Made by a program: the position numbers and the translations under genes. Below the pieces are notes generated by a model. It ran no database searches and was not told where the DNA came from. It worked only from the letters and a program-made list of their open reading frames with translations. A stretch of DNA of 64,000 nt from Agarophyton chilense (lineage: Eukaryota; Rhodophyta; Florideophyceae; Gracilariales; Gracilariaceae): positions 186,001 to 250,000 of the forward strand of contig JARGXX010000103.1 of assembly GCA_030374765.1 (NCBI GenBank), read 5' to 3'. This document shows, piece after piece, positions 1 to 64,000 of the stretch (positions within the stretch are counted from its first letter, which is position 1; every line of letters starts with the position of its first letter).

Positions 1-610
1 GTCACAAAAATGTATGAATTTGTCTTTCTGAATATCAGTAATTTATCCATGTACACATCCAAAAAGACGTCAATACAATCGTAAAGTGGCATGTTTATGA
101 GCATCTGAGATGTCGCAAAAACGTTTCATAACCAAATTTGTATTTACAAGGTACTCGTAGAGCCTATATTTTTTGTTGAAAGCGGTTTTCTCGAAATCCT
201 CCGGTCGTACTCTGATTGTGAAAAACCATGGATTAAGATCAAGATTTGAAATATATCCTGACCCCCTCAAACGATCAAGCATCTCATTTGTGTGCCGTGA
301 ACGAGTTTTTTCCGTTGAATTTTCGGAAACTGGTCATGATAATCGACTGTAGTTCTCAAGTTTCCCATGTTTTAAACCAAGAAAAGAGAGGTCCCGAACA
401 GAGACTTTTTTGCCGGACTTTTCTTTCTCCTAGCCTTTCAACCGAACAATTCTTTACCGCGACATGCCCAGCTGGCAATAGTTGATACAGCGGACGATAT
501 GCTGGTTTCTTCGTTTCATCTATCTCGATAGCATGATAATTTTCTCATTTTGGCGGAAGACCTTCTGGCAAATCGTCTAAAACTTTTTCTTATATGTCTT
601 TATCAAATGT
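1..610 (-). pseudogene. Ty3/gypsy reverse transcriptase relic (element D)
   Basis: Reading the minus strand from about 610 down to 1 gives a decayed gypsy RT in the expected order. A pre-RT segment with LPEGLPPK and KKPAYRPLYQL comes first, then a G-LR-DY block, then EMLDRLRGSGYISNLDL, IRVRPEDFEKTAF, and finally VYMDKLLIF where YLDDILIF is expected. The catalytic YxDD is therefore changed to YMDK. Stops and at least one frame change near 290 show it is dead. It runs off the left edge of the window. From 611 to 819 the same strand gives only scattered weak matches. It may be the inverted amino-terminal half of the element whose carboxy-terminal RT begins at 820 on the other strand. Confidence 0.75.
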
Positions 611-819
611 TGAACTCTAAACTTTATTTCATTAAAGCTTTATCGGCCTTCCATTTTCGAAAATTGGTCAAAGGCGACCGGCTGGATATTTACGACATTT
701 TCCCCGACATTTTTACGCAAGCTGCTAGAAAATTTCTTCACGCCAATACTCGACACTTAAGCATGTCTAGATCTATGGCCATGTATAATACTTAGTCCCA
801 TTCAATCAACGATTACAGA

Positions 820-979
820 TGCAAATAGATAGTCTACAACTGAATTATTATCAGCATGCTACGCCATGCGTATTAAGAAGATTCCTTGGACTTGCAGGTT
901 ATTATCGTCGTCTCATTAACCAATTTGCTGATTTATCTACAGTTCTCCATGCTATGACTTCTGGAGACAAGACAATTAC
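820..979 (+). pseudogene. Gypsy RT carboxy-terminal fragment (element C, left piece)
   Basis: The plus strand encodes RRFLGLAGYYRRLINQFADL, the highly conserved segment between the RT thumb and RNase H in Ty3/gypsy pol. It continues to SGDKTI, where element A is inserted. The continuing frame, a KLAFEELK motif that is typical of the start of gypsy RNase H, resumes at 17504. This places 820-979 and 17504-20150 in one interrupted element. Confidence 0.8.
975..979. repeat. Left target-site duplication of element A
   Basis: The five bases ATTAC precede the TG of the left 202-bp LTR. CTTAC at 17499-17503 follows the CA of the right LTR. Four of five bases agree, and deleting A plus one copy restores the pol frame of element C, so the mismatch is best read as a later mutation. 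Confidence 0.7.
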
Positions 980-1181
980 TGTAATAGAACTATTTCATGG
1001 CAACCTTTCGTATTTGTATTGAACAAATACCCACGAGAGAATGTCCGAACCCGGTTCAAACGTTCAAATACTAGCTCTACTAGTATATAAGAGTAGAACC
1101 GATAGAAGGTTCCACCAAAGAAGAGAGCTAGCCTCAAAGTATTAAAAGTGAATTAATGTTTAGTAAAAGCCTACTCTTATA
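980..1181 (+). repeat. 5' LTR of element A
   Basis: This is a 202-bp direct repeat of 17297-17498. It starts TGTAATAGAAC. It ends TA where the right copy ends CA, so one terminal base has mutated. A TATA-like GTATATAAGAG lies at about 1083-1093, where the retrotransposon promoter is expected. Confidence 0.9.
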
Positions 1182-1183
1182 TT

Positions 1184-1201
1184 TGGTAGCATCTAAAGCA
1201 C
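1184..1201 (+). promoter_or_regulatory. Primer-binding site of element A
   Basis: TGGTAGCATCTAAAGCAC begins two bases after the LTR. The TGG start, complementary to a tRNA CCA end, and the spacing are as expected for a minus-strand primer site. I cannot name the tRNA. Confidence 0.6.
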
Positions 1202-1231
1202 GTTCACAGGAAAGAACTGGTTTGCAGTACC

Positions 1232-1872
1232 ATGGTTCGTATAAACAGGAATCAGGGTGCGCCGCAAGAAGAAGGTAGTGTGGGTGAGGCATCACAGCTA
1301 CAGCAATTGACCGACGAACTTCAAGCATTAAGAAATGTTGAAACACAGTCAACGACGATTGAGACCCTTCAAACGCAGTTGCAGCAGTGCAGCCAAAGAC
1401 AGTCCGCGGGAACACCTAAGGCATTCAAGGCTCCAACTGTGTCAAATTTTTCGGGAAAAGCGGCAGACAGGACGACAGAGAAGGTGCGGAGTTTTTTTAT
1501 TCCATAGAGAAGTACGGAAAACTTTGCAACTACTCAGAGGGCAAAATGCTTGATCTCGAGCAGTGTCACTTCCAGGACAGGGCAGTTTCATGGATAATGA
1601 GTCTAGAAAGACAAGACAGTAAGCCTAAGAGTCTTCAAGAACTGCAGAAAGCCATGATCGAGTAATTTGTTCCTGCCAGACAGAACAATGAGGCATACAT
1701 CTATTTCTTTAACAGCCTTCCAAAACTATACAAAGGAAAGTTTACTGAAAAGTTTCTGGCCTCTTAACCAGTTGATAGCACTAGAAGAAGCTATATGCAG
1801 CCTGCATATGACTATGCTAGAACGCTTGAATTGTCTTTTAAGCTAGCCGGCGATAGCCAGACGAGTACTCAG
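1232..1872 (+). pseudogene. gag of element A, first part
   Basis: An ATG in good context (ACCATGG) opens a gag-like frame with an N-terminal coiled-coil-like stretch (residues about 20-60, rich in Q, L and E). After a frame change near 1490 the text continues through capsid-like FFYSIEKYGKLC, a QDRAVSWIMSL segment and SLQELQKAMIE. Stops interrupt it at about 1662 and 1764. The frame reaches SQTST at the left edge of element B and resumes in the same phase at 12904. The next A-derived domain after gag is the protease at 13.2 kb. Confidence 0.7.
1868..1872. repeat. Target-site duplication of element B (left copy)
   Basis: CTCAG directly precedes the TGTGGAGC start of the left LTR of B. An identical CTCAG follows the TCTACA end of the right LTR at 12899-12903. 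The perfect 5-bp match and the restored gag frame fix both ends of the insertion. Confidence 0.92.
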
Positions 1873-2786
1873 TGTGGAGCAAAACCCGGCGACGGGAAGT
1901 GCTCTCAAGGTGTTCGAAGCCTTGCTCCCTGGGGGAGGCAGACTCAGAGACAGAGCCCTCCGTTCCACCCGTAGTGTGGGGTGTAACTCCCACGGGGGAT
2001 TCCGGCAGTACCGACGGAGGTGAGGGGTAGAAACCGTTGGATCGGGAATGGGTATGGGTATCCCAAAGAATGGGGGAAAATCCGGCGAAGAGGAAAAACG
2101 GGGCGAGGGTCGGGCACTAACAGGCACCGGACCCGAGAACCAGAAAAGGGGCGAAACAACAAAAGAAACCCAATACAGGGGCGAAAACCTGTCCTCGAAA
2201 GGAAACACAAAAAGCACGCAACAAGTAAGCAGAACCCCCACGGGGTATCGTGCACGCAGGTCGTCTGAGCGGTCCCAAGGGGGTGGTTGCACGGAACCCA
2301 AACGTGGGCACTCTCCAAGTGGAGTCGTGTCCCTACGCAGGCGTTGCTAACCAGAGCCCGTTCCGGGTTGTAAGGCCGAAACGATGGCGACGAAGAACCT
2401 CTAAAGGTATCGAAGACCAACCTTGGTTCCCATTTACTTTGAGCTTCGGACTGTCAGATCTCATCTCCCTAAGTAGGGCCCACTAACTAAACTCTACAGT
2501 AGTGCACACCTGCTCAGGGCCATACACGGGGAGATCCAACTGTCAGGGCCCAAAAGTCCAACGTTCTACAAATATCCGAAATTCGGTGCCAAAATTAAGC
2601 CACGTGTATCACGGGGCCAATCCAACCATGGGCCATCCGAATTTTCCCTTATAGGCGAATTCTAACCAGAAAACAGTGCCACCTCAGCACACCTTAGAGG
2701 GGATCATAATCATAACCCTCGGAGGGTTCAATCCTCATTCTATGAGTTGCATCTTCAAGTATCCCCTGACTGGGCGTTGCTCTACA
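1873..2786 (-). repeat. 3' LTR of element B
   Basis: This 914-bp copy begins TGTGGAGC and ends GCTCTACA on the plus strand and is about 98.5% identical to 11986-12898. It is GC-rich and carries many short open frames on both strands that I regard as chance. The motif AATACAGGGGCGAAA near 2175 resembles sequences in the solo LTR at 18426 and in the right LTR of element G, suggesting a shared LTR core. Confidence 0.92.
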
Positions 2787-2803
2787 TCTCCCCCTCCTTA
2801 AGA
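2787..2803 (-). promoter_or_regulatory. Polypurine tract of element B
   Basis: The plus strand reads TCTCCCCCTCCTTAAG directly inside the LTR end, which is CTTAAGGAGGGGGAGA on the element strand. This is the expected purine tract next to the 3' LTR, and it confirms that the element runs on the minus strand. Confidence 0.8.
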
Positions 2804-2844
2804 CGAGGAAGAACATTCCGAGCCGCGGGTGTCCTGCGTTTCAG

Positions 2845-2858
2845 TTGCTATATATACT
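2845..2858 (+). promoter_or_regulatory. Candidate TATA box for the antisense accessory ORF
   Basis: TTGCTATATATACTG lies between the 3' LTR and the accessory ATG, about 235 bases upstream of it, in a 300-bp leader not used by gag-pol. The position would suit an internal promoter for the plus-strand gene. This is inference from the motif alone. Confidence 0.35.
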
Positions 2859-3089
2859 GCTCTCCCAATGGGGTCCTTCACCACTTCTGCGGATCGCCAC
2901 AAAACCGGCACATCGGTACAACTTTCTCCTACTCCTCCGACTTCCGGCGATAAGCAACTTCTCGCAACAGCAGTCTCAACCAACCCTCTCAAGGGAATGA
3001 ACCCATACGTCCTCAAACCACTCTAGGGGCCATCGGCTTCCGCGCCGGCGGACAATGAAGCTCCCCAGCAGGGTGGATATATCTCCGGT

Positions 3090-4724
3090 TTGGATGCAGC
3101 TCCGTCAGGTACCCAACCTTCCGCCTCGACGGGCAACCGACATCCTCAGGAGGATTCGGACATTAACGCGGTGGCGTGGAACTCCGCTCATGCGATGCCC
3201 TTGGTAGCAAACTCCAGAGGTTGGATCTCAAACGAATCCTTTCGAAGGTGGAGTCCCCTTAGCGATCCGGTGATATATTCCCGCGCTCCGTGGTTCCATC
3301 CGACAGCGGTTGGCGACGATGAGCTCATCGACTCCTACGTGGAGAACGGCTTATTGCTGGGTGGCCTACCTGTTGAGGTTGTACGTTCTCCCGATTGGAG
3401 GGCACTGGTAGCCATAGAGCCTCAGTATCTATACCGCAGTCGCGGGGAGTCCGTGGACAAGGCGCGCGCAGCGATTGCGGCTCTGGCCTACCAGCGATTG
3501 GAGAGGTCACGCTTTGACCATCTGGTTCCCCTGGAGTACGGGTTCGATGTCGCCTATTACCGTACGTACGGTGAGGTCTCCTACGGGGATAACCTGGCAG
3601 CCTTTCCCGAATCCGAGTTCCGCGGACCGGGTTTTCCTCTCCGAGAAGATATGCTCCAATGGAGTCGTCCCATCCTTCGGGCTGAATTCAGGTACCTTCA
3701 ACGGCAGTTTACCCAGTATGGGTTCGATCGACGCGTGCGCTTCGAGCGCCGCTCGCGCTCCCGTTTCGGGTTCCTTGTCCCGTATCCTCACGTGGAACTG
3801 GAGCGTATCCGTAACACGGCGAAGGTTGGGCGATTCGTGCCCCTTCCAGCTTGGTGGAGTAAGGTCGAGGTCCCCCGAGGGTGCTTTGCTGAACTGCCCC
3901 CATGTATCTACTATATCGGGTCTCGTTTGATGCACGACCCGAACTCGGGATACTGGGCCCTCGTTGCAGCCGAGTGGGCAGCCCGCGTAGCGGCGCACCT
4001 CCTCTGGGATGCTCATGACCATTTCCGTATCTGGTATATTCCTCCGATGCTACGGACCATCATGCGTCAGATCGACCTTGTCCCAGCGTTGGGTTCGGCC
4101 AGCAACGTGCAGGACCTGTATCCAATCTTGGACGTGATCGACAACACCCAATGGGATCGACTTCCAGTGGCAAATCAGCCCGCAGGGGAAGGATCCGCGC
4201 GAGACAAGTCTCCTGGCCGGTACGATCCGGGCTCCGGTAACTGGGTCTATTACAATCCCCTCGAAGGGGTTCGCATCAGCGCAGCGCAAGCACGGGCGCT
4301 GATTGACTCGCCTCGACCGATGCCGGTGGGACACCCGACGGGGTTCATTTATACCGACGATTACGAGTACGAGCCTCCAGTAGACCTGAACGATCCAGCG
4401 TTGGATAACGACATGCCAGCTCCTAGTGGAGTACTCCCTGTGGGGCCATCTGCACCCTTCCAACCAGTGGGAACGACCTCAGCTGCGGCGGCGAATGCAT
4501 CTGGTGGCAGTCCATCTGCTCCCCCCGGGTGGGGTGTGAACACCCTTGCGCAGGCGCCGGTTGCCACTCCGCAAGCAGATAGTGTGCGACAAGGCCTCGT
4601 GCACGCGGGCATTCCGATTCCCCCGGGTATGACGGATGTGAGCCAGATGTTGGCTTTCGCCTCGGCGTACCATCAGGATCAGAATCCCAACGGTGGGGCG
4701 GGTCCCTCCTCGGGCTTTCCGTAG
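3090..4724 (+). CDS. Antisense accessory protein of element B, unknown function
   Basis: An uninterrupted frame of 544 codons starts at ATG 3090 and runs opposite to gag-pol. I do not recognise a family. Residues 1-60 are low-complexity. A conserved body of about 60-360 carries RAEFRYL, RSRFGFLVPY, VPRGCFAELPPCIYYIGS, HDPNSGYW, a hydrophobic AARVAAHLLWDAHDHF helix and LYPILDVID. A Pro/Ser/Ala-rich segment follows, with a final helix near residue 500. The body aligns with the E copy at 45368-46756 and the decayed G copy at 32700-34373. I see no signal peptide, zinc motif or clear membrane segment. Unlike gag and pol of the same copy it has no stop. It could be a nucleic-acid-binding or assembly factor; that is speculation. 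Confidence 0.85.
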   Translation: MDAAPSGTQPSASTGNRHPQEDSDINAVAWNSAHAMPLVANSRGWISNESFRRWSPLSDPVIYSRAPWFHPTAVGDDELIDSYVENGLLLGGLPVEVVRSPDWRALVAIEPQYLYRSRGESVDKARAAIAALAYQRLERSRFDHLVPLEYGFDVAYYRTYGEVSYGDNLAAFPESEFRGPGFPLREDMLQWSRPILRAEFRYLQRQFTQYGFDRRVRFERRSRSRFGFLVPYPHVELERIRNTAKVGRFVPLPAWWSKVEVPRGCFAELPPCIYYIGSRLMHDPNSGYWALVAAEWAARVAAHLLWDAHDHFRIWYIPPMLRTIMRQIDLVPALGSASNVQDLYPILDVIDNTQWDRLPVANQPAGEGSARDKSPGRYDPGSGNWVYYNPLEGVRISAAQARALIDSPRPMPVGHPTGFIYTDDYEYEPPVDLNDPALDNDMPAPSGVLPVGPSAPFQPVGTTSAAAANASGGSPSAPPGWGVNTLAQAPVATPQADSVRQGLVHAGIPIPPGMTDVSQMLAFASAYHQDQNPNGGAGPSSGFP

Positions 4725-4779
4725 TTCCGCCTTCGGGCAATTGTGGAGTCCATAGCTTGGCGACAATAGTAAACTTCTG

Positions 4780-4945
4780 ATATTTGCATAACTTCTTTTC
4801 TTCTTTCTTCCTAGGATCTTAACTTCTACTTCTTTTCTTCTTCCTTCTTAGGATCTTCTTCATCTTCGTCTTCATCTTCTTCCCTTCCTAGGGTCCAATC
4901 TTCTTCTTGATCTTCTTCTCCACTTCGTGGGTCTTGTTTTCCTTT
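4780..4945. repeat. Polypyrimidine spacer between accessory ORF and pol (B)
   Basis: The plus strand is almost pure C/T, made of TTCTTC-type repeats. It contains three pyrimidine runs that end in TTCCTAG, CTTCTTAG and CTTCCTAG before GAT or GGT. On the element strand it is a long GAA-rich purine run beyond the end of pol. Equivalent tracts occur at the same place in E and G. Possible roles are 3' splice acceptors for the accessory transcript, a bidirectional terminator, or a second purine primer site. Confidence 0.6.
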
Positions 4946-5124
4946 TTTCATCATAAACTGTCCCGATAACCGGTGCTGTGTTCTCCGGTTAACGGCGCTA
5001 GGCCGAGGGCCAGTAGACATTCCCTCTCAATACGTGTTCTTCGGGATACTCTCCTCAATTCCTCTTCAGAGGTCCAACATCTTCCTCACTTCGAGGTCGC
5101 ATCCACACCAGTTCCCGTGGTGGC

Positions 5125-5330
5125 TTACCCGACTTGGGCACGATCCAGATTTGGAGGCAAGGTTACCGGAGCGCGTCGGAGATAGGATAAAACCTTAGAC
5201 CTCGGAAGGTTCCCAATGGGTTCCACTGTATCCTCATCAGGCGATAATCCGTACCATCGGACTTGGCACAGCTCGTTCCCGAGAAAGCGGGGTTTGAGTG
5301 TGCGACACCTCAGTGTCTCGTCCGCGGCGG
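5125..5330 (-). pseudogene. Chromodomain-like pol terminus of element B, shifted frame
   Basis: The minus strand encodes ELCQVRWYGLSPDEDTVEPI followed by NLPRSKVLSYLRR. This matches the carboxy-terminal chromodomain of element E (LLYRVSLYGFPPEADTWEPI, then HIPRSQLVRYHRR). It lies in a different frame from the upstream pol, which ends at 5237, so a small indel near 5270 separates them. Chromodomains in this position are known to guide integration of chromoviruses. Confidence 0.7.
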
Positions 5331-8300
5331 CGGGTGATCGTCGGCTCTGTAGGCGTTCCCGGTGTGGAGTTCTCCACACGACTCTCCCTAGGCAGGTTTT
5401 CGTCATCTTTTCTGACGTCGTGCTCGGCTGGGTCGGCGGTGATGTCGCTACCCATACGCTGGGGTTGTGACTTCTCTGTCGCCGGCTCGGTCGGGCTCGC
5501 CGTCTCACTGCGAGAACTAGATTCCCCGTTAGGGCGACTGGCTGACGCCGAAATATCGTCCTGCGAAGGAACTAAGTCCTCCTCGCCCTTCTTAGGCGAA
5601 GAGCCAGGAGGCTTGATTACCTCCGGTGGGGGAGTAACTCTGTAAGAGTTCGTTGACTGGGCCCTTGAGGGAGCGGGCCCAGGTTCGAGAGTATCCGAAG
5701 TTTCCGGTAGGTCGGTTAAACCACGTTCCGGGTGCGGAAGTATAACGGGGCGGGTGTTCGAATCTCCGCCTGGCGGGTTAACTTCCGTTGAATCATCCCC
5801 TGTGGAGGGCGTTGGTGCCGACACCACTTCCACATTTGGGTTGGGCGCTCGTGTGATGGGGTCCCTGGAGATCCGTTCGTGGCGGTTAGCGATATCCAAT
5901 ACCACCGTGTCCGGGTCTACAGAAACCACCCGATAGGGTCCGTCCACAATTGGCGAAAGCTTGTGCCTACGTTCCTTTTCAGGATTGTAGTATTCCTTTC
6001 GAAGGAAGACGAAGTCGTCGGGCTCCACCTGAGGTAGAGGTTTGCGAACCCGATTGTCAAAGTCCTCCTTGTAGGCGCGTTGAGCTTTGTCCATTGCTTT
6101 CCGGGCTATCGGCACCATCTTCGTAAGCCACTCCTTCCAGGCTTCTCGGTACAATCCCGGTGACGGGTACGTCGACAGCGTCGGTTGAGCCTCGATGGCG
6201 ACCGGCGGCGGTGTCCTCGACAGTACCAGTTCGAATGGGGATAACTATGTAACCCGATGTACCTGGGTGTTGTATGCATATGTGATAGCGTCTGTGTACA
6301 AGTCCCATTTTTTGGGGTGATCCGCAACATACGATCTCAAAGCGTTGAGTATCGTGCGGTTAAACCTCTCCACCTGGCCATTCCCCTGAGGGTGATACGT
6401 AGTAACAAATAAATTCTTTACATCAAGGATTCGACATACATCCTGAAAGAACTTTGATGCGAATTGCCCTCCGTTGTCGGATAACAACTGCACCGGCGGT
6501 CCATATACGAACACCCAATGGGTCACGAACGCTTGCGCGACGGTAGCGGCGGTGATCCGCTTCAGCGGCACAGTTCTCGTTAGCTTAGAGAATCTGTCAG
6601 AAATGACAAGCAGATACCGATGACCTCGGGGCGTCCTGATAAACTCCCCTAGGATGTCTATGGCCACGAATTCGAGTGGAGCCCGTGCCGGGAACAGCGT
6701 CAACTTCTTAGAGTGCTTCCGAAGTTTGACGTCGTTCTTGGCGCAATTGGCGCAGGCCCGTCTGACGGCGTAACAATCGAATGCCATTGCCGGCCAGTAA
6801 AAGTCCCTTCTCAACGTGAGGTACAGTTTTCTTCCCCCGGGGTGGGCGCCAACCTTCACATAGTGAGTGAGGTGTAATACCCTCTGTTGTAGGTTGTGCG
6901 GCACCACTATCCTCGGGCGAGGTCCAACGGTCCTGATTAGGTAACCCTGATCGTCGTCCTCGAAAGGTAACTGAAATCCTCTGTTGAGGCGAGCCCGAAT
7001 CCGTGTACAGAATGGGTCGAGCTGTTGCTCGCGTATCGTATCCTCTGGAGAGATAGGTATAAAAGAGCCGGTCGGCGAATCCAGACTCTCGTTGACGAGT
7101 ATATCGTCACAAACATCATCCGTCAGCGGTTGAGCTCCTCCCTCGAGGTCCGATACCATAAAGCATGGGATGTCATCGTCCTCGTAGGGTTCCGTTTCCG
7201 CTGTGGTTCCCAAGCGGGATAGTGCATCAGCCTGAGTGTTCAGCTTCTTTTTCTTGTACAGGATCTCAAAGTCGAATTCCGACAGCCGGAGACGCCAGCT
7301 CATAAGGCGGCCCGAGGGTTCGGAGATCCCCAGGAGCCAACGCAAGCATGCGTGGTCCGTATGGACTTTGAAACGAGTGCCAATCAGATAAGGGCGGAGT
7401 GTAGCTAAGGCCCACACAACGTCTAAACATTCTTTCTCGGAGACCGAGTAGTTCCTTTCATGGACATTCAGGGAACGTGACCAGTACCCAATAGGGTGAC
7501 GTTCACCATCCTCAGAGGATTGGAACAGTGCACACCCTACTTGGTTTGCACTAGCATCGGTGTCCACTTCGTAAGGGAGCCCAGGATTGGGTAGAGCCAA
7601 GATTGGCGGTGATGTTACGGCATTCACCAGTGCCGTGAAGGCAGACGCTTCCGCGTCGCCAAAAGATTCCAGTTCAACTGGTTGTCCCTTCGTCAGGAGC
7701 CTGTTGAGGGGGGTGGCAATATCCGCAAAGTTCGGGACGAATCGTCGATACACGTTACACAGACCTAAGAAGGATCGCAACTCCGTTTGAGTTTTCGGGT
7801 GTTTTGCTTCCTTCAAGGATTTCACTCGTACTTCCTCTATTGAAAGCTGTCCGGGACGGATGATATGACCCAGATACTTAACCGAATCGGTGAAAAACTC
7901 GCACTTCTTGAGTTTCAAGGTGATTCCCGCGTCGCGGAGTATCTTCATTACGTCTTTGACTTGTTCGAGGTGGTCATCCAGGTTGTTGGAGAAGACAATA
8001 ATGTCGTCTAAATACACTAGACACGTCCTCCACTTGAAGGGAGCCAACAGAATGTCTATCGCCCGTTGAAACGTTGCGGGGGCATTTGTCAACCCAAAAG
8101 GCATCCTCCGGAATCGGAAAAGTCCTTGATTACACACGAAAGCCGTTTTGTCTCGATCTTCCTCCCTAATAGGGACTTGCCAGTAACCCGAATTGGCGTC
8201 AAGGGTAGAGAAAACAGTAGCGCTCCCAAGGGAGTCGATGTATTCGTCCATTCGAGGGATCGGGTACACATCCTTAATGGTTACCTCGTTCAGGCGTCTG

Positions 8301-8851
8301 TAATCGATGCAGAAACGCCACGATCCATCCGGTTTCGGAACTAACACCACTGGTGAGGCCCAAGCGGACTGGGCAGGTTCAATTACGCCCGCTTTAAGCA
8401 TCTTCTCCACCTGAGATTTCTCCTCTTCCCGAGCTTTCGGTCCAGCCCTGTAAGGGTGTTGGGCAATAGGCCGAGTGTTCGGTAACAAGTCGATGCGGTG
8501 TTCTGTAATCCCAATAGTTCCAAGGGAACCATCCCACATGGGGGTAAATTCACAAAGCATGTGCCTCAGCTTCTCCCGATGAGATGCGGGTACATTGTTG
8601 AGATCCCATTTCTCCAATTCCTGAACAGGATCCGTCTGGTCTGCTCCAGTGATAGGGGCCGTAACCTTCTGAGGTTTAAAGTGTTCAACGTGTGGAGCTG
8701 CAGTCGTATGCTCACCGTCTTCTGCGATTTCGGCAGTGTCCTCCCCCTCCTTAGGGTCCGCCACACCAAGGACCTCTGCGATAGAGATCTTTGTAGGTAC
8801 GACCGCATGCGGGTGTGGAAGAACAGAACCCAGGATCTGGTGTTTGACCAA
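5237..8851 (-). pseudogene. pol of element B: RT, RNase H, integrase, linker
   Basis: One frame runs from 8851 to 5237 with a single TAG at 6245-6247. RT shows SAWASPVVLVPKPDGSWRF (about 162-180), TLDANSGYW and the catalytic YLDD (280-283). RNase H has VDTDAS near 430, SEKEC near 472 and HTDH near 498. Integrase has an HHCC region with ACANCAK, and DDE residues in AIDILGEF, SDNGGQF and GQVERFN. After the TAG the frame continues with LSPFELVLSR and VDGPYRVVSVDPDTVVLDI. About 200 residues rich in P, S, T, E and D follow before the chromodomain. The 5' junction with the protease needs a frame change near 8840. Confidence 0.92.
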
Positions 8852-9725
8852 ATGCTGCGTTGTCTTTCCAAAGAATGGCTACCAAAACCTTGAAAGGTTT
8901 ATCCGGTTCCACGGAGACAACCCCATTCGCAAGGGCGAGTTGACGCCGCGTATACAGAGACGGGTTCGGTTGTACCACATGCACACCAATTTGTTTGGTA
9001 ACAACTATGACCCAAACCTGGGTTTCTGGCGGGATAGCCACTGACTTTGCAACCTTTACCCGTGTAGACACCGGGTCCTTCTTCACAGATTCCTGGGCGA
9101 CAGGGAGAGGAACGCGTGGTCGCGCTGCTCCCTGTAAGGGTTTACGAACAATTGGGATCGTAGACCCGTCTTCGAGTTCCACAGTTCTATTCCGAGGACG
9201 GATGGCTTCCACGAAGCGGTCGCAAAAGTCACAACCCAGTATGACTGGTGCTGCAAGTGACTTGCATACAATAAACTCTAGTTGAACGAGATAGGAGCCT
9301 AACCTCACCATGAGGGAAATTGTACCCAGTGTCCGTAGCGGGTTGTTGTTCGCATCGGCGATATCCAAACGTGGACCGGTACTAACTCGGACCCGGAGTA
9401 GCGGGGGTAACAATTCAACATGAATTAAGTTAGGAGCGGCTCCTGTATGCAGGACAGATATTTGACGAACCATAAACTGGTTGGACAGGCCGAAGTCGGC
9501 GAATACTTTATAATTTCGCTTGGCCATTACCATAACTCGATCCGGAATACGGAGATTACGGGACCGTATCCACGGGCAACGGAGGACACTAAAGTATCCC
9601 GAGTTAACGTCGGTGTCAGCCGTTCTCCTTGAAAGGATAGTCACAGCTGGGGAGCGAAGCTGGAGCGCCTCGGGCGTCTTCAACTCCGGCTTAGAAGACG
9701 CCCCTCCCGCAGGGGAGACTCCCAA
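8840..9725 (-). pseudogene. Aspartic protease region of element B
   Basis: This frame begins directly after the gag stop, without an ATG and in a different phase, so expression would need frameshifting or reinitiation. After a leader it encodes MAKRNYKVFADFGLSNQFMV, then VLHTGAAPN at the active site, and VILGCDFCDRFVEAIRP in the flap/ILG region. Element E has ILDTGAGPN at the same place, so the catalytic Asp is His in B. The frame runs into the RT frame after an indel near 8840. The function would be gag-pol polyprotein cleavage; this copy should be inactive. Confidence 0.85.
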
Positions 9726-9727
9726 GT

Positions 9728-11758
9728 TTAGTTTTTCGAAGCGGACCCCACCGAATTCGGTGCAGCTGCCTCGAAGGGGACCGGTTGTTCCCCGTTCGCG
9801 GGTACAAGTTCTGTATCCCTGTCAGCAAGGTGAGCTCGGAGTATCCTTTGTTCCTCATAGGACCTACTCGGGACTCGAGCTTTCTCCTCAGGGGTCAGAG
9901 CCTCGTACTGAGTGATAATTCGTGAACACTCCCGCAGGGGAAATGTGCAGTCTGGTGCTTTGTGACCACGGAGGTAACACAAATAGCAAATCAGCTCTGC
10001 CGGGTTCGGTTGTGGACGTGAATCCACGCGACGTGGTGCTGTATCCCTCCATCCGGGGCGAGAGAACTGAGCAGCGGTATTCGCAAAAGGTAGCGATGCG
10101 GCTGGCACCCTCCGTCCGTGGGTATAGAGCGCAGGGTCTTCATCCGTAGTCGGAGCGGATGTCGACGGCAACTCAGACGTACCCATAGATTCGGGGTTAC
10201 TTCCCATGAAGTGAATGTTATCATTGACCCCCACAGGGGCAGGGCCTCCTGCGAGTGACAAAGACGAGTTACCTCCATCGGCGAGGAGTGCACGTGTCGG
10301 CCGACTCTTTCGGTTCTGCCGGGCACGGAGAGTATCCCCCTCAGCCTGGGCGTACTGAACCAGTTCCAAGTAGGTCAGCTTGCGCTTCTCTTCCCGATGT
10401 CGGGCAACCAATGCCCTTATCAAGGGGTCTAAACCATCCACAAACATGGAGCATCTCTCGTAGGCGGGGAATACATTCCCGCATCGGTGAAACGCTTTAT
10501 TCAAGCGAGTTGAATACACCGTTTCGGTTTCCATCGGCTTCTGCCGCGTATCCCTTAATGCAAGGATTGCTTCCTGAATCGGATTTCCAGTAGCGTATGA
10601 CCTCAAGAGGTACTGCACCGCTTCGGGCCAGCACGTGACTCCCCCTTCCGAGGCTCGGGATGATCCACGGATGGAGTTGAACTGGTCTTCAGCCATCCCC
10701 TTTAAGAAATAGGGTAATGCCAGATACGCTTGCGCTTCACTCATACCGAGGATGTCAGCCTCCTGGACGAACCTCGCAAGGAAATCGAGCACCAGAATTG
10801 GGTCTGTTCCTGTGAACTCCCTCTTCTGTAGAGTGATGATCAGCCTTTTGATGTAGTCCTTGACCTTACCCGTTCCGCGGGATGTCCGATCTCCCGAAGG
10901 GTTATCCAACCGGTAATAGCGGTACGATAGCAGCTTCCGATAGAGAGGATTCGTCGGCTTCAGCTCCCTTAATCCAAGGTGTTTCCTACCCTTCTTCCGG
11001 GTACGGATTGCCCCTTGAGAGGTGTAAGTAGCCTTCGACCGAGTTGCCCGGGATGACCGGCGTTCATCTTCACTATCCGAAGATTCGGAGGACGAACTCG
11101 ATGGCGAGCGATTGGGATCGGAATCCGATAAATCCTCTTGGAGGTGAACCCTCTTCTTGGACTTGCGGCGGTCCCGTTTAGCGGAGCGGTGTTCTTCGTC
11201 TTCCGAAACGTCGGGTTTATCCTTCGAGGCTTCTGCGTCTCCGTCCATACGGATAATGGCCTCGAGGGTGTCCAGCCGAGCTCGAAAGCGTTCCGCTTGC
11301 ACGCGGTGTTCCTCCACGAGGCTCCGGTACTCCTGGATAAAGACCCCAGGGGTACCAAAGCTTTCCAAAAGGCAGTTCACATCCCTCCTCAGGGTACGAA
11401 GGTCATCGGCGACTCCCCGCACCGGGGCGTTCTCCACCTTCAGGCGGAGGGTAGTAACCTCCTGAAGGAGCTCGACGTGAGCCGCGTTGGCTATATCGAT
11501 TCGAGTCTCCAGGCGCTGTTATTCAGGGTCGGCCCGACTTCGGGGTGCTGCTGAGGGGGTCTCCACCACTGGAGCTGGGCCCACAGCCACGACCTCTCCA
11601 GGACCTGAAACCACTGAGAGTGCTCTCCGAGTGTCCGGATCGATACCGGAATCGTTCCGACCTTCGGGAATTGAGCTCCTCGACCTAGGCGGGGCCGGGG
11701 GCACTGAATCCGCTTGACGGTTCGATCCAGTCCTGGAACCACGGGTAGGCGGCGACAT
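9728..11758 (-). pseudogene. gag of element B with one premature stop
   Basis: The frame spans 677 codons from 11758 to the TAA at 9728 and has one in-frame TAA at 11519-11521. The start at 11758 (MSPPTRGSR) is chosen because the text after the TAA stays in phase. An N-terminal coiled-coil-like part (LRRDVNCLLESF) is followed by an acidic/serine tract (SDSDPNRSPSSSSSESSDSE) and a capsid-like region with NPLYRKLLSYRYYRL and ALPYFLKGMAEDQF. A CCHC zinc knuckle, CYLCYLRGHKAPDC, lies near the end. The capsid core aligns with E gag and more distantly with F gag. Confidence 0.9.
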
Positions 11759-11965
11759 GCTGCAGACACGACACCGACGATTCGGGGTAACGATGAAATT
11801 CGATCACGAGATTCCCGGAGAACGGATGACGTAACACAAAACAAAAATAAAAACCAATTTCACCCTTTCCAAAGGGGACCACTACAACAAATCTTCACGA
11901 CGGTGCTTCCTCTTCCAAGAGATATTCCAACACGTGGATGACCAACCCAAAAGTCCGAGAACGGA

Positions 11966-11983
11966 TTCTAAGTCGGGAGACCA
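11966..11983 (-). promoter_or_regulatory. Primer-binding site of element B
   Basis: On the element strand TGGTCTCCCGACTTAGAA begins two bases after the 5' LTR. The identical site is present in E (54250-54267) and a mutated one in G (about 42998-43015), which ties the three elements into one lineage. I cannot identify the primer tRNA. Confidence 0.75.
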
Positions 11984-11985
11984 CT

Positions 11986-12898
11986 TGTGGAGCAAAACCC
12001 GGCGACGGGAAGTGCTCTCAAGGTGTTCGAAGCCTTGCTCCCTGGGGGAGGCAGACTCAGAGACAGAGCCCTCCGTTCCACCCGTAGTGTGGGGTGTAAC
12101 TCCCACGGGGGATTCCGGCAGTACCGACGGAGGTGAGGGGTAGAAACCGTTGGATCGGGAATGGGTATGGGTATCCCAAAGAATGGGGGAAAATCCGGCG
12201 AAGAGGAAAAACGGGGCGAGGGTCGGGCACTAACAGGCACCAGACCCGAGAACCAGAAAAGGGGCGAAACAACAAAAGAAACCCAATACAGGGGGAAAAT
12301 TTGTCCTCGAAAGGAAACACAAAAAGCACCCAACAAGTAAGCAGAACCCCCACGGGGTATCGTGCACGCAGGTCGTCTGAGCGGTCCCAAGGGGGTGGTT
12401 GCACGGAACCCAAACGTGGGCACTCTCCAAATGGAGTCATGTCCCTACGCAGGCGTTGCTAACCAGAGCCCGTTCCGGGTTGTAAGGCCGAAACGATGGC
12501 GACGAAGAACCTCTAAAGGTATCGAAGACCAACCTTGGTTCCCATTTACTTTGAGCTTCGGACTGTCAGATCTCATCTCCCTATGTAGGGCCCACTAACT
12601 AAACTCTACAGTAGTGCACACCTGCTCAGGGCCATACACGGGGAGATCCAACTGTCAGGGCCCAAAAGTCCAACGTTCTAAAAATATCCGATATTCGGTG
12701 CCAAAATTAAGCCACGTGTATCACGGGGCCAATCCAACCATGGGCCATCCGAATTTTCCCTTATAGGCGAATTCTAACCAGAAAACAGTGCCACCTCAGC
12801 ACACCTTAGAGGGGATCATAATCATAACCCTCAGAGGGCTCAATCCTCATTCTATGAGTTGCATCCTCAAGTATCCCCTAACTGGGCGTTGCTCTACA
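11986..12898 (-). repeat. 5' LTR of element B
   Basis: This 913-bp copy matches 1873-2786. The differences are about 13 substitutions and one 1-bp gap by eye, several of them C-to-T or G-to-A changes. It ends TCTACA next to the CTCAG duplication. Confidence 0.92.
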
Positions 12899-12903
12899 CT
12901 CAG
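12899..12903. repeat. Target-site duplication of element B (right copy)
   Basis: CTCAG, identical to 1868-1872. The gag frame of element A continues immediately to the right. Confidence 0.92.
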
Positions 12904-13140
12904 AAGGAACAAGGTGTAAAAAGGTACAAAAGCAAGTTCGACAAGAGCTCGTAGAGCAACGGAAAGTCCAAAGAGAGCAGAAGCGTTACCAAGGATGACA
13001 AAGCTGTCAGCTGGGGACCAATGAAGCAAGGGGAGGTTGTTTTATACAGGAAGAATGATAGGTGCTTTATGTGAGAAATGAAAGGATGGAGTGATCCAGA
13101 CCACTCTTGCAGAAAAGAAAGGGCTGTGGACAAGAGCTAC
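12904..13140 (+). pseudogene. gag carboxy terminus of element A
   Basis: The frame broken at 1872 resumes here with a basic stretch (KRYKSKFDKSS). It leads to a decayed zinc-knuckle-like segment (RCFM, then a TGA where a Cys codon is likely, then EMKGWSDPDHSC). Two stops are visible. The position just before the protease supports a nucleocapsid origin. Confidence 0.55.
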
Positions 13141-13149
13141 GATCACTCA

Positions 13150-13680
13150 AAGAACTAGTGATGCCGCACTCAGGTGGGGCTTCCGAAGGCAATTTGTTGG
13201 ATGAGTTGCCTTACCTTTTTGCATTAAGGTATGCAGAACAAGACAACTGGATGTACCATGGAATTATAGCAGGGCATCCAGTGAAGACAATGGGTAATTC
13301 CTACGCATCGCACAACTTTATGTTAGTACAGCACGCGAGAAGATTGAATTTGTTGCTGAATGACATCACAGGTGTGGAAGTCGAACTTGGAGACTCATCG
13401 AAGACGAGAGTACTTGGTGAAGCCCAGGCTATGTTGAACATAAAGGGGTTTTTGAGCAAGGAACAAATTTTGGTCATCAACATAAAGGAAAACAGTGGGG
13501 TTCCGATTCTCATATTAGGAAGACCATGGCTACGAGAGCACAACCCTCACATTGATTGGCAGACCAATGTACTCAAAGTCAAACGCAGTAATGGTACTGT
13601 GGTAACGATATCTCCAAGAAGAAAGAAGGATGCGGTATCAAAGGAAATCTGTTTCAAACAGATATCGCTAAGAAAATGTG
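13150..13680 (+). pseudogene. Aspartic protease of element A, active site lost
   Basis: An open stretch encodes the gypsy protease order IIAGHPVKTM, GNSYASHNF, then ILILGRPWLREHNPHIDWQ. The active-site triad, normally D-S/T-G, reads N-S-Y here, so the catalytic Asp and Gly are gone although the frame is otherwise open. The ILGRPWL and HIDW flap/C-terminal motifs are intact. RT follows about 110 codons downstream. Confidence 0.8.
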
Positions 13681-15130
13681 TAAAGAAGTCAAGAAGGGAG
13701 AATGCGAACTGTTCGCAGTCCGAGTATCTAGGAATAAAGAGTCCGCAGTATCTGAAGCAAAGTGCTCGCCTGAATTTGGAGAGGTGTTATCAGAGTTTGA
13801 AGATTTTTTAAAGGAAGAGTTACCCGATGAGTTACCCCCGCCACGCCGGATGAAATTCGAAATCAAAATCATACCAGGCACCCAACCTCCTGTTCGGTCT
13901 GTAATCAGACTTTCACCTCGTGAGTTGCAGGAACTCAAGCGCCAAATGTAGAATTACTTGAAAAAGGGCTTCTCAGACTTTCGTCTTCACCGTATGGAGC
14001 TCCAGTCTTCTTCATTAAGAAGAAAAATGGAGATCTTCGAATGGTTTGTGACTACAGAGCATTGAATAAGATTACGATTCCAGATGCAAGTCCTATTCCG
14101 TTGATCAATGAGAGTATTGATCAAGTAGCAGGAGCCCAACTCTTCTCACAGATTGACCTAATTTGAGGTTACCACCAAATGAGGCTCAAAGAAGAAGACT
14201 GTCACAAAACTGCAATACGCACTTGATATGGATCTTTCGAGTGGAGAGTCTTGTGTTTTGTATTGACTAACGCACCGGCAGCGTTTTCGCCTCTCTTAGC
14301 ACATTTGCTTCGTGAGCTTCATGGAGAATGCATGGTTCTTTACTTAGATGATATCCTCATCTACAGTAGCAACGAAGAAGAACACAGACGGGAATTACGA
14401 AAGCTCTTCGAGATCTTAAGAGAACATAAGCTGTACATCAGACCTAGGAAGAGCAGCTTTGGGGTTACAGAGGTGGACTACCTTGGCTTTAAGATAAATG
14501 CAGAAGGCGTTCCTACGCAGCAAAGGTTGGTAGAATGTGTAGAGAAGTGGCCATCGCCAACATCACTGAAGGAGGTGCAAAGGTTTTCAGGACTGGCAAA
14601 CTTCTATCAAAGGTTCATAAGAGGTCTTGCACAAGTAGCACGTCCAGTAACTGATCTTCTTCGTTCCAAGAACTTTCAATGGGAAGAAGAACAGAAGATC
14701 GCATTTGAAGAGTTGAAACGCCGGCTGACAACTGCACCAGTTCTACGGCATCCATCATCGGATGTATTGTTTGTATTGACCACTGACGCTTCCAAGTACA
14801 CGATTGGCGCAAGCTTGAAACAATAGGGTCACCCTGTTTCGTTTCTGTCTCATCCGCTTTCGGAGACAGAGACTAAATGGGACACTGGGGACCAAGAACT
14901 GTTGGCAGTCATGATTTCGTTGTGCGAATGGGCAGTTTACTTGAAAGATCGACCATTTATAATTCGAACGGATCATGAGCCAATCAAGTATTTAGAAACA
15001 AAATCAAAATTGCCAGGGAGGCCGATGAGGTGGCTCAATGAGTTGCAGTGTTATATGTTCCAAATAGAACATATCAAGGGCTCAAAGAATGGAGCTGCTG
15101 ATGCCTTAAGCAGATTATATGACTGCCACC
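13680..15130 (+). pseudogene. RT and RNase H of element A
   Basis: After an RT lead-in (KIIPGTQPPVRS) the plus strand encodes SSPYGAPVFFIKKKNGDLRM, CDYRALNKITIPDASPIPL, FSQIDL, LTNAPAAFSPLLA and YLDDILIYSS with an intact YxDD. RFSGLANFYQRFI and FVLTTDASKYTIGASL lead into RNase H, with FIIRTDHEPIKYL and GAADALSRL at its end. Stops occur at 13950, 14164, 14227 and 14824, each replacing a codon inside a conserved motif, so they look like point mutations. Domain order and spacing are normal for Ty3/gypsy. Confidence 0.9.
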
Positions 15131-15279
15131 CAAAGTTGAAAGCACTTCGCCTCAACGACCAGGACTTGCATACTGCAATTAGGAAGGCATACGACGGTGA
15201 TGGCTGGACAAAGGACATTCTGTCAGTTTTACGTGATGGAAAGGATCTTTCGAACAAGAAGACGGCAATATATATCTTT

Positions 15280-16132
15280 AACTATACCTATCAGGACGGA
15301 TTGATCTACTGGAATGCCAGGGGCAGGTCAGGACGTGTGCTAGTTCCACAAGGCAGAAACCTTCGGGAGGCACTTAGAAAGAAGTTCCATCTACCTGGAC
15401 ATTTCGGGTGGGAAAAGACATGTTTGCATTTGCTCAAAACATTTTTACTGGAAGCGCATGTTCGGAGACATTCAGGAGTTTGTCTGACTTTGTGAAGAGT
15501 GCCAGTTCAGCAAAGAGTCAATGACACTACAGAATGGAAAACTCCAGCCACATCATGTTCCAGAAGCATGTTGGGATATCATCTCAATGGATTTTCTTTC
15601 AGAATTTTTGATGTCTGGCACAGGGAAAGACTCAGTGCTGGTTGTAGTCGAGAAACTTTCAAAGAGGGCAATATTTATACCTACGAAGAAGACTTTAAAT
15701 TCAATGGAGGTTGTACATTTTTTGTTTGATCACCTTTTTTCTAAACATTGAGTTCCAAAGACCATCATCTTGGATAGGGACAAACTCTTTAAGTCACACT
15801 ACTTCAAAGACATCACGAAGATGTTGAGAGTTGATCTCAATATGGCTACAAAGAGGCATCCCTAAACAGATGGTCAGTCCGAAAACATGATCAGGACTCT
15901 CTCGGAAATGACTCGAGGTACTGTACAGAAGAATCCCGAACAGTGGGACTCTATGTGGACTGAACTGGAATTGTTTTACAACTCAGCACCAAACAAGAGT
16001 ACAGGTGTAACGCCGTTCGAAGTAGACATAGGACGGGTACCAGAGTCAGAGCTCTCAAGAAAGTTTTCGAGAACAGATACTATCTGTCCAGCGGCCGTTA
16101 AATATTTGGAAAGAAGACAAGCGTTTTGTACG
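15280..16132 (+). pseudogene. Integrase of element A, first part
   Basis: A zinc-binding region (LREALRKKFHLPGHFGWEKT) is followed, after a frame change near 15500, by the catalytic core. The DDE residues lie in DIISMDFLSEF, TIILDRDKLF and TDGQSENMIRTLSEM. The core continues through MWTELELFYNSAPNKSTGVT to RRQAFCT. The 634-bp solo LTR starts there at 16133, and the same frame resumes at 16772. Confidence 0.85.
16128..16132. repeat. Target-site duplication of the 634-bp solo LTR (left)
   Basis: GTACG precedes the TGTCGTA start. The same GTACG at 16767-16771 follows the TACGACA end. Confidence 0.88.
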
Positions 16133-16766
16133 TGTCGTATAGTGGCAGAAGGTTTGACCTTTGACGTTGTCGATATACTACACTGACCTTGTAGGTGATG
16201 GATGGGAGGGATCATCGGCCATGCAGCTCCGGGCGAGCTACCATCTAGGTGTTGTCAGCGACGTGTATTGTTGACATGTACCTTCTGGTTAAGTAACTGT
16301 TAGTAATTGTAATTGTAATTATATTTATTCTAGTACAGTAGCGGAGTGGCCACCTAGCACTGTAGCCAGTGCTGGCCAGGTCTCTGACACTAGGTCAGAG
16401 ACCGTGCCTTGCTGGCACCTCCCTGGTGATCTGGAGAGTGCAGTCCACTGCAAATAGGGAACTGCACCTCCTCCACCCTGGTCTGATAAAGACAGACACC
16501 ACTTGAGTCACAATTATACCTTTTGGTTCAATGTTTCTCAACTACCACGTAGGCTTTCCCGCGCGTCGACGCCTACCATCGTTCACCTACACGGTATAGG
16601 CTAGTTGCCCCGCCCTTTGCTTCTGCGGTTTTTCACGGTGCTCTGTTACCATCGAGGTTTATCACGTCTACCTTCTAAGGTTGAGCGTCATTACGCTCGT
16701 TACGGTTGAGCGTCACTACACTCCCGAGACAAGACAGTAACATACCCCAGAGGTGATTGTACGACA
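16133..16766. mobile_element. Solo LTR of 634 bp inside the integrase of A
   Basis: The insert begins TGTCGTATAG and ends TTGTACGACA, so its ends are a 7-bp inverted repeat with TG...CA termini, and it is flanked by perfect GTACG duplications. Removing it joins the integrase of A in frame. It contains no coding domain. The likely origin is recombination between the LTRs of an inserted element. It has no sequence match with the LTRs of A, B or E, so it represents another family; its orientation is unknown. Confidence 0.85.
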
Positions 16767-16771
16767 GTACG

Positions 16772-17282
16772 TCGGCCAAGAACAATTTGACCGCCGCTAT
16801 TGCACGTCAAACTTTTTATGCAAATCAGAAACGAAACCATGTGAAGTTTAAGGTAGGAGATTTGGTGTTGCTCAAGACCGACAGCACAAGTGCGTCCACG
16901 CAAGTTGGACTTGCGAGGAAATGGCAACCAAAGTTAATGGGACCGTTTTTGGTAAAGCAAGTCATGGAACCGGTCCCCTGCAAGATTGAACTACCACCCG
17001 CAATGAAGAAAGCACATAATGTTTTTCATGTAACTCGATTACGGAAGTCTAGTCGACGATAGGCTAAACCGAGTCACTATCTATAGTTATTGATGCGAAA
17101 CGTACAGTGGAACAAGAATTGATTGCCATCTTAGACACTAGAAAATCCAATCGCAGAAGAAAGTATTTGGAACAGTTCGAAGGTAATGCATAAGAGGAGT
17201 CAATCTGGATGAAAAAGAACGACTTGGCAAATTGTGCTGAACCCATCAAAGACTTTGAATTTTTGCCGCGGTCGTCAAGTTC
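16772..17282 (+). pseudogene. Integrase carboxy terminus and chromodomain of element A
   Basis: The frame continues with ANQKRNHVKFKVGDLVLLKT and KAHNVFHVTRLRKS, the usual gypsy integrase C-terminal (GPY/F-type) module. After a frame change near 17060 there is a chromodomain: ELIAILDTRKSNRRRKYLEQ, FEGNA, a stop, then EESIW and NDLANCAEPIKDFEF. This classes A as a chromovirus. The chromodomain would target integration to chromatin; this copy has a stop within it. Confidence 0.8.
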
Positions 17283-17296
17283 TAAGAGAGGATGAA
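17283..17296 (+). promoter_or_regulatory. Polypurine tract of element A
   Basis: TAAGAGAGGATGAA lies directly before the TG of the 3' LTR, as expected for plus-strand priming. Confidence 0.7.
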
Positions 17297-17498
17297 TGTA
17301 ATAGAACTATTTCATGGCAACCTTTCGTATTTGTATTGAACAAATACTCACAAGAGAATGTCCGAACCAGGTTCGAACATTCAAATACTAGCTCTACGAG
17401 TATATAAGAGTAGAACCGGTAGAAGGTTCCACCAAAGAAGAGAGCTAGCCTCGAAGTATTAATAGTGAATTAACGATTAGTAAGAGCCTACTCTTACA
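17297..17498 (+). repeat. 3' LTR of element A
   Basis: This is the 202-bp copy of 980-1181. It begins TGTAATAGAAC and ends CTCTTACA, followed by the CTTAC duplication. The roughly 6% divergence from its partner is about four times that of the B pair, as nesting order requires. Confidence 0.9.
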
Positions 17499-17503
17499 CT
17501 TAC

Positions 17504-18080
17504 ATTCACAACAGAACCGAAATTGGCATTTGAAGAATTGAAAATGAAGATGACCTCTCCCGCCAGTTCTTGCTTTCCCCTATTTCGAAAAGTCCTTTCG
17601 TGTTGAAGCAGACGCTTTTTCTTTCGCCGTTGGAGCTATATCCTTGCAGAATAAAGAAGATGGAATGTGCCATCCAATTCAGTACGCCAGCCAAACATTG
17701 AATGCCGCCGAACAGAATTATTTCACTTGTGGGAAAGAAGCTCTGGCTGCAATATTCGCGTTGAAGAAATTCCGAAATTACCTTTTGTCATCCATTCCGT
17801 TTCAGTAAATGACCGATCATCAGGCTTTGAGATACACCTTCTCCAAGAAAGAAGTTCACGGAAGGCCTTCTAAATGGCTGGAATTCCTTACAAAATACGA
17901 ATTTGAATTCATCTACCGTCCGGGAGCAACTAATCAGGCCGCCGACTACCCTTCTCGTTGTCAAACGTCCGAAGAAGACAATTATGAAGTGGGAAGGGCA
18001 GAGGAGAACGATATAGTCGAACTTGCAACAGTTCCCACCTTCGAAGGATTGGAGACTTTCTTTGAGAACTTATACAGGTA
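17504..18080 (+). pseudogene. RNase H of element C
   Basis: The frame left at 979 resumes with KLAFEELKMKMT. It passes through FRVEADAFSFAVGAISLQ, a YASQTLNAAEQNYFTCGKEA motif, ALAAIFALKKFRNYLL and TDHQALRYTF, and ends with EFIYRPGATNQAADYPSR. A frame change near 17580 and a TAA just before the TDHQ motif (about 17808) show decay. The order is normal for gypsy RNase H, with EA in place of the usual TDAS and the E and D partners visible. Confidence 0.85.
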
Positions 18081-18099
18081 CCTTTTTTGACATGAATGT

Positions 18100-18420
18100 T
18101 GAAGAACCGAATTCTAACACTCGTGCCGCAATCAAGCGAGAAGCCAAGAGGTTTTTTTCGGTTGGAATGATAGTTTATTTTATAGGGCTAAGAACGGTAT
18201 TCGAGCCATTCCTTGTATCTCGGACTGCAAACGGACCACTCGCATGTTTCACGACTATATTGGTCCTTTGGATGTGTAATCAACTTAGAAGATTATCTTT
18301 GACCGTTTCTGGTGGCCAACCATTTATCTTGATGTAATAGACTACGTGAAAAGCTGTGAGGGTTGTCCGATTATGACACCAGTTATGATTTACCGTGCAA
18401 ATCAGCTTGCTCCAATTACG
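18100..18420 (+). pseudogene. Integrase zinc-binding region of element C
   Basis: The plus strand encodes AIKREAKRFF. In a shifted frame it then gives MFHDYIGPLDV, RFWWPTIYLDVIDYVKSCEG and C, the HHCC module that precedes the gypsy integrase core. The frame reaches APITN, where the 886-bp solo LTR interrupts it. Confidence 0.75.
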
Positions 18421-18425
18421 AACAT
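18421..18425. repeat. Target-site duplication of the 886-bp solo LTR (left)
   Basis: AACAT precedes the TG end, and AACAT at 19312-19316 follows the CA end. Confidence 0.85.
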
Positions 18426-19311
18426 TGTAGGACAACACTTGGAGCGGAGACACCACGAAGATGTTCGCGATCTTCCTCTCTTGAGACACACGCCTCAGGC
18501 GGAGGAGACGCGTCCCAGCGAAGCATAGGAACAGAGCCACTCTGGAAAGGCACGACGGAGTCGGGTGTAAGACCGAGGCCAATCCGGCGGGATATACCTA
18601 GAGTGTTTAGGTGAGCACGGCACAGTCCGGGGTGTGACCAATCCTAGGCGGAGCGATACCACGGCATTTGTCGGAAAAGGAGCATGGAAACACTCGTATG
18701 AGGTAGAAGAGCGAGGTGAGTGAGGCGGCCACTCACGAGAGCCAAAAAGGAGAACAAGAGGAAAACGGGGGCGAAACCCTATACAAAGGCGAGACTACGA
18801 CAAGTGTCGGCGATTAAATATGAACCCACGGTGGTGGTAGCACTCTAGTCGACAGAGGGGTGAATGAACTAACGTGCAACGGGCGCTCACGCAGTATGCG
18901 GTGAAGACGCGCCGAAGGCGAAAAGTTCAGAGCCAAGACTCCCTCCTTGGGATCTCCCAAGAGGGTGTTTACTGGGGAGCAGTGCTGAACCTCCAAAGTA
19001 GTGTGGCGCGCGGCCCCTGACAGTGGGCGCGCGCCCGAAAAATAGACACTAAATAGCGATAGCGTAGCTAAGTAAATACTAAAAATTACTAAATAATACT
19101 AACCATTAGGTTTAATCCGGGCCACGTGTGGCACGCCTCGCACTCGAGCGTCGGCATCCGTGCAGTCCACTTGTTCTACCAGTGTGCAATTCTGGTCTTA
19201 ACCGGCCGTCGGCACGCAATAGCAGTATAGCTTGTCATAGACCAAGCTAGTCCTCAAGCGAGCGAAATCTACAAGTCCTGGGAAGAAACCTTGTTGAGGC
19301 ATTGTCCTTCA
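18426..19311. mobile_element. Solo LTR of 886 bp inside the integrase of C
   Basis: The GC-rich insert starts TGTAGGACAAC and ends GTCCTTCA with perfect AACAT duplications. Deleting it restores the integrase frame of C exactly. It carries ACGGGGGCGAAACCCTATACA near 18765, close to the AATACAGGGGCGAAA motif of the B LTR, so it may come from a relative of B in the same orientation. No coding content is recognised. Confidence 0.82.
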
Positions 19312-19316
19312 AACAT

Positions 19317-20150
19317 ATTTGATGTATTCTCCGTGCATTTGGCTGGAGTTTTTCCGCCAACTAGGTTTGATAACGGTTTCATGCTCGTTGGAGTTGAACC
19401 TTTGCTGTGTTGGCCTATTGCTCAAGCCACGAAAGAATCTACCTCCAATGATGTGACCAACTTCACGAAAGAAGAGATAATTGAACCATTTGGTCTTCCT
19501 CGAGGTACCGTTTGTGACAACGCGACCTCTTTTCTCGCCGTTTTCGTGTCTTAGTTGACGAAGAAGTATGAAATCCAACTCAAACCTGTTCTTATCTATG
19601 CACCGATGTCAAATAGAAGAGCAAAAAGAATTGTTGGTATAATCAAGCGCGCTATTTCGAAGACTATCGCAGATTTGAAAATGGTGTGGGATAAGGCAAT
19701 TTCTCGAATGCTATTTGGCTACCGCCGCCGTAGGCTATTCTCTCCTTTGAATTACTTTATGAAATTCCTTCTTTCATGCATTATATAGATCCGTTCCTTT
19801 CACTGAGAACGGTACTGTGGTCCATCGTCAATGTGAGCTAGTTGTGGGTTTTACTTGGCGTGCAGCCCGAGCAATTGATCAGCCAGACCGTCATGACGAT
19901 AAAAAGTATGCTTACCATTTCGAGGTTAGAAATGAAATTGTAGTAGCCGTTGGGAAGGCATTGAATCCCAATATCAAGTGACCAGTATTTACGAACAAAT
20001 ACGATGGAACCTGCCTTGTCGTGAGAGCTCATCATCCCCGCCACAGTTTCGTATTTCCCGTAAATCGTCATTCTAGGAAGGAAATTCATTCTCGCCGCCT
20101 TATCTTTTATCATCCTCGCCCACTGCATCTCAAGGTTTCTGCGTCAACTA
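19317..20150 (+). pseudogene. Integrase core and carboxy terminus of element C
   Basis: The frame gives FDVFSVHLAGVFPPTRFDNG, then EEIIEPFGLPRGTVCDNATS with the second catalytic Asp, and after a stop KRIVGIIKRAISKTI in the helix that normally carries the Glu. Later segments in a shifting frame are KPVFTNKYDG-like and SRKEIHSRRLIFYHPRP, the typical end of a gypsy integrase tail. The first catalytic Asp is replaced in SVHLAG. The element is old and dead. Confidence 0.75.
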
Positions 20151-21600
20151 ATTAAGCTGGCCATGGTTTTGGTCGCGCAATGTAGCGACCTTTGATTTCG
20201 GGGGTGTGTAAAATGGAATAAGAGCATCGGTGGAAGTTACACGTATTGCTATATGCGTGCGAAAAAAGAGAGGCATTAAAAATATACATGAATATAATGT
20301 CTCTCTGTGCCAACATTCCCACACGTAGACCTTTGCAGGGTGTTGACCATTCACCATAAAAGGCATGCGCTTATGGAACTATGACGAATACTTCACTGTT
20401 ATTAATCTAGGTATGCGTACGACACTCCTTCAAAGCGCTCTAAAAGTCTATATAGGAGACCTTTATTGCCTCATCCGACGTTGAAGTCTCAACAAAGAAA
20501 GGCGAAACCCTAATACAGCTACTGGTATCAAACGACACCAGTATCTAATACTATTGGAGTGCGAGTAGTGCTGCGCTTCTAATAAATTGCTCTTCCTGTG
20601 CAAATTTTGCGTTAAGTAATCTTCTTTTGCTTAAGCATTTGCGTGAGCACTGTACCACTCTTAAACCCTCCTTAAAGCAATTTAAGGGCTCTTGGTCGTA
20701 GCCATAGGACGAAGAGCGTGTACCAAAGATGCTGAGTCTGTGAAGAGAGCCCCCACAAAGTAAAAAGCTTGTTTCGGTCTTGACGACCCTTTAGATATCC
20801 AACATTCCGTGCTGGACGGAAAGCTATCCGCTGTAAAAGTTCTAACGTGTCGAGAAACGTTTCCCGAAAAAGGCTAATTTAAATATAGAGCAAAGAATTA
20901 TCGTCACTTATAAACACTCCTCGGGACGCCTCGTAGAGGATCTAGGCGCCTGTCTATGAACTATTGAAGGTGAAATATGCTGCATAACTCTCGTGCAGTT
21001 TCGTTTCTTTTTATTTTCGTGTTCTTTTCTTGCCATGAAAATGTCTGTAACTTGTGACTGTTTTTACTTTTGTTATTCTGCGGACGCAATTTCTCTGTTC
21101 TAGCACAATACATGGTTAATTCTTGTGGACTCTAAATACACGTTGGTTACTATTGGTGGCTGATTGTTTCTTTCAATTCATATGTTTTATTTCTCAGTCT
21201 GCAAGACACCTTTAATAGGTTTTGTTGACACCAGCATTGTTTGCCACCAAAATGTCGTCTAGAATTACCAAGTACGGGGATTTTTGGCAGCAAACCTCCG
21301 CTCCCCTATTTGAAAGTTTCTCCGAAGACAAAATGGCCATTTCACCACTGTAGTTGAGGTCAAGATGGAGCGCGTTATCAAGTTTGAGGCCCTCAAGAAG
21401 CTCCATGGGGACTAAACACCCTTCATTTAGAAACACAGCTTTAAAGGATTAGCTCAAGACAGAGATACTACACCAAAAGCCGGCTAAACTTTTTCGAAGT
21501 GGAATATGTTCTACTCATGCTCAAAGAATTTTTTTAAAGCAACAAGCGTGCATTACGCTGTCGTGAACTGTGACACATGCTCTGCGCGGCCAAGATGTCA
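20151..21600. other. No gene; possible decayed LTR
   Basis: No coding domain is supported. TATA-like GTCTATATAGGAG near 20446, GGCGAAACCCTAATACAG near 20503 and AATAAATTGC near 20580 sit in the order TATA then poly(A) on the plus strand, so this could be a decayed 3' LTR of element C or another family. I could not find its ends or a partner. Confidence 0.3.
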
Positions 21601-21960
21601 AATACTGCACGCATAGATACCAATTTTACCTATAAATTTGAAGACTTAAGAACCGCATTGACTGAAGAGCTTCATGCTACGAGACTGAGGTTCCATCGTG
21701 ACAGTTCTATGAGTATGAAGGATGTTATAATTCACGAAATGTAATCCAAAACAGGTATGGTTGTGCAGCGCTTGATGTGTTTAGAAGAGTTAAAAGACGA
21801 TATATACTCTTGATCCGTTGGAAGGGATTGCCTGATTCGGAAGATAGTCTGGAACCTCTGTAAAAGATCTATGAAGATGTTATGGAGATGCTTGTGCGTG
21901 AACTGGCTCGCAAAAACACAAAAACAAAAACTACAGACCGTATTTAGGATGTCTTTTTCT
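21600..21960 (+). pseudogene. Gypsy pol tail with chromodomain relic
   Basis: The plus strand encodes LTEELHATRLRFHRDSS, the usual link after gypsy integrase. In another frame it then gives DVFRRVKRRYILLIRWKGLP, DSEDSLEPL, a stop and KIYEDV, a clear chromodomain. The stop and frame changes mark it as a fossil. It repeats a motif already seen at the end of element C (HSRRLIFY), so it belongs to a different insertion. Confidence 0.65.
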
Positions 21961-22160
21961 TTAAGAGGGAAGTATAACCGATTTTCGGTATTCTCTTTTT
22001 TAAGACTTCGAAGAATTTGCGCAACTCGTCGATAACCGACCCATAGGAACTCTCTACGATAGTTTACAGTAGCTGGCGCTTGTGAGCGCCGGCGGAAACC
22101 TATAGAAGGAGAAATGCCCCCATCTCTTTCATACAAGATCTGGGGTATCGGAAATTATAC
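21961..22160 (+). repeat. Possible purine tract and decayed LTR
   Basis: TTTAAGAGGGAAG follows the chromodomain relic and resembles the purine tract of element A. The next roughly 185 bases begin TATAACCGATTTTCGG and end near GGTATCGGAAATTATA, which could be a degraded short LTR. No partner copy is in the window. Confidence 0.3.
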
Positions 22161-22681
22161 CGGTCAACCCCCGAAAAAAACCCTGAGTTTATTACACACA
22201 GCAGTCAACTGATTTAAACGGTTAGACTTTTTCAATTACTTCCGCTACACACCGAAAACCTTGGAGAGGTTCATAGTCCTTCAAACATTCAAAGGAATTT
22301 TTTTTTTGACTGCATATAGCTCATGCCCATTCGTTATCCATTTCGATGACTTTTTTTGTACCAGCCCATTTAGCGAGAACACAGCTGCGTTATGTTTCGT
22401 CGAACTTTTTCGCAATTGATGTGAACATCAAAAATAGAAGTCGAATTACTCCCTGTCAAATGGTATTGAGTGCTGAGTGGATGTATCGCATCCGGAACGG
22501 CTGCAGCTAATGTCGAATTAATAAAGATCATCGATTTTGAGTATTTTTTTGTTCATATGTTTCTGTCGGTGAGCTTCTTCCATCAACATTTTATCGCAAC
22601 AAGAATGCTATTCTTCAAGATTTTGAGTATTGGTATACTAACCAAGCGGTTTTCGTGGACGTACTCTATTTATCCAAGTAG
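22161..22681. other. Intergenic, nothing recognised
   Basis: AT-rich sequence downstream of the minus-strand propeller gene. I see no domain or repeat. Poly(T) runs near 22300 and 22350 may belong to its 3' flank. Confidence 0.5.
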
Positions 22682-24214
22682 CTATAGCAGTGTGCCCCGA
22701 TTCTTCTTTTTAACGGTCCATACAAACGACATCTTTCTATATGTTCGAGAGAAGGTTGAGATTGATGCATCAGGACAAGATCCGATCACATTTCTGCAAT
22801 GGCAGTTCTCCAATGCAAATATCTCAGATGGTTGACCATCAGCATAACAACATGTTTCTACCTCTCTAACCTGGGAAACAAGACCATTGGAAACGTTGAA
22901 AACATGGTATTCACAATGAGATCTGATTCCCTGACGAACTGGGGTGAGGCCAAGAAGCTGACCGTCCCAACTCAATGCGAGGCTTTCTTTCGCCGCTTGA
23001 TATTCAGTGCATGTGCTTTGCTTGAATGTAGTATAGAAAGACCTAGAATGGCGAGTGTCGTACACTGCCCAGCCATGGGGTATAAACACCGAAATTTCTT
23101 TGCCAGAATCCACAGCAGATGAGGTACGAGAAAGAAATCCTGAGAAAATTACCACCGCAATACTTCCGTTGACCAGAAACCCCACAACTTTCATTGGAGC
23201 GGGAGTGGCTGGAATGGGTAGTTCTGATAAATCAACATCTTCCAAATCTCTCATGTCAACCTTTCGTATGAGGTGTGCAGGGCTGTGTGGGCTTCGCAAT
23301 TCAAGCAAGTATCGGCCACAAGCACTAGGCTTTGCTGCGACAAGCTTTCCAGTGTGCTCACAATCAACGAAAATCATTCGAGAGAGACTCTTCTCCGATG
23401 ACAGAACAACTCCAAACATATTACTAATACATCCAGGTGGTATATATGTTCTATTAGGGCCTGCAGTAAAAAAGAAATCGACCAGCTCAAACCTGCTAGC
23501 TGCATAGATAGCGTGCCTGTTGTAGCCCGTAGCGTTCCACCGGATTACATTCGTCTCTACTCCTCGTTCTTGATCAAAAAAATCTCGAGGAAACGAAATA
23601 TCAACGTCTTCATATCGGACTTTTATCCCTTTTGCCCTTCCCCTCTTCAAGTCTACGGAAACTTCCTGGAAAACAACATGTGTATTGTCATTTGAAAAAC
23701 TTATGCCCACTTCTTTTGCCATGATTGAAACATTCACCGTATATTTTCGTTCGATGGACCTTATCTGCTCGACGCACCAACGACCGCTGCTACCTTGAAG
23801 TCTGGTTAAGCGATGAATTAGATACACTCTATCTCCATATATTGCAAATATCGAATTGTCAGGAGAAAATGCCATATCCAGTACCCCCGGCATCATGTAC
23901 ATCCTAAGAATTAGAAGTTGTCTTCCGGTCTTGCATTCATAAACTCGAATCATCGGGGATATCCTAAAGAACACGGCCAAAAGGGTTCCGTCGGGACTGA
24001 AGGCAAAAAATTCAACAGTTTCTCGGACCGTCACGATTTTAGACATGATGTCCTTGGATTTGAGACAACCTGTTTTCAGCGTATTCAATGCTTCCTGCAC
24101 TACGTTCCCAGCAAGGGCTGCAAAGCGACAGTCTGTGCCAGGCATTCTGCGTAAGATTTCAGCCCACTCGTCCGAATGCAAAGAAGGGCATTTAACGGAT
24201 ACCAAACCACTCAT
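22682..24214 (-). CDS. Putative beta-propeller (WD40-like) protein
   Basis: An uninterrupted frame of 510 codons starts MSGLVSVKCPSLHSDEWAEI. Repeats of propeller character are visible: VEFFAFSPDGTLLAVFF, then MIRVYECKTGRQLLILRMY (about residues 68-104), and VLDMAFSPDNSIFAIYGDRV (about 110-129). Weaker ones occur later (ISFSNDNTHVVFQE, LALSWDGQLLGL). The sequence fits a WD40 or YVTN-type blade pattern but lacks the terminal WD dipeptides, so the family call is tentative. The N terminus (LHSDEWAEILRRMPGTDCRF) might be a short helical domain. No intron is needed. It is a host gene rather than a transposon gene, since nothing transposon-like flanks it. A partner or pathway cannot be inferred. 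Confidence 0.7.
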   Translation of the reverse strand: MSGLVSVKCPSLHSDEWAEILRRMPGTDCRFAALAGNVVQEALNTLKTGCLKSKDIMSKIVTVRETVEFFAFSPDGTLLAVFFRISPMIRVYECKTGRQLLILRMYMMPGVLDMAFSPDNSIFAIYGDRVYLIHRLTRLQGSSGRWCVEQIRSIERKYTVNVSIMAKEVGISFSNDNTHVVFQEVSVDLKRGRAKGIKVRYEDVDISFPRDFFDQERGVETNVIRWNATGYNRHAIYAASRFELVDFFFTAGPNRTYIPPGCISNMFGVVLSSEKSLSRMIFVDCEHTGKLVAAKPSACGRYLLELRSPHSPAHLIRKVDMRDLEDVDLSELPIPATPAPMKVVGFLVNGSIAVVIFSGFLSRTSSAVDSGKEISVFIPHGWAVYDTRHSRSFYTTFKQSTCTEYQAAKESLALSWDGQLLGLTPVRQGIRSHCEYHVFNVSNGLVSQVREVETCCYADGQPSEIFALENCHCRNVIGSCPDASISTFSRTYRKMSFVWTVKKKNRGTLL

Positions 24215-25456
24215 CTTTCTGGTGCGTGTAGAGCGGTGAAAGATCCTTAGGCAGATGGGGCTCTATTTGTATAGAATGCAGTGGTTGATGAATTACCAGG
24301 AGGGGCGAACCTGGTTTCAAGGGAATATTAGGGGCAAAGACAGTGAGGCTGAAGGACGCTGCTAATAGATTTTGTCTCCTCGGATACGCTGATACGTGGT
24401 CAGCGATTTGTCGGCTTTCTTAAAGCGATACATTATATATACAGGATATGTCACATAACCGTTTCAAGTGACCCAAAATGGATTCCAATCATTTAGGGTG
24501 CACTGTCTACGTTCGAAATTCCTGGGTAGACAGAGCGCTCCCAAAAAAGATGCCTAGTTCCATGTTGGAATGATTCAGAATTAGGCATCTTGGAGAGCAG
24601 ACACGTTTGCACTGCTAGGGAAACCATTGGCATTGCGATCACACACCACAAGCAAGAAAATCTTTGGATCCCGATTGAGATGTTGATTAGTCTAACCTCT
24701 GTTTTTGGCAAAAACGTCGCCACCTACATGCCCTTTATGCCAGCGGCCTATGTGTGCATCATGTGCCACCATCGAAAGAGGGGCACGACTGCTAGAGGTT
24801 TAGAAAGGTTTCGTGGTCAAGGGTTTTCAATACTGGATATTGGCGAAAAGCTGAACTTGATTCTACTTGTTTTAATGTAGGATTATTTGGCTGTTTGACC
24901 CCTTTTACAATAGCATCTACATGAAGTAGGGGTCATTTAGGGGCTGGGTCCCCTCTTAGAGGTTGTTAGTTATAGATTTTCAATGTATTCTGCAACTACA
25001 GTATACGAAACATCAAGAAAACAGTGCGAAGCGTTTCATCACCCCTTGAGTCGTTTTGTACAACCTGTGTTTTGCAAGGGCTAAAAATCATACACAACAG
25101 TTGCATTGCAAACACATTCTTCTAAATCTGGAAAAACTCCTTCGCGTGTTGACTCTCTGGAGAGTCCTTTCGGCATTTGCTTCTTTGCTTTAGCGATCAT
25201 AATCGAGTTCACTCGCGAGCAAATAATTAACGTTCTCTTTCGTAAACCAGGTCAAAACAATTTCGTGGTCTGCACCCTAGAAAGACAAGACTACATGTCG
25301 GACAGAGTTCTGTTGCATCACTTCGAGAGGAGCGGATGAAGCTACGACCGTATCAGCATAAGTCAGAGCTCGAATGCTACCATCGATGAGCCAAGTGGGC
25401 CCCCAGCTCGAACTCGCCCACGGTTAGTAATTGACGTCTCTATAGGACCACTAGTG
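24215..25456. other. Intergenic region with no supported gene
   Basis: Between the propeller gene and the MITE-like repeat I see only short frames on both strands. A 96-codon plus-strand frame at 24590-24880 has two CxxC-like pairs (CTAR, CIMCHH) but no family resemblance. A short imperfect inverted repeat (TGACCCCTT and AGTAGGGGTCA) lies at about 24896-24935. Confidence 0.4.
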
Positions 25457-26174
25457 TCTATACGACCGCTGGCCTCATATGAGGCCAAACTGTAATTTTC
25501 TGTGTTGATTTTTAGTAATTTTGACTGGTTTTTTTTCGTGTTTTGACCTCGAAGCAGTAAAGTCTTTATATCACCTTTTTATAAAAATCTCCGCCTCATG
25601 GAATTTCTTTTACGCGTAAGAATAAATGTAAAGGAACCAAGTAATATAGAATTTATATTTAAATGACGAGCAGGCTAATTACTATGTTAGCATATAAAAC
25701 AGGCTTTTTTGGAAGCAAAAACAGTGATTGCACTCTAAAAAATCGTTCTGGAGCTGTGTATGAAACAGAACTATCCATCAAAAAACAATCAATTTCGAAC
25801 AATTACCCCGGTCGTATAGAAACTAGCCTCATAAGAGGTTAAACTGCACACTTTTTTGCTGATTTTTAATTATTTTGACCGGATGTTTTTCGTGGTTTGA
25901 CCTCAAAGCAGTGAAGACCTCATATCACCTTCTCAAAAAAAGTCTTCGCTTCATGATATGTTTTCTACGTGAAAGAAGATAAGTAAATGAACAAAGTAAT
26001 ATAAAAATATATATTTAACTGATCAGCAGGCTAATTACTATAATAGTATGGAAAACCTTTTTTAGGTGCAAAAACAGCGGTTGCTCTCTATAATCGCTTT
26101 CTGGAGCTGTGTATGAAACAGAACTAACCCTCAAAAAAAAAATCTATATCGAACAGTTGTCCCGGTCGTATAGA
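25457..26174. repeat. Tandemly doubled MITE-like repeat, unit about 355 bp
   Basis: Two head-to-tail copies (about 25470-25820 and 25821-26174) share long blocks such as CAGGCTAATTACTAT, GCAAAAACAG and TGGAGCTGTGTATGAAACAGAACTA. The array starts with TCTATACGACCG, and each unit ends with the reverse complement CGGTCGTATAGA (25808-25819 and 26163-26174). The units are AT-rich, lack coding capacity, and are diverged by roughly a fifth by eye. The inverted ends suggest a small DNA-transposon-derived element that was duplicated. Confidence 0.7.
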
Positions 26175-26506
26175 AACTGGCTATCTCTAAACCCTTAGCA
26201 ATCTACGACGGGTAGTGCGTTACCTAAATACGATGTGCCTGCCTGCAGAGCGATCTTTGCACTGCGAGGGTTTGAAATCGCTAACCTTTGTGGCACTGTT
26301 GACTTCCTCCGCACCAACTGTAGGCACAACCAACAAAGCTGTTCATTTGTGTAACTTTTTTCTTTCCAAGTGCAGCCATATGTATTCGCCACGTGGCGGC
26401 GTTTTGAATTTGTAAATGTTCAAGTTCAAATTTCTGCAGTACTAACTTGAAGTGGCAATCGGTTCAGCTATAGTGTACCACCTCAGAGCAGCGCTGCAAT
26501 CGCAGC

Positions 26507-27757
26507 ATGCTCATTGTGTCGCGCCTGCCTTGCCTGCTGCCCGCCACCTCCTCGGAGCTCTCCATTCTTCCAGATAGTCAGCCTAATAAGATGACTTCAA
26601 AACCTGATGCAAATCTTCCCCTGGTCAAATCGCTCCGCGAAGAAGACTCTCACTTGAAGGAACTTGAAAACAAGAACTTCGGCTTAAAACTCCAATCATA
26701 TTACGATGCAAAAAATTCCGGGCGAAACCGCAACTCTTCGTCATCATTACCCCCCGATTCCTTCTACGATGAAAGCAGTGACGGTTCAAGGAATTCAAAT
26801 GTTCGTGCAGACATCATGGACCCTGACAAGAAAATCGAGCTACTTAAGGGAGAACTCAACGAAGCAAGGGGCAACTACGAGAAGCTGTTGTATGAATTGA
26901 ATCAGGTCAGACAAGAAAATGACGAGCTTGCAATCAAAGCCGAGCAAAAGGGGCGTGAATACGAAAATCTCTCGAGCGACTTCCAGAAGAAAGCGAACGA
27001 ACTACAAAACCGAAAGGACGAGTACAACAAGAAACTTGCCGTGTTCAAAAAGGAATTGCATATCGCAAGGAATAAGGCAAACGAAATCAAGAGCGTGGCG
27101 GAGGAAGCAAGACGAGAGAGAGGGGAAGCTAACAGGCGGTATGAAATATCTCAGAAAAAGATCAATGAAATACAAATTAGATCGGATGGACTTCAGATGG
27201 AAAAGGAAGTCATTCAAGCGGCGCTGACGGAAACGGAAGCTTCGCTTTATAAAGAAAAATCCCGTGCGAAAAAAAAGGAAGATGCGTTGCTGAGGACTGA
27301 GCAACTTGCGCGTGAGACCGAGCAAATTCTTGTCAGAGAGCGTGCGCTACGAGAAGAAGCAGACAGACTTGTTTCGCAGAAGGCTGTGGAATTGGAATCA
27401 GCACTTACAAGGGCAAATGATTACCTCAATGACCGCGAGGCGATCAAGGCTGCATTGAAGGCAGCGATTCAGAAGGCGGACACTTGGGAAAAAGCAAACG
27501 AATTGATGGAGGATGGGAAGAGATTCTTTGCAGCGGAATCGGAAATATATCAGGATCTGAAGAGAACCATTGAAGACGGAGAAGCGAAATTTGCGGTTCC
27601 AACAACCTACAATCCAAAATGGCGAGAAGACGTCGCGGGGCATTTTAACTCTTGCCTTAAAATGCTGGGAATGATGGAAGCGGAGACACAATCTCGCATG
27701 ATTTACGTATTAAAGCTTGGATCAAAGAGTTCGCAAAGTGTTGGAATCCAATCTTGA
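26507..27757 (+). CDS. Long coiled-coil protein, function unknown
   Basis: The frame is open for 416 codons from ATG 26507. A second ATG at 26591 (MTSKPDANLPLV) may be the true start, because the first 28 residues are hydrophobic and unlike the rest. From about residue 105 to 340 the protein is an almost continuous heptad-type coiled coil rich in E, K, R, Q and A (for example IELLKGELNEARGNYEKLLY). It has a short disordered Ser/Asn-rich stretch before it (about 60-100) and a small predicted-globular tail with TYNPKWREDVAGHFNSCLKM. Such proteins are usually cytoskeletal or organelle-tethering scaffolds, but nothing here identifies one. It is transcribed away from the propeller gene and towards the DEP gene. 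Confidence 0.75.
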   Translation: MLIVSRLPCLLPATSSELSILPDSQPNKMTSKPDANLPLVKSLREEDSHLKELENKNFGLKLQSYYDAKNSGRNRNSSSSLPPDSFYDESSDGSRNSNVRADIMDPDKKIELLKGELNEARGNYEKLLYELNQVRQENDELAIKAEQKGREYENLSSDFQKKANELQNRKDEYNKKLAVFKKELHIARNKANEIKSVAEEARRERGEANRRYEISQKKINEIQIRSDGLQMEKEVIQAALTETEASLYKEKSRAKKKEDALLRTEQLARETEQILVRERALREEADRLVSQKAVELESALTRANDYLNDREAIKAALKAAIQKADTWEKANELMEDGKRFFAAESEIYQDLKRTIEDGEAKFAVPTTYNPKWREDVAGHFNSCLKMLGMMEAETQSRMIYVLKLGSKSSQSVGIQS

Positions 27758-28098
27758 TATTGCTTAGGAGAGTATTGTGTATCCGTTGTATGTTTTGATT
27801 TCCTCCGATCCCGATCGCTAACCTTACGCCTCCGACCGCAGAACTCCAAGCTTGATAAGGGGAAACCAGAGTATGGCAACGATATTTGGTGGAAGCATTT
27901 AAGGTTTGTCTACAACGATGCCGATTGGAACTACTACCACCTATGACTATTATCTTGGGCAGGACGACTCTATTTTGGAAACAAATCATGATGGGCTATA
28001 TGTGAGTCAAGCGCTTTAGGTCCTTCGCCTCTGCTCGAGATTCTCCCTTGCAAATTCATGGTTTATGGGTTTACGCGCTTTTCAACTCGTTTGTAACT
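27758..28098. other. Convergent 3' spacer
   Basis: This spacer lies between the ends of the coiled-coil gene (+) and the DEP-synthase gene (-). I see no further gene in it. Confidence 0.5.
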
Positions 28099-28782
28099 TC
28101 AATTACTTCTTTTTCGGTCAGAAATAGCGGACATCAAAAGGTCTGCAGTGAAGACGTTCATGGCAATTGCCGCATTACAAAGAACTGCAAGTCGAAGCAG
28201 AGCTTTCACGTCGCTGTCATGAGGCTGGGACGTAAGTGGGTCCCAGAAAAAAATCAGGACACTGATGGTTTCCTCAGCCACGAGAGCCCCAATTTGCTGG
28301 TCACCACCAAGGGGTCCACTGTTCATGAGCCGAACATTAAGCCCGGTGTGCTTTGAGATCAACGACCCGGTAGTTCCCGTGGCCACTAGGTTGTGTTGTG
28401 ATAGAGCATCCTTGTGCTTTTGGGTCCATTCGAGGAGTGTAGACTTGAGGTTGTTGTGAGCAATGAGAGCGATACCCTTTTTCTGGCTCATGTCTGGAAG
28501 GTCGTCCATAGCCAGCGGCTCGTCGTCGTTGAAGGCATAAAAGTAATTCTTATCCTCGAACGTATGTTCAAAAACGACGTGATCGAATACTCCCATGTGA
28601 CGCATTCTCTCGCCAACGTCAACTGCTTCCCTGCGGTTCTTTGCGTGTCCTTCGTTCACAAGCCAGTCTGTGGCTTCATGTCCAACGAAACATTGCTTAT
28701 ACTTGTTTAGCCTGTATCTCCTGTCCTTAACAGAGACGCTTGCGCGAAACTTCGCGATCAGCATAGGGTCAACCATTTCCAT
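28099..28782 (-). CDS. DEP domain fused to methylglyoxal synthase
   Basis: The frame has 227 codons from ATG (MEMVDPMLIAKF). Residues about 8-87 form a DEP domain (RYRLNKYKQCFVGHEATDWL, then ENKNYF-like strand end FEDKNYFYAFND), a module that recruits signalling proteins to membranes. Residues about 102-220 match bacterial methylglyoxal synthase closely: IALIAHNNLK, ATGTTGSLIS, SGPLGGDQQIGALVAE, VLIFFWDPL, QPHDSDVKALLRLA and TADLLMS. This enzyme converts dihydroxyacetone phosphate to methylglyoxal and phosphate. The catalytic GGDQQ Asp (161) and the HD-D pair (His188, Asp191) are present. The His-Asp pair near the N terminus of the domain is His109-Asn110. The C-terminal tail is shorter than in the bacterial enzyme. 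No intron is seen. The enzyme is rare in eukaryotes, so a bacterial origin is likely. Confidence 0.88.
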   Translation of the reverse strand: MEMVDPMLIAKFRASVSVKDRRYRLNKYKQCFVGHEATDWLVNEGHAKNRREAVDVGERMRHMGVFDHVVFEHTFEDKNYFYAFNDDEPLAMDDLPDMSQKKGIALIAHNNLKSTLLEWTQKHKDALSQHNLVATGTTGSLISKHTGLNVRLMNSGPLGGDQQIGALVAEETISVLIFFWDPLTSQPHDSDVKALLRLAVLCNAAIAMNVFTADLLMSAISDRKRSN

Positions 28783-30706
28783 CTTGAAAATAAGATATGG
28801 TTGTGTTCAACCTTGAAAATCCAAGCAATATGTGTTGAGCATGGACCAGCGTGGGCGTGGCAACCGAAATTCGCACTGGAACCGCTGTGCTGGTGAGTAA
28901 GCCAGGCAACCAAGAGGATATTATGGCTGCAGGAAAAATTGTGTCGTGGGATTGCGTTGTAGAAACGGATGCATCCGACACCGCGTTGAATGGATGGTGA
29001 CAACAAGAACATGGTATGTAAAAAACTTGTGTACCGAGCAGCAATGTGCGGCTGTCGCTGCCAGTTGCCTGTCGTCAGCAATGCATTATTGGATGCCAGA
29101 ACATCGAATATGGTTTCAGCCATGAACAGAAAAAACCAAAACTATCAACGGTTTTTACTTATTTACAGACCAAAGAAAGTTCGAGCTTTCAACCAATTTT
29201 CTAGTTCCCAATGAGGTTATAAAAACAATTAGAATACCCTAAATTGTAATTGGAAAAACGAAAACGGCTAAACATGTGACAAAACATCACCAAAAAGTGA
29301 GCAACTTAAATAAATGAATTTTATTTCAGAAAATATTTTAAAAATCGAACCAAAAGCATGGTTGCCCAACTACATCAAGGAGCCATATCGAGTCTTCGCA
29401 CAAGACACATACCAGGGGTACAGCACTACCTGTACAGTAGGCTGTGTGGGAAGCCTCTCGTCTTAAGAAATTGCGGGATTTGAGTTTTTGCATGGATTGA
29501 TAGTTTTTTTAAATCCGTTGTTTTCGGCCATGCAGGCATCTTCCCTGTCTTCAACGGAGACTCTCCAACCATGTGTTCGTCGTGGCTCGCATCTTCTTCG
29601 TTCTTTCTCTGACAGCCTTGCTCTCTCTGTATCTACGTATATGACAAATTTCGCAATCCTTTTTTTACATTACACTTGTGCCCCACTTTCACTCACACTG
29701 GTTGAACTCGCTTTTGAAAGCGTTATTGAAATGTCTTGGTCCTTTGTAAAACGTATATCAAGCTACTTTCTCAAAGTTTATTGTTACGAACTTAAGCACG
29801 TTTTACCTGTATCTAACGGTGTGCATAAGTAAGAGAACAGCGGAATTCTTTAAGGAAACAACAACTTACTAGAGAATAGATAAAAACCGGACTAGCTTGT
29901 GTTGAAAAAAAGTTCAACACACATTTCTTACCATGTACGCCATCACCCTCATTCAATTCCTTACACGTTTAAGAACACTGCATAGAAGACATCAAAAAAA
30001 AAAAGAACAATTCAAATGAATGGCGAGCGACCGCCAACAATGCAGCCGACTATAACTCAATAGTCATTTTTGAATTAGAATTTTATCTTTGCAGATTCAC
30101 ACCTCGTTTCATGGCATTTAATAATTTACCGGTAAGGGCAAATTCTTTTCGTCACGTTTAACACTTTAGTCCGGATCACGCAGTGTAATCCTCTTGGCCC
30201 CAAAAAGCAGAGAGCGATCAGTGTTCGCATATTCGCAAAGATGAACTATACCTTTCTTGCCTTATTCATGTATCAGCAAATGCACCAACAGCCCTTCACG
30301 CAAAAACACTAGTTCAACAAGACTTCATTCTTGCAGACAACCACAACGTAGTACTTTTGCAGTAGCAGCGAAAGCGAGACAGATAGCCCGAGAAAAGCTA
30401 AATGTCTGTGCGACACAAGGGCACCGTATGCCGTGAAAAGCCGCAGCGTGTTCTACACAACATGCCATATAAAAACCCGATATTCTACTTTTAAAAAACC
30501 GTTACAGGATCTTTGTGTTGTTACAGGCTCTACAAGATGACGTGTAGTCTAAACTTGCTGCACCGACAGACTTCCAATGCAAATACGCTTCTTCTATTCC
30601 GAGTTCTTCTCTACAGTAAGAAAATGAGTAGTCAGAAGTTGAAGTTTATGTCTAAAGACAAACCGAGTAAAAACTACAAAGGAGGTTTTTACATTGAGCA
30701 TGATCA

Positions 30707-30737
<31 letters not shown>

Positions 30738-31666
30738 GATTAGAACAAAACTCATAAGAAACGAGCAATGGTGAGATGCCGTCAAATATTCCAGTGAGTC
30801 GGTACTTTGATTTCTCGTCAGTCATTCATTGATTAGGGATAAAGTTACGTTTTGTCCATTCTCTGTGCTTGAAATAGACATGTCTCCTGCTCTTATTCTA
30901 ATTACTACACCAGAAACGCTGCAGTAAAACACCATTGTAGAGATTAACACTACGTGTGGAAACCGTCATGTGTTACACAAAGTCTACGCCCGGCCACCCC
31001 TCCTTACGTCGAATAGCGACTGTAAACGGCCCAAAATAGAAGACAAAACCCATCGGTGAAACTTAGACAAAACCAGAAGTTGTTGTCAAAAAAAAGGTCG
31101 ACACATTTTTGTCACCGTACACTTCTAAGTACCTGCTGGATAGAAGCAGGTGAACTCTAAAACTTTTAATTCCGAACCATGTGATCATAATACGGTTGTT
31201 GCGTCGTACACTGTTGATCCCTTCAAATTGATCATGGAGCAGGCGGAAACCCTGCCTCCGAATTGTTCATGGGGATAGTTCTGGCTTGGCTTCTAATTAG
31301 ACATCTCGAACCCTAATAAGTAGAAGGATTATCCTGTTATATCAAGAGCTAATAAAGGCAAGGCCTGGCAAAGAAGCCACAGCTATTGTGCCCACTTTTC
31401 GAGTCTCGGAGCGAGACATAGGACTGCGAGTTGCAACACGGTTTAGAAAAATGTTAAAAAAACTGTGTAACTCAACTTGAAGATAAATGGTGCTGCCATT
31501 ACTAAAAAAGTTGCTAACAATGGCGAAAAGCATACTACCACGGATTACGATGAAATTCACAATATGACTCCTATAAATTCTACTACTGTGATAAACATTA
31601 ATACATAAGACAGTCTTGTAAAAGATCATTCAATCAAGTGAACAACGGAAAATTTGTTCTAGAGTA
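28783..31666. other. Intergenic, AT-rich, no supported gene
   Basis: Only short frames are present. A 114-codon frame at 29488-29832 is hydrophobic and Leu/Ser-rich but resembles no family. Two loosely similar motifs, GTTGAAAAAAAGTTCAACAC near 29900 and GTTGTCAAAAAAAAGGTCGACAC near 31080, each followed by a GTAC-containing stretch, hint at an old dispersed repeat. Confidence 0.4.
30706..30734. repeat. (AT)n microsatellite
   Basis: An uninterrupted TA/AT dinucleotide run of about 29 bases follows GATCA. It is an ordinary simple repeat. Confidence 0.95.
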
Positions 31667-32366
31667 TGAATCGTCCAGTTCAAGTTCATTATCGGAACTT
31701 CACGAAACAAGTAAGAGCTTTGATAACAACCATTCACGCTCTTACAAGACTCTCTCCGTATGATCCATTTATGGTAATGTTCTTGTCGCTCGTCACCTTC
31801 CGTCACAGTGGTAACAGCCAAAAACCAACAAAGGAAAAAGGGTACCACAAAAGTGAGGGAAAAGAAACGAGCGTCAACCAGTAAGTCGAACAGAGCGTAC
31901 GACCCAGGAGCACAGGTAAATAAATTTAATCCGCCCTATGCGGGAGAAAACAACAGGTAACAAAGAACAGACTCCAAAGACAAAAGTAGTCTTCTCGAAA
32001 ATGCGGGCGGGGTGGGTATGTCTACAGTATTTAACGCGTTCTAATCTCTTCATAGGGTAGCAACACGCGAAACCGGAAAACAATTAGAGCAAAAAGCGGT
32101 TGGGGATTATTCACTGACCGGTAAGGCGAGATCTCCACTCCGTTATATATCGTAAGATACTAAACAAGGCGCCCTACCTTAACATATATATTGGGGATAA
32201 AACATTTGAACTAACACGCAATGCTAGTCACACACGTGTTCCCATCACGCGCAAGACCTGTCCGTCGAGCAATGATTCTCCGCTTGTATAGGCAAGATTC
32301 ATTACCACGCGCGAGTGGTCAAAGGCTTTACTAGTTGTCAACCACACTTATGAAGCTCGCACTTCA
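31667..32366 (-). repeat. Left LTR relic of element G
   Basis: The region starts TGAATCGT and ends GCACTTCA followed by TACCCCTTTTCTCGG, which resembles the LTR-purine tract junction of E (CTACA then TACCCCCCTCG). Its length (about 700 bp) is close to the right relic (about 714 bp). Shared bits include TGAATCGT at the start, TAACAAA-GAAC at the same internal offset, and TATGA-GCTC near the end. Confidence 0.4.
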
Positions 32367-32699
32367 TACCCCTTTTCTCGGCTCCCAGTACGAAATCTGC
32401 GATGGGAGGAAAAGCAGCATACAACCCCCACATAAGAAAACCCAGGTCTCTTGTCTCGTCTTTCAGTCGGTATATCGATCGAGCGACAAAGAACCCCAAG
32501 TATTTCAGCCATGAACAATCTCTAACATCGGTTTCTACCACGTACGCGTCTTTTCTGTTAACTTTTCCGACTCTTCAGCTTTAATAACCGATCAGGCGTG
32601 CAGCTCTTTCCAATTATCGGTCAATATCCTACCCGATGGACAAGACCAACAACAACTCCAATCAAAACAACCACACCCCACAGGTGTATTTCTTTTAAT

Positions 32700-34373
32700 T
32701 TCCTTCTGTGCTCTCGCCCCAAAGCAGTGCAGAAACTGCGGCAGAGGCTGCACCGGTTGCGAACACGGGCGTCGCTCCTTCGATAGATTCTACGCCGTTC
32801 GTGTGGCTGTCGCATGACTGGCTCGCAGGTCTTCAACACACTTTGCAGGTCTCTATCCTGCGGCTTGTAACGGGGATCAATCCGACTGCTGCATTTAACG
32901 AAGCACTTTATGCCATGTATACCGATAGGAATGGAATGATCCTTGTAAGTAATGCATTCCTTGCAACCTCTTCGTAGGATTGGCGGAACCGTGCCGCGGT
33001 TCCAATTCATACGATACGTCGTCGCGGGAGAAACTCGACAGCTTCCGCCTATGGGGCTTTTATCTTCCTTGGTGATCAATGGCTTCGGCAAGGTTCTTCC
33101 GAATTTTCCATCCCCGATAGAATGGGCTCTAATTCCAGACTGTACCGCAGCCAAGGGGAACTTGGATATCTCAACCGCCTTGCGGGTTTGAAATCCTTCT
33201 TGCAGAGCGGTTATCCCCTTGTGCGCCATAAAGCCATCTACTGGGTCCAGGCGATCATTCGGGCTGAATTCCGCTTCATGCTACGACTCGTACGAGCAAA
33301 AGTTTTTGAGATGATCCGCTTTGATCAGCAAGCTCGATCCCGGTTGGATAATATGTTGCCGTACTAAAACTTAGAGATCTAAAGCAGTCGCGCAGCCCAC
33401 CGAAACGGTCGTTCTGTTCCCAATCCATCTTGGTGGCCGTGTATCAAATCTTATATAGGCTGTTATATCTAGCTACATACGTTCATCACGTATTACTGGA
33501 ACTACTTTCTCAAGGATTTTTATTCCGGACTTCGGTCCTTTGTAGCCTTCGGTTGAGCTATCCTCACTGCGGTCTTCATCCTCTGGGAGGTTTACAACCA
33601 GTACTGTCTGTGGTTCATTCCACCACAAACTCGCGCCGGAATTCGTACCGTGGACTTGCGCATCCAATTAGGTAGTAAAATAAACGCCCAATAGGTGGAA
33701 ACACTTTTACATTTTGTCGACCAGGTCCAGTGGGCCTCAGTCTTTCTTACACAGAGTGAACCTGCAATCGGTGGCCGGGCATAGAACCTTTCAGTAGGAC
33801 TTCGAACTCTGCTCGCGGGTGACTTCATCTTTTTCAACCGCTGGGAGGGATATATAGCCTCTTTGGAGGAGGCTAACTATTGTCAGTTTGCTCTGCGGTA
33901 TAACACCGAGAGGCATCCCACTGGTTTCGGGGACGTGGAATTCTATTATAACGTCTACGACGGTGAGAACCTGATGTTCGATAGTGAAACAAACGATGGG
34001 ATGGCGTCCGCTGAGGCAGTTGAATCCCAGGTTATGGATGTCACACAACACAAGGAACTCTGTAAGGCCATATCTAAACCTAGGTAGCCTTGTGGTGGCA
34101 GTTCTTGCCATTGCAAATGGTGGTGAACCTCCGGCTCCGCCAGTGGGCGTTCCGGGTATGGTTGCCTCCGTTCCAGGCTCGACAAGTGCCGCCTCGGCTG
34201 TCCACTCCAACTTAATCTCCCAGTTCTTCCAAGAGGTGGGGCTAGGAACTTGCTCTGCCATTGGTGACGTTGCCGATATGTGCGCGGCTCTGATTGCCCT
34301 CGTTCACGGCAACCACTCAGGTGGCAACCATCCTGATCTACAAGGGGGTGATGATCCCGAAATGGGCGTGTAG
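32700..34373 (+). pseudogene. Antisense accessory ORF relic of element G
   Basis: A chain of broken plus-strand frames follows the B and E accessory protein in order. It reads INPTAAFNEALYAMY, YRSQGELGYL, IIRAEFRFMLRLVR, QQARSRLDNMLPY, ILWEVYNQYCLWFIPPQTRA, VDLRIQLGS, LLHFVDQVQWASV and a terminal Pro/Ser region with SNLISQFFQEVGLG. The corresponding B segments are ILRAEFRYL, RSRSRFGFLVPY, LLWDAHDHFRIWYIPP and VIDNTQWDRLPV. Several stops and frame changes are present. It sits between the left LTR and the chromodomain end of pol, on the opposite strand to pol, exactly as in B and E. Confidence 0.75.
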
Positions 34374-34424
34374 ATTCCCGATGTACGATAGTATCCGACT
34401 TCTAGGCACGGTACTGATGCACTC

Positions 34425-34526
34425 GAATAACTAAAAAGTTACTTGTGCATTCTTCTTGTTTCTTATTTCATCTGCTAAAACAATCTTTTGTAAAAATCGT
34501 CTTTCTTCTCTTCTCTCTGTTACAGC
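34425..34526. repeat. Pyrimidine-rich spacer after the accessory relic of G
   Basis: The plus strand ends in TTTCTTCTCTTCTCTCTGTTACAG, a textbook-looking pyrimidine tract plus AG. The position corresponds to the pyrimidine tracts of B (4780-4945) and E (46840-47020). Confidence 0.45.
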
Positions 34527-34534
34527 ACGATGGT

Positions 34535-35193
34535 TCAGCTATCTGACCTGGGGGTTAACGATCGTTTCAGGGATCTCTGTCCACCTTTGGTGGTGATATG
34601 AAACCACATTTGAACGTGAAACATGCTCAAGCGATTCTTCAGAGTCGGCCTCGGAACCATGGCCGAGAAAACGGACAAGACACTGTATATAACCCCCCGG
34701 GTGGTATGAATGTTCTGCAATATGGTCGATAACGAATCTGTGCTCATAGACCTTCCGGCTGGGCTGTTTGTGCCGCAAATCTTTCTCCAAGATTGTTGTT
34801 TAGATGACGTTGCACGAGCTAACGAGCTAATACCCGCCCTGACGATTAAAAAGGTGACTACGGAGGCGAGTGTGTCATTGTGCGCCGTGAACAAGTTCAT
34901 TCACCGCCTTGTGCACTGAATGATCTGTCTCCCGATATGGAGACCGGTATGTCATAAGCGCGATCCAACTGATGGCTGGGAGCACAACTCGCCACGGCGT
35001 GTTCCGCCTCCTCACGTGAGCACTCGCGAGGCAGCGTTGTCGGAGAATCCGTACGCTTTGGTGTTACAGTACCGCTTTCAACGGTTTCTTGAGAAGTCTT
35101 AGTATTTCGTTCGTCCAAAAATTGGAAGTTTGAGTGAGTTGTATCTGTCTGGGAACCAATGACGCTGCAACGTACTCGTCTGAAGGCTTCCAC
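34535..35193 (-). pseudogene. pol carboxy terminus of element G: linker and chromodomain
   Basis: The minus strand gives RFVIDHIAEHS, YIQCLVRFLGHGSEADSEES and VSRSNVVSYHHQRW. These align with E (YVMDRIYEHG, LLYRVSLYGFPPEADTWEPI, IPRSQLVRYHRR). Upstream, up to about 35193, is a Ser/Thr/Glu-rich stretch like the long linker of B and E. Frames are broken. The rest of pol towards RT is missing here. Confidence 0.65.
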
Positions 35194-35452
35194 TGCACTT
35201 GGGAACGAGTTTTTTTTTAATTCGGCGTGTGAGTTGTCCGTGACCGGTTTGTCCCTAGCGAAGTTGTCCGTGCTATTTACTTGGCTCGAGTGACGCTTCT
35301 CCCTTAGAGTAGGGTAGGCACCGTTAGGATACTAAATAACCCCCTTTGGTATATTTGTCCCACCCTTTGGTCTTCAAGCCATCGTTTCCGTAGCTCCAAC
35401 CTGTAGGACAACGCAGTGAACGCCAGCCCATTGCACCAAGTACTCTGGGAGT
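35194..35452. other. Unassigned, probable left edge of element F
   Basis: The sequence holds a short repeat (GTTGTCCGTG twice within 35234-35270) and no coding domain. It may hold a truncated 5' LTR of F; I could not find a partner copy. Confidence 0.3.
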
Positions 35453-35504
35453 GCCGCCGTCAAGGATTCGAACCTTAGGACCCACTCTACCACGCTATCG
35501 CCGG
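35453..35504 (-). pseudogene. tRNA-like remnant lacking the anticodon arm
   Basis: On the minus strand the 52 bases begin CCGGCGA. They continue TAGCGTGGTAGAG (D-arm/A-box-like), a short linker, TAAGG-TTCGAAT-CCTTG (perfect B-box GGTTCGAATCC and a 5-bp T stem) and ACGGCGG. The first and last seven bases pair at five of seven positions. No anticodon arm fits between the D and T arms, so this is a deleted tRNA gene or a tRNA-derived insert and not a working tRNA. Confidence 0.55.
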
Positions 35505-35569
35505 TCGAGACTCGTACGCTGACTTAACCCGTTATTCCGTTACATTTTGGTCTCTCGACCTAGAAACCT

Positions 35570-37560
35570 TTGGAAAAATTGAAAGGACCACTGGAACGAA
35601 GAAGTATCCGGATTCTAACCTTTGGTTTAATTCCCCAACGGACCAGAATTACAGAAGCGACCGCCATTATGGATGCAGGAAACACACCCAACCGACCCGA
35701 CCATAGGACTCCTACGGCAAGACAAAGTGCGACTACAACGCCGGCGATGTCGCCTGACCCTCAGGTTGAAAGCGCTGGCGACCGCAGGAGCACAAGGAGC
35801 CAGCCGCAAGAAGTACTGACCCCACTGGATAACCCTGAAAGGATTCTCCGAGAACCCACGGTGGCAGCGCGTTTACGAGAACGCCTCACCAGGGCCACCT
35901 CTAGGAGAGAGAAATCTCAAGGAGCAACCCCCCAGACCGAAGGAATTCGATAAAACCTGCACGCAGGTCTTCCCGACCTTCTCTGGCCCCGTCTCCGTGA
36001 GCTCTTCTCAACACACGTGGATTCCATTATGGACGTGCGACTCGCTACGGCGATCGCTGACCATACGGATTACCTCATGGCGCGAATCGTCCCTAAGGTA
36101 TTGGAGTCTGACTTTTTCATAGACTCCCTCCTACAGGCCGTTCATGGAGCCGTCACCCGCCAGGCAGGCAATTTGGTCCCTAGGACCACCCCACCACAAA
36201 TTAATCATCTGGTCTGCATATGGCAACCCCCTACCGAACCCCAAGGAGAGCCGGCGTTATCCGCCCCTCGCCGGGAATTCCATCATGAAAACCCTATGGT
36301 GGGACAATCTAGGAGCAGAAGAAAAGCTCCGCGTCTAGATGAGAGACCGATTGCCATTCAGAAGAATCCAAGGGAGGAACCAGCGAGGAGCTGAATAAAA
36401 GCTCCGCGTCTAGAAGAGAGACCGCTCGCCCCACCCGGCGGATTGTATGAGGTACAGTGACCTCAGGGCTCCATCAGATCTGATAGAGAGATCGATCCTT
36501 TAGGTCCCTACTCCACTGGAAAGAAAAGAAGTAACCGCAGGAGAAAGAAGAACAGAAGAAGTAAGAGAAGAGACCATTCGGACACGAGTGATTCCGAATC
36601 GGCCTCGACCGAAATGACCAACTCGGAAGTGAATGAGGCTGCCGTTTGAGGCCTCAGACCACAGACAACAACCAACCAACTTTTTTCTTAAGGTTCTAGA
36701 CTACCGGAACTACCGGCTGGCCGATGGGTCCGCGAAATATTCTGGTTTGGTGGCTCGCAGAGTCGCCAAATGGGCCAAACGGATGCAACCAACCATTACG
36801 GACAAGTTCTCGGGTTCCGATCCCGTTGCTGTTCTTAGGTTTCTCAGCTTGTTCCGTACGGCCTGCGATCATAACGGTGTCCACGAGGGCGCCGTTCTGT
36901 ACCTTTTCCAATTCTTCCTTACAGGACAGGCGCGTGACCGAGTGGTTTCGAAGATATCTGGCACAACTGACGTCGTGGATTCTCAAGACCGTGAGCTCGT
37001 CAGGTCATACCCTCAGGTTGTTCATTCCCTCTTGGAAACTTACGCCACGGATGAAGTTATAATGGATGCCCACCAGGAAGTAATATCCTTTAGGCAGAGC
37101 TCCAATATGACCGAATCGGCTTTCGCAGACGACCTATGGAAGAAGGCTTACCGATTTGGAAAAGTGTTCTACAAAGAACGCCTTAAACGACACTTCATCA
37201 CGGGATTGCTCTTTACCATTCGGACATATGTGCGCAATTACCACACGGAAAACCCGCAATACTCCTTCCGAAGGCCCGTTACCTACGCCGAGGGATAAGG
37301 CAAAACCTACAGGACCTCCAGGCGCAACGCAGATATAACCAGAGGACACGCAACTCCACTGCGTAAACCCAACCAAGCCCATTTGGTTAGCTCCACGGAG
37401 TCGGACATGAATGCTTCACTCCATTACGCCGATTCAGGGGATGTTCTCGCGGTCAATCTCAGTGCTCCTCCGTCCGGGCCCCCATCGTATACCTCCCAGG
37501 GAACTACGGTGAATACTGAACCGCCCACACCCAATTAATCTACCTTTCCGCCCGGCAAGG
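35570..37560 (+). pseudogene. gag of element F
   Basis: Broken plus-strand frames give a Pro/Thr/Arg-rich N-terminal part (35670-35950). They continue with MDVRLATAIADHTDYLMARI (about 36030) and a basic linker. A capsid region open from 36633 to 37298 (FLKVLDYRNYRLADGSAKYS, SGSDPVAVLRFLSLFRTACD, YLFQFFLTGQARDRV) then follows. The capsid aligns with B gag (LLSYRYYRLD, TGTDPILVLDFLARFVQEAD, ALPYFLKGMAEDQF) at modest similarity, so F is a distant relative on the opposite strand. A cysteine-bearing stretch at 37555-37640 (ACLLCLS, CDCTRYL) is in the place of a zinc knuckle. Confidence 0.7.
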
Positions 37561-37933
37561 ACGTTTTTGTTCGCTCCCCAAGGGCTTGCTTACTCTGCCT
37601 TTCCGTGACCCAACCTTGTGACTGTACGAGGTATCTGCCTGACCCCTCACGTAAAACCCTCCTAGCCCTAAGGAAAGAGAATTACCGGGTGCGGAGATCC
37701 GAAGGAATGTATAACAGGGCACAGCAACGATCCACAGGGACCCCTGGAAGCTCACGCAATTCCACGCCTCCGGACACTCCGATCAAAGCCCCACAGATAC
37801 ACGCCATCGTAGATCCTACGGACGACCCCGTGGAAGAACCATATCCCCAGGAAGAAACGGAAACCCCATCGGAAAACTCCTAGAGGGACGACTCGAGGCA
37901 AATCCTCCCTCTTTAAGCCCCTTCCTCAACCAA

Positions 37934-38449
37934 TTGGACGGTCATGAGCCAAAGAGATCCTCACCTCCAAATACAATCCACCCACAATGGACCACTCAGG
38001 ATGAACCACAATTGGAACACAGTAACGACCCTGTCTGTATCCTCAGGAAAGAGAACTATAAAGTTCGAGTAACCGTACGAATTCGTTCCAACAACTATCG
38101 AGTGACCACACCTGTATTGGACACAGGCGCTGGTGCCAACTTGGTCCATCCTAAGCTGCTCCCACTGGGTTGGCAAGATTTCGTTCAGGCAAGGAAGACC
38201 CCACGGATTACCGATGCGTCTCGTAGACCAATGGAAATTAAAGGGATAGTACCACTTTACCTCCAGGCAGGACAATTCAAAATCCGCACGTGGTTTCTTG
38301 TATGTCCTAACTTTGGCGCCGAGGCAATCCTAGGGACCTCCTTTATCGACCGATACATTAAGACCATTTATCCAGGCCTTAGGAAAGTTGCGTTCTACCG
38401 CGCACCTTCCATCTCCATAACTGGTTCAACCCCCAGGGCCAGAAGCTAA
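37934..38449 (+). pseudogene. Aspartic protease of element F
   Basis: An open 171-codon frame contains RKENYKVRVTVRIRSNNYRV, the active site PVLDTGAGANLVHPKLLP, and a flap/C-terminal part (FLVCPNFGAEAILGTSFIDR). The D-T-G triad is intact, unlike A and B. RT should follow, but the similarity stops near 38520, so the element is truncated there. It would cleave a gag-pol polyprotein; alone it is a fragment. Confidence 0.8.
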
Positions 38450-38520
38450 CCGCAAATGAGCGGTTGTATCCGAAAACACGGAGTCCAAGAAGGACTGTCT
38501 GTCAAAGGCCAGGTCTTGAT

Positions 38521-39455
38521 CTGGGGCCTTGAAACTTTGTGGTCATGCGCGAGCAGTAAAAGCGCGAGGGGAGCGATGGGTGATGCGACGTGTGGTGGAG
38601 GGTGAGCGGGTGAGTGGGTTGGGCAAGATTGGACTAGATTGGACTAGAGGTGAGGGAAGTGGTCGCTATAGAGATCACTGTCGTGCTGATGTGGTTCGGG
38701 TTTGTTTTGTGGAGGAGATCTGATTTTTATCTGTTTATTGAAAGGAATGCAGAAAGCGGGCGCAAGAAAAAGAGCACATGTTTGGCAGAGGTAAGTTTGT
38801 TTGTATGGATTGTGCTTTCATGAAGCGAGGAATTTGGTGCTAACTTGTGTGATTTTGTGATGTCTATCTAGTTAAGTAGGAATTTGTGATGGACGAAGAT
38901 GAAGGATGAAATGATGGTACCGCTTGGACGGTTCTCGGAGAATGGACTGTTATTCGAGTCGCGCTTCGCGCGACGCGAAGTGAAGCGCAACGATCAGAGG
39001 ACGTGATACGAAGCGAGTCACTACATATGAAATGGGAAAATCTCAATTCACGTGCAACGGGGACCCGTTTCGTGTCTCCGTTTCAGGATCGCAGTATTAC
39101 ACACTGGCCATTAGAGTCATCAGAGGGCATTAAAGAGAATGTGCAGGGAATTTGGACGGTTCATATTAGCGACATTACCTGCGCGAAACAAATGATCATG
39201 CGCTAGATAGCCTTCAGTTTTACTTTCAGTTTCGGTAGAATTCATGGTCTACGCTGAATGAGCATCAAAAGATATCTCTCAAGATCTACTCCATTCTTCC
39301 TATTGTGCTGGAGTTAGTACGGACGTTTGCTAGTTTTCTATATTCTCCCCAAAATCCACTTGCGCTAATATTTTTGCGCTAGATACTCTGGCATCAAAAT
39401 TCTGCGTTTTTTTGAATGCAAACCATAGAAAATCTAGCACACCAAAAGTAGAAAT
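38521..39455. other. Unassigned segment between element F and the RT relic of G
   Basis: It begins with a purine/G-rich tract (38560-38720). It holds GAGGTAAGTTTG (about 38791) and TCTATCTAG (about 38872), which look like an intron donor and acceptor 80 bases apart, but the frames around them close quickly. A GC-rich hairpin lies at 38960-38988 (GCGCTTC and GAAGCGC arms). No protein family is recognised. Confidence 0.35.
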
Positions 39456-40115
39456 CGAACACCCCATACTAGCTTTCCGAAAACAAAGACGTACATAGTT
39501 GATATAGAACCGCTACAACAAATCGTGTTACGGAGCCAGTACAACTTGGCATGGCCATGGTGACTGTGCTGGTTTTGTTTCTCTCACTCGAATTATCTGC
39601 TCTACCTGGAACGTTTCCTGTTCATGAGCCTTCGGGCCTGCCCCAAAAGGGTATCTCGCATTCAGGTGGAGTTATCGCAAGAAGTCCATCTGGTGTTCCA
39701 TAGAAATAATCTCATCAAGAGAGCCGTTCCTCGTCGTGGTAAACTTCCCTTGCACGTCGCCTAAACGGATTCCGTGTGAATCTGGTACATGATCGATGTC
39801 CAATTTCTAAAGTTCTTTCATGGGATCTGTCCTGTCTAAACTCGTCGGAACGAGCTTCTGCTCCGTTTCGACAGCCTCTCGTTCTGAGTAACTTGGCAAT
39901 GTTTTGTCCTACCTCTACTCTGCTTTTTGAAGACAGGTAACCCGGGTAACAGCCATTCTGATATCTGCCATCGCAATGTGGTGGGGCACTACAGAAACAA
40001 TGACATCGGATTTTACCAGTAAATGGATCCAGGAACGAGAATTGACCATCAGTACTTTGAGTCGGTTTCCAGGCATTGTCTGAGCAGTTCCATTCGCCAC
40101 ATCTAGTTCATTCAT
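39456..40115 (-). pseudogene. pol fragment of element G: pre-RT and start of RT
   Basis: The minus strand encodes DVANGTAQTMPGNRLKVLMV, then DPMKELEKLDI-like text (with one stop), GAGPKAHEQETFQVEQIIRV, and RFYINYVRL near 39470. The B counterparts are LALANGVVSVEPDKPFKVLV, DPVQELEKWDL, RAGPKAREEEKSQVEKML and RFCIDYRRL. The match ends there, before the RT palm. Stops and frame changes are many. Confidence 0.65.
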
Positions 40116-40381
40116 ATCCTAAAGAGATGAAAGAAGCTGAATATCTTTTAAACCGTATTGACGGTAGTTGACGCCCACCAACCATAGGTTTTCAGGCGGA
40201 GTTACTATAGATGCGGCTTATAGAAGTTCTATCAACTCTTAGAAAGCGAATGAATTTTTTTGTGTAGCAGTTAGTGGTAGTTGCTTCATTGCCATATGAC
40301 CTAGCGGGTTACCAACGAATCAGACAGGCGAAACATTTTCCATTTCGTAATTCTTTTAGCAGGCATTATCAAAACGACGTA

Positions 40382-40696
40382 TCAGTCGCATAAATCACAT
40401 ATCTGTAAGACTAGGTCAACCAGTATCTGGAAAATTCTGAAGTCAATCTTCACCAACATGGAGCCAAGACGAACGACTACATCGATATTTCCAACACTTT
40501 TATAACGAGGTAATAATTGTTTTCGCAACTTCCAGTACAATGAAAGGTGCATCTGAAGCCGCAGGGCCAGGGGTAAATGAGAGTCTACGATAAAGTTATG
40601 CCCAGCACCTGATCTCCGATTTGCGGGAATGTGCACCATGCACTGATTGGATAGGTCAAGGTCGGTATATTTTTTATCGCTTCGTTTCGCCATCAC
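40382..40696 (-). pseudogene. Aspartic protease relic of element G
   Basis: A 104-codon frame starts MAKRSDKKYTDLDLSNQCMV, close to MAKRNYKVFADFGLSNQFMV of B. It then gives VVRLGSMLVKIDFRI and LVLQICDLCD (B: MVRLGSYLVQLEFIV, VILGCDFCD). The active site reads RSGAGHN where DTGAGPN is expected, so the catalytic Asp is lost. At 40835-40870 the gag-pol junction of B is still recognisable (AGAAGGGAGACTACTTTA against GCAGGGGAGACTCCCAAGTTTA). Confidence 0.7.
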
Positions 40697-41439
40697 TGTG
40701 ACTATATGTCGGGACTATATTTTTTAAATCTGTTTCACAGGTTGACCAAAATACCGGATTGTTCGAAGTTCCCGTGTTTGACGTTCTTCTTCCTTGTAAG
40801 GATATTGACCGGTAACCGAGCCGAAAATACCTCTTACAGAAGGGAGACTACTTTATTTAGTTTCTCTACGCTTCATCCGCCTTAGACGGGCCATAAAAGT
40901 ACTGAAGTACTAGCTTTGGGGTACCAGTGAAACCGTTCCAACGAAAAGGACTGGAGTCGGTAACCTGTTGAAAATGAAGAAGAAGCAACGCGTTTCCAAG
41001 CTTCATATAAAGGGAATTCTGGGGAATGTCATTTTTCGGTCAGGGATAAGATCCCATGCAGACGATTTCTTTCTTACTAGGAGTTATTGCTGCACAATTA
41101 AGGGTCACTTGGGCGAACCCTATCGAGTTCGGGATACTGTCAGCTGAAGTATGACAGTCTTCCTATGAAATGGGGCATTGCACTCAAGAACCTGAAGGCC
41201 GCGAATCAAAACGAGCATTCTGGGAGCTGACGAGAATACGAGTGTCACTTTTCTCAATGGCGAATCTGTAGATTAGTCGAGTTATCGTACGTAATACAGG
41301 ATTCTTGACTACGGATTGGTTCTGCTTAATTCAGAGCTTGCTTCTGAGCAGTTTGATAGCAGATTTATGTCGTGAAGGATAGTCATGTTGTCGGGACAGA
41401 AAAGATATTGCTGGGAGCGAATTGCATGAAATCTATATT

Positions 41440-42300
41440 CATATAGAGCTATTGACTGGCGACCAGTGATAAAGATGGGGAGTACACGTTCTTTCTTGAC
41501 TTTTTTGCGGAACGGATCTTTGGACTTAGAATACGAGCTCGTAGGGCATTCTATTTAGTTGGAGTGGTTTGTAGAAACTTTTCGTATTTTTTATTCCTTG
41601 GCTCCTTCCAAAATCGCACCTCCAGTCTATGGATTCCGAGATCCAATTCATCAATATATGTCGTGCATCGCTCTCCAGCGAGGTAAACATTACCACAGCA
41701 ATGGAAAAAATTCTTTCGGCGTGACGATCATTTTTTTAGGGTTCCAACGAGTGTCTCGAAAAAGAAAATGAACGACTGAGTAAAGTGATTCTCGGCGTCA
41801 TACCTCAATGCGTATTTTTGCAGCTTCGTATGAGCACGTTTTTTCTCCTTCGGATGCTCAAGATGCACCACTGAAAGAAGTGGTCTTATTTTCTGCAAGG
41901 CGTTGTACAAAGTATGGAAGCGCAATCAATACTTAACATTCAAGTATAAAATATGATGTCTTTCGCTCGAAGCGTGCAAGGAAATCCAAAACGAGATTGC
42001 GATGATGTCAAGAGAAGTCTGCATACGAGATATCCCTGCATAAAATTTGTAAAGTTCTTTGTCCCTCCATGCTTCCCTTTGAAAAGTCCAAGAAAGAGTT
42101 CTCCATCTGAAGAACATTGATATTGTACGAGTATTTTTATATAAGGGGTTGATGCGCTTCAGCTCCCTCGAGACAGTGTGCTCCCTCTCATTTGTCAGAA
42201 ACGAATCACATATTCAGTGGCATACGACCGTTTGGAACAGTCTGAGCGTCTTTCTTGAAAATCTATAAGCAAGGTCTCAGATAAATTAAACCATTTGACT
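41440..42300 (-). pseudogene. gag relic of element G
   Basis: Reading down from about 41700 on the minus strand gives HCCGNVYLAGERCTTYIDEL, then DLGIHRLEVRFWKEP and NALRARI. These align with RCGNVFPAYERCSMFVDGLD, PLIRALVARHREE and GDTLRARQ of B gag. Further upstream to about 42300 only weak similarity remains. Position between the protease and the primer-binding site relic supports the call. Confidence 0.5.
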
Positions 42301-42997
42301 GGTAAAAGTTCCGTGAGGAGAGTGAACATTCCAAGTTATCTTTATCGTAGCGGACGTACTCCTTTTGTGTTCAGCGGTTTTCATCATTCTTCTCGTACCT
42401 CGCTTGATGCCAGATGACAAGCGGCTCTTCCAGGATATTATAATCCACCAAAAGGGACTTCTGAAATGTTTCTACATGAAAAAAGACACGATTGAATCGC
42501 GTGGCAAGGCTTGCTGCGTAAGCAACCGGTCCACAGGTGCATTCTAACAATTTATGGACCTCTCCCTGGGAGAGGGAGAGGTCTGGGAAGAAAAATTTCC
42601 GAAAAAGGTATCAAAACTGGCATATAGAAATTCAAACTCCTACTCGAGAAAACCGTCAGCATCGCATATTACATTGGCATGCGTCCCCAGGTCCGTTTCG
42701 TTGTCGATATGGAATTCTCCCTCCAAGAAGATCATTGATTCGGCGCAAGACGGGAAAAAATGGCGAAGGTGGCTTTTGCTCCGCTGGTAGGATCATTGTG
42801 CAACGCTCTCGGTGGATGTTTATGGCTCCTCCAAGAGGCTTGTTTCTTTTTTTTGGGCTTGGAGCCAACCCTAAATGGGGTCTGACAAAGGATCTGTTCG
42901 GATTATAGATGGCACTGGCGTGGATCACAGCGGGGACAGAACTGAGGGAAATATTTCACAGGAGAAAAAACTCTCTCGTGCCGTAAAAAACCTAATA

Positions 42998-43015
42998 TTT
43001 TAAGTCGGGAGACTA
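42998..43015 (-). promoter_or_regulatory. Primer-binding site relic of element G
   Basis: The plus strand TTTAAGTCGGGAGACTACT differs from the B/E site (TTCTAAGTCGGGAGACCACT) by few bases and is followed within a few bases by an LTR-like TGATGAATCG at 43021. Confidence 0.6.
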
Positions 43016-43020
43016 CTTTA

Positions 43021-43734
43021 TGATGAATCGTTAGAAGACAGAGCAAATCCAAGAAGTTCTGAACTTTTCCTCAAGAGATGATTACCTAAATAGAGCTTTT
43101 TCAGGTCTGTATGGCAATGTGAAATATGAGCACGAAACAAACCGACGCGACAAGTGGAGAGAGCACACGAAGGTGACTGGGTCGAAAAGGGGTTTGGTTC
43201 TGGTGTGGATGGGGAAATTCTCTGAGGAGCATATATGGGGGCCTTAAGAGTATTCGCTGACGGAGTCAAACAGGATACTGCGAATTGCAAGCCAACATAA
43301 CAAAAAAGAACGAGCCTTATACAGGGACGAAATTGCATGAAAGGGAAAAGTAGTTCAGGTGACATCAGCAATGATCTTGTCAAATACGCGGAATGAGTTA
43401 GTTACCGCCCATGAAGCGGCCTGAACTCCAGAGAGAGTAGTAGCACGCTTAAGAGGAAAAAACTAGCGGCCAGGAATCCCGGTGGGGATGTTTACTAAAG
43501 TCCGGTGCAGGGTCGTTGAGACTTTACGTAATTCATCTTAAACTAGCAGACTTTCCACCATTCTAGGAAAACATTCTGCACAATACGTGAACTATCCAGC
43601 ACGGCTGCGCCTACCCACTCCAAACTAGCCGTGCCGGTCGTGCTCTTGTCATATCCGAGTTAGGACCACTGTGCGTATGTGCATGTATGCCACGCACATG
43701 GGACCAACCCATTTGCCTATGACGCTCCTCTGAA
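43021..43734 (-). repeat. Right LTR relic of element G
   Basis: This region begins TGATGAATCG next to the primer-binding site and ends near TATGACGCTCCTCTGA. It carries AGCCTTATACAGGGACGAAAT near 43313, like the AATACAGGGGCGAAA motif of the B LTR at a comparable position. It aligns only patchily with 31667-32366. Confidence 0.4.
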
Positions 43735-44354
43735 ATCGGTACTAATCATATCAATTTTAAAGGCGGAATGGCTGAAGTACAAGGATATTACCATCACGAG
43801 GTTTTCAATTCATTTATTTTTCTTGTAGAAGAATGAGAGTCGATGTTTTCCCTGTTTTCCGGTGTCATAGTGGAATGAATTAATCCAATGGTTTTTTAAA
43901 AAGGCCATGAGGTCCTTACCAGAAGAACACTTCAGAACTACTTTATATATGCGCTTTATGTCGGATTACAACATGCAAATATCAAGCATGTCATGAAATT
44001 TATCTCTTTCTCTATTCGTACGGAAGGCATGATGGGCGGATGAAATCTTTTAATTGTAGGACCAATTCTACTTACTATGTCAGTTCATGTATACACCCCT
44101 GTCTTACGAAGAGCCTCATATTTCCATGTAAAGTACAAGCTCGGGAAAGTTTTGCACTTCTGACTACAGATCTCCAAACTAATGGGAAACGACCTAATAG
44201 AATCCACAAAGAAATGAAATCTTAACCGTCTTTGCTGCTTGCTCAGTTCAGACTTCTCTCGTACCGAGAGAGGAGTATTTAACACTATCTCGTCATATTG
44301 AGCAGTGCAATCATCATCAGATACTCTGTGTGCTTCGAATATACCCTTTCTGAC
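43735..44354. other. Spacer with no recognised gene
   Basis: Short overlapping frames occur on both strands but none resembles a family. The region lies between the decayed element G and the open frame disrupted by element E. Confidence 0.4.
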
Positions 44355-44533
44355 TGGTATGGGCTTTCGCAAATTGCATTTTTGATGTGTCTCATCAAGC
44401 TGCGCCCGTAGCTGTTTCTCTTCTCGAAGCTGCTCCCGCTGACAATGTTGCTGCTGAAGCCGTTGAAGTATTTAAAACCGCTTCTATGGAAGTCGTGAAT
44501 ATGGAAGCCTTGGAAGCTATTGCTGCTGCACAT
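44355..44533 (+). pseudogene. Unidentified ORF disrupted by element E, left part
   Basis: The frame encodes an Ala/Glu/Val-rich segment, VSHQAAPVAVSLLEAAPADN to MEALEAIAAAH, and runs into the left LTR of E. It resumes in phase at 54941 (IPLDAVQATSVESDAV). After the insertion the text needs two small frame changes (near 55037 and 55180) to stay open to about 55345 (ELSPYEVGTTVSVYTDLEDV). No family is recognised. Helical, Ala-rich character could suit a structural or a gag-like protein. A TGA at 44351 limits it upstream, so the N terminus may also be damaged. Confidence 0.5.
44529..44533. repeat. Target-site duplication of element E (left)
   Basis: CACAT precedes the TG of the left LTR, and CACAT at 54936-54940 follows the CA of the right LTR. 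The match is perfect. Confidence 0.92.
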
Positions 44534-45199
44534 TGTAGTATCCGCTCTAACGGAGAGAGCAGACACCTGCGACAGCGTTCGGACTGCCGATGGGTCGCTT
44601 GCGGCGAAGTAAAAGGGGTGGTAGAGCTACAACACCAGCGAGCTGGAAGTGGGGTGTAAGGCCACTACTCGCCAGCGAGGGTGAACAGTGCAACTGTAAA
44701 ACGTTGATGGAACGTAGGTACGAGATGGCTCGTGAAGTGGTTGGGGCTGACTATCTATTATGGCTCGTCCGGATCTCCGGTTAAGGAATCCTAAGCGAGG
44801 AACAGAAAAGTCATGATGCCCATGTTGTCTCCTTTACTTGGAGTCGGCGCTCACCTCTGGTACACTATATACTGTGTGCCAGGGTGAGTGCCCAAATTAA
44901 TATATAAATAATACCCAGTGGTCAGCCACTTATCCAAACTACAGTATGGGTATGGTCCCTAATGGACGTCTAGCTACAAAGGGTAGTAAAACCTGCCACG
45001 TGGATCGCCACTACAAGCGCCGTTGCAAGCCACTCCACTCGTGATGCCACGTGTTCCACTAATGTACCCTGCCTCCTGGCATTCTACGCGATGTGCCGTT
45101 TCATATTACAAGTTTGATGACATCACTCACTTATGAGTTCCAACCGCGACTTCGCGAAAAATCATTCTATCGGATTCCCCGACATAGTAGAATACTACA
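44534..45199 (-). repeat. 3' LTR of element E
   Basis: 666 bp, TGTAGTATCC to ATACTACA, about 98% identical to 54270-54935. A TATA-like ACTATATACTG lies near 44865 in a locally palindromic context and reads similarly on both strands. The adjoining TACCCCCCTCGTTAAG (45200-45215) is the purine tract on the element strand. Confidence 0.92.
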
Positions 45200-45367
45200 T
45201 ACCCCCCTCGTTAAGCGCGAACCATTGGGGACGCAAGAAGCATTTATACGCAGTCGGACCGGTGTTCCGGGTCCTCATCGTCATCACGAATTCCTTGCTG
45301 CACGACCAACTCTTACAGTTCTCAACAGCATTCTGTTCCTCACCGCTCTTCAGCTCGATCTTTCGCG

Positions 45368-46756
45368 ATGGATCCGAACGCCGGGTCCAACCCGTTTCAG
45401 CCCTCCTCTGAGGATGTGCCTTCTGGGGCTCCATCAAACACTGCTGGTTCAGCGTCGCAGCCTATTGCTCAACTCGGTCCATACCGTTGGTTCCCCACCC
45501 CGTACAACGGATTCCAGTCGGTACCGTTACCTCAGCCAACCGTGGCTCCGATGCCGAACGCGGCTTACGTCGCCTCTGCGGGTGTGATTCGAGCTCCTTC
45601 TCGTCGTGCTCAGCGGAGCTATCCGCACCCTGCGGATTTCTATGGACGAGATCCTCTCGACAACGTTGAACTTTTCGCGCAAGCGCCCTGGTTTGATCCA
45701 GTTGCTATCCGCGATGACGCGTTGATACAACAGTATGTACAGGGTGGGTACTTCCCTTACGGTATTCCGGAACACGCGATTCATAGCGACGACTGGGCGA
45801 GCCATATTGCTTTACCAGACAACGAGATTGCGCGATATTCAACGGAAACCTTGTCCGAAGCCCGTACGCGGTTCACCAAGCTGATTTACCAGCGTCTTCA
45901 CCGATTCATCAGTACAGTTATCCTCCCGCAGGACTGTAAACTAGATACTTGGAAAGCGCGTACCGACGGTGAAGGTTACTCGTATCTCGAGACACTCGTT
46001 GAAGTCGATGTTAGCGGTTGGCGCGGTGTGCGCGGTGTGCGTGATGCAGCTCTCTGCTTTCAGCAACCTCTTCTCCGTACGGAGTTCCACTTCCTTCGAA
46101 AGCGTGACATTCCCTATTGGGATTATCCCCGTTGGGAACGTCGTACTCGATCACGTTTGGGCTATTTGGTGCCGTATCAAATGATCGAGACTGACCGTAT
46201 CCGGCGGAACGCGTGCTTCGGGCGCTACATCGGTATTCCGGAGCATTTGGCGGCGATCGAGAGTCCTCGTGGTTGACCTGTGGAGCTCCCACCGGCGATC
46301 TCTTACATCGGGTCCGCGTTGGTTAACGACCCGTTCTTGGGATATTGGACGGTGGTTTATACCGAGTTTATCGCCAAGATGGCCGTCTTCCTCCTGTGGG
46401 ATGCTTATGATACCTTTAGAGTTTGTTACATGTCGCCCACAGCGCGAAAGTATGCGAGAGAACTCGATCTTTCCCTTGTCCTGGGATCCCGTGCGAACCA
46501 TGCCGACTTCCTCCATCTTGTGGATGTAATCGACAGTGTCGACTGGTCTGGACTGCCAGCTGATCAATCCGCAGCGGCGGGAGTTGCTCAGGAGTACTCT
46601 CATGGGTTTACCCAACAACCGAGTGCAGTGCCGGTCGAAGATCCAGGCTTGGATCCGCTGAGGCAGGTCCTCTTAGATGCAGGCTTTCCCTTGGACCAAG
46701 TTGAGGGTGATCGTGCACAGCTTCTTGCGAACCTGCGTGCTCACACGTCTCTTTGA
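45368..46756 (+). pseudogene. Antisense accessory protein of element E, one stop
   Basis: A 463-codon frame with a single TGA at 46274-46276. Conserved segments in order are FAQAPWFDPVAIRDDALIQQ (about 98-117), LLRTEFHFLRKRDIPYWDYP, RRTRSRLGYLVPYQMIETDR, then after the TGA VELPPAISYIGSALVNDPFL, GYW, AVFLLWDAYDTFRVCYMSP, LDLSLVLGSR and a C-terminal LRQVLLDAGFPLDQ helix. All have counterparts in the B protein (for example CIYYIGSRLMHDPNSGYW), with identity roughly one third in the body by eye. The B copy has Cys at the TGA position. The N terminus is Pro/Ser-rich, and the C-terminal low-complexity part is shorter than in B. Function unknown. Confidence 0.85.
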
Positions 46757-46839
46757 TAATCCTAGAAAAGACTCCTAGTCAACACCCTTGCGGTGATATC
46801 TTGATACCAATAGAACTCCGGTGACTTCGTGTCTTCACG

Positions 46840-47020
46840 TTCCCTTCTTATCTTCTAGTCTTCATCTCTTCTCGCTTCTCGAGTTCTTCAATCATCTCTT
46901 CTCGCTTCTCGAGTTCTTCAATCCTTCTTCTCTCACTTCTCGAGATCTTCAATCATCTCTTCTCGCTTCTCGAGTTCTTCAATCCTTCTTCTCTCGCTTC
47001 TCGAGTTCTTCTTAGGTGAT
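46840..47020. repeat. Polypyrimidine tandem repeat after the accessory ORF (E)
   Basis: About five units of 30-31 bp of the type TCATCTCTTCTCGCTTCTCGAG plus TTCTTCAA are alternated with a TCCTTCTTCTC variant, ending in CTTCTTAG before GTGATAATC. It lies at the same place as the pyrimidine tract of B although the sequence differs. The element strand is GAAGAA/GAGAAG-rich. Confidence 0.85.
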
Positions 47021-47121
47021 AATCAGTAAATGTACTGTGCTTGCGTGTTTTCACTTTTCTTCGACATGACTTTTTGTATTCTTCTCGCCTTTCGAGTTTT
47101 TACTTCCTTGGTAGCCCATAC

Positions 47122-48765
47122 TTAGAATTGGGATGTGCCCATGAGCCCTACTATCGAGGAGTCGATCTCCTTAGGGAGTGGTAATCGCATGCGTCGATGA
47201 TATCGCACGAGTTGCGAACGGGGGATATGAGCTATAGGTTCCCACGTATCCGCTTCCGGAGGAAAACCGTACAAACTGACTCGATACAGTAATTCTCTGG
47301 TATCTTCATGCTCGCCATGTTCATATATGCGATCCATAACATATTCCTGGGCGTTTCCCAATGCTTTTGCTGTTGGCGCGAGACTCCTGTTAATAGGTTT
47401 GAAATGCCTTAGGGCTGACCCAGGCGTCTCTGTGTTAGCAGTCTCCGCGTCGCTAAGCGTTCGCTCGTCGACTAACTGTCGTTCTGCCCGCAGGGGCAGT
47501 GTAATCATTCCTTGAGAACCTTTCTCAGATAAAGAGCCATCCTGTTCTCCAGGTTCCATAGAAGCGTACTTCTTGCTACTTCTCAATTCCACTCGTGGAT
47601 GAACTACCTTCGGTTTATCCGATTCTGACCGCTGTGGGGTGGATGATGGTGCTTGCACCACGACAGGAGGCGATACCTCTTCTTCTTCCAGCCCACGAGG
47701 GATGGGAGCCGATATCGGCGGAACAGCGAGTGGCGCTTCACCTGACAGTTCAGCCTGAAGCGGCAACGGCGTGTGTTCGCGTGCACTCTTTTCCAAGTCC
47801 TTCGGGCCAAATTCCAAAACATCTTTCCTGCTGTCAGGTTCCATTTCTGTACTTACGGGTGTGGGCGTGCCACGGGGCATATCCGGATATTTCGGAAGCT
47901 GTCCGTGATTGGCGTACGCAACCGCCGGCGGTGGGAGATCAGGAGCTTTCTCCTCCGCTCCAGCCATTGGTGGCGGTTCAATCTCCCCAGAGTCACTTGG
48001 GCTTTTGCCTTGACGTTCCGTCGCACTTGCCTTTTTAGTTCTACCAGATATCTGGACTTCCACTTGCGGGTCAGGCGCAACTTCAACGCGATCGCGCGAT
48101 ACACGTTCAACGTCCTCACCTGTCTTGATGACCACTGTGTCTTCATCAAGGTCCACCACTTTGAAGGGTCCAGCCGCTATCGGAAACAACTTATGACGAA
48201 ATTCTTCCTGTTTGTCCGGTCTTTCCACTCGCACGAAGACGTGACCTCCTACTCGGACTGCCGGATTTCCTCTTCGCCTTCTGGCGTCATAGTTTCGCTT
48301 ATAGCGAGCTTGCGTCTTTGATAACTCCCTAGCGGCTTCTTCCGCTCTGGCTTGCAGGTCATTCCTCCATTTCAGATGGTACTTAGCCGGGGTCGGCGCG
48401 TCCAATTCTGTCTCGTCGTCGAGCGCAACCGGTAAAGCCGGACGGTTACGTGAGAGCACGAGTTCGAACGGTGCCGTCTTCGTAAAGGTATGCACTTGCG
48501 TATTGTATGCGTAGCACAGAGTATCAGTAAACATGTCCCATTCTTTCGGGTGGTCCGCGATGTAGTGTCGTAATGCTGCTATCAGCGTGCGGTTGAAGCG
48601 GTCCACCTGACCGTTGCATTGCGGATGATAGGTCGTGGTAAACACGTTTTTAATGTCCATAATGCGGCAAACATTCTGAAAGAACTTAGCAACGAATTGC
48701 TTCCCATTATCTGATAACAGAACTTCTGGTGGTCCGTATATAAATACCCAGTGTTTGATAAACGC
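47122..48765 (-). pseudogene. pol of element E: end of integrase, linker, chromodomain
   Basis: The frame continues from the RT-integrase frame after a TAG at 48766. It has LLSDNGKQF and TTYHPQCNGQVDRFNRTLIA, where the catalytic Glu of GQVERFN is Asp. Then come FELVLSRNRPALPVA, FKVVDLDEDTVVIKTGEDVE and about 200 residues rich in P, E, S and T. The chromodomain is at the end: EYVMDRIYEHGEHEDTRELL, YRVSLYGFPPEADTWEPI and IPRSQLVRYHRR. The chromodomain is in frame here, unlike in B. Confidence 0.88.
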
Positions 48766-51123
48766 CTATGCGATTACGGTTGCGGTTATCCGCTTCAGCG
48801 GCACAGTCCGCACTAGCTTCGAGAAGCGGTCGGTGATTACCAATAGGTAGCGATAACCTCGCCTTGAGCGAATCAATTCCCCTAGGATGTCGATACTGAC
48901 GTATTGTAAAGGCGCTTTCGCCTGGAATAACTTCATCGGTTTCCGCTTCCTGTAAAGCTTCACGCGATTCATCTCACATGCTGTACACAACCTCACTGTA
49001 GCATGGAAGTCCATTGCCAAAGTAGGCCAGTAAAAATCTCTTCTTAGAGTCATGAACAACTTCGTTCCTCCTGGATGACCAGACAGCCTGCTGTAGTGTG
49101 CCATATGGAGTAATCGACTCTTCAAGACGTGTGGAATCACGATTTGATCATGCTTTTCGACATGTCTTAACAGTGTTCCTCTTGAATCAAGTGAAAATAG
49201 GAGCTCCTCCCCCACGTTAAGACGAGAGCGTATCGACGCACTAAACGTATCGGCGTGTTGCTCATTGAGGATCTCAGTGCACGAGATTCGCTCCAGTTGA
49301 ACTGAAGTGTCAGTGTCTGCTAATGCAAGGAACGGGTCTGCATCCGAATAATCATCAAGGGTCTCTTGTTCCTTTTCTTCAAAAGATGTTGAATGGGTCT
49401 CCATGTAGAAGCAAGGTATCTCTTCATCGATTTCGCCTTGGGTTTCGCCCAGTGTTTTGAGTCGCGATAGCGCGTCAGTTTGGACATTGGCCAATCCCTT
49501 CTCATAATTCACTTCGAAATTGAATTCAGAAAGGCCTAAGCGCCATCGTGTGAGACGACCAGACGGGTCTGTAATGGACAGTAACCATCGTAGAGACGAA
49601 TGATCCGTGTTGACGGTAAAACGTTCTCCTTGGAGATACGGTCGCAATGTGGTTAGAGCCCAAACTACTGCAAGGCATTCCTTTTCTGAAACTGAATACT
49701 TCTTCTCAGCTGCGTTCAGCGATCTTGACCAGTAACCAATGGGTTTGCGTTCACCATCAGGGTGTGTTTGAAAAAGGGCACACCCTACTTGATACTCGCT
49801 AGAGTCGGTATCCACTGAGTATGGTAGGTTGGGGATGGGCAGCGCCAAGACTGGGGCTGTAATAATCTTTGCCTTCAGCGTGTCGAACGCTTCCATTTCA
49901 GCTTGTCTGAATTGTTCCAGCTGTACTGGTTGTCCTTTACGCAGCTTTGCGTTGAGCGGTGCCGCTATATGCGAGTATCGCGGCACGAATCGTCGGTAGA
50001 CGTTGCACAAGCCGAGGAAAGAACGCAATTGCTTCTGTGTCGATGGAGGTTGTACTTCGCGGAGAGCCGCTGTTTATGCCTCTTGAATGGCAAGCTGTCC
50101 CGGTTTGATCACGTGTCCTCACTACCGGACGGTGCCAGCGAAAAATTCGCATTTCTTGAACTTGAAGGTGATACCTGCGCTCTGTAGTGCTTTGAGGATC
50201 TCCTGGACATGCCGTAAATAGCTTTCCACATCCTGGAAAAAGATTATCACATCGTCCAAATAGACTAAACAAGTTTTCTACTTCTATCTTGAGAGCAAGA
50301 TGTCCAGGGTACGCTGGAAAGTAGCAGGGGCATTCGTTAAGCCAAAGCGCATCCTTTTGAACCGGTAGAGACCGGCGTGACACGCAAATGCGGTTTTGTC
50401 TTGGTCTTCTTCCGCTACAGGCACCTGCCAATAGCCAGAGTTGGCGTCCAACGTGGTGAACATGTTCGCTTCTCCTAAGCTGTCAATACATTCGTCCATT
50501 CGAGGCAACGGGTATAAATCTCGAACTGTAACTGCGTTCAGTTTTCGAAAATCGATACAGAATAGTAAAGAACCATCAGGTTTTGGGACCAGCACCACTG
50601 GTGAGGCCCAAGCAGATTGAGCTGCTTCGATTACTCCTTCTTCCAGAATTTGGCTAACATTCTCCTCCTCGATTTGGCGAGTTCGCGGTCCCGCTCTGTA
50701 GGGTGGTTGGGAGATGGGTCGTGACCCTGGGACCAAATCAATGTGGTGTTCCAAAGCGGAGATCTCTCCTAGTTTTCCACTCCACATGGATTTATACTTC
50801 TTCAGCATAGACCTGATCTTCGTTCTGTAGTGTTCCGACACATGTGCTAAGTCTAGCTCATCGGCCAGGCTCTCTGAATCCTTTGCCGTTTGCAATTGAT
50901 CTCCAGACGGAGTTTGCAGTTCTTCGTCTGTGTCACCGACATGGGTTAATGCCAATACTTTTGCAGTAGAAATATGAATACGGACCACCACTGTGGGATG
51001 AGGCAAAGCTGTTCCAACAACCTGATTCTTCGGTGTCTGATAATCGTTATCGGTGAAGTTACTCACTAGTATCCAAAAGGGGCTACCAGGATCAACCTGA
51101 ACAATGCCGTTAGCGACTAGCAA
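48766..51123 (-). pseudogene. pol of element E: RT, RNase H, integrase core
   Basis: From 51123 to 50284 the frame gives the pre-RT part and RT up to TFQRTLDILLSR. A frame change follows, then CLVYLDDVIIFFQ with intact YLDD and a stretch with three stops (50074-50131). From 50028 on it reads RSFLGLCNVYRRFVPRYSHI, the RNase H SVDTDSSEYQVGCALFQ, SEKECLAVVWALTTLRPYL and NTDHSSLRWLL. The integrase HHCC region (HYSRLSGHPGGTKLF, LCTACEMNRVK) and SIDILGELIRSRRGYRYLLV follow, up to the TAG at 48766. Domain order is the same as B. Confidence 0.9.
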
Positions 51124-51717
51124 TCAAAGGGATTCGTACATCCGAGTATTCGGTTGAACTACCACGAGTCCGTGTCATTCTGTTCTTACTTGAACCCAAG
51201 TTTGGGTTTGCGCCTTCAGCATGGCACTCTTCGCTACTCGAATCCTCGGCGAGACACGTCCTCGGGATTTCCCGTATTCCATAGATGGTGGAAGTGGAGG
51301 TGCTTCGGGGCAACGAGGCATTGGCTTGCGAACAATTCGTACCATTGATCCATCATCTAGTTCCACTAGTTTTCTTCGCGGGCGAATGGCTTCGACAAAC
51401 TTGTCGCAATAATCACATCCCAGTACCACTGGTGCAGCTAACGTCTTACAGACGATGAAGTCGACTAGGACTACAAAGCGTCCCAAACGCACCACGAGTC
51501 GAACTGTTCCCAGTGTCTTCACAGCATTTTTGTTGGCATCCCGGATGTCCGGTGAAGGACCGTATCGAATACGTTCTAAGTCAGCAGGAGCAAGCTCCGA
51601 TTCTCGTATAAAGTTCGGACCAGCACCTGTGTCCAGGATAGTCCATCGACGAGATAACAGATTCCTGTCAGAGCCGATGTCGGCATAGACCTTATATTTT
51701 CTTTTAGACACTACCAT
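51124..51717 (-). pseudogene. Aspartic protease of element E
   Basis: ATG 51717 opens MVVSKRKYKVYADIGSDRNL. The active site WTILDTGAGPNFI keeps the D-T-G triad that B has lost, and VVLGCDYCDKFVEAIRP follows. Two TGA codons (51175 and 51125) break the link to RT in the same frame. The second stands where B has Arg, consistent with a CGA-to-TGA change. gag ends about 75 codons upstream. Confidence 0.85.
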
Positions 51718-51942
51718 GAGGTAACTTTCCCGTTTTGAGGGACAAGTATAACGTCTCCAAGGACGATGTAACTCACAGTCAAACTGTACTCGCTGTCTGT
51801 CCGGCGGATTGATTCCGTACGGCGGAAATTTCTAAGGCCTCAAGAGAATCTTGGGCTTCCAGGCGCAGGAGCAGGGAGGCGAGCTCTCCCTGGTCAGCAC
51901 TACGGGATCGACTAGTGCCGACCCCCCCAGGGGCTCCCTCAC

Positions 51943-53963
51943 TTAGTTTTCCGGTTGCACCGGCTTATTCGCCTCAAAGGCGCCTCTTCCTACCGGGGTT
52001 CCGGGTTGTAACACTTCAGCATTCTGAGAAACCGGCTTGTCTGTCCGGCGCATTGGTGTCTGAGAAAACCAACTTTTGGCTTTCCAATACATGCACGCCG
52101 GTACTCGGCTCCTTTCCTCTTCTGAGAGTGCTTCATAATTCGTCATGATACGACTCAGATCCTTTGCAGGAAGCGTGCATTCTGCACTCAAATGGTGTTT
52201 TCCATAACACAAATAACAGATCAAACCGTCACGACGGTTGGTCAACATAGGTTGTGAACGGAATGCCGTGCGAGTATCCACTCATCCGGGTTTCCCGTTC
52301 TTAAAACCTCCTTGTGGTGGCACCGTGTAGGGACGGTACATAGGGCGACGGCCTTCCATAGCCATTAGGGCTTCCTGTTCCTGAGTCTCCGAGTGTGAGA
52401 GATCCCTGTAGGTACAGAAGAGTCCGTATAATCCATTAAATGGACCGCCTCCTCATGCGAGTCACTCCTTTTGGGTGCCAACGACGAATCTCGTGAGTGC
52501 ACTGGAGATTCCAGGTGTAGCAGTTTGCTGCGCTGATTAACTCTTGCGGAGATCTTCTCCTTACCCATTGAGGTTCCAAAAGCCACTGAACGACGGGGGC
52601 TACCACGCGCTCTGGCCGCGTCTCCTTCAGCTTTCGCAAACTGAACTAACTCCAAAAAGGAGACTCTTCCATTCGTCTCTCGATATCGAGCTACGAACGA
52701 CTTGATGCTCGGGTCCAGCCCGTCGATGTACAAGGTAATCTTGTCCTCCGTCGAGTGAAGGTTTCCACAGCGGACTGAAGCTTTGTGAAGCCTTGAGCTG
52801 TACTCAGCTTCGCCCTCCTCAGGCTTTTGGGTCACATCCCTTAGGTCCAGGATCGCCTGACGTATCGAGTTTGAAGTCGCGTAACTGCACAGCAAATACT
52901 GCACCGCCTCTTGCCATGAGGTAACGCCGCCTTCATCGGCTGTCAATGATCCGCATACGGAACGATATTGCTCTAAAGCAAAACCCTTTAGGAAGTGTGG
53001 TAAAGACACAAATGCCTGTGGTTCACTCATCTCTAGAGTGTCTGCTTCCGCAACGAATCGAGTGAGAAACTCGATAACGAGAATGGGGGTTTTCCCATAA
53101 AATATTAAATCATTAAGGCCGATCTTCAATCGTTCGATGTGATCCTTCACCTTCGCGGTTTCGCGTCCTGAGCGCTTCTTGCTCTTCACCTTCAGACGGT
53201 AGTACCTGTAATTCAGGACCTTCCGATAAAGCGGATTCGTGCACAGGAGCACCTTCAATCCTCTGTAAGGTGAGCCTTTTTTTCTCATTAACCACGAAGA
53301 CGTGTTCTTCTTCCGAGATCGGGACCTTCGATGACCATTATCACTGTCGTCGTCATCTGACGTATCTGAATCATCAGAATCATCAGTACTGGAACTAAAG
53401 CCCTCCGTACTTGACGATTCATCACTCGAATCACCCGCGGACTTCGGCTTCTTACGTCGTGACTTCGACTTCTTCGAACGAGCTTCCTTCAAAGGAGCTC
53501 CTTCCTCTTCCAGCACTACTGGTTTAGCAGCAGTCTGCGCATAAACTGCCGCCTCCAAGCGTTCTAAACGAGGGTTGACTCAAGTGAGGACTTCCTCTAC
53601 AGCCACGGTTAAGCCGGGTAGCGCGTCGGGCGTATTCCCGTACCTCTCCAGTAGATGGTTCAAATCCTCACGTAGTGTTTTCACTGATGCAGAGACCTGC
53701 TTCCCATCGTCTTGACGAACGAGTGCTTGATGCGTACTGCGTAATTGTTCGACATCATCGATAAGAGCAGCGATCTGCGATTCCAACGCAACCATGCGCA
53801 CACGCGAAGCGCTTGACTCAGACTTGAGACGACGCACTTCCCTGCGCAAATAATCCTCTTCTTGAGGTCCGACGACCTCAGCGTCAACTACGGCTTCTGT
53901 GGTGGGCGTGACTGCCGCTGCCACAGGGGCCGGTACATCCGAGAGATCTCGTTCATCATTCAC
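51943..53963 (-). pseudogene. gag of element E
   Basis: From ATG 53963 (MNDERDLSDVPAPVAAAVTP) the frame has a coiled-coil-like N-terminal part (YLRREVRRLKSESS, LREDLNHLLERYGN) and a TGA at 53580. It continues through a basic patch (KEARSKKSKSRRKKPKS), a Ser/Asp tract and the capsid (NPLYRKVLNYRYYRL, SLPHFLKGFALEQYRSV). Near 52370 the frame changes. The last part contains a TGA at about 52283 and a CCHC knuckle, CYLCYGKHHLSAEC. The arrangement equals B gag. Confidence 0.88.
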
Positions 53964-54249
53964 CGAGCGTGAGCGCGATATCGCTTGACGATACCGCCCC
54001 TCTCTGGCTTGGATAGATGAGGCGAGCCTCGGTTTCGGGGGTGGTCCCGCAGGACCGGGGCGACCAGTACTCGACTGGCTTCAGGTCTTCGGCATTTTAG
54101 ACCAAACCAGAGTCCAGGTGCGAACCAAATGTTGTCTTCGACTTCTCGACCACGTGTTCAACCACGATGAATTCCGCAATTGCCGGAGGTGGTTTGATAA
54201 ACAGTAAACGTTCCAGGAGCGAATTGTTCAGTGCAGCTGACCACAGTGG

Positions 54250-54267
54250 TTCTAAGTCGGGAGACCA
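54250..54267 (-). promoter_or_regulatory. Primer-binding site of element E
   Basis: On the element strand TGGTCTCCCGACTTAGAA lies two bases from the 5' LTR and is identical to the site of B. Confidence 0.75.
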
Positions 54268-54269
54268 CT

Positions 54270-54935
54270 TGTAGTATCCGCTCTAACGGAGAGAGCAGAC
54301 ACCTGCGACACCGTTCGGACTGCCGATGGGTCGCTTGCGGCGAAGTAAAAGGGGGGGTAGAGCTACAACACCAGCGAGCTGGAAGTGGGGTGTAAGGCCA
54401 CTACTCGCCAGCGAGGGTGAACAGTGCAACTGTAAAACGTTGATGGAACGTAGGTACGAGACGGCTCGTGAAATGGTTGGGGCTGACTATCTATTATGGC
54501 TCGTCCGGATCTCCGGTTAAGGAATCCTAAGCGAGGAACAAAATAGTCATGATGCCCATGTTGTCTCCTTTACTTGGAGTCGGCGCTCACCTCTGGTACA
54601 CTATATACTGTGTGCCAGGGTGAGTGCCCAAATTAATATATAAATAATACCCAGTGGTCAGCCACTTATCCAAACTACAGTATGGGTATGGTCCCTAATG
54701 GACGTCTAGCTATAAAGGGTAGTAAAACCTGCCACGTGGATCGCCACTACAAGCGCCGTTGCAAGCCACTCCACTCGTGATGCCACGTGTTCCACTAATG
54801 TACCCTGCCTCCTGGCATTCTACCCGGTGTGCCGTTTCATATCACAAGTTTGATGACACCACTCACTTATGAGTTCCAACCGCGACTTTGCGAAAAATCA
54901 TTCTATCGGATTCCCCAACATAGTAAAATACTACA
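54270..54935 (-). repeat. 5' LTR of element E
   Basis: 666 bp, TGTAGTATCC to AATACTACA, partner of 44534-45199. About half the differences are C/T or G/A transitions. Confidence 0.92.
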
Positions 54936-54940
54936 CACAT

Positions 54941-55345
54941 ATTCCCTTAGATGCTGTTCAAGCCACTTCTGTAGAATCTGATGCTGTAGCGTATTATGTT
55001 GAAGTCGTTGGAGTAGAGAAAGCTATTTTGACAATTTTATTGGCGAAGCTGCTGCTCACCAATGTGCGTTTGATCCATCTGATGTTGTTGATTCTGTGAT
55101 CGAATTCGCTGTTAATTTATCTATGGTTTTTAATCGAAATGTCCTTTTATATACGGTTTTGGCAGATTTCATTGCTGAATAATTCTGTTTCTGAGCTGTC
55201 TCCGTACGAGGTTGGTACTACCGTGTCGGTGTACACTGATTTAGAAGACGTTCAGAACTTTGACGTGGTAATAAGAGACTGTAATGCATCACATCATCAA
55301 GCACTTGAATTAATTGCATTGCTCGCAAGCATTCCTAAACCCTTC
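54941..55345 (+). pseudogene. Unidentified ORF disrupted by element E, right part
   Basis: Continues the frame that stops at 44533, beginning IPLDAVQATSVESDAVAYYV. It then needs a frame change near 55037 to follow GEAAAHQCAFDPSDVVDSVI and EFAVNLSMVFNRNVLLYTVL, and another near 55180 for SELSPYEVGTTVSVYTDLED to ALELIALLASIPKPF. The extra frame changes indicate either a pseudogene already before the insertion or decay after it. No domain is recognised. Confidence 0.5.
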
Positions 55346-57180
55346 TGAATTACGATTCTCTGTTCTGCTATACCTGAGGCTTGCTTATACTCTAAATGAT
55401 GTTCATGACTGGGTTCATCTCGTTTTCGTGGTTGTTGCAGATTTACTTTTGAAGTAACCCTTTGAATAAAACCCAGTCTAAAAAATGGACGGATCTACAT
55501 TGCATTGGTCGAATTTATAAGCGTTTTTTGCAATCTTTCAGCAACAACATCATCTTTGCTCACTTGGGATGATGGTTTTACGTCCTTCGAATGATCAAAT
55601 TCGAGAGGGGTTGGTATGCCTGATTGGCTTTAAATCCAACGATCTTTCTCATCACAGGTCCAATTATGGATGAAAAGTGAAGATCGGCACATATATTTTT
55701 GATTTTCAAAAAAACGTTCGGTGCTCTTTTATATATTTGAAATAAGTTCTTGAATCGAAAAGTACTATGACTCACCGCACCCTTTAGCACTTTTTCTTCA
55801 TTCTTCAAGACACTGAATCCGAATACCTCTATTTTCGAGCAAAGCGCCAACCCTGCCCGACTCCAAAACTGTCGCGCACAAGCCATGGGGATTCCTGAGA
55901 TCTCAGTCAAGAAAAAGAAATAGTTTGCTCCCTGTATACGTCTACTTTCCTGTGTGGCTTGGTTCTACCTAAATTACAAAAACACGACCAATGCCATTAG
56001 CTTTCTTCCAATTCTCTCTGAGTCCAGTATCGCAATGTTAGGCTCATGCTCTTTGAGGAGATACATATGGGCAAAAAGATCCTTAGGGCAACCGGTCTCC
56101 CATAGAAATATAGATGACTAGATCCAGTCGCTACGACCATCAACTTCTGAAACATGAAAACGTACAGCCTTAGAAGACGTGGACCTTGTTTCAAATTGAA
56201 GGGCATCTGCTTCTCAGGACTTACAGGTTTTCGGATACCAAGTTTGACATTTGCTATGAGCATTAAAGGCCTTATTTGAATCCATTTCAATGGCGTCGTT
56301 TCGCAGTTTTAATACCAAGGACTTATTACGAACTGGAACCAATCTAGAGTTTCCGTAGTTTCCCCCTGCAGTTTCGACTTCCACGACCAAAACTCCTACC
56401 GGGGTGGTTACGGTTTTTTTTTCGTATCTATCGAGAAGTATGGTGCTGAAAAATTTTGTCTTTGATCATCTACTTTGCGCCAATGTCAAACGCTGCGGGG
56501 ATCTTTCATTTGTTCAGGACAGCCGACGATGATATTTATCCTGGATAGCTATTGACTGCGAAACAATAGTGCTAGAGGAGTAGAGACAGCCTCTCGGAGC
56601 CACATGGTGGCCCTTACTAAAGGAAAACAGCTAGGGAAAGCACATATTCCGACTGTGTTTTCGGTCATTTGAAAAGACAAGCCTTGCTGTTGTGTAATGG
56701 TGTGAAATATTATAAATTATGTTGGGATTCCGTAGCTGCGTTTCGTTTATGTGGTTTTGGGGATAGTTTAAATAGTACAACCAGAGAGTGTTTCACAATT
56801 TACCGAAAGCTTCGGGTGTTCTCAACATACGGTTGTTCGCTAACAGATCGAAACTCCATTCGTAGTAATCCTTAAATATTTAATAAGCTGTTTTTTAGCA
56901 GGAAAGTTCTCTGCTTTGTTTTGATATTAACATATCGGGAATTTATTAGGAGGCAAGGCCCGTCCAAGTACTGTACAATTCATAAGAAAGTAGGATGTCC
57001 ACACCAGCGCCGCTTGAAACTCAATGAACCATTTTCGGCGATTGCAGTTTCTGTGATTCATTACTATTAAAAAATATTCGAGTTAGTTTTATGACTTTTT
57101 GGCAATGCAGAGAGTTTTCTCGGATGCGTTTCAAAGTTTATTGGTGGGTGAGTGGATGAAGAATACATGACATAAATCTA
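55346..57180. other. No supported gene
   Basis: Several frames of 60-110 codons occur, such as the minus-strand 55578-55910 and 55997-56290, but I see no family motif in them. A plus-strand frame at 56669-56875 is also unassigned. Confidence 0.4.
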
Positions 57181-57189
57181 AGGGGATCA

Positions 57190-57366
57190 AATTAAATATA
57201 TCCCCGAGCATGACGAACGCGCATGGAGTACTGCAGTCAGCTATCACAAGAAAGTGGTACGTCTTCTTCGGGAAGTTTACGAGCCCCATCGTTTTTGGTA
57301 CACTTCGAAGCTGCTTCGCCCTGTCATTCGATACTTGGATTTGTATTTTCTATTGAAATACCAATA
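57190..57366 (+). pseudogene. Possible accessory-ORF fragment
   Basis: The plus strand reads KKVVRLLREVYEPHRFWYTS followed by KLLRPVIRYLDLYFLLK. Laid over the G accessory relic (ILWEVYNQYCLWFIPPQTRA, then GIRTVDLRIQLG) it matches E-V-Y, W, R, I-R and D-L without gaps. It also resembles LLWDAHDHFRIWYIPP of B. It is short and could be chance. Confidence 0.35.
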
Positions 57367-57368
57367 AA

Positions 57369-58144
57369 CTAGGACAGCCTTCTTACCACCTCCCTGACGA
57401 TTATGTAGTGCTTGCTAGATGTAGAAACAGTACCTCGGCGGAACTTCATGTTCACGGCGAACCCGGTTAACTCACTCCTTTGAGAAACGCTCGATTCTGT
57501 TACGAGCTCTGTCGAGTATGCCACCGCGTGCTCTTCATTAAAAGTGATGTTCAACCACAATGAAGAAGATCCAATGGCCTGAGCACTACATTCCACAGAG
57601 AATCCAACCAAAAAGCATACCATCAACATCGTAAGAGTCGATGAGGCTAAATCATTGAAATTTTGCATAGATGTACCCGTCAATCAGGGGATCGCGCACG
57701 AAGCGGGATGCGAAATAGATCCATCTCCTGGAGCTGCACATCAAGGGTGTGGCATGATCTAGAATCCGCATTACTGCGTCGATGTCAGGAACCTGTGGAG
57801 GCGCACCAGGGTTTAAGCTCCTGGCTGACAAACCATCATGGTGATGCCTGTGGGAACAGAACTTTAGAAAGTGGGATTCCTTATAAGACTGGTTCCTTTG
57901 AAAAAGTAGTTAAGGGGAATTTCAGTTTACAGGAAGGGCACTGTGCACGCTTACCAAGGTACCTCTTTGGCTGAGCTGCGCAATAAGGAGTATCCGAGAT
58001 TGGTTTAGCGTTAGACAGATTCAATCCTGTAGCAGAAAGCCAATTCGAAAAATGAAGCAGAGAATTGGAAGATAGTGCTGTAGATGATGCCAGAGTATTC
58101 AGAAGTTCGTGTTGTGCGGGAACTGGAGAGTTGGTGGACGCCAT
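57369..58144 (-). pseudogene. Possible accessory-ORF N-terminal relic or small unknown gene
   Basis: The minus strand has an 87-codon frame from ATG 58144 (MASTNSPVPAQHELLNTLAS, Ser/Thr-rich). It is followed in other frames by RFVRDPLIDGYIYAKF near 57690 and by a frame ending at 57369 with NEEHAVAYSTELVTE. These resemble IRDDALIQQYV and DNEIARYSTETLSE of the E accessory protein in the right order, but the spacing differs by about 20 residues. The last frame also starts with a signal-peptide-like run (TLTMLMVCFLVGFSVECSAQ), so a small secreted protein is an alternative. Confidence 0.3.
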
Positions 58145-60935
58145 GTTGGTGTTGTCTTTTTACGCACCGCCTGCCTGCGTCCCCTTGCGTTTAAAAATGC
58201 CTGACTCTTTCTATAACGCGGTAAAAATGTAGAAAATAATTATCTAAAAATGAAACGTACGCTGGACTAATACGGAGTACATCCATGTGAAGGTGACATT
58301 GTAAAAATCACAAACCGCCTTCAAATTTTGGGACACTTTGAAAAGAGCATTTTCAAGAAGCTTGTTAGGTGGCATCTGTATCTTTCCCTGTAGCTAAGCT
58401 GTACAAGAAGAAGTTCTGGACACTTGGAGTGTATTGTTGATTGTTGCACTTCGGAGAGATACACTGTGGCACCCTCATAAGGACATTTTCACAAATTTGG
58501 AATCCGTAAAGAGTGCACCATGTTGGATATTAGCATTAGTTAGTTCACTATAATTTACTTCGATGAGGTCAGTCACGACCTGTACACCACTAAGTGAAGT
58601 CAACTGGGTCTTGTTCTCTTTCTATAGTTCCGAGCCATGTCTCTTCGCGCCTACGGTGGTTCAAAACTCCAACAGGAGGTTAAGCACGATTGTTATAGGT
58701 ATTTCAACCCTCTCAGAGTTATCCAGGGGAGTCTCCGCATTTTTCTTTGATATAATGGGCTCCAGTCAATCACAGGACTACTTATGATTTCTGTTTTTGC
58801 CACGGAATGTTTTTCAGGCACTCTGGGTAGTCGTTGCTCCGCTTACATACATGTTCTCGTTTGTCCCACGGTTGGTGCTTCAGTGGGGGTGTCGTTTCTC
58901 TGGCCATTTCCATTTCTTTTTGTCAAAGTTCCTTTGTTTCGACTATTTCCCAATTTTTTACCGATTTCTCAAAGTGTTCCGTATTCCCCTTTGATTCGCA
59001 TTCCCGTCTTCGCTTCACCTTGAGTTCAAGCCAGTAAACATCTGTGGGCTTGCAATCGGCTTACATTTGCGACTGGTTTCTGGCAGAGGGCACTGCTGCT
59101 GAGTCAGTTTTTCAGAAAGCGGGACTCGGACATCCTGTACATATTCACCCTCGCGGAAATTGCTCTACGTTTGTGGGCTTTGAATTCCGCGAATACAGAC
59201 GATCCGGATATGGCGGACTGGAGGATGGAATAGATAATTCTGTCCTAGAAGTATTCAAATGCAGCTTGTTGCTTGAGTACATCAGTTGAGATTTTTTGAA
59301 GCGGGGTGGCAAAAAGTGATGAATAGAGTCGGATATTTAGCTTAGAAAGAAGTCATTATATCCGAAGTGACGCATAGAAAGATTTCGGTGAATGGGAAGT
59401 GCAATCGCTGAGGTGAGGACGTAATGGTGTTCGAGAAGAAAAACTCGGAGAATACTGGGTCATTCAGATAGGAGATAAGCTCATCTAGTTTGCAGTTACC
59501 GCAGAAGGAAAAGATGTACAAAATCATTTTCTCGACATGGAAGGCAGGAGGTGCAGAAAGCGCAAAAGGATGTACAGAAGAAACGGTAGGGGAAAGGGAA
59601 GGTTAGGACGGGCAGTTGAAAACAATGGCGAAGACGTCTTCCATACACAGCAAAAGAGACAGCTCGTGGCAACAGAATTAGTCGTCATCGTTAAGTAAAA
59701 CTATGCCTGGAAGGCAGTTTTCTGGTGAGAGAGGTGTGTATTGAAAAAAATTAAGTTACAGCTCTTTGAGTTGTGAGAGAAATGGGAGATATATCGATTT
59801 GGCAATAGGAATGTTCCATTTATTTTTGGAGCGAGCGGACTTTTTTACGGTGCCACTCATTGGCTCGGATGGCGCAGGTTTAGAAGGAACAGCCTTCGTG
59901 AACACAGAGGAGCATGGAAAGAAAACGAGCAGTGAGGGAATTCAGAGACCCCGGCACGTTGCAGGCCTTATAGACATAGTATCCTTTCAATTGGTTGGAT
60001 ACGATACAGTGTACATGGAAGAGTTTTGGCTCTCGAAAAATACTAGATTGTTAAAGAAAGGGCATTGGCACGTGGAACTAAGGCTTTCCTATTGCGCAGT
60101 AATCTACTCAGGTAAACTATTTAACAACTGTGAAGGCATTTAAATAGTATTTCTCTCTCATGAAGTACTAAGCGGAGGTGTACCGTATTCATCTAAATCC
60201 AATGCTTTATATATTTGATCTTTTTAGATCCCTATTCAAAGCGTCAAAACATAATTATAAAGAAAGTTGTTTCGTAGTTCGGTCGCGGAGAAAACCAAAA
60301 AATAGAATAGGGTTAATCTTCTACCATTAAACAAAAACGAGCGTATATTAAAAATTCGGAAAACGTTGGGTAGGTGAAAAAATCAAATCTTTTTCACGGT
60401 CAATGTATTTTCAAAAATATTCTACCATCATTTCTGGACAACAGAATATAATTCCCGGAATATAGATGGGCCTGTTTGTCTCGAAAGTTCCCGTAATTAG
60501 ATGTCCCCTGAGGAATGTGTGTTCGCAATCTTTGTGAGGTCGCGGGATACCTAGGCACTGCCGTCAAGGTTACGAAATCTAGAAAAAAGGATGCATCATA
60601 TTTACTTGTCGTACTTTGCTTCAACACAAGTAAAAGGCTATTGACACAGTTTAATCTTTCTATATTTTTCTAAGAATAAAAAAATTGATTCGGCCTTTAT
60701 ATCCTCATCTTCGTGTTTTTCAAAAAGATTAGGGAACAGATTCTGCGATGAAGATCTTCTCATATATACTAAAAAAGACTTAAATCTAAGAAAAAGGATA
60801 TAGATGAACACATATGTCAAGGGTTTTAGTATGGAAAAGAAAGAACTGAAACAGTCACTGGGCATTAAGTAAAGTAATCATCTTTCCCAATACCTAGGCA
60901 CTGGGCCTGCTGATATAGGTTTCCATATTTTTGTA
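58145..60935. other. No supported gene
   Basis: Frames of 60-125 codons on both strands, such as 59766-60143 on the plus strand, show no recognisable family and lack convincing starts. A pyrimidine-rich stretch lies at 58900-58990. The last part is the AT-rich 3' flank of the gene that ends at 60936. Confidence 0.4.
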
Positions 60936-63215
60936 TCAAACAATCTTTCTTTTTTTCGACTGCAGAGATTTCACTTGTTCTAAAACATTGCCCCACTGCT
61001 CCTTATCTTCCTCATCCGAAACAGCTGAGGATAGCTCCGATATCAGCCTTACGATGCTTGAAGCATTTCTGTCACGAACTTGTGCTCTACTTCTTTTACG
61101 TAAAGCTGGGTTTCCTTGCATTTTGACTTCTTCTGTGTCAGTGGTGGCCTTTGACGTTTCCATAACAACTGTATTTAGTATTTCTGATTGGTTGTCATCT
61201 GAAATTCTGGTTTGTTCTTTTTCCCAAGTATGCCACAGGAAAGGAAGGATTGGAACTGGATTGAAATTCATCAAGATGTAGTTCTTTCTTAGATGTTCAA
61301 CTCGGTTCTGCAGTTCGCTTGTGAATGTGTTGTACGTATATATACCACTTCGTCCATCGGTGTGTTCATAAAGGTATGATTGAACCGTTTCAAAATTCCC
61401 TGATAAAAACACTGACGTATTTTTGAGAAGCAGGCTTAAATAATACAAGGAGTAGAACCCACATTCATTACTCTTCTGATATTCCGGAATGATTCTATGG
61501 ATGTCCAAGTATTTCGTCAGGTCATCTTTGCACATATCTCTTTTCCCTCGGTAGCATGCAGCAAGGAAATGACATAAATTTTCAATAAGCGTTGAGTGCG
61601 GACTGTTTGGCATACTGTCCAACCAGAATACTGTTGACTTTTTCTGTTTTGCCTTTCCTGGAAGATGGCTTGGCTTTTCTGCTTCAAACGATCTCTTCAC
61701 TATCGAAAGATTGACAACGAAAGCTATGCTCCAATGCTTTTCACATACGATCGGAAGTACAACCACATCCTTGTTCCAAACACATTCATAACGATCTACT
61801 TTGCGGTTGTCGTTTCTTGAAACCATGTGTCTTAGTTTTTGAAGCAGCTTCGGATCGTTTTCAAGATTACCGTTTGAAAACCACCGCAGTAATGCTAGAC
61901 TATCCATGATCGTTGGAAAGCTTTCGATGCTGCAACAGTTTATGATGAAGTTCGTGCAGAAAAAGAACACATTGTCAGTTGCCCAAGAAAGATTTCGAAT
62001 AGAATCCAAATCTTCTTGGAGAAGAATACCGGAAAGAGACATGCGGCCCCCTTCGGCTTGAATAACTACCGGTCCACTCTTGACTTCGTCCATTAACTTC
62101 TGAAGATTGAATTTATCTTCTTTACGGCCTCGAGCCATCTCCGACCTTTTAGCGTTCTTCACAATATCTTCTAGCTTCCGTTGTTCCAATTGAAGCTTAC
62201 TCAGCTGCTCCTTCTTGTTCGCAAGATGTTGTAGTTCAACTTGTACTTTGTTTTGTACTTCAGAGTATATGTCATTAAGCTCTTCTTCATTCATTTTTTT
62301 TTCTTTCCATGAAGGATGTTCAATAAAGATTGCATGTGACGATGACACCACTTGCTTCTTTCCAGATTTGACTTGCTGGTTTTCTTCTTCTCTAGCAAAC
62401 GCAGCTTTAGTGAGGTAGCCTTTGTAGTATTCTTCTTTCCACTCGTTTACTAGCCTTTGGATATCTTTAATGCTCCAGAGTCGCAGTCGATTTAGGTTGG
62501 CCTTGGAGAACTTACCGATGCCCTCACCTTCCAGCAGGCAGAGAAAGTCCAGTTCTCCTGTTTCGATGAGTCGATCAGCTCCAGCCATGTAGTGAGAACA
62601 TGTTCTGTCGGAGCCAGAAAGTTTTGCCATGAATGATATGCCTTCTACACCGAGTGTGACACCTTCGCTTCTGTACATATCCAATAACTTTTGGTGAGTC
62701 ATTTTTTTCGGTCTCCTACCTCTAACTGTGTTTGCGGCTTCCTGCCTTCTCAATTCTCCTTCGGTCCAGATGGTTTTCAAGTCATCGTAAGTGCGAACTT
62801 GTTCCATGATACCGAATGGCGTTGGTCGATTCTCTGTCAATTCTATTGCTAAAGTAATCAGTTTTCCATGTTTTTCAGGAGTGATACTTTCACCGTAGTC
62901 TTCAATGCCCTGAAGATTAACCAGTTTTACGGGAAGAAGATCCAAACCAACAACCCGTTCAGACACTGCCAGACGATGATTTCCACCGAAAACCAGCACA
63001 AAATGACCATAATTAGGGAAACGGGCACCGAGCAAGGCGTCAGATTCCACATAATCTGAGGGCACCTCAAGCTTGTCTTCGAAACTCTGCTGAAGTTTAA
63101 ACTCCGTTACTTTTCTTCCTTTCACCGGCCCGACAAGGTGCTCTACTGAAACCAATTCGGACGGGCTGTTGCGAGCCATGATCACTCTATTCCGAATTTC
63201 ATTCAAAGAGGCCAT
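60936..63215 (-). CDS. ParB-like / coiled-coil / Ulp1-type cysteine protease fusion
   Basis: An uninterrupted 759-codon frame from ATG 63215 (MASLNEIRNRVIMARNSPSE). Residues about 25-105 resemble the ParB/sulfiredoxin-type fold: HFVLVFGGNHRLAVSERVVG then LDLLPVKLVN, with the signature GGNHR at 77-81. Residues about 150-260 are basic and helical (RGRRPKKMTHQKLLDMYRSE) and might be HTH-like. A coiled coil spans about 305-375. Residues about 480-600 form a C48 (Ulp1/SENP) peptidase: KHWSIAFV with His494, FWLDSM with Asp533, and PEYQKSNECGFYSLYYL with Gln580 and Cys585, a complete catalytic set. The C terminus SKKRKIV is a likely nuclear signal. Ulp1 enzymes cleave SUMO or act as transposon/virus proteases. 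Either a host nuclear regulator or a domesticated transposon gene is possible. Confidence 0.82.
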   Translation of the reverse strand: MASLNEIRNRVIMARNSPSELVSVEHLVGPVKGRKVTEFKLQQSFEDKLEVPSDYVESDALLGARFPNYGHFVLVFGGNHRLAVSERVVGLDLLPVKLVNLQGIEDYGESITPEKHGKLITLAIELTENRPTPFGIMEQVRTYDDLKTIWTEGELRRQEAANTVRGRRPKKMTHQKLLDMYRSEGVTLGVEGISFMAKLSGSDRTCSHYMAGADRLIETGELDFLCLLEGEGIGKFSKANLNRLRLWSIKDIQRLVNEWKEEYYKGYLTKAAFAREEENQQVKSGKKQVVSSSHAIFIEHPSWKEKKMNEEELNDIYSEVQNKVQVELQHLANKKEQLSKLQLEQRKLEDIVKNAKRSEMARGRKEDKFNLQKLMDEVKSGPVVIQAEGGRMSLSGILLQEDLDSIRNLSWATDNVFFFCTNFIINCCSIESFPTIMDSLALLRWFSNGNLENDPKLLQKLRHMVSRNDNRKVDRYECVWNKDVVVLPIVCEKHWSIAFVVNLSIVKRSFEAEKPSHLPGKAKQKKSTVFWLDSMPNSPHSTLIENLCHFLAACYRGKRDMCKDDLTKYLDIHRIIPEYQKSNECGFYSLYYLSLLLKNTSVFLSGNFETVQSYLYEHTDGRSGIYTYNTFTSELQNRVEHLRKNYILMNFNPVPILPFLWHTWEKEQTRISDDNQSEILNTVVMETSKATTDTEEVKMQGNPALRKRSRAQVRDRNASSIVRLISELSSAVSDEEDKEQWGNVLEQVKSLQSKKRKIV

Positions 63216-63460
63216 TTATTCTTACGCTTGAGTTAATAAGCCGGCGAAACTAGAACTCGTATACGCGAAAACGACAAGACGCACAAGCTTCGTGGTTCAG
63301 ATTAACAAATTTATTCCCGGCCTACAACGGAAGAAGGGTGTTGTTTGTGAAAGCAAAAGCCAACTGTACAATATATACCTGCGAACCAGCACAGCTTTCT
63401 AGAATCGAACTCGTGCGCCCTTGGAAATATGGCATGCTTTCTTGTACGTCTCACATAGCA
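63216..63460. other. Putative promoter region of the Ulp1-type gene
   Basis: Upstream flank of the minus-strand gene. No clear TATA box is visible, and no other gene is seen. Confidence 0.35.
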
Positions 63461-63608
63461 GTGTCCAAGAGCGTGGTAAAAAACCTCGCTCTGGTACGCA
63501 TCCCAGAGAAGGGTAAACAACCCCGCTGCAGGACGCATCCTAGAGCAGGGTAGAAAACCCCGCTGCGGGACGCATCCTAGAGCAGGGTTTCTTACCCTCC
63601 TAAGGGAC
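63461..63608. repeat. Tandem repeat, four 37-bp units
   Basis: Four consecutive 37-base units start at 63461, 63498, 63535 and 63572. The middle two are nearly identical (GCATCC-AGAG-AGGGTA, then CCCCGCTGC-GGAC) and the outer two are diverged. It lies 250-390 bases upstream of the ParB/Ulp1 gene start. Confidence 0.9.
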
Positions 63609-64000
63609 ACTCGCAGAGTATTGTTTTTATGACGATATCAGGAGTGATTCTGAGAGCTTGGTTTTCTACCATGATTAGGATTGCCCGTTTTCTTCCGAAA
63701 ATGGTTTTCATCCATTCGAAAAACCTCCCAGAGAGGGCTTCTCCAACTTAATATTGGACGACGAAAACTGAAATCACTAAATATTGCAATGGTGAAATTA
63801 GAGAGTGGTTGATGCCATGAGATTTTCACGATGTGTTTGGAAATCTGTTTCAAACCACATTGTTTGGAAAAACATATTCACCGGTGTTTCGCCTTTCTGA
63901 ATAGTAACGAGTTTCATCGCGGGCGTTGTTGCTCTTCCGCCGTGACTCAGTTTACTGCAATATGCAATACATTGGCTACGGGTTAAGCGCGTCCGAGTTG
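63609..64000. other. Window end, nothing recognised
   Basis: AT-rich sequence with a 71-codon minus-strand frame (63638-63853) that shows no family resemblance. Confidence 0.4.

Follow-up and report, generated by a model that had tools for sequence, protein, structure and literature searches.

An antisense accessory gene conserved in chromodomain Ty3/Gypsy elements of red algae, and a pol-bearing subfamily that spread after its deletion

Ty3/Gypsy retrotransposons of the red alga Agarophyton chilense carry a second gene, antisense to gag-pol and situated past pol, ahead of the 3' LTR, and sequence comparison indicates that this accessory ORF is conserved as a protein across element families and species. 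I describe it here from a window of 64,000 nucleotides, the whole stretch of DNA that was analysed, which holds three elements with such a gene (labeled B, E and G), and from their relatives in a genome of 79.76 Mb on 135 contigs. The whole-genome protein searches scored the best 80 of 1825, 130 of 1417 and 52 of 5934 candidates, respectively.

Element B (1873–12898, minus strand) is a Ty3/Gypsy element. Alignment of the LTR pair places the 3' LTR, of 914 nt, at 1873–2786 and the 5' LTR at 11986–12898 (both minus strand), and the two are 98.5% identical to each other. The gag gene (9731–11437, minus strand) has no Pfam match, and was assigned from its position and its relatives in E and G, while the reverse transcriptase, RNase H and integrase (6248–8851, minus strand) match PF00078, PF17917 and PF00665, and are followed by an integrase tail. 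The initial annotation had described a chromodomain at the end of pol, beside the ORF. This is supported by the B locus L013, where PF00385 reaches 34.7 bits, above the cut-off of 25.1, but the window copy of B retains only a remnant (5128–5571, minus strand) scoring 14 bits, and E, with 19 bits, is likewise under the cut-off. Judged by the chromodomain at its pol end, the lineage is probably a chromovirus lineage. Sense gag-pol and the antisense gene meet tail to tail across a CTT-rich gap (4725–5124), recognized from the sequence. Most other B copies have ∼0.7 kb more sequence between their 3' LTR and the tail of pol than the window copy, a difference noted at 5125–5600.

The frame first noted in B runs over 544 open codons at 3090–4724 (plus strand), antisense to gag-pol and between the pol end and the 3' LTR. 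Position 3090 is merely the first TTG past an in-frame TAG (3024–3026, plus strand), and the full accessory ORF spans 575 codons plus the stop (2997–4724, plus strand). Its ATG at 2997 is homologous to the starts of its relatives, namely that of the protein P0001 (MNP...) and those of the E family (MDP...), and the lengths are comparable: 575 codons in B, 581 in P0001, 565 in P0002 and 560 in the E copy L045. This ATG is present in 33 of 34 aligned copies. An alternative, upstream in-frame ATG (2868–2870, plus strand) is kept in 32 of the 34; however, the strip 2788–2996 diverges by 5.21% among copies chosen by their ORF, like the 3' spacer (4.47%) and unlike the core (2.34%), and 2997 is therefore favoured as the start. 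The premature TAG falls at codon 10 and occurs, among the 34 aligned copies, in the window copy only. The window copy of B is thus broken, and the earlier statement that its frame is fully open has to be withdrawn. TATA-like sites precede the ORF start in B copies; that in the window (2849–2856, plus strand), 148 nt upstream of ATG 2997, is a candidate antisense promoter.

Elsewhere in the genome many copies are in better condition. Length is free of indels in 33 of 34 aligned copies, all 575 codons are stop-free in 16 of 33 loci chosen by high ORF protein score, and 45 of 80 places (the best 80 of 1825 candidates) have no stop inside the query range. These counts come from the best protein matches (loci L001–L038 among them), which biases them towards intact ORFs; the duplicates L009, L011, L021 and L032, and the window's own L001 and L039, were excluded before counting.

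Element E has the same layout as B. Its LTRs, identified by alignment of the pair (3' LTR of 670 nt at 44533–45202, 5' LTR at 54269–54938, both minus strand), are 97.8% identical. Its accessory ORF (45368–46756, plus strand), found by homology to B, shows 40% identity to the latter over 322 residues (E=2e-65); the window copy possesses one internal stop, and is without a stretch found in other E-family copies. A TATA-like site, TTTATA (45243–45248, plus strand), precedes the ATG of E by 125 nt, and the gap that separates the E ORF from the pol end of E contains a 30-bp tandem array (46862–47011; 4.9 copies, 86%). In G, a fossil accessory ORF with many stops (32879–34231, plus strand) was identified by homology to B (29% identity, E=4e-43), on the strand opposite to its gag-pol relatives (39486–41995, minus strand).

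The initial annotation had proposed a related antisense protein in all three elements, and indeed the ORFs are on the plus strand and the gag-pol relatives of E and G on the minus strand. The placement between pol and the 3' LTR is borne out for B and E in the window, and the LTRs of these two elements gave, as had been said, no alignment with each other (at E 1e-20). The motif blocks listed as shared are present in B, and E has them in slightly altered form (RTEFHFL in place of RAEFR-L). In G they survive incompletely: RAEFR is clear, RSR is preserved in part, and those further on are eroded. Beyond B, E and G, no further relative of the ORF was found in the 64-kb window at E≤0.01. A second, diverged Gypsy pol at 13951–16003 (plus strand) shows 32% identity to B across the RT part, and no relative of the accessory ORF was found near it. 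The window also possesses a tandem direct repeat of ∼360 nt, with 79% identity, at 25469–26181.

Selection on the protein is apparent from the comparison of the two families. Between B (L013) and E (L045), both stop-free, 0.71 of the fourfold sites differ (n=69), against a random expectation of 0.73, and identical residues make up 33% of the 512 that align and 37% of the 363 in the core. In the RT-INT region of window B and E, 0.69 of the fourfold sites differ (n=150), and residue identity is 58%. The ORF frame holds no stop, while every other frame holds 5–25 in the window B, five further B copies and one E copy (8–23 in each of the six B copies, 5–25 in the E copy). Since the fourfold sites are saturated, the core retains 37% identity and there is no second open frame, selection acted on the protein, and the accessory ORF is, as far as sequence comparison goes, old and under purifying selection between the B and E families. 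A dN/dS near 1 between families, which had been named as a sign to the contrary, would hardly fit a protein that is conserved at saturated synonymous sites. The stop counts also confirm the earlier remark that the opposite strand has no long frame; that the ORF is the shadow of a constrained opposite frame was considered and rejected, as in the six B copies and the one E copy no frame but that of the ORF is free of stops.

The gene is closely linked to pol. An antisense ORF match was listed 1.5–2.4 kb downstream of pol at 25 of 52 B pol places (the best 52 of 5934 candidates). From the remaining 27 places 14 were fetched, and all 14 carry the ORF, antisense and downstream of pol. All 39 examined B pol places among these best 52 thus hold the gene, four of them in a deleted form, and absence from most relatives, the other contrary sign that had been named, was not observed. 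The 14 fetched loci are pol places without a listed ORF match, a choice biased towards broken ORFs, and comprise 2 intact copies, 8 whose ORF is interrupted by stops or frameshifts, and 4 with a deletion.

Relatives of the protein were named from two red algae, Gracilariopsis chorda (P0002) and A. chilense (P0003–P0008, with 54–90% identity to the E protein), and eleven further ones (P0001 and P0009–P0018) come from ENA or 'lgn' records. The near-duplicate rows P0004–P0006 were left out of the protein tree and of the residue conservation. In the tree, B, P0001 and the Gracilariopsis protein P0002 form one clade, and E, the Agarophyton copies and P0009 form another, both with support 100/99, while 7 of the 14 inner branches, deep ones included, are open. 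Because the B-type groups with Gracilariopsis and the E-type with Agarophyton, the split between these types probably predates that between Gracilariopsis and Agarophyton, barring a transfer of elements from one species to another.

Among copies of the recent B burst, selection is weak. In copies chosen by their ORF (L029, with a 1-nt deletion, was excluded from this set), omega is 0.55 for shared variants and 0.82 for singletons (Fisher p=0.11), and in ten copies chosen by pol it is 0.63 and 0.72, respectively. In these ten copies the ORF core diverges by 3.33%, and the flanking spacers by 4.83% and 6.75%.

The four deleted copies among the 14 fetched share one common junction, where the equivalent of window positions 3088–4037 (∼950 nt) is gone, and the protein is destroyed. 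Genome-wide, this junction was found at 46 places and the undeleted right flank at 245 (46 of 291), in a count that tolerates up to 3 mismatches and that copies more diverged there escape. The pol frames beside the four deleted copies span 1540, 1476 (with one TAA), 1540 and 1542 codons. Two of these copies, L050 and L059, are found on the same contig, C27, and are probably one duplicated insertion: their opposite orientation, and the 0% divergence of their accessory tails, suggest an inverted segmental duplication. Otherwise the deleted copies differ by 2.3–2.7%, close to the mean of 2.84% among full copies. Identical E-family scores on contigs C114 and C115, and inside C113 (among the best 130 of 1417 candidates), suggest further recent duplications.

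As a pol-bearing subfamily has amplified with the deletion, at 46 of the 291 counted places, the gene is dispensable in cis. The protein may be supplied in trans by intact sisters, or may not be required at all, and the spread of the deletion fits both. The function in the element life cycle proposed in the initial annotation is accordingly supported in part: the protein is old, conserved and selected, but the proposal has to accommodate a subfamily that multiplied without the gene.

The protein was modeled with AlphaFold2 from an alignment of 21 rows, with a pTM of 0.69 for the whole protein. The predicted order is a disordered N-terminus, a folded core, a disordered acidic linker of 71 residues with a net charge of −8, and a pair of helices at the C-terminus. 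The core, mostly helical, spans residues 46–422 of 544 (3225–4355, plus strand), and when modeled alone reaches a pTM of 0.87 and a mean pLDDT of 84.4. No PDB match was found for the core at E≤10 or for the whole protein at E≤0.001, and the protein has no match above cut-off in Pfam and NCBIfam. The profile and structure searches that had been recommended thus yielded a confident helical core, but no domain or fold match in Pfam, NCBIfam or PDB that hints at a biochemical activity; the absence of a PDB match is no proof of a new fold. The C-terminal helix pair (residues 494–530; 4569–4679, plus strand) bears a weak likeness to the helix-extension-helix fold, which is shared by the Ish1 and E3_binding families. 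E3_binding was matched in 6 of 21 rows, with a best E of 0.029, below the curated cut-off, and Ish1 in 2 of 8 pieces, which score 14.6 and 18.8 bits where the cut-off is 26.6.

Residues E219, R220, R223, R225, G227, E236, R248, E260, Y275, W289 and W355 are invariant in 17 of 17 rows (those with letters there, after removal of three near-duplicates). The arginines R220, R223, R225 and R248 are located in or beside a stretch, residues 185–250, with a net charge of +9, whereas over its full length the protein is acidic, with a net charge of −11. A helix at residues ∼288–310 is fairly hydrophobic, with a best 19-residue Kyte-Doolittle mean of 0.93 in B and 1.07 in E. The usual transmembrane cut-off of this measure is about 1.6, and 18 of 20 proteins are below it, the others being P0017 (1.60) and P0016 (1.86). 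The protein is also poor in lysine: the B ORF has 4 in 544 residues, as against 25 in 569 for gag and 45 in 868 for RT-INT. The E protein has 5 in 560, P0001–P0006, P0009, P0013 and P0015 have 4–6, and P0010, P0012 and P0016 have 15–20. The nucleotide composition predicts only 9.8 lysines in B, so that the shortage is partly compositional; lysine poverty as a possible sign of ubiquitin avoidance is, on this ground, no more than noted.

Antisense ORFs placed between pol and the 3' LTR (aORF-3R) are a known kind, reported for Retand, Grande, RIRE2, PvRetro13 and the fungal Boty (PMC7264820; PMC11963269). According to a review, the function of LTR-retrotransposon antisense ORFs is not known, while gene23 of Grande is transcribed from an antisense promoter of its own, and its product is nuclear (PMC7264820). 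The architecture of B and E is that of an aORF-3R, while the protein family and the host differ from the known cases. Grande, with gene23, and RIRE2 share the position and the strand, as does, outside plants, Boty of Botrytis cinerea, whose antisense ORF follows pol and precedes the 3' LTR (PMC7264820); however, the former are grass elements and the latter is fungal, and all were likened by description, not by sequence. Retand likewise has an antisense ORF, encoding TRP28, in Gypsy elements of flowering plants, and the 30-bp tandem array of E sits in the same gap as the arrays described for Retand. In contrast to the chromodomain elements described here, Retand is a non-chromovirus, and its TRP28 corresponds to PF04195, which matched none of the 21 family rows at E≤1. 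A genome search with PF04195 also gave no match, but is uninformative, as all 14 control genomes were likewise silent.

Two further systems, from a retrovirus and from a DNA transposon, the Arabidopsis VANDAL, are comparable in part. HBZ of HTLV-1 is a bZIP protein, and no bZIP family is found among the Pfam matches of the 21 rows at E≤1. HBZ resembles the present gene in being encoded antisense near the 3' terminus of its element; its product is nuclear (cited in PMC11963269). VANC of VANDAL is, according to PMC5735166, an anti-silencing protein encoded by the transposable element, not a transposase, that acts on other copies of the family and has its targets in tandem repeats. The comparison with VANC is again by description and not by sequence, and a search for repeated, target-like motifs found none beyond the CTT tract in the non-coding sequence of B, and the 30-bp array in E.

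The best explanation of these observations, which I hold tentatively, is that the gene encodes a trans-acting accessory protein, likeliest nuclear, acting on the nucleic acid or chromatin of the element. The lineage would then consist of chromodomain Ty3/Gypsy elements of red algae endowed with a second, antisense gene, for a protein of ∼560–580 residues whose predicted helical core, of ∼375 residues, would be without known structural relatives. Antisense transcription would be driven by a promoter that belongs to the gene itself and lies immediately inward of the 3' LTR, and the transcript would converge on gag-pol. The protein may work in trans from a nuclear site, in expression, anti-silencing or integration, and a supply in trans could also serve the deletion derivatives that have pol but not the gene. 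Hints for a role on nucleic acid are the invariant arginines in or near the +9 stretch and the sub-threshold Ish1/E3-binding likeness of the C-terminus; against this are counted the net charge of −11, the fact that all C-terminal domain scores are below the curated cut-offs, and the outcome of the motif search, in which B non-coding sequence showed nothing but the CTT tract for such a protein to bind. The weak selection on the ORF in the B burst, and the failure of any fold or domain match to assign an activity, also speak against this reading. The gene's own promoter is suggested by the TATA-like sites before the start in B copies and in E and, like the nuclear site, by analogy to gene23 of Grande.

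A protein that blocks host silencing in the cytoplasm, in small-RNA or restriction pathways, is an unlikely alternative. It could pay for the dsRNA arising from the convergent transcript, in the manner of viral silencing suppressors or, on DNA, of VANC. The convergent layout may invite dsRNA, action in trans suits the deleted subfamily, and VANC offers a precedent of anti-silencing with tandem-repeat targets, to which the 30-bp array adjoining the E ORF can be compared; B, however, has no comparable array or repeated motif. Lysine poverty (4 in 544) could be cited in favour of such a protein, but is partly compositional (9.8 predicted), and the lack of any Pfam match above cut-off or PDB match extends to silencing suppressors. 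I consider distinctly unlikely that the protein is a co-factor of replication or of the particle, joining gag or the pre-integration complex in assembly, nuclear entry or integration, and supplied in trans to deleted copies. Linkage to gag-pol has persisted through the deep divergence of B, E and G, and the lineage also has a chromodomain, both of which speak for such a co-factor, but antisense expression would uncouple its dosage from that of gag-pol, and no solved structure was matched, capsid and integrase included. Most Gypsy elements also manage without such a protein.

That the gene is a slowly dying passenger, captured long ago, needed no more and freely lost by recent copies, is very unlikely. 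The deletion at 46 of the 291 counted places, the state of the 14 fetched copies (2 intact, 8 broken, 4 deleted) and the weak selection inside the B burst are what such decay would produce; yet the protein is conserved between B and E despite saturated synonymous sites, 16 of 33 ORF-chosen loci are stop-free over 575 codons, and even in the ten pol-chosen copies divergence is lower in the core of the ORF (3.33%) than in the spacers on either side (4.83% and 6.75%). An Env-like protein carried backwards is scarcely credible. The gene does sit between pol and the 3' LTR, and one helix reaches 1.6 in two distant relatives (P0016 at 1.86 and P0017 at 1.60), but it is on the wrong strand for an Env in sense orientation, 18 of 20 proteins are below 1.6 (B 0.93, E 1.07), the hydrophobic helix holds conserved charged residues, and the N-termini are polar and disordered-looking. 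Finally, a bolder proposal, which I regard as unlikely, is that of an independently acquired class of accessory proteins with an unseen fold, which would have spread in red algae, and perhaps beyond them, and would disarm host silencing in trans. Loss of the gene would then have produced a pol-bearing subfamily living off the protein of its full-length sisters, a parasite of the parasite.

No description of this red-algal antisense gene was found in the open PMC literature, a scope outside which most subscription papers fall. Here an aORF-3R occurs in red algae, far from the hosts of the plant, fungal and retroviral examples, and its protein is without a match in Pfam, NCBIfam or PDB. Moreover, the genome holds a natural experiment, in which a pol-bearing subfamily lost the gene by one deletion and yet spread. 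Since deleted and full copies can be compared in one genome, the purpose of such an antisense gene becomes testable.
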